NCBI GenBank assembly: GCA_947179485.1
Contig: OX359245.1
Span: forward strand, 60,561,067 to 60,625,066
Length of the DNA: 64,000 nucleotides
Source of the DNA: Allacma fusca
Lineage: Eukaryota; Arthropoda; Collembola; Symphypleona; Sminthuridae
Direction of reading: 5' to 3'
The translations under genes and the position numbers were made by a program. The notes under the pieces were generated by a model, which saw only the letters and a program-made list of their open reading frames with translations, did no database searches and had not been told where the DNA came from. How positions within the stretch are numbered: the first letter of the stretch is position 1; the number at the start of each line of letters is the position of its first letter. Positions 1 through 64,000 of the stretch are shown in pieces.

Positions 1-3000
1 TATCAAATCTTCCTATAAGGTATGTTCAATTTCAAGGGCCTGGAAATCTTGAGGGGGGAATATTGTCCCCCCCCCAGTTTTATACGGAGAGTCTAAGAGG
101 GACAATCAGTTGTGTTGTCCTCCCTACTTTTTACACGAGTTCAGTAATGTAAGCCACACATCTTTGTGAAAATGAAACCCAAGGTTAAAGAACTGTACCT
201 AACACTGGTAATGCTTTTATTATTTTATTAAATTTTTATTATTTCGTGTTAAATTTAATACGTAAAACTAGATGTACATACATATGTATATCTGTACATG
301 CAAGGAAATAATTTCTCGCCTCCCCCACTTCGATTTACGTTAATTGATAAACATGATGTGCATACAAGCCTGTAATTATTACGTATACGTGAGAACCAAA
401 CCTTAATGTAAACATCTGTAATCTGAGATCATTGCGAGTCATGGGCGAATGCCTACAGGACCTTAAGAAACAATTACAAAAACTACAAATACACTCCGAT
501 TTACGTGGATAATAATTGTATAAAATATAATCATTGTGTAAATTCCAAACCTTTATAGTCGAAATTCCTTACAAGGGGTCCCTTCTAATGTCAATGCATT
601 GTATATAAGAACTTCCACAAACTAAAAACTGAAACAAGATTAATTAATCAGAGACTTCCAGCATGCAACAAAAAATGCCAATAAATTATTCGACTACAAT
701 AATTTAGTAATTAGAGCAATATACATAGTTAATAAAAACCGTATTGTGTTATCTACAAACGTAAATACATATCGTGGTTTGTCCATGAGCAAACGGGCAA
801 ACAATTTTGTACATATCAATCCCTGTTTACCACAATATATTTTTTCTTTCAAGCTTAAACTCACGACTTCAAAGCGGTAAGTTTTGTTGCTTTTAGTAGT
901 TGTATTTACACGGGGATATATATAGATATATAATTACATATATACAATACAGGATAAAGGGCTGCATAAAACACGTTTTTGGGAGTAATGAAATGTCAAA
1001 TGCAAGTACATTTCTCATCTAATTGCAAAAGTGGTTTGGGAACATGCATACTGTTGTGCGGTTAAAAGAGGAAGCCTATTTGTCTAAGGAAAATAAGCCC
1101 GAAGTAATTATTATTTTATCATTAGCTCGCGCTACTAGAGCTTTGATAGAAACGTGTACTTACACTCAGACCTTCTGATGAATATATGAATGAGAAAAAA
1201 CTGTTCTGGGAAATTGGTTAGTTTGCCGTTATAGTCCAATGCTGCAGCAGAAATATTTTTCCACCAACGTAAGTGCTTGTAACTCCACTCAATCATATAT
1301 TCTTCCCATTACTAGGAACAGTGCATATATGTATATATGTTGTCATTTAGATCCTGTGCTAGGTTTAACTTTATTCACTCATTATTCCTACCAGCAGAAT
1401 ATAATAATAACATTGGCAGAAATCAACACTCATTGCCTCAGTTCCATTGTAAGGCAAGTATTTTTCCCACATATTTTTTACCAACGGCTTTACAAACCAC
1501 AATGTGGTTAGATTAGAAGTTAGTATTTTAAGCCGGAATTTCCTCAAATTATATTCCTCCCAAAGTTGAAATGAAACCATTCATGTATGAGTGATGTCCT
1601 GAGTTACAGCAAGCTTCTTCTCAAAAAAGCTGGAGAAATTGAGGTAAATCTTCCGTTTTCGTTTGCAAAAAAAAATAAGTACCTAAATAAGTCTAATTGT
1701 AAACTATGTATATTTAAATGATAGCTGTGTAAAGAAAAATAAATAGAGTATAAACCTGACCCAGGGATTGAATCCTAATTTATAAATTAATTGAAATCAT
1801 TTATCTAAATTTTTAGAGTGCGAAGTTGTATGCCGGCTCCAAAATTTGAAAGAATAATTATTGCAATTCCCCTGCAGGGGTGTTGGAGCTAACTCGTTCT
1901 GAGTAAAAAGGCAAGATTATGGTTGTGATGGTAGTGACGAGCTGAAAAATCATTCTCGGAGCCGGCTATCAAAGAATACTTTGCTTGCAATTTGGAATTA
2001 ACTGAAGCAGGAGTTGGATCTGATGAAATTGGAATTGTTGCAAAAAACGCTAAATTCATAATTGGCAAAATTTTTAATTAAATGCAGCTAAAAACGTAAG
2101 AGTCGAGAAGGAGGATATTTGAAATTTTGCAGAAGGACACAAATTTGCCATTTTAATAAAATAATTAAATTTTATAATCCAATTTTTTATATTTGAGCTT
2201 ACTTTTTTTTTGAAAATTGTGAATATACTGGCCTTCGCCTTTTGAAGTTATTACACTTATTTTGATTGCTTTTATGCAATATCGATTTATCTAAAACACA
2301 GTAGCCAATTTCTAAGCATGTGATGTGGAATTAAAAATTAAATAATGATGTATGTATTTTTTTACCAGAAAAATTAAGCAGATACAAACCAATCGAGATG
2401 TCAATTTTTGATGATTAAGGGCAAGCAATTATGGAATACCAGTCGAGAGAAATCAAAATCAGTTTGTAACCAATACTCCCGATGAAAAATATTACCAGAA
2501 ACCAAAACTTGTCTTTGATTACTGTTCCAGTATCGAATGCATGCCAATCAAATACATCAAAACTGGCGACCTGTGCAATACTATGGGAAGTGCCACATTA
2601 ATCAGTAATGGGTTAAATCAGTCAATCATGTCTTACCACCCTAGAGGAAATTCGAATAAAAAAGCTATTCACTAGGAGATCTTTCGTGCTGGACGACGCG
2701 GATTCTATGTCACGTTAAGATGTCATCGCTAGTCAGCCTCCATGTGTAAGCTGTTTTCTGTGTTGATTCTTACGGATTTCAATGGCAATTGGAATTCAGA
2801 AATGTAGAATATTTGGATGCTGATTCTCAATAGAAGCAGGTAATTTGTGTGTAATTACTCGGCTTCATAATCATCAGTTACCGTAACAATATTCACTTTT
2901 GAAGGTCTCAATATAGAACTTAAACCCATTTTTCTTAGATTTACTGATGAGAAACTGAGGCTGCCATAAGCTAAAGAAAAACCTTGGAATAGTTGCCAAC

Positions 3001-3888
3001 AAATGTTTAGAATCCTATTGAAACGTGGGCTGTACACTGCGAATGACCTAATATCCAGGTCATATTGGGATGCTCGTCTTGATGATGTTGGTTACGGGGA
3101 AGAACAGATTTTGTTGTCAATAACTTTAAAAATTGATGACTTTAATGGAAAATAGTGATCAAAGTGATGGTTAAGAAGTTATATTCTTCCATCTTCATTT
3201 TGGCCGGAACATTGACATTTTAACAAAGGTTAGTTGTTAGCATATGTAGCAATTAATTAGCCGTTAATTATTGTTAGTTACTTGTAATTGAGTTATAATC
3301 GGTGTATTTACACCATCCTTGGTAAATTAACATTAGGAATCTGAGTGCATGATAACAAACGTTGCGCAAGTAAATGTCAAATTAATAGCCAAACCGGATA
3401 TCAAAATTATTGGGGTATTTTAATTACACTTTTTACTGTTAAATATTTGTGGTCACAATCAATCCGGCAAATGCACTCACTGAACCAGAAATATTGTGAA
3501 ACACTTTGATTAGGGTGTTATAAATATTTTAGTTTAAAGATGATTTCGCTGAATAAAAAGTAATGTATATTAGATTGTGTAGATGTTATAGTTGATAATT
3601 TAGTAGGAAAGTTAGTCGTTTACACAGATTGTCTATTCTTAAGTTTTAAAAGATTGTAACGGCTTCGTGCGCCCATATTTGTGACTTACGAAATTTGCTG
3701 ATCAGTAGTACAGTTATGTAGGCATGTGTGCAAAGTGTCATGGTAATTTATTTTGACGTGGGGTCATAAAATATATATAGGATATATTTAATTTATAAAA
3801 ACTATGGATGACCAGCGCTTGTAGTAAAACAAATAGTGAGCAAGTGAGAGCAAAGTGATATCACGAAGCGTAAAAACCAAAACGAGTA
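1..3888. other. Non-genic AT-rich stretch
   Basis: No convincing gene is visible on either strand. Open frames are short (under 95 codons), AT-driven and lack recognisable motifs or paired splice sites. A C-run lies near position 66. Around 2460-2670 the plus strand has a roughly 70-codon open stretch that looks faintly protein-like but I could not assign it. Exons of a gene lying mostly outside the window cannot be excluded. Confidence 0.6.
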
Positions 3889-4236
3889 AGGGGCCGTACA
3901 AATATAACGTTATCAAAGATTGGACGATTTTGAAAGCATGTATGACTATTGTTAACAGAGTTAGGTTTTGCTGAGATGACCACCCACTGTTAACGTTATC
4001 CTTGTATCGTCAGGACCGCCATGACTTACGATGGCGTACTACTACCAGTTTTAGACGACTGTAGGTATTAAGCATTATATATGTATTTCCGGGAAAGGTA
4101 CTTTCATGAATATTTATACCGACATTTGTGTTAACGTTATCATATGGATTTCTGACCTATGTGTGTAGTTACAATGGTTAGACTTTCCCAGTTTGACGAC
4201 CCACCTCATTGATAACGTTATATTTGTACGACCCCT
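3889..4236. mobile_element. 348-bp MITE with ~28-bp terminal inverted repeats
   Basis: The left end begins AGGGGCCGTACAAATATAAC and the right end, read on the other strand, begins AGGGGTCGTACAAATATAAC. The two arms match over about 28 bases with one mismatch. There is no coding capacity, as expected of a non-autonomous DNA transposon. A second, more diverged copy of its right half lies at about 46720-46861. The target-site duplication is not clear (a TA is possible), so the superfamily is unassigned. Confidence 0.75.
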
Positions 4237-5267
4237 AACTGTAAATAATTCGTTTGTATTTGCTGAGCTTTCAACAAAACATATGCACACATTTATAGTG
4301 AAAATTCTAAATTTATTTAAATTTAGTGTATATTTATTTATGTAGTCACTGAGTCATTTACATGCATGCGCTGTAAAACTGATGAAAACGTTTGCTGTAG
4401 AGTTAGACATAAAATTTTACAATAGGTGGCGGATGCTGTTTTCTCAGTGTCAGTAGATATGCATACACTGAAGGGTGAAATAGGCTATTGATAGTATGTA
4501 AAGACATCGAAGATTAAAGCAACTGCTTCTGGAAAACAGTGCTAGCAATGAGTAAGTTTGACGCAATAAATCAACTACAATTATAACGACTAAAAGGTGA
4601 TGATGTAAAGGAATGACCAGCAGGTTGTAAAATAGTTGTGGGGTTTCAACTCTTCCGAGCTATGTATGTTTATTGGGTTTGACCTGAATGCTTATTGTTG
4701 TAGCAAGCAGGGAGTTTTCAATAGGCTGGAGCAAGCTGAATGTGACTTAAGTAGTGTTGGTCGCTGGTGGGAGTGCTCCACATCGATTTAAATGCAGGTT
4801 CAATTCATATTTTAGAGAATATTTTAAAAACCAAACAACGAGTTATAGTTAACGCATTAAAAAATAAGTTCCGGTTTTTGGTGTTTGTGCAAATGCTCCT
4901 GCCTTTAAAGCCCTCGTTTCTTGTTTTCTGTTTGTACTTTGTTTCCTTAACTATATCAATAGTTGTGGTACAAATGCTCCCCTTGCGGTACCCATAGCTA
5001 TATCGACCACTGATCTATGCGCCACTTTCCCACGAAAAGTTTAGTTATCCAATCTGTATTACTTAATTTGAGTCTAATTATGTCCACATTCATGTAACCA
5101 AAATTAATTTGAACAAGTTGGAGTACGTCATTAGAATGTTATGTCAAGCTGTACAGCAAGGACTCATTTTACTGGTTACATAAGACACCAAACTTATATA
5201 ATGAATTCCGGAAGAGAAACTTCTAATTACTAAACACGTGATAGACAAGCTAGGTTCTAAATGTTGT
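4237..5267. other. Non-genic stretch
   Basis: I see no gene or clear repeat here. A 76-codon frame at 4767-4997 has no recognisable features and is probably chance. Confidence 0.6.
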
Positions 5268-6328
5268 ATGTGGCTGAGGCGAGAAGTATCGCTGGGTGAG
5301 TTCTACTTTCCCGGCCACAAAATGACCTTCCACCTTCCACTCACCCATATATTAACACTATAATACATAAGTAACTTCCACCACCCACCAAACTTCCACT
5401 TGACCTTCCACCGGACTTTCCATCTAACCTCCCACCTTCCCCTTGATCATTCCACCTGACCTTCCACCTTCCCCTTGATCATTCCACCTGACCTTCCACT
5501 TTCCCCTTGATCATTCCACCTGACCTTCCACGTGACTACCTACATTACCCATACAGACTCTGTAGCCTGGCTTTGACAATATTTACAAATAGCTAACTAA
5601 AAACGTAATATAATGCCTCCCTACATGAGTTACTGCATGACCGAAGCTCATTTCGTTTGTGCCTATTCATCTAGAAAATGACAGTCTGGATCAATTTCGG
5701 TGTGTTAACTTATGTTTCGCATTTTTATCACGAAGGTTAAAACACTAGACTGTTTTAAGTTAAAACTAACTCATGTAATTAACTATAAAAATGCAGCTTA
5801 CCTTTGAGAAAACAAGTTACTGTTACAAAATCATTATACTGATATGTACAAGTATGATGGTCAGATTTCGATGTTATTGTATAGAATTATGTCAAAGGAA
5901 TGCTAAAAATCAACCATTCGAAAGGGCTCAGTTGCCGTAATTACCGGTGAACTGATTTTTAACAAAATTTTTAAAATGTTTTTAGCAAATTTCGTAAAAA
6001 CTTACGATTAATGGCATGACGAAAACTTTAGCGCTGCGACTTACTTTTCCCAATAAATTAAAACGCTGATTTACGGTTTGAATAGTCGCATACAGTGGAC
6101 GCATTAACTATCTCCAGTTCGCACTTTGTGTTTCACCCACCAGAACACAGAGGGTTATGTTAATTAACATGGGTAAAGATTTGGAAGGTAAACAATCCGT
6201 AAAATTTTGGTGGAATGTCAAGTGGAAGGTCAAGTGGAAGGTCTAGTGGAAGGTGGAAATCCTGGTGGAAGGTGGAAGGTCATTTTGTGGCCGAGAAAGT
6301 AGAACTCAGCCGTATCGCTCAGCTACAT
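5268..6328. mobile_element. Non-autonomous DNA element with ~60-bp TIRs and CTTCCAC-rich subterminal arrays
   Basis: Positions 5268-5340 are an imperfect inverted repeat of 6260-6328. Both arms carry the block CTACTTTCcCGGCCACAAAA, with one substitution, and then run into CTTCCAC/GTGGAAG arrays. The left array contains three 32-bp tandem units (5436-5531). The right array is a shorter inverted counterpart (6210-6270). No transposase frame is present, so this is a roughly 1.06-kb non-autonomous element. The exact ends are uncertain by several bases because no target-site duplication is obvious. Confidence 0.75.
5436..5531. repeat. 32-bp tandem repeat, three copies
   Basis: The unit starts CTTCCCCTTGATCATTCCAC and recurs at a 32-base period with few differences. 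It lies in the left subterminal part of the inverted-repeat element described above. Confidence 0.85.
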
Positions 6329-6658
6329 GTAAACGGGAATTTTACTGTTACTGGAAATTCCTGCATTTAGGGAATTCCATCTTCGCTTACACTACAAACA
6401 TCAAAGCAGTTTTATAAATATTCCATGCTTGTATTTAATTGCAACTATTTTTATAGAACTTTATTACTAAAAGCGGATGTGTCTCAATTTATTTGATTGT
6501 ACTGAATTACTGAATTGACATTTGAGTTGTGTCTGGGGTGAAAACTAATATTTATATTGACCATTTTGACACCTGATTAAATAAAGATAATAATAATAAT
6601 AATAATAGACCGCATAGACAGACTAGTTTCTAAATGTGGTTTATAGTTTCCAGTTTGG
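6329..6658. other. Non-genic spacer with AAT microsatellite and imperfect direct repeat
   Basis: An (AAT)n tract of about 19 bases lies at 6588-6606. Positions 6318-6390 and 6657-6727 share blocks such as GCTACATrTAAACG and GGGAATTCC in the same orientation, an imperfect direct repeat of unknown origin. The expected 3' LTR of the decayed element to the right was not found here. Confidence 0.5.
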
Positions 6659-7283
6659 CTACATATAAACGAAAACATTGTTGTGATAATAAATTACTGT
6701 ATGGACGGGAATTCCGTCTTTGCTACAATAATGGTTGCCTGGGTTACACATAAAGTATTTACAGATTACTGGGTCGCCTCCACATTGTCCCATTTCAGAG
6801 TTGACTTCTTGACAGTTTCCAGAACGATTGTTAAATGTGAATTGCAATTGGGTTTACTGTCGAAGGTGTAAGGAGGACAGTGGATATACTTTATTTTTAA
6901 TTGCGGTGATTGGAAAGTATTTAACCTCTTCAATAAAATGTTTGCAGGTGTTGAATATATAGTCTCCGACTGCACAAAAATTTGTCGGAGTGCCTGAGGT
7001 TTTCAATAATGAGTCATTTGTGGATACTTCCTCTGCATGACAGTCCAATTGATCTCATTCCAATTTTTTTCCATTTGGGACAGGCGTCTTCTGGTTGAAG
7101 GCAGGCAGTTGCTCCAGTGTTTAAGCTCCTGGTACACAGGAATTTCATAGTAGGTGTACCACTGATATTTGCATGGTGGAAAATAGATACCATTTTAGGT
7201 TTGGTATATGAGTCAACTTCACTATGTTTTATCATGAGGAAAAGAACGAGCAGTGTTGTTTGACATGTTAGTTTACAAGTCAT
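6659..7283 (-). pseudogene. Env (first glycoprotein) remnant of decayed BEL/Pao element 2
   Basis: Three overlapping minus-strand frames (7283-7014, 7048-6854 and 6847-6659) together match the first-glycoprotein region of the intact polyprotein at 14315-24823. Shared patterns include VGDY followed by a conserved Cys, the EEV segment, and a run of spaced cysteines around GDxVxCxxxxCNP. Frameshifts between the three pieces break it. Upstream on the same strand lies the integrase remnant, with only about 280 bases between them. The identification rests on visible similarity to the intact copy in this window. Confidence 0.85.
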
Positions 7284-7559
7284 GGAAACGCCTTTCGGTA
7301 TTGTTTATGCATAGATTATTACATTTAAGCACGGTAATGTCCAAGTGAGAGCGTCACATACCCAGATGATATTCTTGTGTACATACGCTATAGGAATCAC
7401 GGTTTGTATAGTCAATGCTGGCATATAACACGTGATTATCGGCGTCCTATGGCCTTCCTGACTTTAATCACATGGTATAATATTGCAATATAACATGTAA
7501 TTATAGTTATTATGGGCACCATTATTTTGCAAAAGAATCATCATTACTCAAGGTTATCC

Positions 7560-8216
7560 CCTTAATTGATCTATTGGTAGATTGCACTCCTTAAAGAAGG
7601 ATTTGTAGGCGAATTTTCCCATGCTCCCGTAAGTGTGGTATGATGAACCCCTAACGTTAATCCTCATTGGATCCTTTGGAATTGGCCCAGACGATTGACG
7701 TTGGGGGTGGTCATGTCATCGTCTGGTGTCCACAAAAAGGATGTGCCCACAAGGAAATGAGCGGAGGTAAGAGCTTCAAGATCGAGAGGGTCTGTAGCCA
7801 TTATGGTAAGTGGCCTGGAGTTGACCAATGCTTCAGTGAAGATAAGTAGTAAGTAAGTTTGAAATTTATCATAATTGTATGTAACTTGATCCACAGTTTT
7901 CTTGAGGTAAATCTTGACCAACTTCACGTAAGGTTCCGATACTCCTCTTTGGTGAGGTTCCCTTAGAGGGATGAAGTGTTAGTTTATCTTCTCTAATTGT
8001 ATGTCGGAAAGAATCTTGTCCTGGGCTTCTTGTAATTCCATGAGTGACTCTACTGTCGTATTAATGTAGTTGTTCGCTCCAACAACGTTCCAATAATTTT
8101 CGGAGTATATTGCTGATGGTATAACGTGTCTAGCCATAAATCTGCGTAAAGCAAGACGAAATCCTTGATAGGTCATTGAGCTGACCAGCTCCAGATGTAT
8201 GGCTCTAGATAAAGTA
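7560..8216 (-). pseudogene. Integrase remnant of BEL/Pao element 2
   Basis: Two frames match the integrase of the intact element. The first (8176-7979) carries LALRRFMAR and VGANNYI, and the Asp of the core SDN motif is replaced (SENYWN). The second (7927-7664) carries EALVNSRPLT and DLEALTSAHFLVGTS. A weaker match to the C-terminal integrase-associated segment follows down to about 7560. The piece holding the catalytic Glu is lost at the break between the frames. It is inactive. Confidence 0.9.
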
Positions 8217-8819
8217 GTAAAGATGAGTTAATTTTAAAAATCTTGCGAAGCTTCACTCTTTGTAAAGGAACCAAAGTAGCCAATATTTGTATCCACGACG
8301 ATATATTCTCAAGTTATTGAATAATAGTGCGGGTGGCTGCTTTTTTCATTGCCAAAACGACCTTTTCTCCATTCCAGTTGTAGTAATTTCTTCCAGAGTA
8401 ATGATATTCGGGATTTCATAAATGTTAAGAAAGATGAAAAAGAACTTGTTTTATTGTGAGCAGTAACGGAGATTTGTTATTGTCAGAAAATACATGAGAA
8501 ATTTTATATTGCGAAAACGAATATGTGGGATTCTACCTAATAAAGTGATAACAGTTCATTGAACCTTATGACCGGGAAAGATAAATCCAGAAATAAAAAT
8601 TAAATGGGAATATAGTGGATTAAAGATCCTTGGCCAGGAAAAAAATAATATAATTAAAAAATGGAAAGTAAAAATATAGAAAGAGAACGCATGTGAGCGG
8701 TTCCACTCATCCAATTCCAGAGGAAAACACTCATTGTGTGAGCATCGAGAGGAAACCGCATTGTTCTCTCGTTCTCTCACATAATTACACATAATTTCCT
8801 AACTTTCAATAATAAGTGT
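8217..8819. other. Unassigned interior of decayed element 2
   Basis: By position this should hold RNase H and the integrase zinc region, but I recognise only scattered similarity. A 78-codon minus frame (8556-8792) looks like chance. Confidence 0.4.
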
Positions 8820-9574
8820 GTAGTCTTAGCCGGTGGGTCCATTCCACTATAATTCGTGTGCAGATAGTTCATTAGGAGAAACATCTCTGGAGGCACAGTT
8901 AGGGGATTGTCCTCGTACGTGGTGCTATTGTAAAGATTCGGACTGCTCGTGAATATGTTATATCCTATTGGCTACATAAATTTTCCAGCGAGTAGGGGAT
9001 GATTGTATCCAATGAAGTACTATTATTTATTCCAACCAATAGTGGGAAGGATGGATGGGTACGTTCCAAGTAACACGGACATGGTATACGAGTTGTGCAA
9101 GTAATACCGCACATTGAAGTTCCAGCTTCAGCAGTTGAGTACATTGAGGGGTGCTACACTTGATTTTGCAACCACCAGTCGTGATGTTACCTGGTGATTA
9201 TGTACTCCTCTCATATATACTACTGCGGAGTATGCCTTTTACTAGCTTTGGAGAAACCGTGTAATTCGTAGACATTGTCGTCTACATATTGGAGGTAATA
9301 TGGAATTGGGATGGATTACATAATCATTAAATGGAAGCATAATTAATCCATAATGTTTGGAAGTCTTCGGGGAAACCTTGATCCCATTCAAGTTCTGGTG
9401 TGCAACTACCTCGCATTAGGATTTTTGCTTCGATTGTTGTTGGAGACAACCATCCTATTGGGTGGTATATTTTTGATATTTCAGATAATTACGTTCGTTC
9501 TGTGTGAGATTTCTCCCATTAAATTGTGCCGTAGAAGGAAAAAAATCTGTTTCGGGGTTCCAGCGAAGCCTTAG
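8820..9574 (+). pseudogene. Inverted Env-like remnant (glycoprotein with membrane anchor)
   Basis: On the plus strand, opposite to the surrounding pol remnants, frames broken by stops contain Cys-rich stretches (LGDCPRTWCYCKDSDCS near 8890-8960 and IEGCYT near 9135-9165) that recall the Cys patterns of the intact Env. A frame at 9353-9574 has a long hydrophobic segment followed by a basic CRRRKK tail, as expected for a glycoprotein anchor and cytoplasmic tail. It is probably a piece of another element inserted in inverse orientation. The similarity is weak, so alternatives remain open. Confidence 0.4.
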
Positions 9575-9830
9575 CATCTACGCAGTATCGGATTCGTCGA
9601 TGCTTATAGTAGCTCCATTGTTCTAATGCAAAATGAGCCGATGAGAGCATCTGGATAAATTGATTCTGTAGTTCTAGGGCGGCAGCTTCGTCCTTCACTA
9701 AAGCTATGAGGTCATTCATATAGAAGTTCTGGTGAACTGTTTCGTCGGCTTTCAGGTAATTGCCCCTTTCGTCTTCCGCTACTTGACTTGCGGCAAGTCC
9801 GAAAAGGCGCTGGAGAGGTCCCAAATGGAA
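9519..9830 (-). pseudogene. Reverse transcriptase palm remnant of element 2
   Basis: The frame 9824-9519 aligns with the RT palm of the intact copy. The YMDD catalytic box is present as YMND, and FIQMLSSAHFALEQWS matches LIQMLATAHFSLRKWS. The loss of one catalytic Asp and the short frame show that it is dead. Confidence 0.9.
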
Positions 9831-9927
9831 TTACTGTCATTCGGAAGCTCTCCAGGGGTTGGGATGGCGTAGGTCTCTAAAAAATGCGTTTGAAATGTCT
9901 GGCATCTGGATCCACTGAAATCTGATG

Positions 9928-10344
9928 TTACATTTTTTTGATGTCACCCACTAATGCTACTTCTCGTTCACGGAAGCGGAGTAATTGGTCAAAAAGTTTT
10001 AGTTCCACTGTCGGCCAGCGGACATGATATTTACCATTATCTAACCGGACCGTATTAATCTTGTAATGGTTTTCGCAGATCTGCTCCTGTTCCATTAATG
10101 CCTTAGGCAAAGGAATTTCTTCAATATGCCAGAATTTTTCTATATCAAATTCAATTTGTTTAGACAGGTACACAACAAGATCTTGATTGACACGTTGAGC
10201 TGGAATGTCTCCAAAATCAGTGGAGTACGCCAAAGGGCGGATGAGAATTGGAGTCTGAATCACCAATCGAATATAACATTTCTTGAATGGCGCTTCCGAA
10301 TCAACTATCAATAATATATTGTTGTATCTGAGGTTTGTGCTCAT
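9928..10344 (-). pseudogene. Protease C-terminal / RT N-terminal remnant of element 2
   Basis: The 138-codon frame matches the stretch of the intact polyprotein between the protease and the RT. Landmarks are AYSTDFG, FDIEKFWxIE, CENHY and VRWP. It then jumps straight to LFDQLLRFREREVALVGDIKxM, which in the intact copy lies over 100 residues further on. It therefore carries an internal deletion as well as flanking breaks. Confidence 0.9.
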
Positions 10345-11829
10345 GGACTACAGTTTCTCGGTGGTTAGCGTTGAGGTTTCTGGATGATGGACTGAAACTC
10401 AGTATATGAAAATGGTTCATTGCCAATGTGGTTGAACCTCCTGGCTATATAACGTTTGAGGGTTTCTAAAAACAGGGTGTTGGAATCCTATTGTATATTT
10501 TCTTCGAGTTTTTTTCCAGATCACTTGTTTAAATCTGCAAAAAATGAACTCAAAATCTTTTTATGTTTAGGGTGCTCGAAAGTTGAAGTTTTTCGGGAGT
10601 TAAGCCCGAAAATCTGTTGAAGAAGTGGCGTCAAATTTAAAGTTGAGTCGCTTCACATAGGTTTTGTGAATGTTTCTGAGAGACCTTGAGGTGATTGTCC
10701 TGATATTCTCTCAGTCCATCGCAATCTTGAAGACATATAAGACCTACGATTAAATGAACGCCTGCGTCTAGCACTCACCTATTTGAATCATTATACGTCT
10801 GTTTTAAGAAGTATATGCCTCTTCTGCGTTTGTGCTTCCATAGTATTGCAGATTCTGCTTTATCACCTTGGGAAATTTGTTGTTCACTTCCCAATAAACA
10901 GATGTAATATTGTTGTTTCGAATATTCTAAGTCTCAACATAACTTATAAATTTGATCGATTGCGGGATGTTTAATTCCAGGGATTTTTGGGTTAGCTGGG
11001 ATGTATTTAGCTAGAGCTTAAAATTCGAACATGGGCAAATAATCAGTTCTTAAAGGTTAACTTGCCGACTAAGTTCACCAGTTTTATCATGAATAATTGA
11101 TATTTGGTTTATTTTAAGTTTACAATTCAAGGGATAATGTTAATTATCTTAACTATAAACTATTATGACCTACTATACCAGTTTCATTGGTTAAACGTAG
11201 TTACAATTCAACGGATAATTTAAAATTATCTTGGATAAGATATTGAAGTTTGTTCTAAATTATGTAAGCGTTATATTTCAAAGGTGGAATGGTATTAATG
11301 AACGTAATCACAAATAAGAAAATGTTTGAAATTGTATGTGGTTGTATTAAGGCAAACAATGCTAATTCCCAACTCATTTCACTGTTCAGTGTTCATGTAC
11401 AATTCCAGTTCCTGATGAGTAATTACCTTGTCAATAACATCTACAACTTTGTAACAACCATGAACCAATTTTTAAATTAATGTGTATATTATAAATATAT
11501 TATTGTGTTCCACAATTCGGACATTAAAGATGGACATTCAGGTTTTAAACAAGTGTTGAATTTGTATAACATATGTATGTATTCTGTCTTGTATTCCTTT
11601 TTTTGTTTTTACGGTTCTTACTTCTGATTAATGTGGTGCTTGTATCTTTGAATATAATTTAATGCTATTTTCTAACACACCTATTAATTTTCTACTATGC
11701 TGTAATATTTTAGTGAATGTGATTTTTGCGTGTCCTCTAGAACTTTTAAAATGCCCTAAACTCATGAGTACAATGCAGTTATGGACTGTATATAGGAGAT
11801 ATGAACCTTTATTGTTTCGTTACATGATC
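10345..11829. other. Eroded gag region of element 2, no readable gene
   Basis: In the intact relative about 4.3 kb of gag and protease would separate the leader frames from the preceding remnant; here only 1.5 kb remains. An Arg/Ser-rich minus-strand stretch near 10620-10770 may be gag. Plus-strand frames at 10783-10974, 11289-11480 and 11662-11904 have no recognisable features. Confidence 0.4.
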
Positions 11830-12448
11830 TTACATCCAAACATTTTGATTGTAAATCTTGTCTCGTGTGTTATCTATGATTTCATAACAATTTTGTATTT
11901 CTGAGTCTACTTCTTGCTTCAGTAATTTTGGGAATTCGATACGTCTGTCGCTGAATTCTACTGCTAAATCGTTGACTTCAAGGGAGTAGTCAACCCAACG
12001 GGAGGTTAAGTTTGGGTGTAGAAGTTCATCTTTTATGGGATGTGTTGTGTCTATCTCAGCTTGTCGATGAAAGAAATCAAGTTTTCCTTTCAGATGAAAA
12101 AGAAACAATAAGAGAGTAATAAGTACAAGAAAGTAATAATAAGAAGGGACGACCATTGGGATGTCTTGGTTTTGGAATTAGGATGTCGTAATATCTGTCT
12201 TCGGGCACAGTTCTGGACCCCAAAAAACGAAAAAGTTGTAGCTGACCTTTTTCCTGGTGACGAAGACCAAAGAACCTAGAGTGGTAGTAATGACGTTGCA
12301 AGTGGCAGTGGTTGACACGAAGGAAGGCGACACAAAGGCAGCTGGTGGGGAACACCGGTGGACAGGACCTCTTCCGGAGTCAGCAGCTGGATGTCCTTTT
12401 GCTCGGAGCACAAGCGGGATGAAACCAAGATGTCGTAAAGAAGACCGT
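11830..12448 (-). pseudogene. Leader and first upstream reading frame of element 2 (diverged)
   Basis: Minus-strand frames at 12411-12178 and 12156-11830 parallel the leader region of element 1 (26650-25898). Both have a Pro/Arg-rich GC-rich section, then a segment spaced like Q-x(n)-HP, then E-rich helices ending near a DxxxDxIYN / DPDNRYN motif. Each frame ends at a good 5' splice site (here GGAT|GTAAGA). Shared protein pattern across such divergence suggests this leader frame is genuinely coding in the family. It is not recognisable as a known domain. Confidence 0.55.
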
Positions 12449-12469
12449 GGTTCGAATCGTAGGGAGCCA
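12449..12469 (-). promoter_or_regulatory. tRNA primer-binding site of element 2
   Basis: On the minus strand the sequence TGGCTCCCTACGATTCGAAC follows the LTR end (CCAACA) after a 4-base TAAC spacer. It complements a tRNA 3' end: CCA plus an acceptor strand and the GGTTCGAA T-loop signature. This fixes the right end of the element 2 LTR. I did not assign the tRNA. Confidence 0.75.
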
Positions 12470-12473
12470 GTTA

Positions 12474-12920
12474 TGTTGGTATAACATAAAATAAAAATGA
12501 TGAATGAAGGAATAAGATAAATTCCAATTTGACTTTATTTAACTGTTTGATTTCAAAGATGAACTTGTACTGTTTTAAAGTGTTTATGATTATCCTATTT
12601 ATAATAAATCGGGAATCAATAATATTTGATAGAATATTCCAGAAAGGAAAAAGTAGAGTTAGGTATAGGAAATTCCTAACCAAAAAATGCGGGTTGGGAA
12701 TTTCCGGTGAATTCCGGGTCTGATTATTACAGTAATATTTCATACATTTAATTCTGTTGGAACACTTTATTCCATTGTATAATAAGGAAAAAACTTAACA
12801 TATAGTTTTTATTTTGGAGAGTTCCGAATAAGGTTTTATTGTACGCTTAGCTTCTACTTGTTGATTATAGTGGACTTGCGATAGCGGTTTCCTGTTGTCA
12901 CAGGAAACTTGAAATCAAAG
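12474..12920 (-). mobile_element. 3' part of the LTR of element 2 (split by element 1)
   Basis: Read on the minus strand this ends CCAACA just before the element 2 primer-binding site. Its first 116 bases (12920-12805) are duplicated at 27178-27293, on the far side of element 1. Joining the two halves in thought gives an LTR of about 670 bp running from TGTTGTG at 27515. It carries an AATAAA polyadenylation-type signal in the duplicated part. Confidence 0.7.
12805..12920. repeat. 116-bp flanking duplication, copy 1 (left of element 1)
   Basis: It is identical to 27178-27293 except for one C/T difference that I can see by eye. It directly abuts the broken leader end of element 1 at 12921. BEL/Pao integrases normally leave only a few bases of target duplication, so this is abnormally long. 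Confidence 0.9.
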
Positions 12921-13654
12921 GTCTGTATATCTACTTGCATGTATCTACTATACCAATCAAAGTGGAAGTGAAATTCCTCTTCATGGGACAAAATATATTG
13001 TTCTAGTCGATTACTTTCAGAACGTGCTCGTATACGAGCGTCTTCAGTTGTCAAGGGATGTTGTTGTGCAAATACCAGCTGCTGTTGTATAGAGTCGAGG
13101 AGTCGATCGATGTCTAACGCGAATAATTGATAATAGTCGGGACGAACCATAGATGCGGGTGAAACCCTATCGATGAATCTGTCGGAGCACAGCCCTCGGG
13201 GGCACAAAAGTTGATCTGACCTGGTGGCCCTCTGGGACCACAGAGTTGAAGTAACGGATGTAGGGCCCGTGACGGAGGCGGTGCGGCGGCAAAACGTCCG
13301 ATGAAATCGGCGGGGAAGGCGGCAAATGACGTCCGGGAGAGGATGAGAAGAAACCGGGTATCGGCGGTTATGACGGCAGCGAGCGACGAACCGGGTAGCG
13401 GCAGATACGGGCCAGAAGTTCGAGAGCAGAATGGCATGAAGAGCCGAGACGTCACAGAGGGCAGCTGAACGGGGCGCGTCGGGGGGCAGGACCGTTTCGG
13501 CGGCAGCAACTGGGATCCCTCTGCACGGAGTACAAAATAGGATGAAATCCGGGCGGCGGCAAGGAGACCGGGTAGAGACCGGGTAGAGACCGGGTAGAGA
13601 CCGGGTAGAGACCGAGTAGAGACCGGGTAGATTTCCTTAAGGGGAGCCACTTAT
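12921..13654 (-). other. Extra partial copy of the element 1 leader beyond its 3' LTR
   Basis: This stretch follows the 3' LTR and nearly duplicates 26010-26731, the internal leader that follows the 5' LTR. It includes the primer-binding site, the 11-bp repeats and the GC-rich section. It stops abruptly at 12921, in the middle of a reading frame that continues in the other copy. It is thus internal sequence stuck on the wrong end, not part of an LTR. Frames of 178 and 117 codons here are duplicates of those in the 5' leader. Confidence 0.85.
13565..13632. repeat. 11-bp tandem repeat (GAGACCGGGTA), six units
   Basis: Six tandem units, one with a single change, lie just inside the primer-binding site of the leader copy. 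The homologous array in the 5' leader (about 26650-26708) has five units, a one-unit difference between otherwise nearly identical copies. Confidence 0.9.
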
Positions 13655-14100
13655 TGCGGAATGCAATGATGAGGAAAATAAACCTTAAACTTTGTTGAGT
13701 GAAAGTAATGTTTATTTATTGAGTGCCAGAATTGTACTAAATTTTACATTAAATATTCGGGGTATTTATACTAAATTCTATGGGAAAATAATTAATTAGT
13801 AATCTAGAAGAAACCACATTAAAATCATTTTTGTAAAGAGATAGAATATCTTGTGGTTAGAAGAAAACCACAAATATAATTATTCTTATTCCAAAAGGTA
13901 AGAGACCACAAATTAGTGGAATTAATCATTGTTTAGATAATTATGTAAAGAGAATAATTAACCGCAATTTAGATTATACGTAATAATTTAAAGGAAATAT
14001 TATGTTAATTAGGAGGACAAAAACATTTAATTAAAAGGAAAGAAACATTTAATTAATTGTGCTGACGTGGGTTAGTTTGTCTCTACTCTGAGACACAACA
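13655..14100 (-). mobile_element. 3' LTR of element 1 (446 bp)
   Basis: Read on the minus strand it runs TGTTGTGTCTCAG ... CATTCCGCA and matches 26732-27177 with, by eye, three substitutions in 446 bases. This indicates a recent insertion. Its right end is set by the primer-binding-like TGGCTCCCCTTAAGG after a short spacer, paralleling the better-defined site of element 2. AATAAA signals lie in its second half. An AG-rich tract (AAGGCGGGCAG) precedes it as a possible polypurine tract. Confidence 0.85.
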
Positions 14101-14120
14101 TACTGCCCGCCTTAGAATTA

Positions 14121-14318
14121 TTAAATTAATTTCCTAATTATCATTGCCTTACAACTAATCCAGATAGTGATAGCAATAATTATGATAAGAATAAATAAGA
14201 TGGTTCCTCGTAGAATCCAAGTTGTCCAACCGAATCCCGTCAGGGATAGAAGGCTGAATCCCGTACTTGTATCTGCTGGTTGGTAGGAGGCGATGAACTG
14301 TTTATCTTGGATGTTCAC
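14121..14318 (-). CDS. Env membrane-anchor segment in the -1 frame of the polyprotein
   Basis: This 65-codon open stretch overlaps the polyprotein stop and has no ATG of its own at that point; the first codon is GTG. It contains a strongly hydrophobic segment (about residues 38-53, rich in Ile/Leu/Phe) followed by a short basic tail ending KLI. That is exactly what the second glycoprotein lacks in the main frame. It lies immediately after a TTTAAAA heptamer in the correct phase for -1 frameshifting. It could be reached by programmed frameshifting, or the offset could be a recent inactivating mutation. The anchor role is inferred from position and hydrophobicity. Confidence 0.6.
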   Translation of the reverse strand: MNIQDKQFIASYQPADTSTGFSLLSLTGFGWTTWILRGTILFILIIIIAITIWISCKAMIIRKLI

Positions 14319-15674
14319 ATTTTTAAATATTGTAAATGACCTGTAATTTGTAACTTAACAGAATTACTTGGACATTTTAGCACACATGACATAACTATGT
14401 CCGGGGTGTTTAGCTTGATGATGATATTATGGATGCTAGTGTCTTGGTTTAGTGATATCGGTATGAAGAACCCTGCATTCGGACACTCTAGACTTGCCAC
14501 TGTTTCTCCTTTATCAAAGTTTCCTTCGATCGTGAGGGTCGCTCCTGCAATACAGGAGTAACATCCTTCCAGTTTCACAAAATTCGCATTACAGGTTACA
14601 TCCTGAACCAATTTGGTCAATTGGTAATGTTCTGTACTTATTTGGATCTCTAATAAGGTACTAGTGGAGGATTCAAATGTGATGTCTTCTCCGTGTGATA
14701 CTAATACACCGTCTTGTAATTTCAGAGGAAGCGGGTTGATTTTCATCAATTTTTCCGGGTTGATTAATTCGGAGGTACACTTTACTCCATCCAGATTAGC
14801 GGTTGCTTGAATTAGATGCATGCTGCCAAGACAATTTCTGCTGACGATTTGAGCATCCTTTGGTGTGTCACATTGAATCTCACCCAGTTTGTTTAGTGAT
14901 AGTTCCTGTCTTTCATTGCATGGGGCAAGGGCTGCTTGTTTACCTTTGGTAAGTATACATTGTTCCAGTAATGGTATTGGTGGTTCCGATATGGAGATTA
15001 ACGTAAAGTTGATGTTATCGATGGTTTGGCTTAGTCCAACCTGGATACGCGTTTCGTTCTGGATTGTTCGATTGCCCATCTTGAGTGTGACTAATAGTTT
15101 AGTGGAGAATTTCCATTCAGGGCAATTGTATACGCCGTATACTTCATTCGTGGGGTTGGTGAGCCATGAACGATAATAACAGCAATCCCGGGTTAATGGA
15201 AAGGGGCACCTGGGATGGCGTAGATCAGCACAAAAAGAACATCGTAAATGGTTGTTGGATCCCTTAAATGCCTTTACAGTGTCGTTGATTCCAAAGTTTT
15301 GACAATTAAAGCCGTGGCATTCTGCGTCACTCCACAAATTGTAGCACAGAAATGAAGATTGGCAATTGGCTACTGCCCGAGGTGCGTAATACAGTAATTG
15401 CTTTATAGAACTTACTGCCACGGATTTTGTTTCAACTGTAATAGATCCTATGAGTTCATTATTATGTAAATCTTCTATCCGGAAACACGAATGTTGTCCT
15501 AGAGGGCTTATTGCCAACCGTGTGTTGATACGTAAGGCACAGTTGATGTGATTGTCCTTATCGATATGACATTCCTTAGAACTGGCAGTCATTCCTGCGA
15601 AATTGGTACAACTGTAACTTACGGGTATTAAAAGTGCAATGATCAAAACTAGGCTTATTTGGATTATCCGGGGA
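14315..15674 (-). other. Polyprotein domain: second glycoprotein (Gc-like, fusion-type)
   Basis: Residues about 3053-3502. A hydrophobic signal-like segment (IIQISLVLIIALLIPVSYS, ending near 3072) is followed by a Cys-rich ectodomain beginning CTNFAGM. The ectodomain is rich in paired cysteines and glycosylation sequons. The arrangement matches the phlebovirus-type glycoproteins known in Env-bearing BEL/Pao elements (Tas of Ascaris and Cer7 of Caenorhabditis). No transmembrane anchor is present in this frame before the stop; the anchor is in the -1 frame. The class II fusion assignment is inferred from Cys layout and order and needs a profile search. Confidence 0.7.
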
Positions 15675-18600
15675 AGATAAGCTCTTCGTCGTTCTGATCG
15701 TCTCCGTTCATTTATTGTTTCTACCGTTGGATGATAGGGGTTGGGAACGTCGTGGAGTACAATGTCCTCTGTGATGTCGTTGCTGGATGTGCTGATGTGT
15801 TGGTAGTTTTTCTTGTTCCTTCTTCGAAGATACATTCTGAGACAGAGTCTTGCGGGCCAGCAGAGATACCAGTATATAGTCTTCACAATCCGTGATAGGA
15901 ATATCAAAGCAGTAAATCCAATAACAAGGAGGATGCCCAAGGAAGACAACATGAGCCAGTGTATCCATGTATAACAGGACAAATTGGCAAACTGTTCTGT
16001 ACATAGGTAACAGGAGATAAGATCACAAATCGGTAGTCGCGGACAGTTGATATTTTTAATAGATGGTACGTCGAAATTAGCAAACCAAATTTCCACATGG
16101 GTTACACCAGTGGCTGCGAGCATATTCCTTGTGAATGTAATATCCGTTACCACAGATGTAGGTATGGTGGATATAAACTCGGGGTTTTTGAGGACCTTTA
16201 TGTATTTAGGGACCTTTCCGTTGGTTTTGATTTGAACGCCATGTGTGGTACATTCGATTTCACAACCGTCGCAGTCAAACACATTGTGGGTTAGACTCCG
16301 ATCTTCCTTCCGGGTAAGGAGGTAGAGATGTCCCCAACATCTTGGCATAATCTCGCCTTGAGCAGTCTGGATTTTGTAGATATCCGATGTCGGGTTGTAG
16401 GTACAGTTACAGTTGGGTTGTGTTGTTGGATTACAATCAAAGTGTCGACAAAATACGTCGTCCCCGACGCAGTCTTCCGTCTCGCAATTGACTCTCACAC
16501 AATCTCCTTGACACCAGTACGATGCGAGTAGTCCTAATTGAGGTTCTTGACGGGTTTGTAATGCGCGTAACGGGTAGATGTGGTTGTTGAACATGACTAT
16601 AGGGACGAAATTTACTTCTTCCACAAAGTGTCGACAATGGCGAATGGTGTAGTCTCCGACAGAACATAAGTCGGCGCGGACTTCAGGGTGATTTAGAAGG
16701 GTTATATTGAGACTTGAAGTGGTGTCTTGACATTCCAGTTGGTCAAGATTTATATCTTGTGTTTTAATACATGTATCAGTGGGGGTGATACAGCCAGTGG
16801 CTTCCGCATTGACTTCTTGTAATTTTGGACACTTGAATTGTCTGGAACATAACGTTCCGTTCGGCAGTAACTTGAACCAGTTAGCACTTCTTGTACATTG
16901 GGGAATTTCGTGATGTGTAGGCCAAGAGATTGTACATGGAGGAGAAATAGCTTCTAGCCTTGGGTTGGCGTTGTGGTTTCCCAGGGCTGATCCGAGTAGA
17001 CACAAGAAAACCATAGTAGTGGTAAACCAGGGCAAGTTAATTCGAAATAATCGGCGGTTACAGTAACGGAATAACAGTTTTTTGTACTCTCGTCGATAAC
17101 TGGGATTCATCATGATGTGTACTATCAGATTGATGCATGGCAGACTCCAGGTGAAGGCTTCGATACCTATTTTAGTTTCATAACTTAGTTGTCGGTATGT
17201 GTAAGCGGTACCGATGGCTAGTGCTGGGAGATAGCACGCAAGAAACGAGAAGAATATAATCATAACACTTTTCGTGACGTGTCGTTCAAGTTCGGTCGAA
17301 GTGGCCCAGATAGAACCATTTACGCTCCTTGTGTGTGTCCTAACATACCGTAGGATGGAGAGATAGCATACCAGAATGGTTAGCATGGGTCCTGCTATTT
17401 CCAATGATAGCAATATTAACCGAGGGTTTCGTGAGGAAACCATTCCACAGGACTTGGGTGGACTTTGAAAAATCCCAAATTGTCCCCAGATACCTAGAGT
17501 CGTAGGTATCATCATGCCATAGCTGAATATCCAGATAATGGTCAGGTAGATTCCCGTTTTACGGTATGTAAAACATCTGTTGTAAAGATGGGAATATACT
17601 ATCCTAATGGTACGATTGATAGTAATGGCCATGATGTTGACAATAGAGCAGGTGACATTACTGTAGAATAGATAACAGTATCCTTGACAAAATGAAAGGG
17701 TGATAATCCAATCTGGGTAGAGATGTCTTGCTATTGTTAAGGGCATGGTAATGCTACTGAACAATAGATCTGAGATACTGAGACTAATGATAAACCACGT
17801 CATGGTTAGACTTCGTAATTCGGACTTTTGGCAGAGTGTTACGATGTTGAGTAAATGTCCGAGAGAACCTATGATTGCTAAGGTGATACTGTAGATTAAC
17901 AGAAACATAGGTGGGCGTGTAAAATTGACGGTGGAGATGAATGGGTTATTACGGTTGGCCTGAACTACATTTGTCATACATATGCAAAGAAATGCTATGA
18001 TCCATTGTATAGCTGTAGTGGTGGTGTTAGCTCTTGTCACTAACACGGGTTTGAGTTCGGAAGTTTTCTTATTCTCTGTCTGGGTGGTGGATTCCGTTGA
18101 ACTATATGACTCTCCGTCATATATTGGAAGTGGTGCAATTTTTGTAATTGGTCTGATGACTTCCTTGGTTACCTTCTTTGTCATGCCCTTATCGTTCTTG
18201 TAGGTTCCTGATACTTCCAAGGTAGTAACTCGTGTGAGACCATCTTTACCGGGATGCGTAGTTTTGACTCGTCCTAATTTCCATTCCAGCGGTTGAGTCT
18301 GGTCGTCTACTATAAGCACTAGATCTCCAATTTTGATATTTGGAGTTTCTGTATTCCATTTTCCTCGCTTCTGCAAGGAAGTGAGATATTCGTCTTGCCA
18401 TCTTTCCCAAAGATCAGTGGAGCGTCGCTGAAGTAGTTGAAAATGGTCCAGTTTATTCAACTTTAGATGTGTCAATGAATGTTCCGGAATCCAAAGTAAG
18501 GAGGTTCCGACCAAAAAGTGGGCCGGAGTTAACGCTTCCAGATCATGTGGATCCGAAGATATTGGAGTCAGAGGTCTTGAATTGACAAGGGCTTCGATGA

Positions 18601-21600
18601 AAGCTAAGATTGTTTCAATTTGTTCCCAGTTGTAGGCTGGTTCGATCATTATCTTCTTTAGATAAGTTTTCACTAATTTGACACAAGCTTCCCACACCAC
18701 ACCCTGATGAGGTGTTCGTGGAGGATTGAAATGCCAATAGATTGTTTCTAATTGTTGATCGGGTAAGATCTTATCAGAGGCATCTTGGAGTTCATTTAGA
18801 GTTTCTGCTGTAGAGGTCAGGTAATTATTGGCACCGACAAAGTTTAGACCGTTATCGGAATAAACGTCTGTTGGTCGCCCACGGCGAGACATGAATCGAC
18901 GTAAAGCCAATAAGAATCCTTCGTAGGTCATTGAGCTGACTAATTCCAAGTGTATGGCTCTGGAAGTAAGGCAAGTAAATAAGCAAATCCAGACCTTAAA
19001 TCTGGTAGTCTTGTTGCCACAGAAGTTCTTGAGTTCAAATGGGCCGGCGTAGTCTGTCCCAACATGAAGAAATGCGCGGGCTTGATTCACTCGAAAGTTT
19101 GGAAGGGGTGGCATTAACTGTTGTAATGGTTTGGCCCGGAAACGGAAGCATAGCATGCATTTGTGGAGTACCGTCTTGATAGCACGGATGTGCCCATGAA
19201 TCCAAAAACGTTGTCGCAAAAAATTCAGCGTTGTCTGGACACCACTGTGTCCCAGGGACTCATGGCAATGACGGATGATTGCTTGCACAATGGGGTGACG
19301 TCCTGGTAATAGGATCGGATGTTTTGTGTTGTAGGATAGGTTTGCATGTTTGAGTCGTCCGCCAACGCGCAAAATGCCCATAGAATCCATGAAGAGGCAC
19401 AAAGTTTTTAGTTGTCGATCTTGCTTCGTATTAGTCTTTGTTCCTTGAATTTCTTGGATGATGTCACTGTATACCTCGTTTTGAAGTAAGGAGACCAACT
19501 GATCTTCCGCCTGAAGAATTTCGAGTGGGGAAGGGCGGATGGACCAAGTTGTCTGGAAGCTGTGACGATTTTTGATACGTATTAGGAGAGTAAATACTGC
19601 TCGTATCTTCTTCCAAGATGAAATCTGCACTAAGCTACTTATTACAGATTTCGTAGGGGCTTGTTGAATAGATAACACCTGATGTTTTTCTTCTGTGCTG
19701 CTGGCAGGAGTAGGAGCGTCCTGTCGAAAGACTGGAATGTTGTAAATTGATTGAGACAGGAAGGCTGGACCGTTCCACCAAAGCGCGTGGTCCTGAAGTT
19801 CTTCCGGTGGAATGCCACGGGATGCGCAGTCCGCGGGATTCTGTTCACTGGGCACATGATGCCATTGTTCCACTGTAGAAACATCATGTATTTGCTGTAC
19901 TCTGTTTGCCACGTATATTTTCCATTTGGATGGTTTAGAATAAATCCAATGTAAGGCAATGCTGGAGTCGGTCCAGTAATGAACACTTGCGAGAGGTATA
20001 TTCCATGTCCGTTTGACATGATCCATGAGCTGAGCTAGAAGAACAGCTCCTTGAAGTTCCAATCGTGGAATAGTTACAGTTTTTACTGGGGCCACTCGTG
20101 ATTTTCTGACCACTAGTTGTATCTGCACATTCTGGTTAGATACTTCTCTCAAGTAAACGGCGGCCGCATAAGCCTTCTCGGAGGCATCAGCAAACCCGTG
20201 TAATTCCCAGTGCCAAGTATGGTCGTAATGTAGACACCTGGGAATACGGATGGTTTCAAGGTATCGTAAGTTCTTGGCATAAGAAAGCCAAGTCTCCAAA
20301 ACATCCTCGGTTAAGGGCTCGTCCCAATCCAAGTGCTTCAGCCATGTTGCCTGCATTAATATTTTTGCTCTTACGATTGTAGGGGCAAGCCAACCCAATG
20401 GGTCATAGATTTTGCTAATTGAACTTAGCATAGTCCTCTTCGTGTGGACTATGGATAGATCCAAGTTCAGCGTGAAGTAGAATTGGTCTGAGGATGGACT
20501 CCATTTGAGTCCCAGAGTCTTAAGGGTGTCGGATTCATCAATTTTCATTGGAAGCTGAGTTTCCCGATATTCCTTTGGTAAGGCTGCTAGGACCCGGGAC
20601 GAGTTGCTGCTCCATTTTCGTAGAGAAAAATGAGCAGTTGCTAACATCTGAATTAGCTGTGACTGAACCTCGAGAGCATCTTCTTCGGAGTCCTGACTGG
20701 TCATGTAGTCGTCCATGTAGAAATCCTCAGTCACTGCGTGGGCGCCTATAGGGAAACGATCCATTTCGTCTTTGGCTACTTGTAGTAACGTACGACAGGC
20801 GATGAATGGAGCTGGCGAGATGCCAAAAGCGACCATTTTCATGCGGTAGGATTTTAGTGGTTCCGAAGGATGCTTTCTCCAAATGATCCTACTAAAATCC
20901 TGTTCGTCCGGGTGGACAGCGATTTGGCGATACATGGCCTTAATGTCGGCCACCAAGGCTATTTTCCGTAGCCGAAATTTTAATAAGTGGTCAAACAAGG
21001 TAGGTTGTATAGTTGGTCCAGGAAGGAGAATTTCATTCAAGGAAATCCGATGAGATGTCTTCGCGGAGGCGTCGAATACTACCCGAAGTTTGGTTGACGT
21101 ACTTGATTCCTTGATTACTGCATGATGTGGCATGTAGTAAGATTTCCTGGAGTTGATCTGATCCTGAGGGACCTCCTCCATCTGGTCCAGGTCTAGGTAT
21201 TCCTGTAATTGTTCGTGGTAGGAACTCATTGCGACAGGATTCTTCAGGATCTTTCGTTCGACGGAGATCCAGCGGTTAGTAGCCATGTCCTTAGAATTTC
21301 CTAATTCGGGATGATTGGGTCGAAATGGCCAACGGACTTGGTATCTACCGTTGGGTAACCTAATGGTATTTTGTGAGTAATGGTTCTCACAGAATTGATC
21401 ATCCTCGTGGAGGAGTGGGACATTTGGCAGGTTTTCAATGTTCCAGAATTTTTCCATGTCAAAATTCAGTTGGTCCATGGGGTAGATCGTACAGACTCTT
21501 TGTTGCGTGGGGGCTGGTACTGCTCCCATTATGATGTAACCGAAATCCGTGGAGTAAGCACTGGGGAGGAAATGTCTCCCCTTGATTCGCTTAGCTCGCA

Positions 21601-24600
21601 TTATCCGATCGATAATGGAGCTACCCAAAAGAAGGTCGATTGGGCCTGGTGTATTGAAGTTAGGATCTGCCAATGGAAGTTTGGCGGTATGATCCCATTG
21701 CTGGACTTCAATTGGATGAGTTGGCAAATCTGCCGCGATCTGCGTGAGTACGTAAGGTTCTATCATTAGCGCCTTATCCGGGTAGACTAATGAACGTATC
21801 CAGATGGTAACTTGTCCGAGCACAGGAAGATTATGTCCTCCTGCAACGGAAAATTTCTCTGGTCCTTGTCGGAGTGGTAATTTCAGTCGGTTGACTATTG
21901 CCTCCGTTATGAAGGAATTTTGAGCTCCTGTATCCAATAAGCTTCTTACGACCATGGAGAAGCCCTTGTGTTCTACTGCTACGAGGGCGGTGGGTAAGAG
22001 TCCGGTTTCTGCGGCGACCTTGTCCGTGGTCTGGTGAAGAATCGTATTAACACTTGGGCTTCGTCTAAATCCTTCAGATTCAGGTCGATGGAGACTGGTG
22101 TGGTGTTTTTTCTGACACACTGAGCATGTCTTGGTGGATACACATGTATTGGCATGATGTGATCCTAGGCAGTTAAAGCATCTCTTTGCTTCCTTAACCC
22201 AATCACGTCGTTTGGAGATTTCCAATCTGTTATAGGCGTCGCAGCTGTAGACTCCATGTTTCGTATTACCACAATAGATACATGGACGGACTAGACGTCT
22301 AAAGGGAATGGATTTTGTCCTTCTTCCTGGTGATGAGGTTTCTCTTGAAGAACTTCTATTCCGGGATGACCAGGATGACCTTTTTACCGTGGTAAGTACC
22401 TTTTTCTTTGGTTTAGGTGACTTACTTTGGGTACCCTGGCGAGATCTAGATGTTCGGCCAGTAGATGTTGATCGGGAATCCGTGGAAGTGTAGCCTTCTG
22501 TATCCGATACAGCCATCATAACCACCTTATTGTGGTTATCTCGACGTGATTGATGATTCACCCTCTTGGTAATAGCAGCTGTAGCACTTTTATGTCGGAT
22601 TTCCTTAGTAAGGCCAAGGTTTTTGGCCTTATTTTCAAGGAAAGTAATACAAACGTCCAGAGCTGGAACTTCGCTATTTTCCAGTGACTGGTTAAATTCG
22701 TTGATTGTTTTGGTATCCAAACGTGCCATAATAAAATGAAGGTACAGAATCTCTGCTTCATTCAGATCCGGAATTTGTTGGAGCTGTGACCTGGTGGTCC
22801 TTACTGTACTGATGAGTTTGTGGAGACCAGAGTCCGTTTGAGACATCAGTGGAGGTAGATCTAGCAGGGGTCGAATTGCGCTGTGGGCAGTTTCCCGTGG
22901 GCTATCGTACCTGTCCGTGACTCTTTTCCAAGCGATTGACCAATTAATGTCTGTGACTATTAAATCTGTTATAGTTTGACTTGCTTCTCCGTCACTTAAT
23001 GCCTCTATTAGGAGACGCATTTTCTCGGAAGGTGAGTACATATTGGATTGAGCTACCAATAAATTGAACTCGGTGCGGAACGGAGGCCATTCACGATGTG
23101 CACCAAGAAATTTTGGTACTGAGACCTTAGGCACCTTGAGGCGTGAACCTCCCATATTCGGGTTGAGAGTTTTACGGAGTTCTGTAACCTCGGCAAAACA
23201 CTTAAAGTGTTTAACCTCCAGGTTTCTCTGTGTCTTCAGTGCTTGAGTTAACGCATCTGATGGCGTTGCTGAAGGGTCGTTCTCAAAGTGTTGATAGCAG
23301 CTTGTGTGTAGACCTCTAATAACGGAGCTCATATCCTTGAGCTCAGGTTCGAGAATCTCTACTTGTGTCGGAGTGAGCAGCGTATTGTCTGCTCGGTGGA
23401 AAATTAACATCCGGTTAATTTCCGTTATGCGATCGTCCAGAGCGTTCGTCTGGGCCGCATGTTCTGGTTGCGCCATTGTTAAAGTTTGAGCACTGGGGGG
23501 CTTCGAAAACTTGTGTGGCGGCTTGTGAGGCGGTTGAGGAGGGGAAGGTGTTCTTTTATGAGAGGCACTAGTTTCAGACGGGGATTGTGTCTGTTGAAAA
23601 ACTTGTGACGTACCTTGACCTTCGCTAGTTGAGGTAGGTCCGGATCCTTTTGGCAGCGGATTGGATCCTTTCACTGGTTGGACCTTTGGAATGCCAGTAG
23701 CTACTGGCCCTTTTGATTCGTCCTCGTCTGACGAACTGTAATTGAGTTCACTGGGAGAACTCTTGCCACTAAGTCGTTTAGTGGGCTTACCTTGAGGTGA
23801 CCCGGTTTCGGATTCTTCGGTATCAGCTAAGGTTTCAGCGTCCGAACTGGAGCCGGATGTGATGGGATTGCTATCTTGATCCACGAAAAGATAGGTGTCC
23901 CGAACTGAACTGCCTCTCCCGCTGTCTAGGAGTTGTCGATGGAGTTCAGTTTCCCGTAGAAGGTCCTTGGCGCCTTCGGAGGGTTGAGAAATATCGTCTG
24001 CGGTGAATGAGTGGAACTCTGATGGTTCCTCAAGTAACGATTGAAATTCTTCTGCAACCGTTAAGTCCCCGGTTGCTATATTACGTAATTGAGGTTGCTG
24101 TTCTGATTCTGCTGCGTCTGCTTTCCCGGCGGGTGAGTGTAAGTAGATGAACCGTTTTAGATAACTTACGAACTCAGGATAGTCGTTGTCGTCGATAATA
24201 ACATCCAAGTTTGTTTTAAACACTTTCTTGAACTTTTTGAATATGTATTCCAAATCCTCGTCACTTAATGGGTTGTCGAAATTATAGTCTTGAGGTAGAT
24301 CTAGGTCATATGCCCTTGAATCCTGGGAGTCGAATCCGACGTGGAACTTAAAGTTTCGTCGGCGGGCGAGTTCCTTGGAAAGCGCTCGTTCCACTGATTC
24401 TGATGTAACCTTAGGAGATCGTCCAGACAAGGGTTTTCTCGACCGTAGTCGAGAAGCGATGGGAGTTGAGGATACAAGAGAAGAACTCACAAGAAAGGGA
24501 TTAGGGGCTGTTGGCCTATCTATTGGTAGAGACCTTGCCTTCCTAACTTCTATTTGTTTGTTTATCCAACGTGCTATGTTAGGCACAGCACGGAGTTTTA

Positions 24601-24823
24601 GGTAGGTTTCTAATTTCTTTTTAGCTTCTAATAATCTATTTATTTCAGGGATATTATTAGCCTTTGTGGCTAATTCGAGACCAAATAACGACAAATAATA
24701 GTTTTTTAACCAAAACTGTATGTCCTCTGAAGTTTTATATAAACCTCCAGTGACTGGGTCTAATTCAGTAGGAAATCGGGTTTCGGGATCTTTGTATGAG
24801 GAAGGATCCTCGAATTCGAACAT
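14315..24823 (-). CDS. BEL/Pao polyprotein: Gag-PR-RT-RH-IN-GPCR-Env, 3502 aa
   Basis: One uninterrupted frame encodes an endogenous-retrovirus-like polyprotein. Residues 1-560 are a Gag N-terminus with a Ser/Pro-rich linker. About 565-720 is the DUF1759-type Gag core (VPKFLGAHREWPPFR). C848 begins a series of CCHC-like zinc knuckles to about 910. The aspartic protease has DTGA at 964-967, and RT has YMDD at 1369-1372. RNase H starts near 1540. Integrase has an HHCC zinc region (about 1845-1895) and a D,D,E core near 1925, 1989 and 2044. Residues 2300-2594 are a seven-helix GPCR. From about 2596 to the end is a two-part glycoprotein. The ATG at 24823 is conserved in the truncated relative at 28051. 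Typical BEL/Pao polyproteins end after the integrase or with Env alone, so the length and the GPCR are exceptional. All catalytic motifs that I checked are intact. Confidence 0.93.
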   Translation of the reverse strand: MFEFEDPSSYKDPETRFPTELDPVTGGLYKTSEDIQFWLKNYYLSLFGLELATKANNIPEINRLLEAKKKLETYLKLRAVPNIARWINKQIEVRKARSLPIDRPTAPNPFLVSSSLVSSTPIASRLRSRKPLSGRSPKVTSESVERALSKELARRRNFKFHVGFDSQDSRAYDLDLPQDYNFDNPLSDEDLEYIFKKFKKVFKTNLDVIIDDNDYPEFVSYLKRFIYLHSPAGKADAAESEQQPQLRNIATGDLTVAEEFQSLLEEPSEFHSFTADDISQPSEGAKDLLRETELHRQLLDSGRGSSVRDTYLFVDQDSNPITSGSSSDAETLADTEESETGSPQGKPTKRLSGKSSPSELNYSSSDEDESKGPVATGIPKVQPVKGSNPLPKGSGPTSTSEGQGTSQVFQQTQSPSETSASHKRTPSPPQPPHKPPHKFSKPPSAQTLTMAQPEHAAQTNALDDRITEINRMLIFHRADNTLLTPTQVEILEPELKDMSSVIRGLHTSCYQHFENDPSATPSDALTQALKTQRNLEVKHFKCFAEVTELRKTLNPNMGGSRLKVPKVSVPKFLGAHREWPPFRTEFNLLVAQSNMYSPSEKMRLLIEALSDGEASQTITDLIVTDINWSIAWKRVTDRYDSPRETAHSAIRPLLDLPPLMSQTDSGLHKLISTVRTTRSQLQQIPDLNEAEILYLHFIMARLDTKTINEFNQSLENSEVPALDVCITFLENKAKNLGLTKEIRHKSATAAITKRVNHQSRRDNHNKVVMMAVSDTEGYTSTDSRSTSTGRTSRSRQGTQSKSPKPKKKVLTTVKRSSWSSRNRSSSRETSSPGRRTKSIPFRRLVRPCIYCGNTKHGVYSCDAYNRLEISKRRDWVKEAKRCFNCLGSHHANTCVSTKTCSVCQKKHHTSLHRPESEGFRRSPSVNTILHQTTDKVAAETGLLPTALVAVEHKGFSMVVRSLLDTGAQNSFITEAIVNRLKLPLRQGPEKFSVAGGHNLPVLGQVTIWIRSLVYPDKALMIEPYVLTQIAADLPTHPIEVQQWDHTAKLPLADPNFNTPGPIDLLLGSSIIDRIMRAKRIKGRHFLPSAYSTDFGYIIMGAVPAPTQQRVCTIYPMDQLNFDMEKFWNIENLPNVPLLHEDDQFCENHYSQNTIRLPNGRYQVRWPFRPNHPELGNSKDMATNRWISVERKILKNPVAMSSYHEQLQEYLDLDQMEEVPQDQINSRKSYYMPHHAVIKESSTSTKLRVVFDASAKTSHRISLNEILLPGPTIQPTLFDHLLKFRLRKIALVADIKAMYRQIAVHPDEQDFSRIIWRKHPSEPLKSYRMKMVAFGISPAPFIACRTLLQVAKDEMDRFPIGAHAVTEDFYMDDYMTSQDSEEDALEVQSQLIQMLATAHFSLRKWSSNSSRVLAALPKEYRETQLPMKIDESDTLKTLGLKWSPSSDQFYFTLNLDLSIVHTKRTMLSSISKIYDPLGWLAPTIVRAKILMQATWLKHLDWDEPLTEDVLETWLSYAKNLRYLETIRIPRCLHYDHTWHWELHGFADASEKAYAAAVYLREVSNQNVQIQLVVRKSRVAPVKTVTIPRLELQGAVLLAQLMDHVKRTWNIPLASVHYWTDSSIALHWIYSKPSKWKIYVANRVQQIHDVSTVEQWHHVPSEQNPADCASRGIPPEELQDHALWWNGPAFLSQSIYNIPVFRQDAPTPASSTEEKHQVLSIQQAPTKSVISSLVQISSWKKIRAVFTLLIRIKNRHSFQTTWSIRPSPLEILQAEDQLVSLLQNEVYSDIIQEIQGTKTNTKQDRQLKTLCLFMDSMGILRVGGRLKHANLSYNTKHPILLPGRHPIVQAIIRHCHESLGHSGVQTTLNFLRQRFWIHGHIRAIKTVLHKCMLCFRFRAKPLQQLMPPLPNFRVNQARAFLHVGTDYAGPFELKNFCGNKTTRFKVWICLFTCLTSRAIHLELVSSMTYEGFLLALRRFMSRRGRPTDVYSDNGLNFVGANNYLTSTAETLNELQDASDKILPDQQLETIYWHFNPPRTPHQGVVWEACVKLVKTYLKKIMIEPAYNWEQIETILAFIEALVNSRPLTPISSDPHDLEALTPAHFLVGTSLLWIPEHSLTHLKLNKLDHFQLLQRRSTDLWERWQDEYLTSLQKRGKWNTETPNIKIGDLVLIVDDQTQPLEWKLGRVKTTHPGKDGLTRVTTLEVSGTYKNDKGMTKKVTKEVIRPITKIAPLPIYDGESYSSTESTTQTENKKTSELKPVLVTRANTTTTAIQWIIAFLCICMTNVVQANRNNPFISTVNFTRPPMFLLIYSITLAIIGSLGHLLNIVTLCQKSELRSLTMTWFIISLSISDLLFSSITMPLTIARHLYPDWIITLSFCQGYCYLFYSNVTCSIVNIMAITINRTIRIVYSHLYNRCFTYRKTGIYLTIIWIFSYGMMIPTTLGIWGQFGIFQSPPKSCGMVSSRNPRLILLSLEIAGPMLTILVCYLSILRYVRTHTRSVNGSIWATSTELERHVTKSVMIIFFSFLACYLPALAIGTAYTYRQLSYETKIGIEAFTWSLPCINLIVHIMMNPSYRREYKKLLFRYCNRRLFRINLPWFTTTMVFLCLLGSALGNHNANPRLEAISPPCTISWPTHHEIPQCTRSANWFKLLPNGTLCSRQFKCPKLQEVNAEATGCITPTDTCIKTQDINLDQLECQDTTSSLNITLLNHPEVRADLCSVGDYTIRHCRHFVEEVNFVPIVMFNNHIYPLRALQTRQEPQLGLLASYWCQGDCVRVNCETEDCVGDDVFCRHFDCNPTTQPNCNCTYNPTSDIYKIQTAQGEIMPRCWGHLYLLTRKEDRSLTHNVFDCDGCEIECTTHGVQIKTNGKVPKYIKVLKNPEFISTIPTSVVTDITFTRNMLAATGVTHVEIWFANFDVPSIKNINCPRLPICDLISCYLCTEQFANLSCYTWIHWLMLSSLGILLVIGFTALIFLSRIVKTIYWYLCWPARLCLRMYLRRRNKKNYQHISTSSNDITEDIVLHDVPNPYHPTVETINERRRSERRRAYLPRIIQISLVLIIALLIPVSYSCTNFAGMTASSKECHIDKDNHINCALRINTRLAISPLGQHSCFRIEDLHNNELIGSITVETKSVAVSSIKQLLYYAPRAVANCQSSFLCYNLWSDAECHGFNCQNFGINDTVKAFKGSNNHLRCSFCADLRHPRCPFPLTRDCCYYRSWLTNPTNEVYGVYNCPEWKFSTKLLVTLKMGNRTIQNETRIQVGLSQTIDNINFTLISISEPPIPLLEQCILTKGKQAALAPCNERQELSLNKLGEIQCDTPKDAQIVSRNCLGSMHLIQATANLDGVKCTSELINPEKLMKINPLPLKLQDGVLVSHGEDITFESSTSTLLEIQISTEHYQLTKLVQDVTCNANFVKLEGCYSCIAGATLTIEGNFDKGETVASLECPNAGFFIPISLNQDTSIHNIIIKLNTPDIVMSCVLKCPSNSVKLQITGHLQYLKM
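14321..14327 (-). promoter_or_regulatory. Candidate -1 ribosomal frameshift heptamer TTTAAAA
   Basis: On the minus strand the heptamer reads T TTA AAA in the polyprotein frame, which fits the X XXY YYZ rule. The zero-frame stop TGA (14317-14315) comes two codons later. The -1 frame opens into the transmembrane tail described above. I did not model a downstream stimulatory structure. Confidence 0.5.
15675..17034 (-). other. Polyprotein domain: first glycoprotein (Gn-like)
   Basis: Residues about 2596-3050. A signal-like segment (TTTMVFLCLLGSALG) directly follows the GPCR C-tail. It is followed by a Cys-rich ectodomain with NGT, NLT-type and NIT sequons, a transmembrane helix at about 2952-2975, and a basic cytoplasmic segment with RRRNKK and RRRSERRR. 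The same ectodomain is recognisable in the decayed element at 6659-7283, confirming that it belongs to the family rather than to this copy alone. Confidence 0.75.
17042..17926 (-). other. Polyprotein domain: class-A GPCR, Tre1/Moody-like
   Basis: Residues about 2300-2594 form a full seven-helix receptor in frame between integrase and Env. TM1 has IGSLGHLLN. TM2 has SISDLLF with the conserved D2352. TM3 has a Cys at its start and ends INRTIRIV (N2403-R2404-T2405, the DRY position). TM4 has IIWIFS. Extracellular loop 2 has LGIWGQFGIF and KSCGM. TM5 has P2479 and a following Tyr. TM6 has ACYLP, the CWxP position. TM7 has INLIVH (2564-2569, the NPxxY position), and a helix-8-like NPSYRREYKKLL follows. 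The NR-x motif, the WGxFG loop and the MNxxYRxxY tail recall the arthropod Trapped-in-endoderm-1/Moody group. A signal-like segment (about 2272-2289) and a sequon precede TM1. The domain is intronless, as expected of capture through mRNA. Ligand and signalling are unknown. Confidence 0.88.
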
Positions 24824-25001
24824 GGATTTGGGTATGGGAAGGAGTCAAAATAAAAAGGGCTGATATAACCATGAGTAGGATAATAATGGAAAAGAGTAGT
24901 TGACTAATGATAAATGATAACATGTAATTAATAATTTTTATGACTATGAACGTAACTGAATTAATACATATTTTATTTTTGAAAATAAAGATATCGATTA
25001 T
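24824..25001 (-). promoter_or_regulatory. Short spacer upstream of the polyprotein start
   Basis: These 178 AT-rich bases separate the third small frame from the polyprotein ATG. No acceptor-like AG stands just before the ATG, so the polyprotein probably starts at its own ATG. The homologous spacer is seen in the truncated relative (28052-28264). Confidence 0.4.
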
Positions 25002-25403
25002 TTAATGGTTGGTCCACAATGTTTCTGCTAGAACCATGTGTGGAGGTGGTGGCAGTTGGTCTAAAGTAATCCTGATTATTTTGAGTAATCGTTGTGCCTT
25101 TTTAAATTGTTTTAACAATATCTTACTTTCTAGGGGTGGTGTGTTTTCTTTAAGTTTTTGAATGTGAGCTTTATTAGATCGAAGTGTTTTGTAGAAAATT
25201 CTGTACCTTTGTTGGTTGTGTCGATTTAAGGTTGGAGTGTTTTCTAAATTATCCCTGAATTCTTGCAGTAGTTCGCACAATTTGTAGATGTTATCCCAGC
25301 TGCTCCGGGAAATGGAGGGCCAAAATATGTCGGGGGGAACGTATAGGAAGACGGGATGTAATTGCGCTAGAACAGGTATCGCACGTGCGTTCATGTATGG
25401 CAC
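25002..25403 (-). CDS. Upstream small frame C of element 1 (conserved, unknown function)
   Basis: This is a 133-codon frame ending 178 bases before the polyprotein start. The listed first codon is GTG; the first in-frame ATG is at 25394. The frame is in fact open further upstream to about 25461, overlapping frame B in the -1 phase. It is rich in Leu/Lys/Arg with likely helices and has a PPPPHM motif near the end. A frame-broken relative at 28262-28640 preserves FLYVPPD, SWDNxYxLCELL and SNRHN, so the protein sequence was under selection. It matches no domain I recognise; a Gag accessory or RNA-binding role is only a guess. Confidence 0.65.
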   Translation of the reverse strand: MPYMNARAIPVLAQLHPVFLYVPPDIFWPSISRSSWDNIYKLCELLQEFRDNLENTPTLNRHNQQRYRIFYKTLRSNKAHIQKLKENTPPLESKILLKQFKKAQRLLKIIRITLDQLPPPPHMVLAETLWTNH

Positions 25404-25420
25404 GATCCTGGCCCAATGTT

Positions 25421-25777
25421 TTACATAGACCGGCGTTCTTGATTGGTCAACCGAATTTCCTGATCATGTAGTAATTCTAGCAGTTTGTCTAGTTTCGATT
25501 TAAAATTATATCGATAATATGATGGGCATTCCCTTATCAATTTAGATTCATACATACATAAAACATCCCCAATTTGTTGTTTGAATTTTTGAAATGATAC
25601 GATTTCACTACGTATATCGGCTAGAGAATTATTTCCGGAGTTATTAAACAATTCAATTTGTTCTTTAGCACAAATGATTAAAGTACTCAAATGCCTAATT
25701 GCAGTACTGTAAAATTCTGCTGGAGTTTGATCTTGAGCTTGCTTAGATGCCCAGTTCATTAAGTAACAAATGTTCAA
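25421..25777 (-). CDS. Upstream small frame B of element 1 (likely second exon)
   Basis: The frame of about 118 codons is predicted to be helical (AIRHLSTLIICAKEQIELF and KQQIGDVLCMYESKL). It has no ATG at its first codon, and an internal ATG lies seven codons in. A good 3' splice site (TTCAG|TTTC) at 25782-25784 would join it in frame to frame A through a 120-bp intron (25782-25901) whose donor is CG|GTAAAT. Function unknown. Splicing is inferred from sequence only. Confidence 0.5.
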   Translation of the reverse strand: MNICYLMNWASKQAQDQTPAEFYSTAIRHLSTLIICAKEQIELFNNSGNNSLADIRSEIVSFQKFKQQIGDVLCMYESKLIRECPSYYRYNFKSKLDKLLELLHDQEIRLTNQERRSM

Positions 25778-25897
25778 GAAACTGAACTAATATATAATAT
25801 ATTTGATTTTACAATAGTTTCTATTGAAATAAATGGTTTATTTTTAAGAATTCGATTTATATACGATTTTAATAAGGTTTTGAATGAATACTGATAT

Positions 25898-26650
25898 TTA
25901 CCGAATGCCGTTTACAGCTTGTATAAAATCCCAATCCCAATTATATCTATTGTCGGGGTCAGCTATCTTCTCTAATGTAAGTTGTATTTCGATGCAAGAG
26001 TCGATTTTGGTCTGTATATCTACTTGCATGTATCTACTATACCAATCAAAGTGGAAGTGAAATTCCTCTTCGTGGGACAAAATATATTGTTCTAGTCGAT
26101 TACTTTCAGAACGTGCTCGTATACGAGCGTCTTCAGTTGTCAAGGGATGTTGTTGTGCAAATACCAGCTGCTGTTGTATAGAGTCGAGGAGTCGATCGAT
26201 GTCTAACGCGAATAATTGATAATAGTCGGGACGAACCACAGATGCGGGTGAAACCCTATCGATGAATCTGTCGGAGCACAGCCCTCGGGGGCACAAAAGT
26301 TGATCTGACCTGGTGGCCCTCTGGGACCACAGAGTTGAAGTAACGGATGTAGGGCCCGTGACGGAGGCGGTGCGGCGGCAAAACGTCCGATGAAATCGGC
26401 GGGGAAGGCGGCAAATGACGTCCGGGAGAGGATGAGAAGAAACCGGGTATCGGCAGTTATGACGGCAGCGAGCGACGAACCGGGTAGCGGCAGATACGGG
26501 CCAGAAGTTCGAGAGCAGAATGGCATGAAGAGCCGAGACGTCACAGAGGGCAGCTGAACGGGGCGCGTCGGGGGCAGGACCGTTTCGGCGGCAGCAACTG
26601 GGATCCCTCTGCACGGAGTACAAAATAGGATGAAATCCGGGCGGCGGCAA
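25898..26650 (-). CDS. Upstream frame A of element 1 (leader frame, start uncertain)
   Basis: An open frame of 250 codons without a clear ATG; the only Met in its well-structured half is internal. The first part is Arg/Pro/Cys-rich and lies in the GC-rich leader, so it may be non-coding. The last ~100 codons (LFALDIDRLLDSIQQQLVFA, then an HEEEFHFHFDW motif) look like real protein and are echoed in the diverged element 2 leader at 11830-12156. It ends at a good 5' splice site. Either splicing from an upstream start or non-AUG initiation would be needed. Confidence 0.4.
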   Translation of the reverse strand: MPPPGFHPILYSVQRDPSCCRRNGPAPDAPRSAALCDVSALHAILLSNFWPVSAATRFVARCRHNCRYPVSSHPLPDVICRLPRRFHRTFCRRTASVTGPTSVTSTLWSQRATRSDQLLCPRGLCSDRFIDRVSPASVVRPDYYQLFALDIDRLLDSIQQQLVFAQQHPLTTEDARIRARSESNRLEQYILSHEEEFHFHFDWYSRYMQVDIQTKIDSCIEIQLTLEKIADPDNRYNWDWDFIQAVNGIR

Positions 26651-26708
26651 GGAGACCGGGTAGAGACCGGGTAGAGACCGGGTAGAGACCGAGTAGAGAC
26701 CGGGTAGA
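26650..26708. repeat. 11-bp tandem repeat (GAGACCGGGTA), five units
   Basis: The leader-side counterpart of the six-unit array at 13565-13632. It lies directly downstream, on the minus strand, of the primer-binding site and marks the start of a leader section that is far more GC-rich than its surroundings. Confidence 0.9.
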
Positions 26709-26711
26709 TTT

Positions 26712-26726
26712 CCTTAAGGGGAGCCA
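26712..26726 (-). promoter_or_regulatory. Candidate primer-binding site of element 1
   Basis: On the minus strand TGGCTCCCCTTAAGG follows the LTR end CATTCCGCA after five bases. It shares TGGCTCCC and the spacing with the clearer element 2 site. It is probably the tRNA primer site for minus-strand DNA synthesis, but its tRNA match is shorter. Confidence 0.55.
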
Positions 26727-26731
26727 CTTAT

Positions 26732-27177
26732 TGCGGAATGCAATGATGAGGAAAATAAACCTTAAACTTTGTTGAGTGAAAGTAATGTTTATTTATTGAG
26801 TGCCAGAATTGTACTAAATTTTACATTAAATATTCGGGGTATTTATACTAAATTCTATGGGAAAATAATTAATTAGTAATCTAGAAGAAACCACATTAAA
26901 ATCATTTTTGTAAAGAGATAGAATATCTTGTGGTTAGAAGAAAACCACAAATATAATTATTCTTATTCCAAAAGGTAAGAGACCACAAATTAGTGGAATT
27001 AATCATTGTTTAGATAATTATGTAAAGAGACTAATTAACCGCAATTTAGATTATACGTAATAATTTAAAGGAAAGATTATGTTAATTAGGAGGACAAAAA
27101 CATTTAATTAAAAGGAAAGAAACATTTAATTAATTGTGCTGACGTGGCTTAGTTTGTCTCTACTCTGAGACACAACA
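26732..27177 (-). mobile_element. 5' LTR of element 1 (446 bp)
   Basis: It matches the 3' LTR (13655-14100) with about three visible substitutions. It begins TGTTGTGTCTCAG on the minus strand, at the exact edge of the 116-bp flanking repeat. It should drive transcription leftward through the leader, small frames and polyprotein. From LTR to LTR the element is about 13.5 kb, very large for BEL/Pao. Confidence 0.88.
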
Positions 27178-27293
27178 GTTTTTATTTTGGAGAGTTCCGA
27201 ATAAGGTTTTATTGTACGCTTAGCTTCTATTTGTTGATTATAGTGGACTTGCGATAGCGGTTTCCTGTTGTCACAGGAAACTTGAAATCAAAG
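27178..27293. repeat. 116-bp flanking duplication, copy 2 (right of element 1)
   Basis: Direct repeat of 12805-12920 with one visible substitution. It abuts the TG end of the 5' LTR. Together with the left copy it brackets a 14,257-bp insertion. Confidence 0.9.
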
Positions 27294-27515
27294 TTGGTTT
27301 GTAGTTTTCCAGCTATGTTCAATATTCAATAAGGTTGTTATGATGTCCAATTCTAATACGGCTGAGAATTTATTGCTTGCTTATTTATTCCCTGCTTATT
27401 CATGCCTTGCTTGTAATTATTAATTTGCTTAATGTTTATTATGAAATATAATTACGGCTACTTCATGCAATACTACCCTTGATTACGCCTTACATCTTAT
27501 CTGTGTAACACAACA
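27178..27515 (-). mobile_element. 5' part of the LTR of element 2
   Basis: Read on the minus strand it starts TGTTGTGTTACACAG at 27515 and runs to the insertion point of element 1. With 12804-12474 it makes a split LTR of about 670 bp whose primer-binding site is at 12449-12469. The start is inferred from the TGTTGTG motif shared with the element 1 LTR. Confidence 0.55.
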
Positions 27516-27534
27516 TAATTATAATTGATCTAGT

Positions 27535-28051
27535 TGATATGCTTTTGAGTTCTGGGAGTCTATCCCGACGTGAAACTTAAAGTTGCGTCGGCGGGCGAGT
27601 TCCTTGGAAAGAGCTCGTTCCACTGATTCTCCTGGAACCTTAGGAGATAGGCAGGACAAGGGTTTTTTCGACCTAGTTGAGAAGCAATGGGAGTTGAATA
27701 GACAAGAGAGGAACTCACAATAATAGGATTAGTGGCTGTACCCCTATTTATCGTAAGAGACCTTACCTTCCTAACTTCTATTTGTTTGTTTATCCAGCGT
27801 GCCATGTTAGGCACAACACGGAGTTTTAGGTAGGTTTCTAATTTCGTTGTAGCTTCTAATAATCTATTTGTTTCTGGGATATTATTAGCCTTCGTGGCTA
27901 ATTCGAGACCAAATAATGACAAATAATAGTTTTTTAACCAAACCTGTATGTCATCTGAGGTTTTATATAAACCTCCAGTGACTGGGTCTAACTCAGTAGG
28001 AAGTCGGGTTTCAGGATCTTTGTATGAGGAAGGATCCTCGAATTCGAACAT
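27535..28051 (-). pseudogene. Truncated gag N-terminus of an older element-1 relative
   Basis: Starting at the conserved ATG (28051), the frame is close to residues 1-165 of the intact polyprotein (MFEFEDPSSYKDPETR identical). It then shifts frame and is cut near 27535, where the element 2 LTR begins. This suggests that element 2 inserted into this older copy. It is non-functional. Confidence 0.9.
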
Positions 28052-28261
28052 GGAGTTGGGTATGGGAACGAGTAAAAATATAAAAAAATAAAAATATGCT
28101 AATAATTGAAAGGAGTAATTGACTAATGATAAATGGCAACATGTAGCTATTTTTAGGTGCCAATAAAATAATAATTGTTTAAGAATATAAACGTACCTGA
28201 ATTAATACATGTTTATTTGTAAAAAGAAAAATACCGATTAATTGTTTGGGGGAGTCTTGTT

Positions 28262-28640
28262 TTTATTTAATGGTGGGGTCCACAATGTTTCTGCTGGAAC
28301 CATGTGTGGAGTTGGTGGCGGTTCTTTGTATTGGTGTATAGTTATCCTGATTGTTTTAAGCAATCGTTGTTCCTTTTTTAGTTGTTTTAATAATATTATA
28401 CTTTCCAGGGGGTGAGTTCTCCTTGAGTGTTTGGATGTGGTCCTTAATGGACTGGCGGTTTTTGTAGTAAGCCCTGTACTTTTAATGGTTGTGTCGGTTC
28501 GAGGTCGGAGTGTTTAATAATAAATCCCTGAATTTCAGCAGTAGTTCGCACAAATTGTAGAGGTTGTCCCAGCTTCTCCGGGAGTATGAAGACCAAAACG
28601 TGTCGGGCGGAACGTAAAGGAAGTAGGGATGTTAGGCAAT
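28262..28640 (-). pseudogene. Remnant of upstream frame C in the older relative
   Basis: Minus-strand pieces match frame C of element 1 (25002-25403) with stops and frameshifts: FLYVPPD, SWDNxYxLCELL and HIQxLKEN are all retained. The match ends abruptly near 28640, the truncation edge of this copy. Confidence 0.8.
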
Positions 28641-30128
28641 TTATAATTATAAATATTTTCGCCCTTGCTTTGCAGTGCAACGGGGACGGGAATTCTGTCC
28701 ATGTCGGAAATTCCGCCAAAACAAATTTTCATTTTACATTAGCCGAATGCGAATCCGCACACTAAACACAAACCGCATTTGCAACCTTGGTTGTATAGCA
28801 CGTTGGTGGTACCCAAAACTACAGACGCAAACATATATTGTGTATTATAAGATAGAAAATAAGAATACAATAAGAAGTTTCTATTCGGAAATTCGTTTAA
28901 CATATTTAATGTCTTACGTAACCAAGACAATGGTACCGTTCAATCTAACGGGACATAATATTCAAATCATGTAGATAAAACTTGCTGTATTTTATTTGCG
29001 GTTAGGTAAACCACTGTAGATATAATTAGACGAGGCTATGATTGGGAGTGTCCAGAGTCACATTTTATAATTCTTATTGGCGCAAAAGTAATGACTTCCA
29101 AAGGAGCCTAGGGGAAACCAGACGAGGATTTCCGACTAGCCAATTATGTTGAGGGGAAACGAATATGAATAATAACAATTAAGACAGAAGTCAGTAAAAA
29201 TGACTTTATTTCAACATTGTTTAGATCCCATTAACGTTCTTGTGTGACGGCGGAGTTTCTTCGACAACTAACTTTAACACATGGGAAGATCGTGTGTCAC
29301 TTGACTTATGTAGCTTGGAGTCTTTCAGACAAGCAAATATTCCGTCTTATAGCCTTTAGTATATCATGTTTTGCGACTGTTGCATTTGCATTGATTGACG
29401 TTACCGCTGGCGGAGTCTGCCGCTTTTTAATTTAAAAAAAACCAGAGGACTATATTGGGGTAATTTGTCTTTAAAAAATAGACATTTACCCGTATTTTAG
29501 ACGTGTTAATTCGTCTAAATTTGCATGGTTGCCGTCTTCGTACAATTCTATTAACCGCTAACAGAGGTAACATTGGTATTTCAAATCATCGAAGTCTTAA
29601 TGCTCAAGATATAAGCGACGTTGTTTGTTGTTGACATTTGTTTTTTTGTACCGGAAATTCCGGTATCAGAGTCGTTGTAACCTTCGTATTGTCGCACTGC
29701 AACAACTCTTTCCCTGCTCCTTAATTGTACGCTCAAATAAATTATTCTACAACATGATTCCCTTAAAATATAATTCGCTCTTCCAAGATACTATCAAACG
29801 TGCCTGATGTGAGCTCCCAAATATTATTGATCTTAAAAGAAATGGCTTCACGATATTAATGGGGACATTTTGTTGCATATGAACTGTTCTGTTTTACGTC
29901 CTGTTTCTCTTACACTGGATCTCATGGAGACTAAGCCATCTTATTATTCAGTTATGTCTGAAATAGTTGACACTTAGTTCTAATGCCTCTATGCCTAATT
30001 AGTTCTCTATTATTTGTAAGTATGGTGGGTGAGTGTATGTTTAGCATGACGGCTAGATCTTATGTGGCCTAAGCTCATGACAGTGTAGTTATTGATATAT
30101 GATACAAATGAAGCATGTGCAATAAAGT
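28641..30128. other. Non-genic stretch
   Basis: I see no gene. Plus-strand frames at 28675-28974, 29244-29435 and 29625-29807 have no recognisable domain or supporting splice sites. Confidence 0.55.
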
Positions 30129-30136
30129 ATGCAGAT

Positions 30137-30687
30137 CAGACATGTCCAGCCTTCGAAGGCTAGCCTTCAATGAAGGCTTCATTGAAGGCGGAATATGAAT
30201 TTTCCAGAGAGTTGGGAAGGGAAGGCGGGAAGGCTGATTTAATTCGGGAAGGCTGAAGAAAGGCTTCCTGTTATTATTAGAAAACGGAAAGCGAAGGAAG
30301 GAAGTATGTAAAGTAGCCCTCTGCTACTTAGAAGGCTTCGCGTTTGCAATGAACTACAATCGATAGTTACAAATACAACAATGCAGATGTACTAAAAACG
30401 CTACAAATGCATGATGTACTACTGTATGCACAATGAGACTTACTTCATTGCTTCTGAGTTTATTAAACGAACTCAATTGAGTAAATTGTATCGCTGATTT
30501 TCAGGTGTTTTACCTGCGAAAGGGTTGTTTAAATGCATTGCGATGGTATGTCGTGTTATGAAGGCTGAATAGGAAGGAAGGCAAAATATTTTGAAGGCTT
30601 CCTTTAATAGAAGGATGAAGGAATGCGTTTTTTCAAAAAAATACCTTCGAAGGTTTGAAGGAAGGCAGTTTCATTTGGACATCTCTT
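30137..30687. mobile_element. hAT-type MITE (551 bp) with perfect 8-bp TSD
   Basis: The left end is CAGACATGTCCA and the right end, read inward, is AAGAGATGTCCA. Both are flanked by the 8-base direct repeat ATGCAGAT (30129-30136 and 30688-30695). The interior is packed with GAAGG/CCTTC motifs that extend the inverted repeats. There is no transposase. The 8-bp duplication and terminal motif fit the hAT superfamily. Confidence 0.88.
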
Positions 30688-30695
30688 ATGCAGAT

Positions 30696-33600
30696 ATCAA
30701 TGTCTGGTGTAAGGAGATTTATTCAAAATACCTCATTCAGTATCCTAAAGTAATACATGACTGTTACATCTAGACAAAGTTTCCCTGTTTTTCTCAGTGA
30801 CGTCGATAATCTCGTAACAGTTTTCGGTAGGTGTTTATATCTAAAAGAGACAAGGACGCTTACACATAACAAGTATGCTATTTTGGATTTAAGGGAAATC
30901 CAATAAAGACTAGCACAATAATTTTGAATATACAATCAACAAACTATACATGATAAATGTAACTATGATCCCGACGGTTTGTTCCAAATGTTCTCCAGTC
31001 TTGTAGAATAACAATATGTAGAACTACTGTACAGTAATTACATTTAATTCAACATCTGAAGTTGTGCTGTGTAAAATCCTTCCTTCATTTTCTTTTTCTG
31101 GTTGTGCCGAACAGTGGAAAAGTACTATGGTTAGTCTGCCTAATGCCTGACGTTTCAAAAATTTTATCAAAGGTTCGAATTCTTTATATAAAGCTCCAAT
31201 TTCGTGCTGGATATACGTATCTAGTTTCGAGGGTTTACACCACTCATTTGCTTTGACGCGAAACGTTGATCAGAATATTTTCGAAGTCAGACCATGTTTT
31301 CATTCCCTTTATTTACATGCCTTGAAACCACTTTATAAGCCGGATAGATTGCACAATTATTGCGTTCAACTGTGGATTATAAGTAAGTCAATATTTCGAT
31401 GGTTACAGGTATACGTGAAACCCTTGAATAGCCTCGTCATAATACTTCGAATATTTCGTTCTGATAATGAGGTTTTTTCAGTTGATTGTACATATAACGG
31501 ACTTCGTCTTTCTCGATTAATTATAAAGTCTAAAGCGACATTTGAATTGGTTCCGAAAACACAACTATACTTAAACAATCTGTGCCAGCTAATGTGCTTA
31601 AATCCCTTATTAACGCATGAATATGTTTGCACATAAATTAAAATACTTGTCGGTAAAATATTTCGTCTATAGGAATTACCAATTGTGACCCAAAACCTAA
31701 TTTTAGTTAATTACTTTAGCATGAACAAAAAGCTACGAAATTTAAATGTTTGCCGTACAACTGTTGAAGTTGTTCATTTCCAGAAATATGCATAGTAAAT
31801 ACAACGTGTTATGTGTGATATTTAAAAAGTATTTTTTCAACAGTAAATAATTTTGTAAAAATGTGTCTACTTAATTGTTAAATAGCATTATAAATGTAAG
31901 TACATACAGTAGATACTTGCAAATTAAATGCGAAATCGTTTAAGAAAAAAGATTTATGAATTGAATCTAAATATTATTACATTTTTTTCTTGGTACTTAC
32001 AAACTTTGCAGGAATGAATATCTTTCAAACGAGAGTTTAAAAAACTTTCAGACAATTTTTAAAATTATAATGAATTTAATTCATTATTGCTTTTCTTCCA
32101 CCCACTTTAATTACCACTACAGTCTATACATTCCAGATTCTGGTTGACATCAACCATAAGAGTAATAATATTAATCCATTGTTTGCATTATTTTAAGTCA
32201 ACTAGTAATCAAATTTTACGCATTGACGTTTATTTCTATTTCCATACATAATAATTGTATAAACAATACTGTAGCTGTTTGTTGTTATTTGTTTATTTAA
32301 TAGTCCCTATCCAATGTTGAGATATAATTAGATAAAGCTTGAGCTTTTGTATTTTCCTTAAATCATTAAAACGAACCTCTTTTATTTATAACAATCTCTG
32401 GCAATCACTAACAACTGTTTTATACAGTACTATTATTTGCATGAAACCGTTGTGGCACATACAGAATTTTTCAAAACATAGATCCTAATGTTAAATGCAC
32501 AACATCTTCTATTTTTGTTTTGTTATTTTTGTTTATATTTTTACAAACTTCATTAAATGATCTTTTGCAAGTGTGTACATGACATATGTTCGTTAAGTAC
32601 AGCGTGTGCTTTTGCAGATTTTAAAATTATTTTATAACCACAAAGAATTATTTGCGCTGGTTTGTAAAAAAACGGTTTTCAAAACCTTTTTACACTACAT
32701 CGAAATTATGAACATGATCTGCAAAATTAAGACGACGGTAGCATAATTTTTTAATTTTCAGCAATGAAAACGATGGAGTGAAGAAGAGGTAAATATTGGT
32801 CTTATCATAGAAATATTCGCACAGTAAAATTTACGGGACAGCCGCTTGGCACGGTGGACAGCATTGCGTACGTCCAGGCTGTCAAGAAACGATTACACTA
32901 ACAATTAGTTAGACTCACATAAGGAAGCATAATAAACTGCATTCATTTTTCCAATGATTTAATATATAATTGTTTACAAATTTTCGACAGCGGTCAAGGA
33001 AATGTGAAAACATGGGGAAATTCTTGGAAACGTTCTATGTTAAAAACTTCCGAGTTGTCTACTTAAATTAATAAAATAATTAAATGAAATCAACAAAAAC
33101 TTTCATTCAATTCTGTTAATTGGTAAAGCGATTTAGAATATCAATTACTGCTACTGATAAAATTGTAGCATTACAATTGTGTTCAAATCTGATACTATAA
33201 ACTAGATAATACCATAATTTAATGTATGGTTACTTCTTTAAAAAATCAGTGACAATAATGTCTTTATATAATTTATAATAATTACCTAATGACCCTTTTT
33301 GGGTATCCAATTGTATTGAATTTTTAGGAATCTATCACCCATGCCTCTACGTTGAGCAATAAGAGAAATTAAAAGTAATAACAGAGAGCAACGTTAATTT
33401 TCTCCTGAAAATGATTTCACATTGTACAATTTTTGATTTGGAAACATGGTGTTGGACTCGAATGAGTCCTAATTAAATTTTCTACAAACACAGAATTTCG
33501 AATTTATTAAAACAAATACAAACTAATCATGAGAAATAGCAAGATCAGAAACTCTCCTTTCCGCATCTTCAATCCTGAAAATGAATTTCCTCCACCTTGC

Positions 33601-36007
33601 TCTCTGCTCTTACGGGACACATCTATGCTTTTTAACACAGAAAAATTTGTATAATTTATAATTGCAGTATACAGTAATATATACAAAATTTTACTATAAT
33701 ATGACTACGACATTATGGCTGATTAGTTATATTACATCTCATTATTTATGCTCATGAATTTAATAACTGGATATAATTTCCTTTGTTTTGGCTGTAAATC
33801 CCATAACTTGAGATCATTTTTTATGTACGGGCTAAACTTTAAATAAGTGCCAATATACAGCAGGTTTGTTTCTCTTATGGACAGAAGAGCAAATATAATG
33901 CATACATATGTAATAACACAGCAAAAAGATGCAGCATAAAATATTTGAGCTTTCAAGCGTTCAGCCGGAATCTTTTTAACTTATTTTAATTGTAACCGAA
34001 GAACGTTTTTTGTGAGATCCGATTCCAGTAAGCATTTCCATCTTAGTGCACAGGTAAAAGAATAGTTTTCAATTTCTGGGAATACTACTTATCATCAGCT
34101 CTCTGAAAAAACACCAAAAGGCTTTATGTTGTTTCATTTTTTATTTTGCCACAGAATTTTCTAAATAATAAAATCCACTACTTTGTAACTAAACTTGTTT
34201 TCTAATTTCAACATTTTAACAATCACCTTTTACAGGTTAATTTTGCAGTTAATACATTATTGGAGATACAATGGAGTTTGTGAAACGGGAAGGTATTTTT
34301 GTCTTTTTGTAACACTAAAATTTTGAATTGCACTCTCGTAATAACCGATGGATCTAAAACGGATATTTGGATATACCATCCCATAATTTGGACTTCTTCA
34401 TCAAAATGTTCCTAAAAATCAACTTGTTTTCAACTTGAATTGCTTCAATGTCTCTCATTCATAATTATTTCAGTTCGAAGGAAACTTTATTGTGGTTAAA
34501 TTTATTTGAATGTAATTTGTGCTTGGGGATAATATTATTTCCAATTCAAGGGTAATAAAAAGCAGTTTCACAGAGTTTTGGGTTTTTTAAGCATTTTTAC
34601 AATATTTACTAATTTTAGAGTCTTTAAGCGAAAAACTGGGGGTTGAATCACTTGTATTTGTAAGCTGTCGTTAATAATTATTTATGAGAGGCAATTTTCT
34701 TTCTGCTCCTGCTCAGGAGTGTCTGGACCGTCCGCACAAAATAAGGCAGCATGAAGTTAGGACGCAATTTGTGTTTACGTTGATACTTATCTCGGCCGGA
34801 AATGAATGATCAAATATAATTCAGAGGGTTATCACCTTTGGCCGTTTGGTGAGAATTGTATTAAAAAAATGCCAATTACAAAATAATATTATTAGTGCTT
34901 CAGCAGAAATGTTTACTTTAGCTTATCTGCTGTAGATACCATATAATCATGCATATGTACATATGTGCACTAATTGTAAGCATGTAATTGGCCCCTTAAA
35001 TAAATTAATGAATTTTGTTTTCCCTGGATCATTTGTTTGTCCTGGTTTTTTCCAGGGCTCTCGAGTACCTAGAATCAAGATTTTGCATTCAAGAATAAAG
35101 ATGTCCATTTATATACAGAATTAATTTACACATTTTACTTAAAAAAATTGCTGAGAACTGGCTTTAAACTTTAGAAAACTAATTAAATGCTTCACAGATA
35201 AAAATAACGATGCAATAAAATAATCTTTGAGAACCCCGTTTGTCTCCTATTTTTGAATTGAATTATATGAATTAAATCCCATAGAGCTAATGCAAAGTTA
35301 AAAACGATGTGAAAATTTGACATACTTTTGTAACAAAATTTCCCATAATTCTTGTGAAACAGTGAGGGATAGTTACACACAACAAGGATAGAAACAATGT
35401 AGGATCTAATGCTTGCATACATAAAAAAAATATACAAGAGATAACCTTCTGTACTGCGGGTGAATAGAGACCATTTGAAAACTCGGCCTTGTAAAGTTAC
35501 TTTAGACAGACATACTAGTAATAAGCCCTGTACGCACGTGTAGGAATGAAAGTTTTGCAGTAGTAATTAAACCCAGTAAGCATGGCTTGGTAGAAAGTTC
35601 CCCCTGAAATATGAATGAGCATTTAAATAAGGTAATTATATGATTCCATTCTGTTACTGGAGTAATAAGCTTAGAAATGTTAAGGAATTACACAAATACG
35701 TGGTATGTCTGCCCTGGATATAATTTTAGAAGCAAAGTTCCCTATTGTTGATTTTTATATCTGATTGTCTGCCTGTCGAACCTCACAATAACTGTCGAAC
35801 CAATGTCACACGCAATTCCAACATTTTACAGCGTCGCGTTGTTTAATGTTTTAAGTCCTTATTGATTTCGAAGATCGGGTCATCCAAATACGTGCTAATA
35901 CGTACGTATTGATGCAGAAGCGCTGTCCGAAGTACTTACAAAAGCCCCGCACAAAACGTTTGTAGACGTTAAGTATCTCTAACGGGGACAGTGTATATAT
36001 GTATAAC
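30696..36007. other. Long non-genic AT-rich stretch
   Basis: No supported gene. A 127-codon plus frame at 31253-31636 is the longest, and it shows no domain, repeat or conserved motif. An 18-base palindrome-like GCATATGTACATATGTGC lies near 34951. Nothing else stands out. Confidence 0.55.
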
Positions 36008-36084
36008 ATCGCTGAAGAGGCAAAATGGTCTACATGAGGATGCTTTTGTACAGCACTTAGAACATTTGACCTGTTCAGCGACGA
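36008..36084. repeat. ~77-bp hairpin-forming dispersed repeat, copy 1
   Basis: The arms ATCGCTGAAGAG and GTTCAGCGACG are inverted repeats. The whole unit matches 59591-59667 in the opposite orientation, sharing blocks such as CTAAGTGCTGT and CCATTTTGC. It could be a tiny MITE or a hairpin RNA precursor. Confidence 0.6.
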
Positions 36085-36753
36085 TTTGTGAATTTATGAT
36101 CCTGCTGTTTTAACAGGTGCCTCAAAGTTACCACACGCTCCAGCTAATTGTATGACACGTTACTTAATTAAAGTAATTTATCTACCTTAGCGCTGTGAAT
36201 TACGAAGTGTTTTGAGAAGGAATCATTAGGACTTGCTTTTGCAAAATAACTTTTAACTGATTCAGTGCCATCTCAGATTATTACAGATACTTTGTGAGAC
36301 AGAGTTTGCTTTTAAACGTTGGCTTGTCCAAGTACACAGTTCTCTTCAAATGTAATCTCTAATAGGTAGTTTACACTCTATAAATTGACAAGTATGGAAT
36401 TTTAAGAGTTCAGGTAGATTGCAGTGTAAATTACGTTCTATTGTATACTGTTGCCTGAACTTATGCGTGTAGTTTCTGTTTGATACAGCCAACTATCACT
36501 ATTACAGATTCCTTGAAAAAATGATTTGCTTAAATTCTGATAACAGAATACGGTGCACTCTTTAAACTGGAACTCTACCAAAAACATTATGTTAAGAGTT
36601 GCGCGCGGAACTTCAAATCAACGGACTTATAGAGAGAGCTCCATAATAATAAAGGATAACAAAGTACATTGAGTGCTTCAACACTCATATGAAACTGATT
36701 CACATAAACAAAAAAACATAGTATTTGTACATTTCTGAGATAAGCAATTCAAA
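36085..36753. other. Region upstream of the acyl-CoA dehydrogenase gene
   Basis: No gene is seen. The core promoter and 5' UTR of the downstream gene presumably lie here, but I cannot identify a specific start site. Confidence 0.4.
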
Positions 36754-39700
36754 ATGATAATTTCTAATATTTGCCGGAATTTCCGTAACGGGAAAAATTT
36801 TATCCATTCAAAAATAGTTGTTTCATCAAAATTCTCTTCGTATACCTCGACACTACCGGACAAATTTTATAATGAGGAGCAACTGGAGATGCAGAAGAGC
36901 TTACGAAAAGTAATTTTTATTGTTCACAAATTTTATGTAAAAATGTCAAAAATGTTTGTAAATAAAACTAATTGCAAAAAAATATTTATGGGATTAGATT
37001 ATTGACACAGAAATAAACCCCTTTGTGGATGAATGGGAAGCCAAAGAGCAGTTCCCATCACATGAACTATTCAAAAAATTAGGGGATGCTGGATTTTTGG
37101 GAGTGAATAAGCCAACGGGTAAAATTGTTAAAACTTTTATCATTCCATATTTCGTCATTATCGGTTAAATATATTGTATACTTTACTGATATTTTATTTC
37201 CAGAGTACGGTGGTTTAGGTCTGGATTACAAATATCAAGCAGCCATTATAGAAGAATTTGGGTTAATTAATTGTGGGTCAATTCCAATGGCTGCGGGCGT
37301 TCAAATGGATATGGCCACACCAGCTCTAGCCAAGTATATAAAATGTTGTACAGCATTAAAAAATAGTTTCATAATAATTACTTTATTTTTAATTATTTAA
37401 TTTCTCCAGTTTCGGTAGTGATAAGCTGAAAAAACAATTCCTAGAACCTGCAATCAGAGGAGACTTCGTTTGCTGTGTGGGAGTAACTGAGCCCGGTGCG
37501 GGATCTGATGTGGCAGGGATTCGGGTGAGGAAATATTGTTAGGTTCATTACAAAGCAACTGTTAATCTGAATGTCGACTATAAATATACAATTCCATAGA
37601 TTTAATTTTTATTGGACAAAAAGGTTGTAAGTATGCGTTTAAAATATGTAACGGCAAATATTATTTATTCAGACGAAAGCAATCCGAGACGGAGATGATT
37701 TGGTAATTAACGGAGAAAAAATGTGGATCACAAATGGAATGAAAGCGGATTGGATGTGTATGTTAGCAAACACTTCTGATGGGAAGCCTCACCGGAACAA
37801 ATCTTTGATTATTGTGCCTTTAAATTCCAAAGGTAATAAAATTCCCGATTATTGTGCACTTAAAGGTATCCGCTTATCCTGCATATAGACCTTATCGTAG
37901 GTTATTTATTCGGTGCAAGGATTTTATTGAAGAGGCTTATTGGCAAAATATGATGCAAAAATTTGCACTTAAAACCTGGCCTACAGAATAGATATTCGTA
38001 GACAAACAGAAAGGCCGTCGTAGATTGATAGGCACATATAAAAAACACGGAAGCATGTAATTTTGATTTAATGTTATGTGGAAATTGTAAAATGAAATTT
38101 AAAGAGTAATCTACGCCTGGTAATTGTTGATTGTACTTTTTTATACGTATCAAGCGTGAAATGTTTGCCATCTCGCCTTTGATATGAACTGATACATTGC
38201 CGAAATTTTAAATTCTAAATATTGAAATGTTGGCTCATATGTAGGCTTGGTGCTCCCCGTATAGGAAGGATATAGAATCACGGGTCGGATTTATGTGGGA
38301 AGTCGGTAAGAATCTTCCCAGGGAAAAAACGTTTTTTTTTGGCAGGGTTTTTCGAAATTGTTAAGATGATTTACGGAAACTATTTTTCGTCAGCAGGAAT
38401 TTTTGAAACAGTTAAGGTGTTTTCCGGAAAGCAAATTTTGTCAAGTGTTTTTCGAATTTGTTGAAGTGATTTACGAAAATCCTTTTTTGTCAGCAGGGAT
38501 TTTCAAATTTGTTGACCCTTTTTCACCAGGGATTTTCAAATTTGTTGACCCTTTTTCACCAGGGATTTTTGAATTTGTTGAGGTGTATTACGGAAATTAT
38601 GTTGTCAACAGGGAGTTTTAAACTTACTCCGAACAGGGACATCACAACCAGCAGGGAAAGTCAAAAAATATCTTCCAGGGAGATTTACAAAAATCCAACT
38701 CCTGTTAGGATACGCTGATCTATTTGGTCGTTAAAATGCAGGCATATACAGTTAAACCTCTTTATAGTCACTACCGCTATAAGCAACTTCTCTCTATAGT
38801 CATAAAATAATTTGGCCCCGGCGATTCTCCCGTACACTGTAATGTTAAATAATTTCCGAATAGTCAACTTCCCAATAGTCATGACCTCTCTATTGTCCAG
38901 CATGTTTTTGTCCCAAGGAATCCACAGCTCTCCGTATAGTCACATTATTTAAAAAAATCCAGGCCAAGGGGGGATCATAATTCCAATATTAACGAATAAT
39001 ATATATTTAAACCTTATTATGCACATACAATGTGCACCACAGTAGTTTACCAGTACGTTGACATCACGTAAAATTGCTTATTCATTGTTTTTAATTGTAT
39101 ACAAACATAAATTATATTCGCACATTCAGCAAATAATTGTATACATATATTCCGAGGGAGTTACGAGAAAACTCCGCCGGGGATTTTTACGCGGAGATAT
39201 TTACGCAGAGAAAACTCCGCGGGAGATTATTACGCCCGGGTGGAGATTATTACGCGGAGATTCTTACGCGGAGGAAATTCCGCCGGAGATTTTTACGCCA
39301 CGTGAGAGAAATTTAAGCGGAGAGAATTCCTTCGGAGATTATTAATATTTTCTGTAGAATATTGTGAGACACTGCCAGTACGAATTGCGCCAGTGAATTC
39401 TTTAAATTCATAATGCTAACCATAATGATTGGGCACCACTATAAGTATATGTCATGAAGATGAGATGGTCAAAGATGAGGTGATTTCAACAAATTAAATT
39501 TCAGTCCAGGGCTGCATTTATCGACTCGTTATTTTCTATACATATTGTCATTGATTAACGCAGATCAATAAATGCAGTACAACGATGACAAATGCATGAA
39601 ACCAGCATAGCAGATTCTTAATAAATAAAACAATTTGTCACTCTTCCCAGCAGCATAATTCCCAATGTCTTCGTCTAGTGCTTTGTGGATGCTGTCATTA

Positions 39701-41105
39701 TGCTTTAATGCTGTTGTATGTTACCAAGTGCATTTTATGACTACTGTTTTAAAAAAAAACACTTGTATAAGAATAAAAATCAGGTTTTACAGATAATTAC
39801 TCCGCGTAAAAATCTCGTGCCGAATTTTCTCTCACTTGGCATTTCAGAATTCGCTAGCACAATTTGTACTGACAGTGTCTCACAATATTCTACTGAAATA
39901 TTACCCTTGGCATCTAAATTGTTTTTTTCCGGATGTAGTTTAAAATGCAGCATAATAATCTTCGAAGGAATTTTCTCCATGTAATTTTTTCTCACATGGC
40001 GTAAAAATTTCCGGCGGAATTTTCTCCGCGTAAGAATCCCCGCGTAATAATCTCCGCCCGGGCGTACGAATCTCCCGCGGAGTTTTCGCGGCGTACAAAT
40101 CTCGGCGTAAAAATCCCCAGCGGAGTTTTCTCCGAACACGATTCCGAGTAGTCAAAGTTCTCTATAGTCAACTTTTATATACGGTCCCCTGAGATGTTAC
40201 TATAAAGAGGTTTTACTTTATGTAGACTCGATCCAAATTTTAAATAGGTACGGTAAACGTTAGGATGAGTCAAGTGAAGACTTATGATACATGATCAGTA
40301 AAGCACAAAGCCTAAAGAATAACGCAATACTCCTGTGTTGTTTTAAATTTTGCAGGAGTCACACGAACTAAACTGAAAAAGCTGGGAATGCATAGCTCGG
40401 ATACGGCCCTAATTCACTTTGATAATGTCAGAGTCCCTTATGAAAATATTATCGGAGAAGAAGGTAAGATTCGGAACTCGTTGCTTTGATATTAATCAGT
40501 AGTTATTGAGCTCTACTTTTAAAAAAACTGGCTAAATTGCAGGTGCAGGATTCATTTATCAAATGCTCCAGTTCCAACAGGAACGGATTTGTGGCAGTTT
40601 GATGTTCTTGAAAGGAATGGATCGGGTTCTTGCTAAGACAATAGAATATACAAGTCAAAGGAAAGCTTTCGGGAAGTCGATCCTGGACAATCAAGTTGTG
40701 CATTTCAGATTGTCCGAGCTGGCTACTGAGCTTGAAGCATTGAGGGCATTGACTTACACAGCTGTTGGTAATTACTTCCGGATTTTTTAAAAAAATATTG
40801 TAAAATTATTTGAGATTAAGTTGTTTTTTCATCGTGTCCCGTGTAATTTAAAAATTTCCACAGATCTGCACTCAGCTGGAGAGAACGTAACGCTTTTAGC
40901 TTCAATGATCAAATTAAAATCTGGGAAACTTGCTCGAGAATCCGGAGACGCTTGTTTGCAATACTGGGGAGGGATGGGTTACTCTTCAGAAGCTCATGTA
41001 TCAAGGTTCTTTCGAGATGCTCGTCTGGGTTCCATTGGAGGTGGGGCGGATGAGGTCTGCCTGGAGATAATTTGTAAACTTGCTGGCATTTCAGGGAAAA
41101 AGTGA
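36754..41105 (+). CDS. Mitochondrial acyl-CoA dehydrogenase, long-chain/isovaleryl-type; eight exons
   Basis: A flavoenzyme of mitochondrial fatty-acid or branched-chain acyl-CoA oxidation, predicted at 418 aa. The exons I place are 36754-36909, 36998-37118, 37204-37333, 37410-37524, 37673-37832, 40356-40463, 40543-40767 and 40864-41105. All have GT/AG ends and keep frame. The basic, acid-free N-terminus (about 30 residues) fits a mitochondrial presequence. Family marks are YGGLGLDY, GVTEPGAGSDVAGI (acyl-CoA/FAD binding), MWITNG, QRKAFGKSI, and a C-terminal GGMGYSSE ... FRDARLGSIGGGADE. The C-terminal position that holds the catalytic Glu in medium- and short-chain enzymes is Gly here. Glu277, in QQERI of exon 7, sits where the long-chain and isovaleryl enzymes keep theirs. 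Substrate is therefore inferred, not proven. Intron 5 is large and holds a MITE. Confidence 0.92.
38330..38640. repeat. Minisatellite in intron 5 with 33-bp units
   Basis: Three 33-bp units begin GGGATTTTCAAATTTGTTGA at 38496, 38529 and 38562, the third diverged. Further degenerate units (TTTTTCGAAxTTGTTxAxxTGATTTACG) extend on the left to about 38340. Confidence 0.8.
38749..40218. mobile_element. pogo/Tc1-like MITE (1.47 kb) within intron 5
   Basis: The left end CAGTTAAACCTCTTTATAGT and the right end (inward AAGTAAAACCTCTTTATAGT) are inverted repeats flanked by TA. This is typical of the pogo branch of the Tc1/mariner group. Long inner inverted arms (about 39150-39420 and 39795-40140) are built from GC-rich CTCCGCG/TTTTTACG motifs, so almost the whole element could fold on itself. 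No transposase frame is present. Confidence 0.85.
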
Positions 41106-41938
41106 AATTCCACTGGGTAATAACTATTTCCTACACGGGATTTTTATTGTGACAATGAATTTTACACATCACAAAAATTTAGGATGAGGAACTTTAATTT
41201 TATTGAACACACATAAGGGGATTAATACTTTTTTCCCTGTACCTTAACGAAAGCATAGCGATGAATTAATTGAAACCAGTTTAGTTTTGGTTTGAAAATC
41301 TTAATCGAAAGCTACATGCCAATTTTTTCCGGATTATTCCTATTTATTAGACTGGATCAGAGATATTAACAAAGTAGTGAATAGATTGTAATTTTTTAAA
41401 AATTGGGTCAGGTACCCACGCACTTGCTACCGGCAGGATTTTTGATGAAAATTCATTTTTAGTTAGCTACATAAAACAGTGAAGGAATACATAATAATAA
41501 TTTTACTAACATTGTTATTACTAATAATTAATAATGTTATTCAATGTCAGCCCGAAATTATTTGTAGAAGTGGGAGAGATATTAGTTACTTGAATTAGTT
41601 TTGATTTATGAATAATATTTTATTAAAAAATATATTATGCAAAATGAATAGGTGTCATTAATATCATGTAATACAAAAATCTGGGCTCCATGACAGTTTG
41701 AAAAAATTCTTGGCAAATGAGAGACTGATATCAAACAGAACAATCCACTCTTTGCGAAGGCTGGGGAAAAGACTGACATGTTTTCTCTGTTCCAATTTAG
41801 ACCCTAAAACCCTTTTGCAAATTTGAGTTGTCTGAAAATATAAATTAGTCAGTGAGGATGCGTTTAAGGTTTTGCTTGCACAAAATATTTTTTTGAATTC
41901 GCTATGTAATTGTAACTCCTACATTACTGGTTGGCGTG
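41106..41938. other. 3' flank of the acyl-CoA dehydrogenase gene
   Basis: It presumably holds the 3' UTR; I see no strong AATAAA close to the stop. No other feature is recognised. Confidence 0.4.
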
Positions 41939-42070
41939 ATTTAATTCAATTCAGCAATCGAATTGAATCAGAACAGTTGATTGCATTCAATTCAGAAAAA
42001 AATTGATTCACTTCAATTTAACATTCTAAATTGAATCAAACGTGCGAAAATTGAATTGAATCATGCCGAC
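41939..42070. mobile_element. Small MITE (132 bp) with AATTGAAT-rich inverted arms
   Basis: The ends GGTTGGCGTGATTTAATTCA and (reverse strand) GTCGGCATGATTCAATTCAA are inverted repeats, with further AATTGAAT/ATTCAATT pairs inside. There is no coding capacity. The target duplication is not clear. Confidence 0.65.
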
Positions 42071-45000
42071 TAATACTGTAGCCCTTAAATAAACTATCAA
42101 GCGCTCGTTCAACGTTATAAGGGTTTGGTAGATTTGAAGCCAATATTTTGGATAATAAATTACAGTTCTGATGTAAAAAAATATTAAATGTAATATTTTC
42201 CTACCTAAGGTGCCAGTAATTGTATGCCAAAGTATATAACGTAAAATTTGTATAATAATTATACATCTGTACACCTGACAATAAAAAAAAAGTTTCTCGT
42301 AATTCCCGTATGTATGTATCTTTCTCACTCGGTAATATTATTATCTTTGCATGTTTATCTGTAAGGTCATGATTGGAGAAATTCTAATAGATATACTTAA
42401 CTTAATGTATGTAATTTTGAATAATTTCAAAAATCGCTTCAAAATTATCATTTTCTTTATTTTAACACTCTGGCATTGTGGGCTAGAGGAAAAGAAATAT
42501 TCTAAAAGAACCGGCACATTGCATACATTAGTGCAGGGGCACCTTTAAATAAACAAGTGTGAGCGCAAGGAATCAGAAAATAATCTCGCGAGTCCTAGTG
42601 TGAGTGCAGCAGTACAATATGAGTAGAGACAGAATAAGGAATTATTCCCCATCATTTCCAACTTCACCTCACACAACAGTCAGGCTAACATGAGCCAGAC
42701 CAAAGCGGAGATTTTTTTAGTTCGTTTAAAATCGTAGTATGTACAAATAGAGTAGAAGTTGCGTCAGTTTTGCCTTTCTCTCACAATGGCATGTTAACCC
42801 TTGTCGAGTGTCATCGTGTCTCCCAATGCCGTACATTGGGAGACCAGCAGAATTAAAATAAAATAACAAATATGTGTCCTAAACTTGAGCTCTGGCTCAA
42901 AAATTAGATTCCAAACAATCCAAACACAAACACACTGCCGTGGTCAAATTATAAATAGGCAAGGGCACACACTAGCTTTGAACTATTTGTGGCGAGGATA
43001 TTCATTCAACTTTAAAAGTGTGTTGTACTACAACGCCACTGTAAGTTTTTTTGTCCTTAGTGCAGGTGTCACGGAGTAAATCTTTACAGAAAAGTATTCT
43101 TTTTTCTTGTATCCTAATTATACGGACGATTTTGTTTTACATATTTTTAGAAATTATAGCAGCTGCATGTCTTGCACACCAATTAGTCCCTACAGCATCT
43201 TGTTAGCACCAAGATCTAGGACTTCAGGATTTGAATATCCGCAAAATTTTTGGAAACCCCAACTTACATCAAAAATGTCATTCAATTCAACATCTGCTAA
43301 CGTTACGCAGTGAGTAGGACGATTGACGTGGGAGTAAATGGGCGTAATTTGTCCAGAGTAAATATTCAGCTCGTCATTGAAATCTTGACTGGCCATTCTG
43401 ATCAACTGCCTAAATGGAGGTAGGGATTTAATAATATGTTTAATTAAATTTAAAATTAATTTGAAACTGTATAATTACTTGATATTCCCTTCTGAAGTAC
43501 GGAAAAGCTGGTGAGATTTAAGATGGCGTTAAAATTATTAGAAGTAATGTTTTTGCCAACCCCTTTTAATTCCAGCTAAATTCCAGTGGACCTTTGTACT
43601 TGGATTTATGGGAAAGAGCTGAACTACAACCCTGAGTGTGTCATCGAATCCAGGCCCTTGTCAGACTTGAAAAAGTTGCTTCCTGACCCTAACTTGACCT
43701 ATACTAAGGATTCAGTTTGGAGCTACGTATGATGTTAACAGCGCCCGGAATATGATTTCGGATCCAGCAGATGCTTTTATCCAGTCTGGAGTTTGTCAAT
43801 TATTGGGACTAATCTTGTAAAATACTCCCGGAAGGGACTTGTATCACCGTATTTGCTGGATCTACACCAACAAGTTGTGCTGTCGAGAGGTATTTAAATT
43901 ACATTTTACTTTCAAAAATATAAATGCAAAGGTTAATTTCTCAATTCAAATTTAAATATACTGAACACAATTATTCTGAACCATTATGCAAGCCATTAGA
44001 GGGATTTTAAGTACTGCAAATTACAGAAATAATTTTGTTTCATGCATTTATTGGGGAATTAAAAATCCTTACTACACTTGTCTCTCTTTTGCTGAAGGGA
44101 GCAAAATTTGGCTTGGGTCATTTCAACTACCTTAGTTATGTAATGTGTTCTGCCGGGCGTAAGATTTTAGTTTTCGGACAAAAATTGTCAATTATGTTAA
44201 GAGTTAGTCTCAACCAGATTCTTATCAGGCTCTCCGGAATAATGAGGTTCTTGTCCTTCCCTCTCCCCCCCCCCCACTCGAGAAAAAATCAAAGAAAGAT
44301 AGCCATATTGGATCTCCTCAGTCTTTACGTGAATTATTTTAGAAATGTTGTCATGCTTTTCAAAAATTGTCTAACAAACCTTAAAAACGATACAAAATAG
44401 CGCTAAAGTGGCTTCAAAAAATCAAATCTCTTGACGATAGGTCATGATATTCCATTACATTGTGTAAAAAGTACTTCTGAAGCTGATTGTGAGCACGGTT
44501 TTTTATCTTTGTGTATGTTTTCATTTTTCCTAAAATACATTTTCTACAAAATGATTTAGTTGTATTTGGAGCCAGCCCTGTTTAATTTAATTTAAATTTA
44601 AAGCTTATACAAAGAATATTATTCCATTTTGGTTTAGTGCAGCTTCGTGCACATTGTGTCACCTTTTTAGAAAGAATTATTACATTTTGTCGAGGATAGA
44701 AAATTTTCTTAACTGTGATATTTTTGAGTGAGCGACTGGGAATGAAGCACTCCTAGAGTTGGGATAGCTGACCAAGATTTCATCTATTTCCCCAATTTTT
44801 TGCTTTCCAGGGACTTAGGTTTAAATTTATGAAATGAAAAAATATTTCTGCTGGGCAACCAGGTGCGTGAAATTAACATTGTTTTGTTCCACAATTGTTT
44901 TGTGACGTTCCGGAGTGCCTGATTAAATAGGCAAAATTTTCGGGATAGTACAATCTTCAGATCTACAGTGAACAAATAATTTAATGATACAACACCGATT

Positions 45001-46719
45001 GTTATCCCATCAAAACTAGTAAAGTCACATAAACATTCTGGTTGTTTCATTGTAGATGTTACTCAGCTGTTTGTAATTCAAATTAAACCGACCACTGCAG
45101 TACATTTGACTTTGTGTGCAGTAAAAAAATATTTCAAACAATTATAATCTTTCTATAATGAAGTTTTCCCTTATGAGGGACCAACTTTTTACAATCCATT
45201 GAGTGTCCCTTGTAGAGAGGGTACACTGCGGTACTACGATTTTATAGTACTTTTCCCAGCATTTGTTTTAGAACCAATTGTAACGATATTGACTGGAAAT
45301 TTTGATTTATCATTAGGTTGTGCATACAATGAAGAAACTGGGAAGGAATTGGTATTCAAGGCCAGGCGAATGAAAAGAAAAACTGATGAAGTACAGATGC
45401 TGGTTGTGCTTGCAAACTTTGAATTGGGCTGCAACCTAACTGCCTCCCTCCATTCATCGCTGAAGACATCCTGGTTATATTATTCTTCATTATTTCTGAG
45501 AAAAACGGATAAGGTTTTGATGCTCAGTCATTAAAATACCTATAAAATAATTCCATATGCAAGGTCAACATGTTTGTAAACATGATCTGTCCTGTGCAAT
45601 CTCCACAAGCATTATGAATACAGGTCTTAGGACATTCAAGAAAGTCCACTATATAAGTAGCTATGGAGCAGTGTATCAGGCGAGGTTAATGCAAACATCC
45701 AAAAGGGTAGTAACCAAATAATTTAGATGATTTAGGATAATTTGATTAATCAGAACTGAGAAATTTCAATTTTGTTTGCCTCATCCAAGCAAACGGGGAA
45801 AGTACAATTTTTGAACCCATTATTTAGCAAAGTTTAAAGCCGTAAGCAGTTATTCTAATGTGATTTCTTGAATTTTATTGACAAACCCATCCTTTCAACC
45901 TACGCTATCAACTTTCAACGTACCTTACTATCTACTTCGTTATTAGAGTTAGCTATCGTGAAGTTGCCCACCTCCTGCTAACTATATCCTTGACCCGTGT
46001 TAATCGCCATCAGTGCTCAAAATTTCACCACTCAAAATTTTGGTGTATGCTTTATTTGATCGCAGGACCCCAAAGTATTACTATGTAATAATACAACAAA
46101 ACATTCTTTTCTGAACGTATACGTCTAGAAAGAATTAATAATCCTGCCCGGGTCATGCGGCCAAATATTTTGAAATGGACTGACCATATTAGAGTTGAAT
46201 GAATCTCCCAACAATTATATTAGCAGTGTTTAAAACAGGGACGGGAATCGGAATCCGAATTTCACAGTGCCCCAAAAACTTTGTACCTCGAGTGTATGTA
46301 AATGAAAAATAGCATTGATTAGTTGTAAGTATAGACAAATAGATCAATGATAGTAGAATTGGAATTTAAAAAGAATTTTTGAAATTCGATACTTACAATA
46401 CCTAAAAAATGAGCTTAAAGAAAAGTATTGGAATCGGAATCCGAATTAGTATCCGAAAAAAAATAACAAAAATTGAACATTTGTTTCGACCATACAAAGC
46501 CATTTGTCAAGTAGTTCCTTCGTATCTCAAGGTTTAAAAAAGTATTCGTATTCAAGCCCCTTCCCGTCCCTGGTTTAGGTAAAAAATCTACTTAAATTGA
46601 ACACTGGTTTATGGAGAAGGAACGAATCATGATCGTTTTTTTCAGCCCATAGCACAATGTTACGAAGGCTTACTACATCCTGTGTGGATTATAGATTTTC
46701 GAGCATTATAAAAATACTT
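42071..46719. other. Non-genic stretch
   Basis: I see no gene that I can support. A minus-strand open stretch at 43190-43405 contains an acceptor-like and a donor-like site (AT|GTAAGT) and could be an isolated exon, but it matches nothing I recognise. A stop-broken plus-strand stretch at 43560-43900 looks weakly coding. A frame of 111 codons at 45199-45534 is unassigned. Confidence 0.45.
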
Positions 46720-46861
46720 CCAGGCAAGTTAATTTCATGAAACTTTATATTACGGGTATAATTGTTGTCATGCAGATAATTAAACCATGTGTGGTTACAA
46801 CGGTTTGATATTGCATATTTGACGACCCTATTCAATGATAATGTTAATTTGTACGGTCCCA
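46720..46861. mobile_element. Partial second copy of the AGGGGCCGTAC MITE family
   Basis: It aligns with about 4095-4236 of the MITE at 3889-4236, sharing the internal ATGTGTGxxGTTACAAyGGTT block, TTTGACGACCC, and a terminal TTTGTACGgtCCC. The left half is missing or too diverged to see. Confidence 0.6.
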
Positions 46862-46901
46862 TGTCATTTCCAACATAGATAATTATGGTTAAACCTAATA
46901 C

Positions 46902-47443
46902 CAGAGCTGTCCAAAATACATGCTCCCCAAATACAAATTACAAAATACTAAATACATTCTTCAGGCGTCGAAAATACAAAATACATACTCAAAACGTAGA
47001 AAATATAAACTACAAAATACTAAATAAATTTTTCAGGCCACGAAAATACAAACTACAAAATGCAAAATACATATTTGTAGACGTTCAATCTTGAATTTCG
47101 TTTTATGGGATGTTAAAACGCTTGCATTTCGTTTTACCTCATTGATGTGATTGGTTTTCGGCATAAACGGAAATTTCAAACCCGAAGAAAGTGCGCCAAC
47201 AAAAAACACAAGCGGCTAATATAGCGAACAAAACACAAACTACAAAATACATGGCTTATTTTACTTAAGTACGACAACATACAAACTACAAAATACATTG
47301 CTTATTTTACTTAAGTACGACAAAATACAAACTACAAAATACATGTCTAGCCACAAAAATACAAAAATGTATTTGAAATACGTATTTGAAATACGTATTT
47401 GAAATACATGTATTTAAAATACAATGTATTTTGGACAGCTCTG
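46902..47443. mobile_element. hAT-type MITE (542 bp), CAGAGCTGTCCA ends, 8-bp TSD
   Basis: The terminal inverted repeats are CAGAGCTGTCCAAAATACAT on the left and CAGAGCTGTCCAAAATACAT on the right (read inward). The flanking 8-mers CCTAATAC (46894-46901) and TCTAATAC (47444-47451) differ at one base. The interior is dominated by AAATACAAACTACAAAATAC-type repeats. The element is non-autonomous. Confidence 0.9.
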
Positions 47444-47451
47444 TCTAATAC

Positions 47452-50147
47452 TAATAAATACGTACAATACTAATAATACTTAACAAGGTTGCTTACAATA
47501 TTTGCATATTGTAGTCTGAACAATCAAATATTGTACACTACTTCTAATTCCAAGCCCATTTGTTGTTATTTTTGAACCAGATTTCTGGACCTACCTGGAC
47601 TTTTATTATTTTTAAACCTGGATGTATGACATACATATGTGCAATTGTAAATCACTGTGCTAGAGCTAATACTGGAGCTTACAAGCTGGAGCCGTTAATA
47701 ATTGAGGTTTCTCCTCGTCAGGACAGTTACCAGCGATGCGTTTGCCGTGTATTAAAAAGAATTCCCAAGGGTCTGATTTTTGAGATTCCGAGACCTTCGG
47801 TCCCAGAGATTTCATTCGTTCGGGAAGGGATTTTTCAAAAACAGGGATTTTTTGTAAACGTTTGTGTTTTGCTCAACAAAATCAGATATCGTCACCTAAG
47901 AATCACTGCTTCTTCGGATAATATTGATGTTTTGCTCAACAAAATCAGCGTCTCTTGAAAATATGGGATTTTGGCCATGGAGCAGGGATTGCGTCCCCGA
48001 AACAGGAACTATTTAAAATCCCTGGTGCAGGGATAAATGCAGAAATGAGACCCGTTGTAAATCCTAGGACAATATCCAAGTGATTGCTTTTGAGTTGGAC
48101 GATCTGAATATAAAAATATTACTAAAACAGGGCGAAATTACTAATGGTAAATGACCACAGGGGGTTACGCAAAATTACAATCGACTAATGTAAAACATTA
48201 TTGTTGGGAAACGTTACTCCAATTTTCCGTACGGTACTCTAGAGTAGTCAAGTTTATACTTACTATATCGCCAACTTGCTCATCAACTTATCTAGTTGTT
48301 CGTTTTGAATACCCGCTCTTCTCTGTTGTGGTAATCAGTGCTTTTATTGGCTGTATAACCCTATCAGCCTTAAATTGGCAGGTGAGTAGAGCAGAAGTGT
48401 TTCTCTCCTGTCAGAATCTAGCACATACATTAGTGCACCGAAATCTTTACACAGCCCAACCACTTTCCTTGGTGGATGCTGTTGTGAGTACATGTTTAAC
48501 ATGGCGAGTTCCAAAAGAGTCTCCTTATTGGTAACGACCAGGCATGAGCAACTGCTGGCAGGATTGTATCTAAATGACGTCCCGAAATGAAGGGAGGTGA
48601 TACGTCCCAGGCTATTTGGTAAATTCGGGATTTAGAGGCTCGGCGATGTATCAAACTTGATCGGGTAACAGCATACTCGGCCTGGCTTTGGCCATTTAGA
48701 AAATCATGCCTAGAGTTCTTGTATGCCGAATTTTACAAAATAAAACTAATTTTGGTATTAAATATTTCTCCCCGGCATCAATTCAGAAATAGATGTACTC
48801 ATGAATGAAGAATATTTTATCCTTATTTTAAAGTAACTCATGAAATTGCTGTGCTGCCTCTTGCGATGTAGGAGTAAATTCTCAATAAGGAACCGCTATT
48901 GATGTACTGTCCGCCATGACCGCTAAGAAGTCCGTGTACATTGCTTCAATAGCTATGCAATGGCTTGTAGCCCAACGGGTGGAACATTGATACCGAAAAC
49001 GCTTTACGTTTAGATTAAGGTCAAGAACAATATCCAGTAAGCAATGATAACGCTTTATACCTCGATACATATAAGAATTATATTTTATTTTGAAACTACC
49101 GTCTCAAGATAATTTCATGTCGAAACGGTAAAAGGTCAACGAAATGTCAGAAATGAACAAAATACGAAGAGTGTGTAGTGGTTTTGTAATAAATAAAGTG
49201 GAAAGTGAGACATCCCTTGGGACGTATACGGGAGCACTTTAAGACTGGTGAAAGTAAAATTATGAATTATTTATGAGATAAATAACGTTTCCGAAAATGA
49301 CGTATTTTTTTGACTGTCAACATTACACACAAACGATGAACCTTTATTAGTATTTAATGAAACAAAACAATATTACTTTTAAGGTTCCAACATGAGTCGA
49401 AAGTTGTCTACATTTTAGTGACGTAGACATCACGAAAAATTATAATAATGATGTATGAATAACCTTTCTAGTAATTATTATTTACACAACAGTTAAACTC
49501 AGTAGCAGATGTTGAGCTTCTCCTCAATCTGAACATAATGTACGTTGAGTTTTTGGAGTAAAATATTCTTGGATGTAGATCCAATATGTAGTTTTAATAC
49601 TTTTAATTGTTTATATACGAGTTATCATAATAACGTTTTCATGTCTTATTTCTATTTTGTCATCCATAGAGGAGGCTCTCCTCAAATTAAATATTTACAG
49701 AATAATTTGAAAACGAAGAAGGAAGAAAACATTTAATCGTGTGGGCATACTAAAACAAAATAACTATCATTATATGTACAACATGATTCCTATAAACACA
49801 ATTTTAGTAGCCATAAAGCTCGAATCGCGTGATAAATAAGAGAACTGAATATTCACTGATTTGGAAGGTTGCAGAATGTACTTCTAAGCAATTTTAAGAG
49901 GTACAGTTGTGCTTGGTGGAAAAAGAATTCAATTTCTGATGAGAGTGTAAGCGCTCGGGAGAGAAACACTTTTTATGGGTGTCTCGATCCCTGTCCTTTT
50001 CTTCGATTCCGTCTTCTTATTTTAAGGCTCGTGTCTCTAGTTCCGGCTATAAGATTTCAGGTTGGACGTCTTTTGCGTATGCTCGGTCTTCCTTCCTTGG
50101 TTTTTAGATCCAATATTGAGCTCCGCGCACCCACGTAATATTTCCAA
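47452..50147. other. Non-genic stretch with a 20-bp duplicated motif
   Basis: GTTTTGCTCAACAAAATCAG occurs twice, 63 bases apart, starting near 47866 and 47929, within a region of degenerate GGGATTTTT repeats like those in intron 5 of the dehydrogenase gene. A 132-codon frame across it is probably incidental. Nothing else is recognised. Confidence 0.45.
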
Positions 50148-50431
50148 ATGTTTTTATAGTTACTCGGGAGTCTTGAAATTCTCCTGTTGTTTTCTCACCT
50201 TCGTTTCTTTATATAATTTGTATGGGATGAGTACCTATTGGATGTTTAGACATATCCCCGATGTAGTATTATTGGACGCTGAGATGAGCGTCCCTTTAGT
50301 AGTGGATTCTATAGAAGGTTGCTTTTCATTGCGGCTTCGTATTCTTGTAAGTTCCACCCCTAATTTTGGGTGCACCTACACTTAACTTTCCAAGTCTTTG
50401 ATGTTTGTGGACGTTAGATTTTTATCTAACA
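50148..50431 (-). mobile_element. LTR-like fragment, copy 1 (TGTTAGAT family)
   Basis: Read on the minus strand it begins TGTTAGATAAAAATCTAACG. It matches 52796-53058 over about 280 bases, including GATGAGCGTC, GGTGCACCT and ATGTTTTTATAG blocks. A TGTTAGA start is common among copia-type LTRs. The far end is not defined. Confidence 0.45.
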
Positions 50432-52795
50432 GTATAAACGTCATTGTAATGTATTACTGTGTTGTTTGAAAGTTACATAATACTTATGGGTTGTTCATCT
50501 GGTCGGTTCATCCATCCACTATAAGGCTAAAATGCTTTAATCTTTAACTAAACACTTCAATAAAGTTTCAGGTAAACTATCCGACCACACAGTTGATATT
50601 CTAGCTGCATCAAATCTTTTGTTGTGTCTAGTAACCACAGGGACTCCGTAGTAATACAACAATTCCATGAACTTATCATGTTTGTTGTATGATATATTAA
50701 TTAGAATTTCAGTGTCTATCCATTCTGTATGAACCACCTGTATATTCACATAATCAGGTTGTGCTATGCTAGCTTGTGCCTGTATGAATTGAGAAATAAT
50801 TCTGTGTTCTGTTAAATCTAGGGCGGTGGAAGTTGCAGTTGCACTTTAGGTGAAACCATTTCCGTTCTTTAGCCATGTTCATTTTGATATCAGTATGAAA
50901 AGAAGACAGAGTGATGTTGTTCTACCTGATTATTGTATTTTTATTGACGCTTTTGTAATGTATTGCATCATTTTATGTATAATGTATATTCACAGTAATT
51001 GTACCTTGGTGATCAATGGAAGACATCCCTGACACGTTGGTATTTCTAGATTTGGGGTATTTTCAAATGATGCTTAAATATCTAATCAATTACCATGTAA
51101 ACGAACCACCAGTGTAATTATTGAATTCTTCAGGGTTTGGGCTTCCTAATCAGAATTATTTAGGTTTTGGAAGACGTTATATCTGCTGAACGTCTACTTA
51201 GACTGTAGCCAGTCCTTCCGCATTCACCCAAATCTAGTTGAAATGATGTCTCGTTTTGATTATGTGTACCCCATGATTTTCTTCCAGATAAATATTATTG
51301 AGAATGCCGCAACGGTTAGTTTTAAACTTTTTTCCTACAACAAGCATATCTACCCAATGGATTTTGATTTACTCGAGAATAGACGTAGTTCTAACGCGAA
51401 GTAGTTCATACCTCCCGCCAATGTTCTTCCGCAATGAAAAAACGCAAAATGGGTTTGAAATGCTCGGTATGCCAAAATGTTACTGAAAACTGATATATAA
51501 ATAAGAAAATTTAAATGTATAATAAAAATGTATTGAATAATATCAAATAAAATGTTTTCCTTGTATAAAAAATCCTGCGGATTTTACAGTTTATATGACG
51601 CCAAAGAAATACTGGGTCGTAACGACTATTTACTTGCAAATGTAACGCATGAAAAATTGTATGTATAAAAGACGGATCTCTCCAAGTTTGTAAAAAACAA
51701 CAAATTACTTGGTAAAAACACCATGTTATATAAAACTAATATGATATAAAGAACTAATATAATATATTTATGTATAAAAAAACTAATACGACACTTTGAA
51801 TAAACGAAATTGAATCGTACCACGTTGCCCTGGTTCGGATTACGCGGATTTATCCTAAACTAGTATTAACTAACTTTGTATATTTTATAAATGTGGTTTA
51901 GCATGCAAATGTCATCCATAGTGGAGATCGTATCAACTTTATTGAATTCCAATATTAAACGTTCATGCTAATATCTAGGTGCCAATCTGAGTAGTAAACT
52001 GTCTCTACCTTGGGAAGGGAGGTAGGAATCCCTTTGTACATCTTGAGACTATACTCTGAGACTTTACATGTTGTATTCGTAAATATTCAAAAACTGTAAT
52101 AATGATCCACAGATCTTATATTTAGAGATCTTCAGGAATGTGAATGAGCGAAAAATTCTTTAGAACAAATATGTAATCTTTTTATTTTTATGACCTAACT
52201 GACTCTTACTGCTAGTCGTGGTTTAGTGCATGCAATGGTCTTCCATAGTGGAGACCTTCCTGAAATCACTTATTTACATATAACTGGATCGTGAGGAGAA
52301 AGATCTCAAACCTATGGGGTTTTAGCTACTGAGAAAACAACAACAAAAATATATACAATATTTTACAAGTTTAACATCTTATAATATAAACATACCGTAC
52401 AGTCACACAGCCAAGTCTCGTGGAAAAGGAGAGGGGAACTGATGAGGCAGCGATGAGCAGGGGTGACGAGTGTATTCACTTGTAAAATACAGAGAGCACA
52501 TTTGAGCGTAGTAAAAAGAGTCTTGCTAGGAAAGAGAGTCAAACTTGGGAAAGGGAAAACTGTTGGAATGTGGACTTGGGTCGCTTCCTTTTTCTCATGA
52601 TGAGGAGAATGTGTTCTCTTAGTTGTAAAAATATAGATGCTCTTTCTTCATGTTGGGGGCAACTCGAGCTCGGTGTGAGTATTTTAAAAGTCTATATTTC
52701 TGAGTCAGAAGGGAATCTTATTTGGAACTTGTAGAGTATCACTCGTAGAGAGGGCTAAAGCTGGAGATCGAATGCGCTCTCTTGATCTGTGGTAA
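50432..52795. other. Non-genic stretch
   Basis: I see no gene. Two short blocks with GTCATCCATAGTGGAGA-like sequence (about 51910 and 52237) resemble each other and may be fragments of the same repeat family. Otherwise featureless. Confidence 0.4.
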
Positions 52796-53058
52796 AGGAT
52801 GTTTTTATAGCCTACGGAGTTCTCCTACTCTTGGAGATCTCACCTTCTTCAATCATCCTACCTTTAGCAAGTGATTCGTACCTTTGGGGAAGTCAGGAGA
52901 TCCCTGTAGGTTTATTGGTGGTTGGTTCGGATGAGCGTCTCTTTTGTAAGGGTTACGATAGGAGCTTCCGAGGATGAAGTTAGTCCCACTTTTAGGTGCA
53001 CCTGCACTTGGTAGTCTTCTCATATGATTATTATGTAAACGTTAGTTTGGATCTAACA
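52796..53058 (-). mobile_element. LTR-like fragment, copy 2, next to a coding remnant
   Basis: Minus-strand start TGTTAGATCCAAACTAACG. Homologous to 50148-50431. It abuts a broken coding-like stretch (53060-53720), as a 3' LTR would abut the end of a retroelement. Confidence 0.45.
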
Positions 53059-53059
53059 G

Positions 53060-53720
53060 TATATAGGAATACCATCCAAGAATCCCGGTTTGTCCTCTTT
53101 CTGTAGCTCAATATCCAGTGGTTGCCGTGTTTCCCGGAACTTCATGGCTAGCCACCGCCGCTTGGGTAGGTAACCAGGCAGGTAGAGTTTGATTCTGGTA
53201 GAAGGTTGTGGCATCCATGTCCCTAATAATCTTGTAATTTCTCCTGGACATAACAACCTCTGAAAACAGGTTGGCAGCTCCTGTTATGTAGAGCACATCT
53301 TAGATTGTTCATTGCTGCCATTTGGGACCCATAAACGCATCCAATATGACAGTTCTTAGCCCGGCATAACCCATAAATTCATAAATTTCCTTAGAGTATA
53401 CTGCCTGTTATGGGCACTCGAATCCAAGTTGGCTTCCTTCAACTCGTCGAGCATTTTTTGCTGTTCGGCAGGAGTAGATGTGGCCCATATTCTCATCGTT
53501 CCGTATGGCACAGATTATGTACCGGGCCTCCACATCGTTCTTCTTCCATGCTGGTTGATCCGCAGCATCCCTCGGTCACCTCTTCGTTACGAACTATTTA
53601 TAATAGTTCATGGGATTCTAGCATCAGGTTTATCTGAAGCTCCCATCTCGAGAATAAAGCCTGTCCCAATGTCAACAAGGATGTGTCCAATCCAAGTGAC
53701 TTTGCCATAACTCTTGATTT
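53060..53720 (-). pseudogene. Unidentified coding remnant
   Basis: Minus-strand frames interrupted by stops and shifts look protein-like: AEQQKMLDELKEANLD, FLDGIP, and a 67-codon frame at 53256-53053 with LPGYLPKRRWLAMKFRE. I do not recognise the family. Its position beside an LTR-like sequence suggests a retroelement product, but a decayed host gene is possible. Confidence 0.4.
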
Positions 53721-56700
53721 CCGGATTCCTCAAAAGTTTTCAAGTTTAATTTTAACACTGTCCAGAAGTTTCAATGTAATTACCCTCAAAACTTGTAAAG
53801 TGAATCCAAATGCAAAATTACTTTCAAAAACACCTAACGCTCTAGCTACCATGTGATGAAATATGAATTAATCAACTTAACGAAAAGCTATATTTCAAAA
53901 GAGGCTGAAAGATATTTATTTACAAGAGCAAGTTTCTAGCAGAGCAGTTGAAATCGAAGTGTATTGAGAATGGGAAAGGGCTTTGTATTTTTACAGGAAA
54001 GCCGAGTAGGAAAAGTGAAATGCATTCTAAAAGGGTCCAGTTGAAACTGGCTTCATATTTGTGAGTCATGCGTATAAATACTCTAAGCCCTTTTCCTGGA
54101 ACTCACATTAGTCATACCTGATGAGGCTAAAACTCGACAAGGTACTTTGAGCCATACAATAAATATACATGCTGCATATGAAATTACAACAATGGGATAT
54201 TTTAGATAACAATTACCTATATCAATGACATACTAGGATTACCAAGGATCATAGCAAGAGGATAATCTCAATAAGGGATCATTCAACTATTACAGACAAA
54301 ACAAACTTCGAAATAATTTAGGATTACTAATGTTACATCACAAGTAGTAATACCTATATTGTTCCTTATTGATAGTTACAAATTATATTCTTTAAAAAGT
54401 TGATGCCAAAAAATCATTGTCCTATTTATTTTACAGGTTTTACATTTAAAACAGGAAGGAAGCAAAGGAACAAATATTTGTTGAAGTCATCTGATATACT
54501 AGTTCTGATAAATGGACATAATTGGAAACTTTTAAATTTATCTTTTATTTAATAAGTTCTGGGGCACACGTTCTGCAATCGTTAATTTGCCTATTTTATT
54601 CCTTTTTGGGGTTTGGTGGAAATGGCAGGTGTACCTCACTCTTTTTGAGTTGCTCTGCCAGTCCTTTTCGCACGAATCAGAATAGCACTTGGAATCCAAC
54701 AGGTGAAGGCACAGTACGAGTCCGAAACTACGACGCAATAATGAGATCGTCATTAGTAGGGTACCCATGATGCTGTGTGAACACTAATAAGGTGTAGAGG
54801 TGCTTTCTAGCAGTTTTTGGATCAACGGGGCTCTCAAAATGACCTGGGCTTGGGCGTGGGTTGTGATAGTGTGAAATAATTTAGCAACCGCTACGGCAGC
54901 GTGGGAAGCTCATTTACTTTCCTCCAAATATTCAATAATCTATTCATAGAAGCACAAAAAGTCAGTTTATTGTAGCATGTTCACATGTAACGGGCGTTTT
55001 CTTTAAAAGTTAAGTCCGCTAAGCTCAACTACGTTTTCGTTATCCCGGATAACATTATTGCACTAGCAGTAAAGCCATCCGCAAATGCGGATGATTACTG
55101 AAGTTACTCACGGCGACAATAACTTCTAACAAATTAAAACATTTCTTGGTAGACACAGTTACGTGTGGAAGCGCCATTTCCTTCACCTAGCACTTCCCCT
55201 TGGTCGTCTTCCGCGTTAATAACTTCTTTAACATTTTCGTTCGAAATTGCTCGGGAAAAACAGGCCACCGGCTTCGCCAATATAAAATACATACATACTG
55301 CAAATAAGGCCGTTAGTTAACTCTTGTGGTATTTGGTATTCCCAACGGCAAAACAGAAGGAGGGAATTTAGGAGGAAGACCGAAGATTAAATTTTTAATA
55401 ATAATAAAAATTAAAAAAGAATAATGCTAAAAATTTTGAATTACCTTTTGTTGACTTGAACAGGATTAAGTTGTAGTAACACTTGGTTACCATATCGTTA
55501 GCGTGATTATAATTTAAGCCTGTCCCAGTCAACAAAAAAAATTAATATCCATCCGCAAATGCGGATGGTAACTTAATGTGTACTATACTGTCGCTCTTCA
55601 GCACAGCTCATTGGCGCCCGAGTGTCTCATCGTCTCATGTAATGGGACGGCATGAAGTTTCAATTTTGACGACAGCCTTCTTTCAATTAGTAGTTTGATA
55701 TATGCCCGAATAACACTTCATCCATGTATGTAATTGTAGTTTTGAAAGCATTTTCAAATCGTGCATTCAACTAATACCGTGGATAATATCAGCACTACTT
55801 TATAATTGCTAGCAACAATCGTTGTCTCCGGAAGTTAAGTTAATAAATAGTTATAGCTTAGAGGAGGGTAGTTAAAGGGAGTTATTCTCTCCAGGATTCT
55901 ATGTTCGTGTATTTCTATCCTTGAATTCAGACAGTCAGTTCTAGTAATGAGATCTAGAATCAATATTAGAGATGCTGCGAATAGGTATTACTTGACTTTG
56001 ACTTTAATTTGTGGACGATTGTCAGGACCAGCTATGTTTTGTTTTCACCCTAGCCCGCACAAGAGTGGCCAGCCTGTAAATGCATCCCTTGGCATAGGTC
56101 GATGAATTAATTATGGGAATTGTACTACAACATTTCCTTCATACTGTGATATTAATATTAGATAAGTCACTTTAGTTTGCTTGTTAACTATAGAGGTAAT
56201 ATAATGTAACAACTTTATTACTTCAAATCAGCACAGTGCAGAACCTTGATTTCCAGTGACACAAAATATAGGTACATTATATTGCTCACCGTGTATGGAT
56301 GGATGTATGTACGTTGTCACCTTGCATGTTTCTATTTGATATTGTATTTTCATCAGCGTTATGATGCCTGGTTTGTGATTACTGTCTACGTCAAGGCTAC
56401 GTGCGCTCTTATCAATCGTCTATTCTTGTCACCGTTGTTCGTTGAAAAATTAAGGGTTCTCAAGTATAGGTTAAATACTGAATCCAGCATTATGTACCTA
56501 TGGAATTAATAACATAAACTATAATAATTATTAATAATCTAAAAGAATTGTCTAATCTTTTCCCATCTCCCAACTTAGTTGTAATAAATTATTACAATTC
56601 TGGTTATATAACTGCGGTCTCTTTGCAAATAATTACTCTAGCGAACTTATTTATGAGTATAATTTATTACTGTAAGTATAAAATTGCTTAATATAAATAA

Positions 56701-56773
56701 AAGACATTTTAAATACAATCAGTATTTTATTTTACTTTCGATTACTTTGCAATCATGTATACAATTGTGCTTG
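53721..56773. other. Non-genic stretch with two copies of a perfect palindrome
   Basis: CATCCGCAAATGCGGATG occurs at 55076-55093 and 55550-55567, each able to form an 8-bp stem with a two-base centre. No gene is supported; an 87-codon frame at 56246-56509 has no features. Confidence 0.5.
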
Positions 56774-58282
56774 TTAAGTTAAGCTGTAGTTGCCAAATTG
56801 TTTTGTTTCAGCATCAGGGCCTCTGAATTGGACCAACACAATCAAGTAAGTTGTTACAGCCCCAAGTACCTGAAATTCATAAACCAAAGCATTATTGGGG
56901 TTGAGAATAAAATATATTTGCAGGCATATTGGTTACAAAGCTTACAACTGTAAGTAAAGGTCGATCCAATACAAAGAAGTTGCCAGGTGAGATACTTGGA
57001 GGGTTGTTCGAAAAACGTATTGACAGTAAGAGAATCTGAAATTAATAATTTAAACAACATCCATTTGAACTTCAAATTGATTATCACAAAATTCAAGTCA
57101 GGTGAATTGAGCTATAAAATCATTCTCACGTTCAAACATAAGTGAGTTTCACTGATTTACCTTTTGCCGTAGTTCCAAGGCCACATGTTGCAATGGCACG
57201 TCCTCCAAACTCAATCCCAACTTCTTCGCATTGTTGATCAGTTTTGCTGATGCAGTCCCAAAATGAAATAAACTAATTCCATACAGGAAAATCGGAGTGG
57301 CCGTTACAATGCATATAATTAGTGAAAATTGTTCCATTTCCCAAACGCAAATATACAGGTATGTAAAGAAACTGTACACCACTATCTTGGAAACGCAAAT
57401 AAATGTTTCTATGACTAAAGAAGTACCAAAATGGTCATTATACATTTTCACAGCTTTCTCGATACTGCATATTAAAGTCAAGCAATCTTGTAAAGGGCTT
57501 TGGGAGAATTTCAGGTTGGGATTACTTGTACTTAAAATTTTTGTTGTACTGATCGTTTCCGAAAAATTTGCCGTTATATTTAGCAATTGTGTCCCAACTA
57601 GTTTAAAGCAAAGGGAATACAGTTTTACAAAAGTCAGAAGCCAATATCTGTGAAGGGTGTGGAGATAGGCTGAAATCAAAAATTGCAAATAGAACAAAAT
57701 TGCTGCGTAAACAGAAAAGCTAAAGTGAGAAATTCCATCATCCGACTTATATATTTTGTCTAAATTTACGACCAAAACTGCAAAACTGTAAATAACAAGA
57801 GGAATTGCAAATGCCAGAAAATTCAGCAGGTATTGGCGAGGTAGGGAATCGAACATTTTCTTTTGCTGCTGGTCTTTTAAAATCCCTAGAATTTCTATTT
57901 CAGTCCAGAGCTCGACATGGTTTTTCCAGAATAAAGCTGTTTTTCGGGCAACTGCAATTCCATGCACACGAAAATAAATACTGGCCAGTGGTGTTATAGT
58001 CGCTTCAATTGAATTTGCAAGCACCTCGACGGAATGATTTATTCCAAAACTGGATTCAATGGATCGTCTATTAAGGAAAAGGTACGCAGCACCAGCCACT
58101 GACGTCAAAGCTAAAATGGAACAGTAAATTGTTGAGAAATGAAATTCTCGGAACTTTAGTTTGCCATTATGAATATAATGTGGAACGTATCCAAGACAAC
58201 GTGATGATAAGAACGGCCATTTGATTACTTTTAGCAATCTCTTTTCCATTGTATCTTGTCGGTCCAAGAATTGTATTCCCAT
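56774..58282 (-). CDS. Gustatory receptor family chemoreceptor, three exons, 435 aa
   Basis: A multi-pass chemosensory ion-channel receptor of the arthropod gustatory receptor family, expected in the plasma membrane of sensory neurons. The exons are 58282-57161, 57035-56946 and 56869-56774. All junctions are GT/AG and in phase 0, as is usual for the C-terminal introns of this family. Several hydrophobic helices run through exon 1. Exon 2 ends FFVLDRPLLTV. Exon 3 begins VLGAVTTYLIVLVQF, the family's TM7 signature (TYhhhhhQF), and stops 16 codons later. The predicted length is within the usual 370-480. The start is at the first ATG (58282), but an ATG twelve codons on (MEKRLLK) is equally plausible. 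Ligand unknown. No neighbouring receptor is seen, so it is not in a visible cluster. Confidence 0.92.
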
Positions 58283-59590
58283 TTATTTTACCACGTGTAA
58301 CAAAATTGTCCAGACTGTTTCACAGTATTAAAATATTTAGACCTTGTTTTCAGCCCTCCCGGAATTTTCGAACCTTCAACGCTGTGCTTCTCTCTATTGC
58401 AATCAATCTAGTGTTGAACTGTCGCGGCAGTTATTAGAAAATTTATCATTCTTTACTCAGAGGGATGGGTGACAATAATTTTGAATGATTCTTTACCATG
58501 AAACCAAGCACTGTCTATATATCATCCAACATTTTTTAGCATGTACATATGTACATATATGCTCAGCATCGGCACAGTGTAGAGATGATAATAAATTCAA
58601 TAAAGTGTAGCCTATCTCTTACTCTTCGTAAAATCATAATGTTTCTAATGTCAATATGGGCAGTAGTTCGATGACAGCTGCGTAAATCTAATTTATGTAA
58701 TGTCTTTTTCATTACTCGTATACAAATTATTACAAATAACTTGGTCGTTCAGGTGTCTGCATTCGCGAAGACTAATTTTCATCCCCCATCTCCCATGAGG
58801 ACAAAGTGTCTGGCCAAGTTCATAGAACTGAAGAAGAAGAAATCAATCGTAAAATCCCTTGCCTGCCACAAATGTTGTTTGATTGCATGATAACGTTTAC
58901 TTCTGAAGCATGTTTATGCTTTGTCGTGTTTTTGCTCAATAGGTAAATAATGTAATTTAATAATCCACGCTCATACCATGCAAAAACATTGCGTATTTTC
59001 CCGCGCTCAACCACGGATTCGTTCGGGGGGGGGGGGGTACAGTACATACAGATAATTGTAATATATGCAGGGTTACCATAATTATTTCCCATTAAAACTA
59101 ACTCACATAAGGACAGATTCGATTTGATATAAAATTTAATTCACACACGTGTTCGCACACTTCAGTATGACTAAGCAAAGTCCATTTGATTAGAACGTTA
59201 ATTTTTGTGTTCTCATAGAAAATTTGTTATAGACATTTGTGACCCCCATTACAAAATATTTCTATGGGTTTTACAAGAAGCTTTCAGATGAGTTTATAGG
59301 CTGAGAATTCTAGAGATGATTGGACGGGACAGTGATCAAGGACGGTATTGATATAATTGTCAAAGAGTGCAATTCAGAAAGATGCGAATATGGTTTGAAT
59401 TTCTTTGTCACTTCACTATGAAAGACATGACTGCTACAAAATATTTCAATGTACTGGGCCTGTAACAAATTTATTGGGTTTCATTTTCATTCAAGAACAA
59501 CCGTTCGTCTATAAAATTTGGGAAAGTCATCCAAGTATATGCGAGGAAAGACGGTTTTAGAAGAACCTAATTCTGAATACAGATAGATAT
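58283..59590. other. Non-genic stretch
   Basis: The promoter side of the gustatory receptor gene; no specific element is recognised. A G-run lies near 59026. Confidence 0.45.
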
Positions 59591-59667
59591 TGTCGCTGAA
59601 GAGCAAAATGGTCTAAGTGCTGTCCAAGAGCATGCTCACATATTCCATTTTGCATCTTCAGAGCTGA
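59591..59667. repeat. ~77-bp hairpin-forming dispersed repeat, copy 2
   Basis: The arms TCGCTGAAGAGCAAAATGG and CCATTTTGCATCTTCAG are nearly complementary. The unit is the inverse-orientation counterpart of 36008-36084, and conservation includes the loop-side CTAAGTGCTGT. Confidence 0.65.
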
Positions 59668-62600
59668 TATTCAATCCGTAAATATCGAAGGACAAAGTTT
59701 CAGGATAGATTTCTCGCCTTGCGTTTTTATAATTTTTTTTTTTAAATTATGGAATAAGAATAATTTTTTACACTTTAACAAAATTATTCTTTCATTGTAA
59801 CCCTGAATCAACATTACACTAATTGCTACAATGAATGCAACTTTGAATCACATTTTGGATAAATTGGAAATTTTATGGCCAAATGCACTTTCAAAATAAG
59901 ATAGTGCGACATTTTTGAGCTTTGCTAAATAAAAAAAAATGATTTTAGTTTCTGCCATATATGATGGGTCAGTTTTTTCGGGGGGTACACATCTATGATT
60001 GCACCCCTCTGATATCTGAGTAGAGGTAATAATGTAAACCCCCTCTGTTCAACCCATCCCCGTGGTTGAGTTATTGTGTATTTTGTTTATGTCTGCAGAA
60101 TAATGGTTAATAATACATACTTGCATCAGCAATGTCACAATGGTGGTAGTATAATTCATCAATTGAAAGAACTTTGCGAAGAAATGTAATAGAAGCAATT
60201 CTATAAAAGGTCAAGCAAATTATAAACCGCAACGCTGAGAAATTCAGGATCAAGGTGAGAAGGTTGGGAAGGCGCTGAGTTGGAGGAATTTTTCATTCTT
60301 TCAATTTACTCTGCAGGCTCCGGTTATTATTAATTTGTCTTCAATAGTTGCTTACAGTGCAGCAGGATGTATGCATTGAACGCGTTTAAATTTGTGAGTA
60401 TTTGCATAATCAGAGTATGAAAGAGCTGTTAATAAGACGTCTTTGCACTTGCACGACCCATATGCATTGCATTCTTACAAAGCACACATGTAAACCATTT
60501 GAAGAGTATTACTACTTTACACTTTAGGGGAACATACGAATGTTTCCATGCAAATATAATTGTTTCCTTTATTTAATATTTACAATTTCAATTCAAATTG
60601 TCCTAGTAAATTTCTCATCTTATATTCAGCTGCAAAGAATTTAACAAAATTTAACTTCAAAATGGCACGTTTCAGGAGGTTTTAATATTTCATAGTGTTG
60701 TCGAATATTTCTACATTTTAAGGAAAGGGTAAACATTTACCTGCAAAATTTGGTTACCAAAATTGGGCATATAATGTTATATTACTTGTTAGCTGTATTT
60801 GCATTAGTCTTACGGTCCCTCTATATTTTCGGCCCCTACTACACGTTCTCTGATTATCATTTATGAAAGGGTATGTAGTATACTGGTATTTAGTAAATGT
60901 AGATTAAGGTTAATAGCAACATCTTATTGTTAGCTGGCCATTTAATTTTGACTAGGTAGCAGTTTTAAATTTCAGATACAGTTCCCTGTAACGACACTCT
61001 ATGAGCATACAACTGTGTCCCTATAAGGAAATTTCCAAGAACTTCCCACGCGTTTATATTGTGCTGGAAATACTCAGTGTCTTCATAAAGTGGAAATGTT
61101 GCTTCATAAGGAGAGTCCTAGTGGAGAGAGTAGACGGGATGCTTTGGGTAAGCAAAAGGTTACAAGAGGTTACCTTATAGCTTTAGAAGTGTCTGTGGGA
61201 AAAATGCCAAGATTGAACTATGGGAGGATTAACATGTACTGCCATACTACTGTAACTATTGTACATTTCTTGCTTTTGATGTCCTTGGTTACACATGTAC
61301 AGCGTTATGGATTAGTTCATTTTTTTGAAACGAGGGTATACGTGGCTTTTATTCTTGCACATTTTTTACAAAATTTAACTTGTTGAAATTGTATGAATAT
61401 GCCAAAAAGGTATTTTACTAGATCATTTTTACCAGACTTCCAATTTTCCAAACACTAAAACTTACTCCAGCCCAACACGCAACAAAAGACACCCCTCATT
61501 TAATTGGACCCAAAAATTCTTCTTCTTTGGTATTCATCCGTTCATTATTTCGTTGGCTGTTCACAACAATAGGCTGGACATTCATGCATCCGTTCATCGA
61601 ATATTCCCTGCTTTCATCACGCTCATTTCGCGCTCATTAGTTTGAAGATATGAAGGCCCATGAGAAGCAAGTAGTACACGAAATAAATATCTCCTCCAAG
61701 AATCTTATCCCCGAAGTAAATAACCATATACGGCATGCTCTAACACACGGACACAATTCCAGACATCTCTTCAATAATTAAAAATAAAATGACTAACGCG
61801 TTCACAACGTTTTCTTTAATCGTCTTAATTCCCTATGATTCACACTAATTTGCATTCCAGCTATCGTTTTTGCTAGTCGTACATATTAACGCATAACTCA
61901 CAAACAAAATTTTTTTTTCGAATAACTACATATGTATATGGAGTTCCAAGTCTTTCAATTTGTTAGCGTTGCAAGCTCTAGAACTTTAGAGAATCGGTAG
62001 TAATTTTTAAGTTATGTTTTGGTGTATTTCGGCGGAACTCAGAAACCAAAAACAAAATAGAATTTTTCTTGTGAGTATTTTGGAAAAATTCGACTTTATT
62101 TGCGTTATGAATATGAGAGTTAACAAAATTATAGATTTAAAAAGATTAATGGCAATAATATACAACTTAGAGAGCCTGTGCAACCACATGAATTTTATTT
62201 CTAAATACTGAACAAATGTCCAGAATTGTATCGTGGATAATACATGTGGTATCGGATTATTTACTTCATGGATAAGATTCTCGGCAGGGATATAATTTTA
62301 GGGGACAACTTCCATCTCATACAAAGGCATGCATAAAAAATCCTTCGGAACTTCATGGCAAGAAATTAACCCAAGCAATACTCACAATCAGCTCACTTTC
62401 ACTACGTTCATCATGTATGCGGATTTGGTACTAAGCAGTCGTAAAATTCGTAAGGTATAGTCCTCCATGTGATAAAAGTTGGCTCCACCAAAACCGCAAA
62501 AGTTATTATTACACTGGATTCGATAAAAATTATCTTACGGTGCATGAATTGTGAGCTATTCAGTATTTTATGGGAAATATGGTTGCCTAATTCCATCCTA

Positions 62601-64000
62601 AACTGGCTGCAATGTTGGCAACTAAATGCGAATATATTTTGATGGAAGTTTTTTGTTGTGAAGTAAGTTTTTGAGGAAGCGCTTGTACTTAGATTTTAAG
62701 TAAATAGTTTATTTTATTCACAAATTTAATAGTTCGTCTTATTTTGCATTTTAGCAGGTAAAATTAATATTAGCATTCAATTAAATTTTTTAGACAGGTC
62801 AACTTTAATGAAAATATATAATTTTGGATAAAGACGTCGACGACAAAATATTGACTGCTAAACCGGAGGCGTCCCCCCTGGAAATATCATATCTGATTGT
62901 GGGCATTGGTAAATAACATGCGTATTTGTTTCTTAACCTACTTTATATCAATTTGAAACGGTTTACAGTATTTTAAATACGTTTGTATTACATTGCCGAA
63001 GATGTGCTCTCTTATTTATTATGCTATTAATAGACACATTGGAGCAAATAATTTCCCCTGTCCGGTTTTATAAGGACGTTAAAGGAAGAAAATATTTCAT
63101 ACTAGCGATTTTGTTGGAAATTTTCATAAAGGTTTTATAAAAGTTGCATTTCCCTAGTTCTTCCCTAGAATTTGCGGTCACAGGTTCAAAAGATAGAACT
63201 AAATCTACATTTTTGAAGCAGCCAAAACATTAAAAGATTTCGCAAATATCCATCACTTCGCGTTGTAATTCCAGTTATTTTAGGAATCATTTGAACATTG
63301 GATCCTGAAATTACATTTGGAAAAACGTGAATGAAAATTGTGGCAAAAACAGTGATTTGAATAAATTTATAGACCTTATATGAAAAATTTCAATACCAGA
63401 ACTTCTTCCTATACTCCACAACTTCATACTTTCAACCCCGACAGAGATTAATCTTTATTCTTAAATAGCTTCTTTTGCTTTTTATGTGAAGCTCCATATT
63501 TTGTCAGCTTTTCCCTTGCACATATTTGGCTGCTGGACAAGTTCATTAAAATTACTACAATTTAATCCACAACTTTTTAAAAAACAGTTACTCGATAATG
63601 AAAAATATTTAAAAATAGTAAAATATTTAAAAAATTCCGACTTTGCTTCCCGTCTGTGACCTTTGCTATGACTGCAAATTTTGAGTATGGTAATGAAATG
63701 AATCTTGGAAAATCTACTATAAATGTTGCTATGCTTCAGTGCTTCTTGAGTATCACCTCATTTATGTGGGATAGGATAGGATAACCAGCAAATATTTAAA
63801 AATGTAGGATATTATGAACTGATATCTACAATGAGTGGCTTATTTTTATAGTACAAATAGAGCTAGCGATTTGGATGTTTCTCAACCAGCATGGCAAGGG
63901 AAGATTCTTATTTACAAGGCAGTTTCATGTTGTCATATGCAGATAAATGATCACCGAGGGAATACTTACGGTCAGCCAGTTATTGAAGAGTGCCCGGGCA
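59668..64000. other. Non-genic stretch
   Basis: No supported gene or clear repeat. Frames at 61090-61386 and 62014-62211 show no motifs and no plausible splice structure. Confidence 0.5.

Follow-up and report, generated by a model that had tools for sequence, protein, structure and literature searches.

A Tre1-type class-A GPCR is a selected domain of the Gag-Pol-Env polyprotein in a BEL/Pao clade of the Allacma fusca genome

BEL/Pao elements with a phlebovirus-type Env have been described from nematodes, including Atlas virus and other belpaoviruses (PMC9094657), and GPCR capture is known from herpesviruses (PMC9584139). In Drosophila, germ cells require the receptor Tre1 to cross the gut epithelium, and Tre1 also acts when hemocytes extravasate; its NRY and NPIIY motifs both matter (PMC6122984, PMC3848830). 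Among the matches listed from open-licence PMC papers, no retroelement or retrovirus with a GPCR was found. The receptor described here would take GPCR capture beyond large DNA viruses and into reverse-transcribing elements.

The window, a 64,000-nucleotide stretch of Allacma fusca DNA, holds a BEL/Pao element with paired LTRs and with DUF1759, the reverse transcriptase, Peptidase_A17, and DUF5641 in BEL/Pao order, RVT_1 scoring below its cut-off in a piece that cuts the domain (Table 1). The 3502-aa ORF was cut into pieces and each was searched separately against Pfam; the integrase core rve was absent from the matches at E 0.1 in the pieces searched. Its envelope is of phlebovirus type, Gn- and Gc-like domains standing in tandem (Phlebovirus_G1, G2, and G2_C). 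An earlier note on this DNA had described one continuous frame from Gag through integrase and seven helices into Env, and the ORF is indeed stop-free with its domains in that order. Because the two 449-bp LTRs differ at just 3 positions, the insertion looks young.

Positions 17042 to 17926 are confirmed to encode a complete class-A GPCR, in frame between the integrase C-terminal domain and the phlebovirus-type Gn/Gc envelope. The profile search proposed in the earlier note for residues 2300-2594 gave a strong match to Pfam 7tm_1 (250 residues, E 5.3e-30, 105.2 bits where the cut-off is 30.5), and the best match among solved class-A receptors was melatonin receptor type 1B (E 7.1e-19). The class-A landmarks were found as claimed: D2352 in TM2, R2404 at the end of TM3, a Trp in TM4, P2479, CYLP in TM6, and the C2379/C2459 pair. 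An AlphaFold model of the receptor, built from two sequences only, had a pLDDT of 40, too low for the fold to be read from it. A chance ORF was ruled out by the 7tm_1 match and by the reading frame, which holds no stop in 295 codons where the other five frames hold 10 to 34.

Table 1. Features of the complete and the decayed BEL/Pao element, in window positions
Feature	Position	Strand	Basis
Gag-Pol-GPCR-Env ORF, single and stop-free, 3502 aa	14315..24823	minus	ORF listing; domains from separately searched pieces
DUF1759, Gag region	22748..23110	minus	Pfam, E 1.7e-13
Asp_protease_2, aspartyl protease	21809..21952	minus	Pfam, E 1.3e-5
RVT_1, reverse transcriptase	20633..20980	minus	Pfam, E 3.8e-6; 27.2 bits, below cut-off 29.6, piece boundary cuts domain
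Peptidase_A17 (Pao retrotransposon domain)	19964..20443	minus	Pfam, E 4.3e-53
Integrase_H2C2	19133..19288	minus	Pfam, E 1.2e-10
DUF5641, integrase C-terminal domain	18128..18445	minus	Pfam, E 4.7e-28
Hydrophobic segment, signal-peptide-like, ahead of receptor, residues 2269-2287	17963..18019	minus	Hydropathy
Class-A GPCR, 7 TM, residues 2300-2594	17042..17926	minus	7tm_1, landmarks, solved-receptor matches, tree
Hydrophobic segment, Env-signal-like, directly after receptor, residues 2597-2615	16979..17035	minus	Hydropathy
Env Gn-like, Phlebovirus_G1	15800..16504	minus	Pfam, E 4.1e-21
Env Gc-like fusion protein, Phlebovirus_G2 and G2_C	14333..15610	minus	Pfam, E 2e-58 and 1.1e-7
3' LTR, 449 bp	13652..14100	minus	3 mismatches, 0 gaps to 5' LTR; extent from other copies
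5' LTR, 449 bp	26729..27177	minus	LTR pair comparison; extent from other copies
Leader 5' of main ORF, holding other open stretches	24824..26728	minus	ORF listing and search
Older decayed BEL/Pao element	~6740..10695	minus	Gag, RT, integrase, GPCR, and Env fragments in order
GPCR remnants, TM5 and TM6-TM7, between integrase and Env of decayed element	7311..7528	minus	tblastn, E 2.3e-8, 2.3-kb target

Several further features of the window were recorded. Beyond the 3' LTR (12804-13651), about 730 bp of this copy's own 5' leader is repeated, and a 117-bp block (1 mismatch) lies on both sides of the whole insertion (27177-27293 on one side), recurring with its left flank at C1:22539223 (97%). Together, the leader repeat and the flanking block are perhaps the trace of an insertion that was aberrant or tandem-derived and produced a target duplication of unusual length. 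The leader has further open stretches in other frames, namely an ORF at 25898-26650 that extends into the leader copy and about 155 codons near 25000-25450, and splice-like sites were seen by eye; perhaps these stretches serve as accessory exons or as spliced Gag. Close to the insertion on its upstream side (27527-28632) lies a partial relative from the same element family, with Gag and leader only (79 to 88% DNA identity), and an uninterrupted 377-aa ORF at 57149-58282 encodes a 7tm_7 chemosensory receptor (E 4.8e-10). The older decayed element is represented by Gag, RT, integrase, and Env fragments that are 37 to 61% identical. Its TM6-TM7 remnant reached E 7e-5 against the masked window, and its receptor remnants were too weak to enter the genome-wide receptor list at E 0.001.

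The genome (392.7 Mb, 91 contigs) was then searched for further copies. All 116 receptor candidates were scored, yielding 85 matches at E 0.001 that merged with their neighbors into 68 loci, with receptor copies on six large contigs. An Env match follows the receptor at 43 of the 68; the other 25 comprise 10 taken as host receptors by the absence of integrase and Env matches from the stretches fetched, nine with Env pieces on local inspection, and six fragments (three with integrase). Subfamily A, to which the window copy belongs, gave 13 matches at 97 to 100% identity, and the remaining groups were 45 to 48% (B), 38 to 39% (C), and 35 to 36% (D) identical, alongside partial copies. Thus at least four subfamilies carry the receptor, with 35 to 47% receptor identity between them. 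In A, B, and C, eight receptor loci are part of open frames spanning at least 3000 aa (3509, 3573, 3618, 3411, 3256, 3096, 3069, and 3651); in D the longest receptor-bearing open frame was 2017. Two loci of subfamily A, L009 and L010 (C1:178851-197486), stand in opposite orientation about 15 kb apart near the contig start with identical match statistics, and may be an inverted duplication or an assembly palindrome.

Scoring 50 of 139 Env candidates gave 58 matches at 47 loci, and at 43 of these 47 a GPCR lies upstream on the same strand, often with a gap of 0 to 75 bases. Receptors were not found at C1:76980146, where an upstream integrase was likewise not found, at C8:51349940, at C9:33731902 (partial Env), or at C8:21535153 (L059). 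Wherever both neighbors were present at the loci examined, the order was integrase, GPCR, Env. The search suggested in the earlier note for other GPCR-bearing BEL/Pao copies thus returned many, spread over no fewer than four diverged subfamilies within this genome. Confinement of the GPCR to one copy does not fit the 43 of 47 Env loci found that have it upstream (50 of 139 candidates scored), and an assembly join at this locus is made improbable by the independent copies present on six large contigs. The many independent copies led us to reject both an assembly join and a unique insertion. The earlier note's reading of the GPCR as a domain within a BEL/Pao Gag-Pol-Env polyprotein holds.

For integrase, 101 of 1283 candidates were scored, a sample biased to close relatives. 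Within it, 43 of 44 integrases with at least 60% identity have a receptor within 6 kb downstream, compared with none of the 57 at 50% identity or below, and the receptor therefore marks one clade within a larger BEL/Pao population, among the integrases scored. Open frames of 1691 to 1755 aa contain 31 of the 57 distant integrases, and none of the 57 lies in a frame above 1828. These receptor-less relatives, along with the joint travel of GPCR and Env, could also be read as the outcome of an earlier fusion, in which a GPCR joined Gn/Gc in an RNA virus or another element and the pair was then captured together by BEL/Pao. We consider that order of events very improbable. Scanning IMG/VR viral contigs by sequence pattern turned up no relatives of the GPCR, the viral-contig scans likewise gave none for Env, and in the tree described below the sister of the element receptors is a gene of the same host.

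The Env-bearing locus L059 also bears on the order of acquisition. Its integrase is 60% identical with one internal stop, and a short stretch with one hydrophobic segment takes the GPCR's place (L059 2952-3650), so that the frame stays open from the end of the integrase across a signal-like segment, the one-helix stretch, and a second signal-like segment into Gn. Since L059 lacks the GPCR in an open frame, the receptor is not indispensable, and L059 may represent either a pre-capture state or a reduction. Env without GPCR fits Env having come first, which counts against joint capture, its place in the integrase tree being insecure: with four same-genome outgroups L059 was not securely placed, and constraining the ten rows that carry the GPCR to a single clade cost 3.8 lnL (p-AU 0.195). 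The Env row of L059 sits on a long branch and covers 34% of the columns.

To place the receptor among its relatives, we built a tree of 28 rows, 22 of them element receptors (intact or long pieces), leaving out near-duplicates and broken copies. All 22 fell in one clade (100/97), with the host Tre1-like gene L067 on C5 as its sister (96/91), Moody next, and three other host GPCRs outside; elements, host Tre1-like, and Moody rows were united against those three (100/99). Every one of the 22 element rows scored higher against L067 than against either Moody row, and holding the elements with Moody instead of the Tre1-like gene gave p-AU 0.054. The earlier note's placement of the donor in the Tre1/Moody group was thus borne out by phylogeny, the closest gene being the intron-containing L067 and Moody being nearly rejected as donor. 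L067 reads NRYILIA at TM3, as does Drosophila Tre1 (PMC3848830). It has introns, one of them inside the NRY motif by eye, and the element receptor is intronless. The host Moody gene (L056, C12) has exons 65%, 52%, and 45% identical to Achroia Moody. A third host receptor of the group, L073 (C5:51003000-51004900), is represented by its C-terminal half only and entered a separate C-terminal-half tree of 24 rows, in which L038 and L039 were left out as partial and L043 was dropped. That tree was poorly resolved, an outgroup falling among the elements and the element clade not being recovered; in it L073 grouped with Moody (96/98), a grouping of the elements with L067 was not rejected (p 0.60), and a grouping with L073 was (p 0.0175).

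A single element clade and an intronless receptor beside an intron-bearing sister gene point to one old capture of a spliced host mRNA from a Tre1-like source, and as far as the tree tells the receptor was probably captured once. Outside this genome, the sole database protein at E 0.001 or below for the GPCR alone, among 980 candidates, was a moody-like protein of the moth Achroia grisella (36% identity over 61% of the query). Neither GPCR nor Env was found within polyprotein-length proteins (707 and 3743 candidates), by a search that needs shared exact words and that distant elements could escape.

Selection on the receptor was estimated as Nei-Gojobori dN/dS on intact pieces for all 11 receptor pairs. 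Ten gave 0.04 to 0.19: L031/L032 0.04 (integrase 0.02, Env 0.08, at a dS of 0.8 to 1.7 that is near saturation), L031/L034 0.06, L032/L034 0.14, L033/L035 0.10, L033/L037 0.12, L035/L036 0.10, L036/L037 0.13, L014/L016 0.11, L014/L022 0.10, and L015/L016 0.19. The outlier was the young pair L033/L036, at 0.60 on 9 changes. Pooled pN/pS in subfamily B was 0.19 for the receptor, 0.12 for integrase, and 0.31 for Env; in subfamily A the values were 0.48, 0.84, and 0.29, with little power in this youngest group. Given the low ratios in 10 of 11 pairs, the receptor is, across diverged copies, evidently constrained like the other element genes and kept as a maintained element gene. Integrase (11 rows) and Env (10 rows) trees recovered the same four groups, their branching order unsettled in both. 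Between L033/L036 and L035/L037, integrase synonymous sites are saturated and receptor dS is just 0.25 to 0.33, a difference which suggests that recombination may shuttle the receptor between elements as a module.

The subfamily A ratio, the outlier pair, and degraded motifs in the window's subfamily are what a functionless accidental insertion, or an assembly artefact, might show. Such a passenger is strongly disfavoured by the dN/dS of the other ten pairs, by open frames through the receptor in four subfamilies, by copies on six large contigs, and by the GPCR at 43 of 44 close integrases (101 of 1283 scored), and we regard it as barely tenable. Within this genome, a Tre1-type class-A GPCR is a selected domain of a BEL/Pao clade, seated between the integrase C-terminus and Gn/Gc.

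Class-A motifs were compared across six receptors from four subfamilies, in which 52 positions are invariant. They include D53, C80, R105, W132, C160, P180, Y188, P234, and N266 (receptor piece P0001 numbering), which we take to be D2.50, C3.25, R3.50, W4.50, the loop-2 Cys, P5.50, Y5.58, P6.50, and N7.49. Positions not conserved were N1.50, replaced by H in the window copy; W6.48, where elements have F or Y and host L067 has F; P7.50 (L, H, or T in elements, L in L067); and Y7.53, which is H in subfamily A only. At TM3 the motif is NRY in B and C, NRL in D, and NRT in A, and at TM7 it is NLLIY, NHLIY, and NTLIY in B, C, and D and NLIVH in A. The activation core thus seems mostly kept, subfamily A having drifted.

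Motif drift in subfamily A and the existence of L059 keep a structural role under serious consideration, in which the helices are retained as a polytopic leader that sets Gn/Gc topology, chaperones or tethers the envelope, and has no signalling relevance. Phleboviruses have a membrane protein, NSm, N-terminal to Gn in their glycoprotein precursor, the position the receptor occupies in the element, although we know of no class-A GPCR domain in NSm. The receptor stands directly before Gn with hydrophobic segments flanking it, NRY and NPxxY are partly lost in subfamily A, and L059 manages without a GPCR, with a one-helix piece in frame. A scaffold would, however, have no obvious need of the nine hallmark positions, R3.50, Y5.58, D2.50, and N7.49 among them, that stay invariant in six receptors from subfamilies 35 to 47% identical, and we judge this role unlikely.

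Most likely, cleavage would release the receptor from the polyprotein, and as a membrane protein of its own it would alter the signalling or migration of the producing cells. In an alignment of eight rows covering four subfamilies, inspection by eye showed segments comparable to both flanking hydrophobic ones in B, C, and D as well. With such an arrangement the receptor could lie N-out and Gn in the lumen, with cleavage presumed. Gag-Pol-GPCR-Env would be made as one polyprotein, the segment ahead of the receptor would take the chain into the ER, and a signal peptidase cut would leave a short glycosylated receptor N-terminus outside. Seven helices would leave the C-tail cytosolic, which would let the following hydrophobic segment serve as the Env signal, whose cleavage would free Gn-Gc and leave the GPCR as a separate receptor. 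On the surface of producing cells or on particles, it might then use or mimic host Tre1 signalling and help those cells or particles toward permissive tissue, above all the germline. The whole account, a captured and selected GPCR that is released and works via host Tre1-type signalling toward the germline, seems to us evenly balanced between right and wrong.

Alternatively, the element receptor might act by interference, competing with host Tre1 for ligand or partners or blocking superinfection by related elements that enter through Tre1. Its source is a host surface receptor, it is linked to Env, and captured genes are known to cause receptor interference in retroviruses. Binding of Env to Tre1 is hypothetical, however, and the intracellular coupling residues are conserved though a decoy would not need them, making this a doubtful explanation. 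Returning to a receptor that signals, the role in targeting, signalling, or germline access raised in the earlier note is plausible. A possible form of it, which we hold only tentatively, is that the elements encode their own Tre1-derived migration receptor, a homing receptor beside an entry protein, with which producing cells or particles would be guided through epithelia to the germline. Germ cells in flies are steered by receptors of the group to which the nearest host gene belongs, and a Tre1-type receptor beside an entry protein would have obvious use in reaching the germline. If true, the germline route of an env-bearing retroelement becomes testable, as steering the cell versus waiting for inheritance.

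Like the GPCRs of herpesviruses and poxviruses, the window element retains a captured host class-A GPCR in a mobile or viral genome. Those are separate genes of large DNA viruses, mostly derived from chemokine receptors, whereas here the receptor is Tre1-type and a polyprotein domain of a reverse-transcribing element; in this one genome it is a selected gene of the whole clade, in step with the envelope. Atlas virus and the nematode belpaoviruses share with it a single BEL/Pao Gag-Pol-Env polyprotein with phlebovirus-type GN/GC, but the Atlas polyprotein reaches residue 2828 with the GN-like region from 1909, and the window element has a receptor between integrase and Gn and an arthropod host; the term GPCR was not found in the main text on Atlas virus (PMC9094657). 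Anakin and other arthropod Pao elements likewise carry a captured viral glycoprotein, in their case from chuviruses, and unlike in the window element a host receptor was not seen in the portion of that account available (PMC7642597). Host Tre1/Moody receptors, as far as the published descriptions available cover them, share with the element receptor NR(Y) at TM3 and a CxLP-like TM6 (PMC8540695, PMC3848830, PMC6122984). The element receptor differs from them in being intronless, in lying inside Gag-Pol-Env, and in having two motifs degraded in subfamily A, and its third loop and tail are shorter than those of Achroia Moody.
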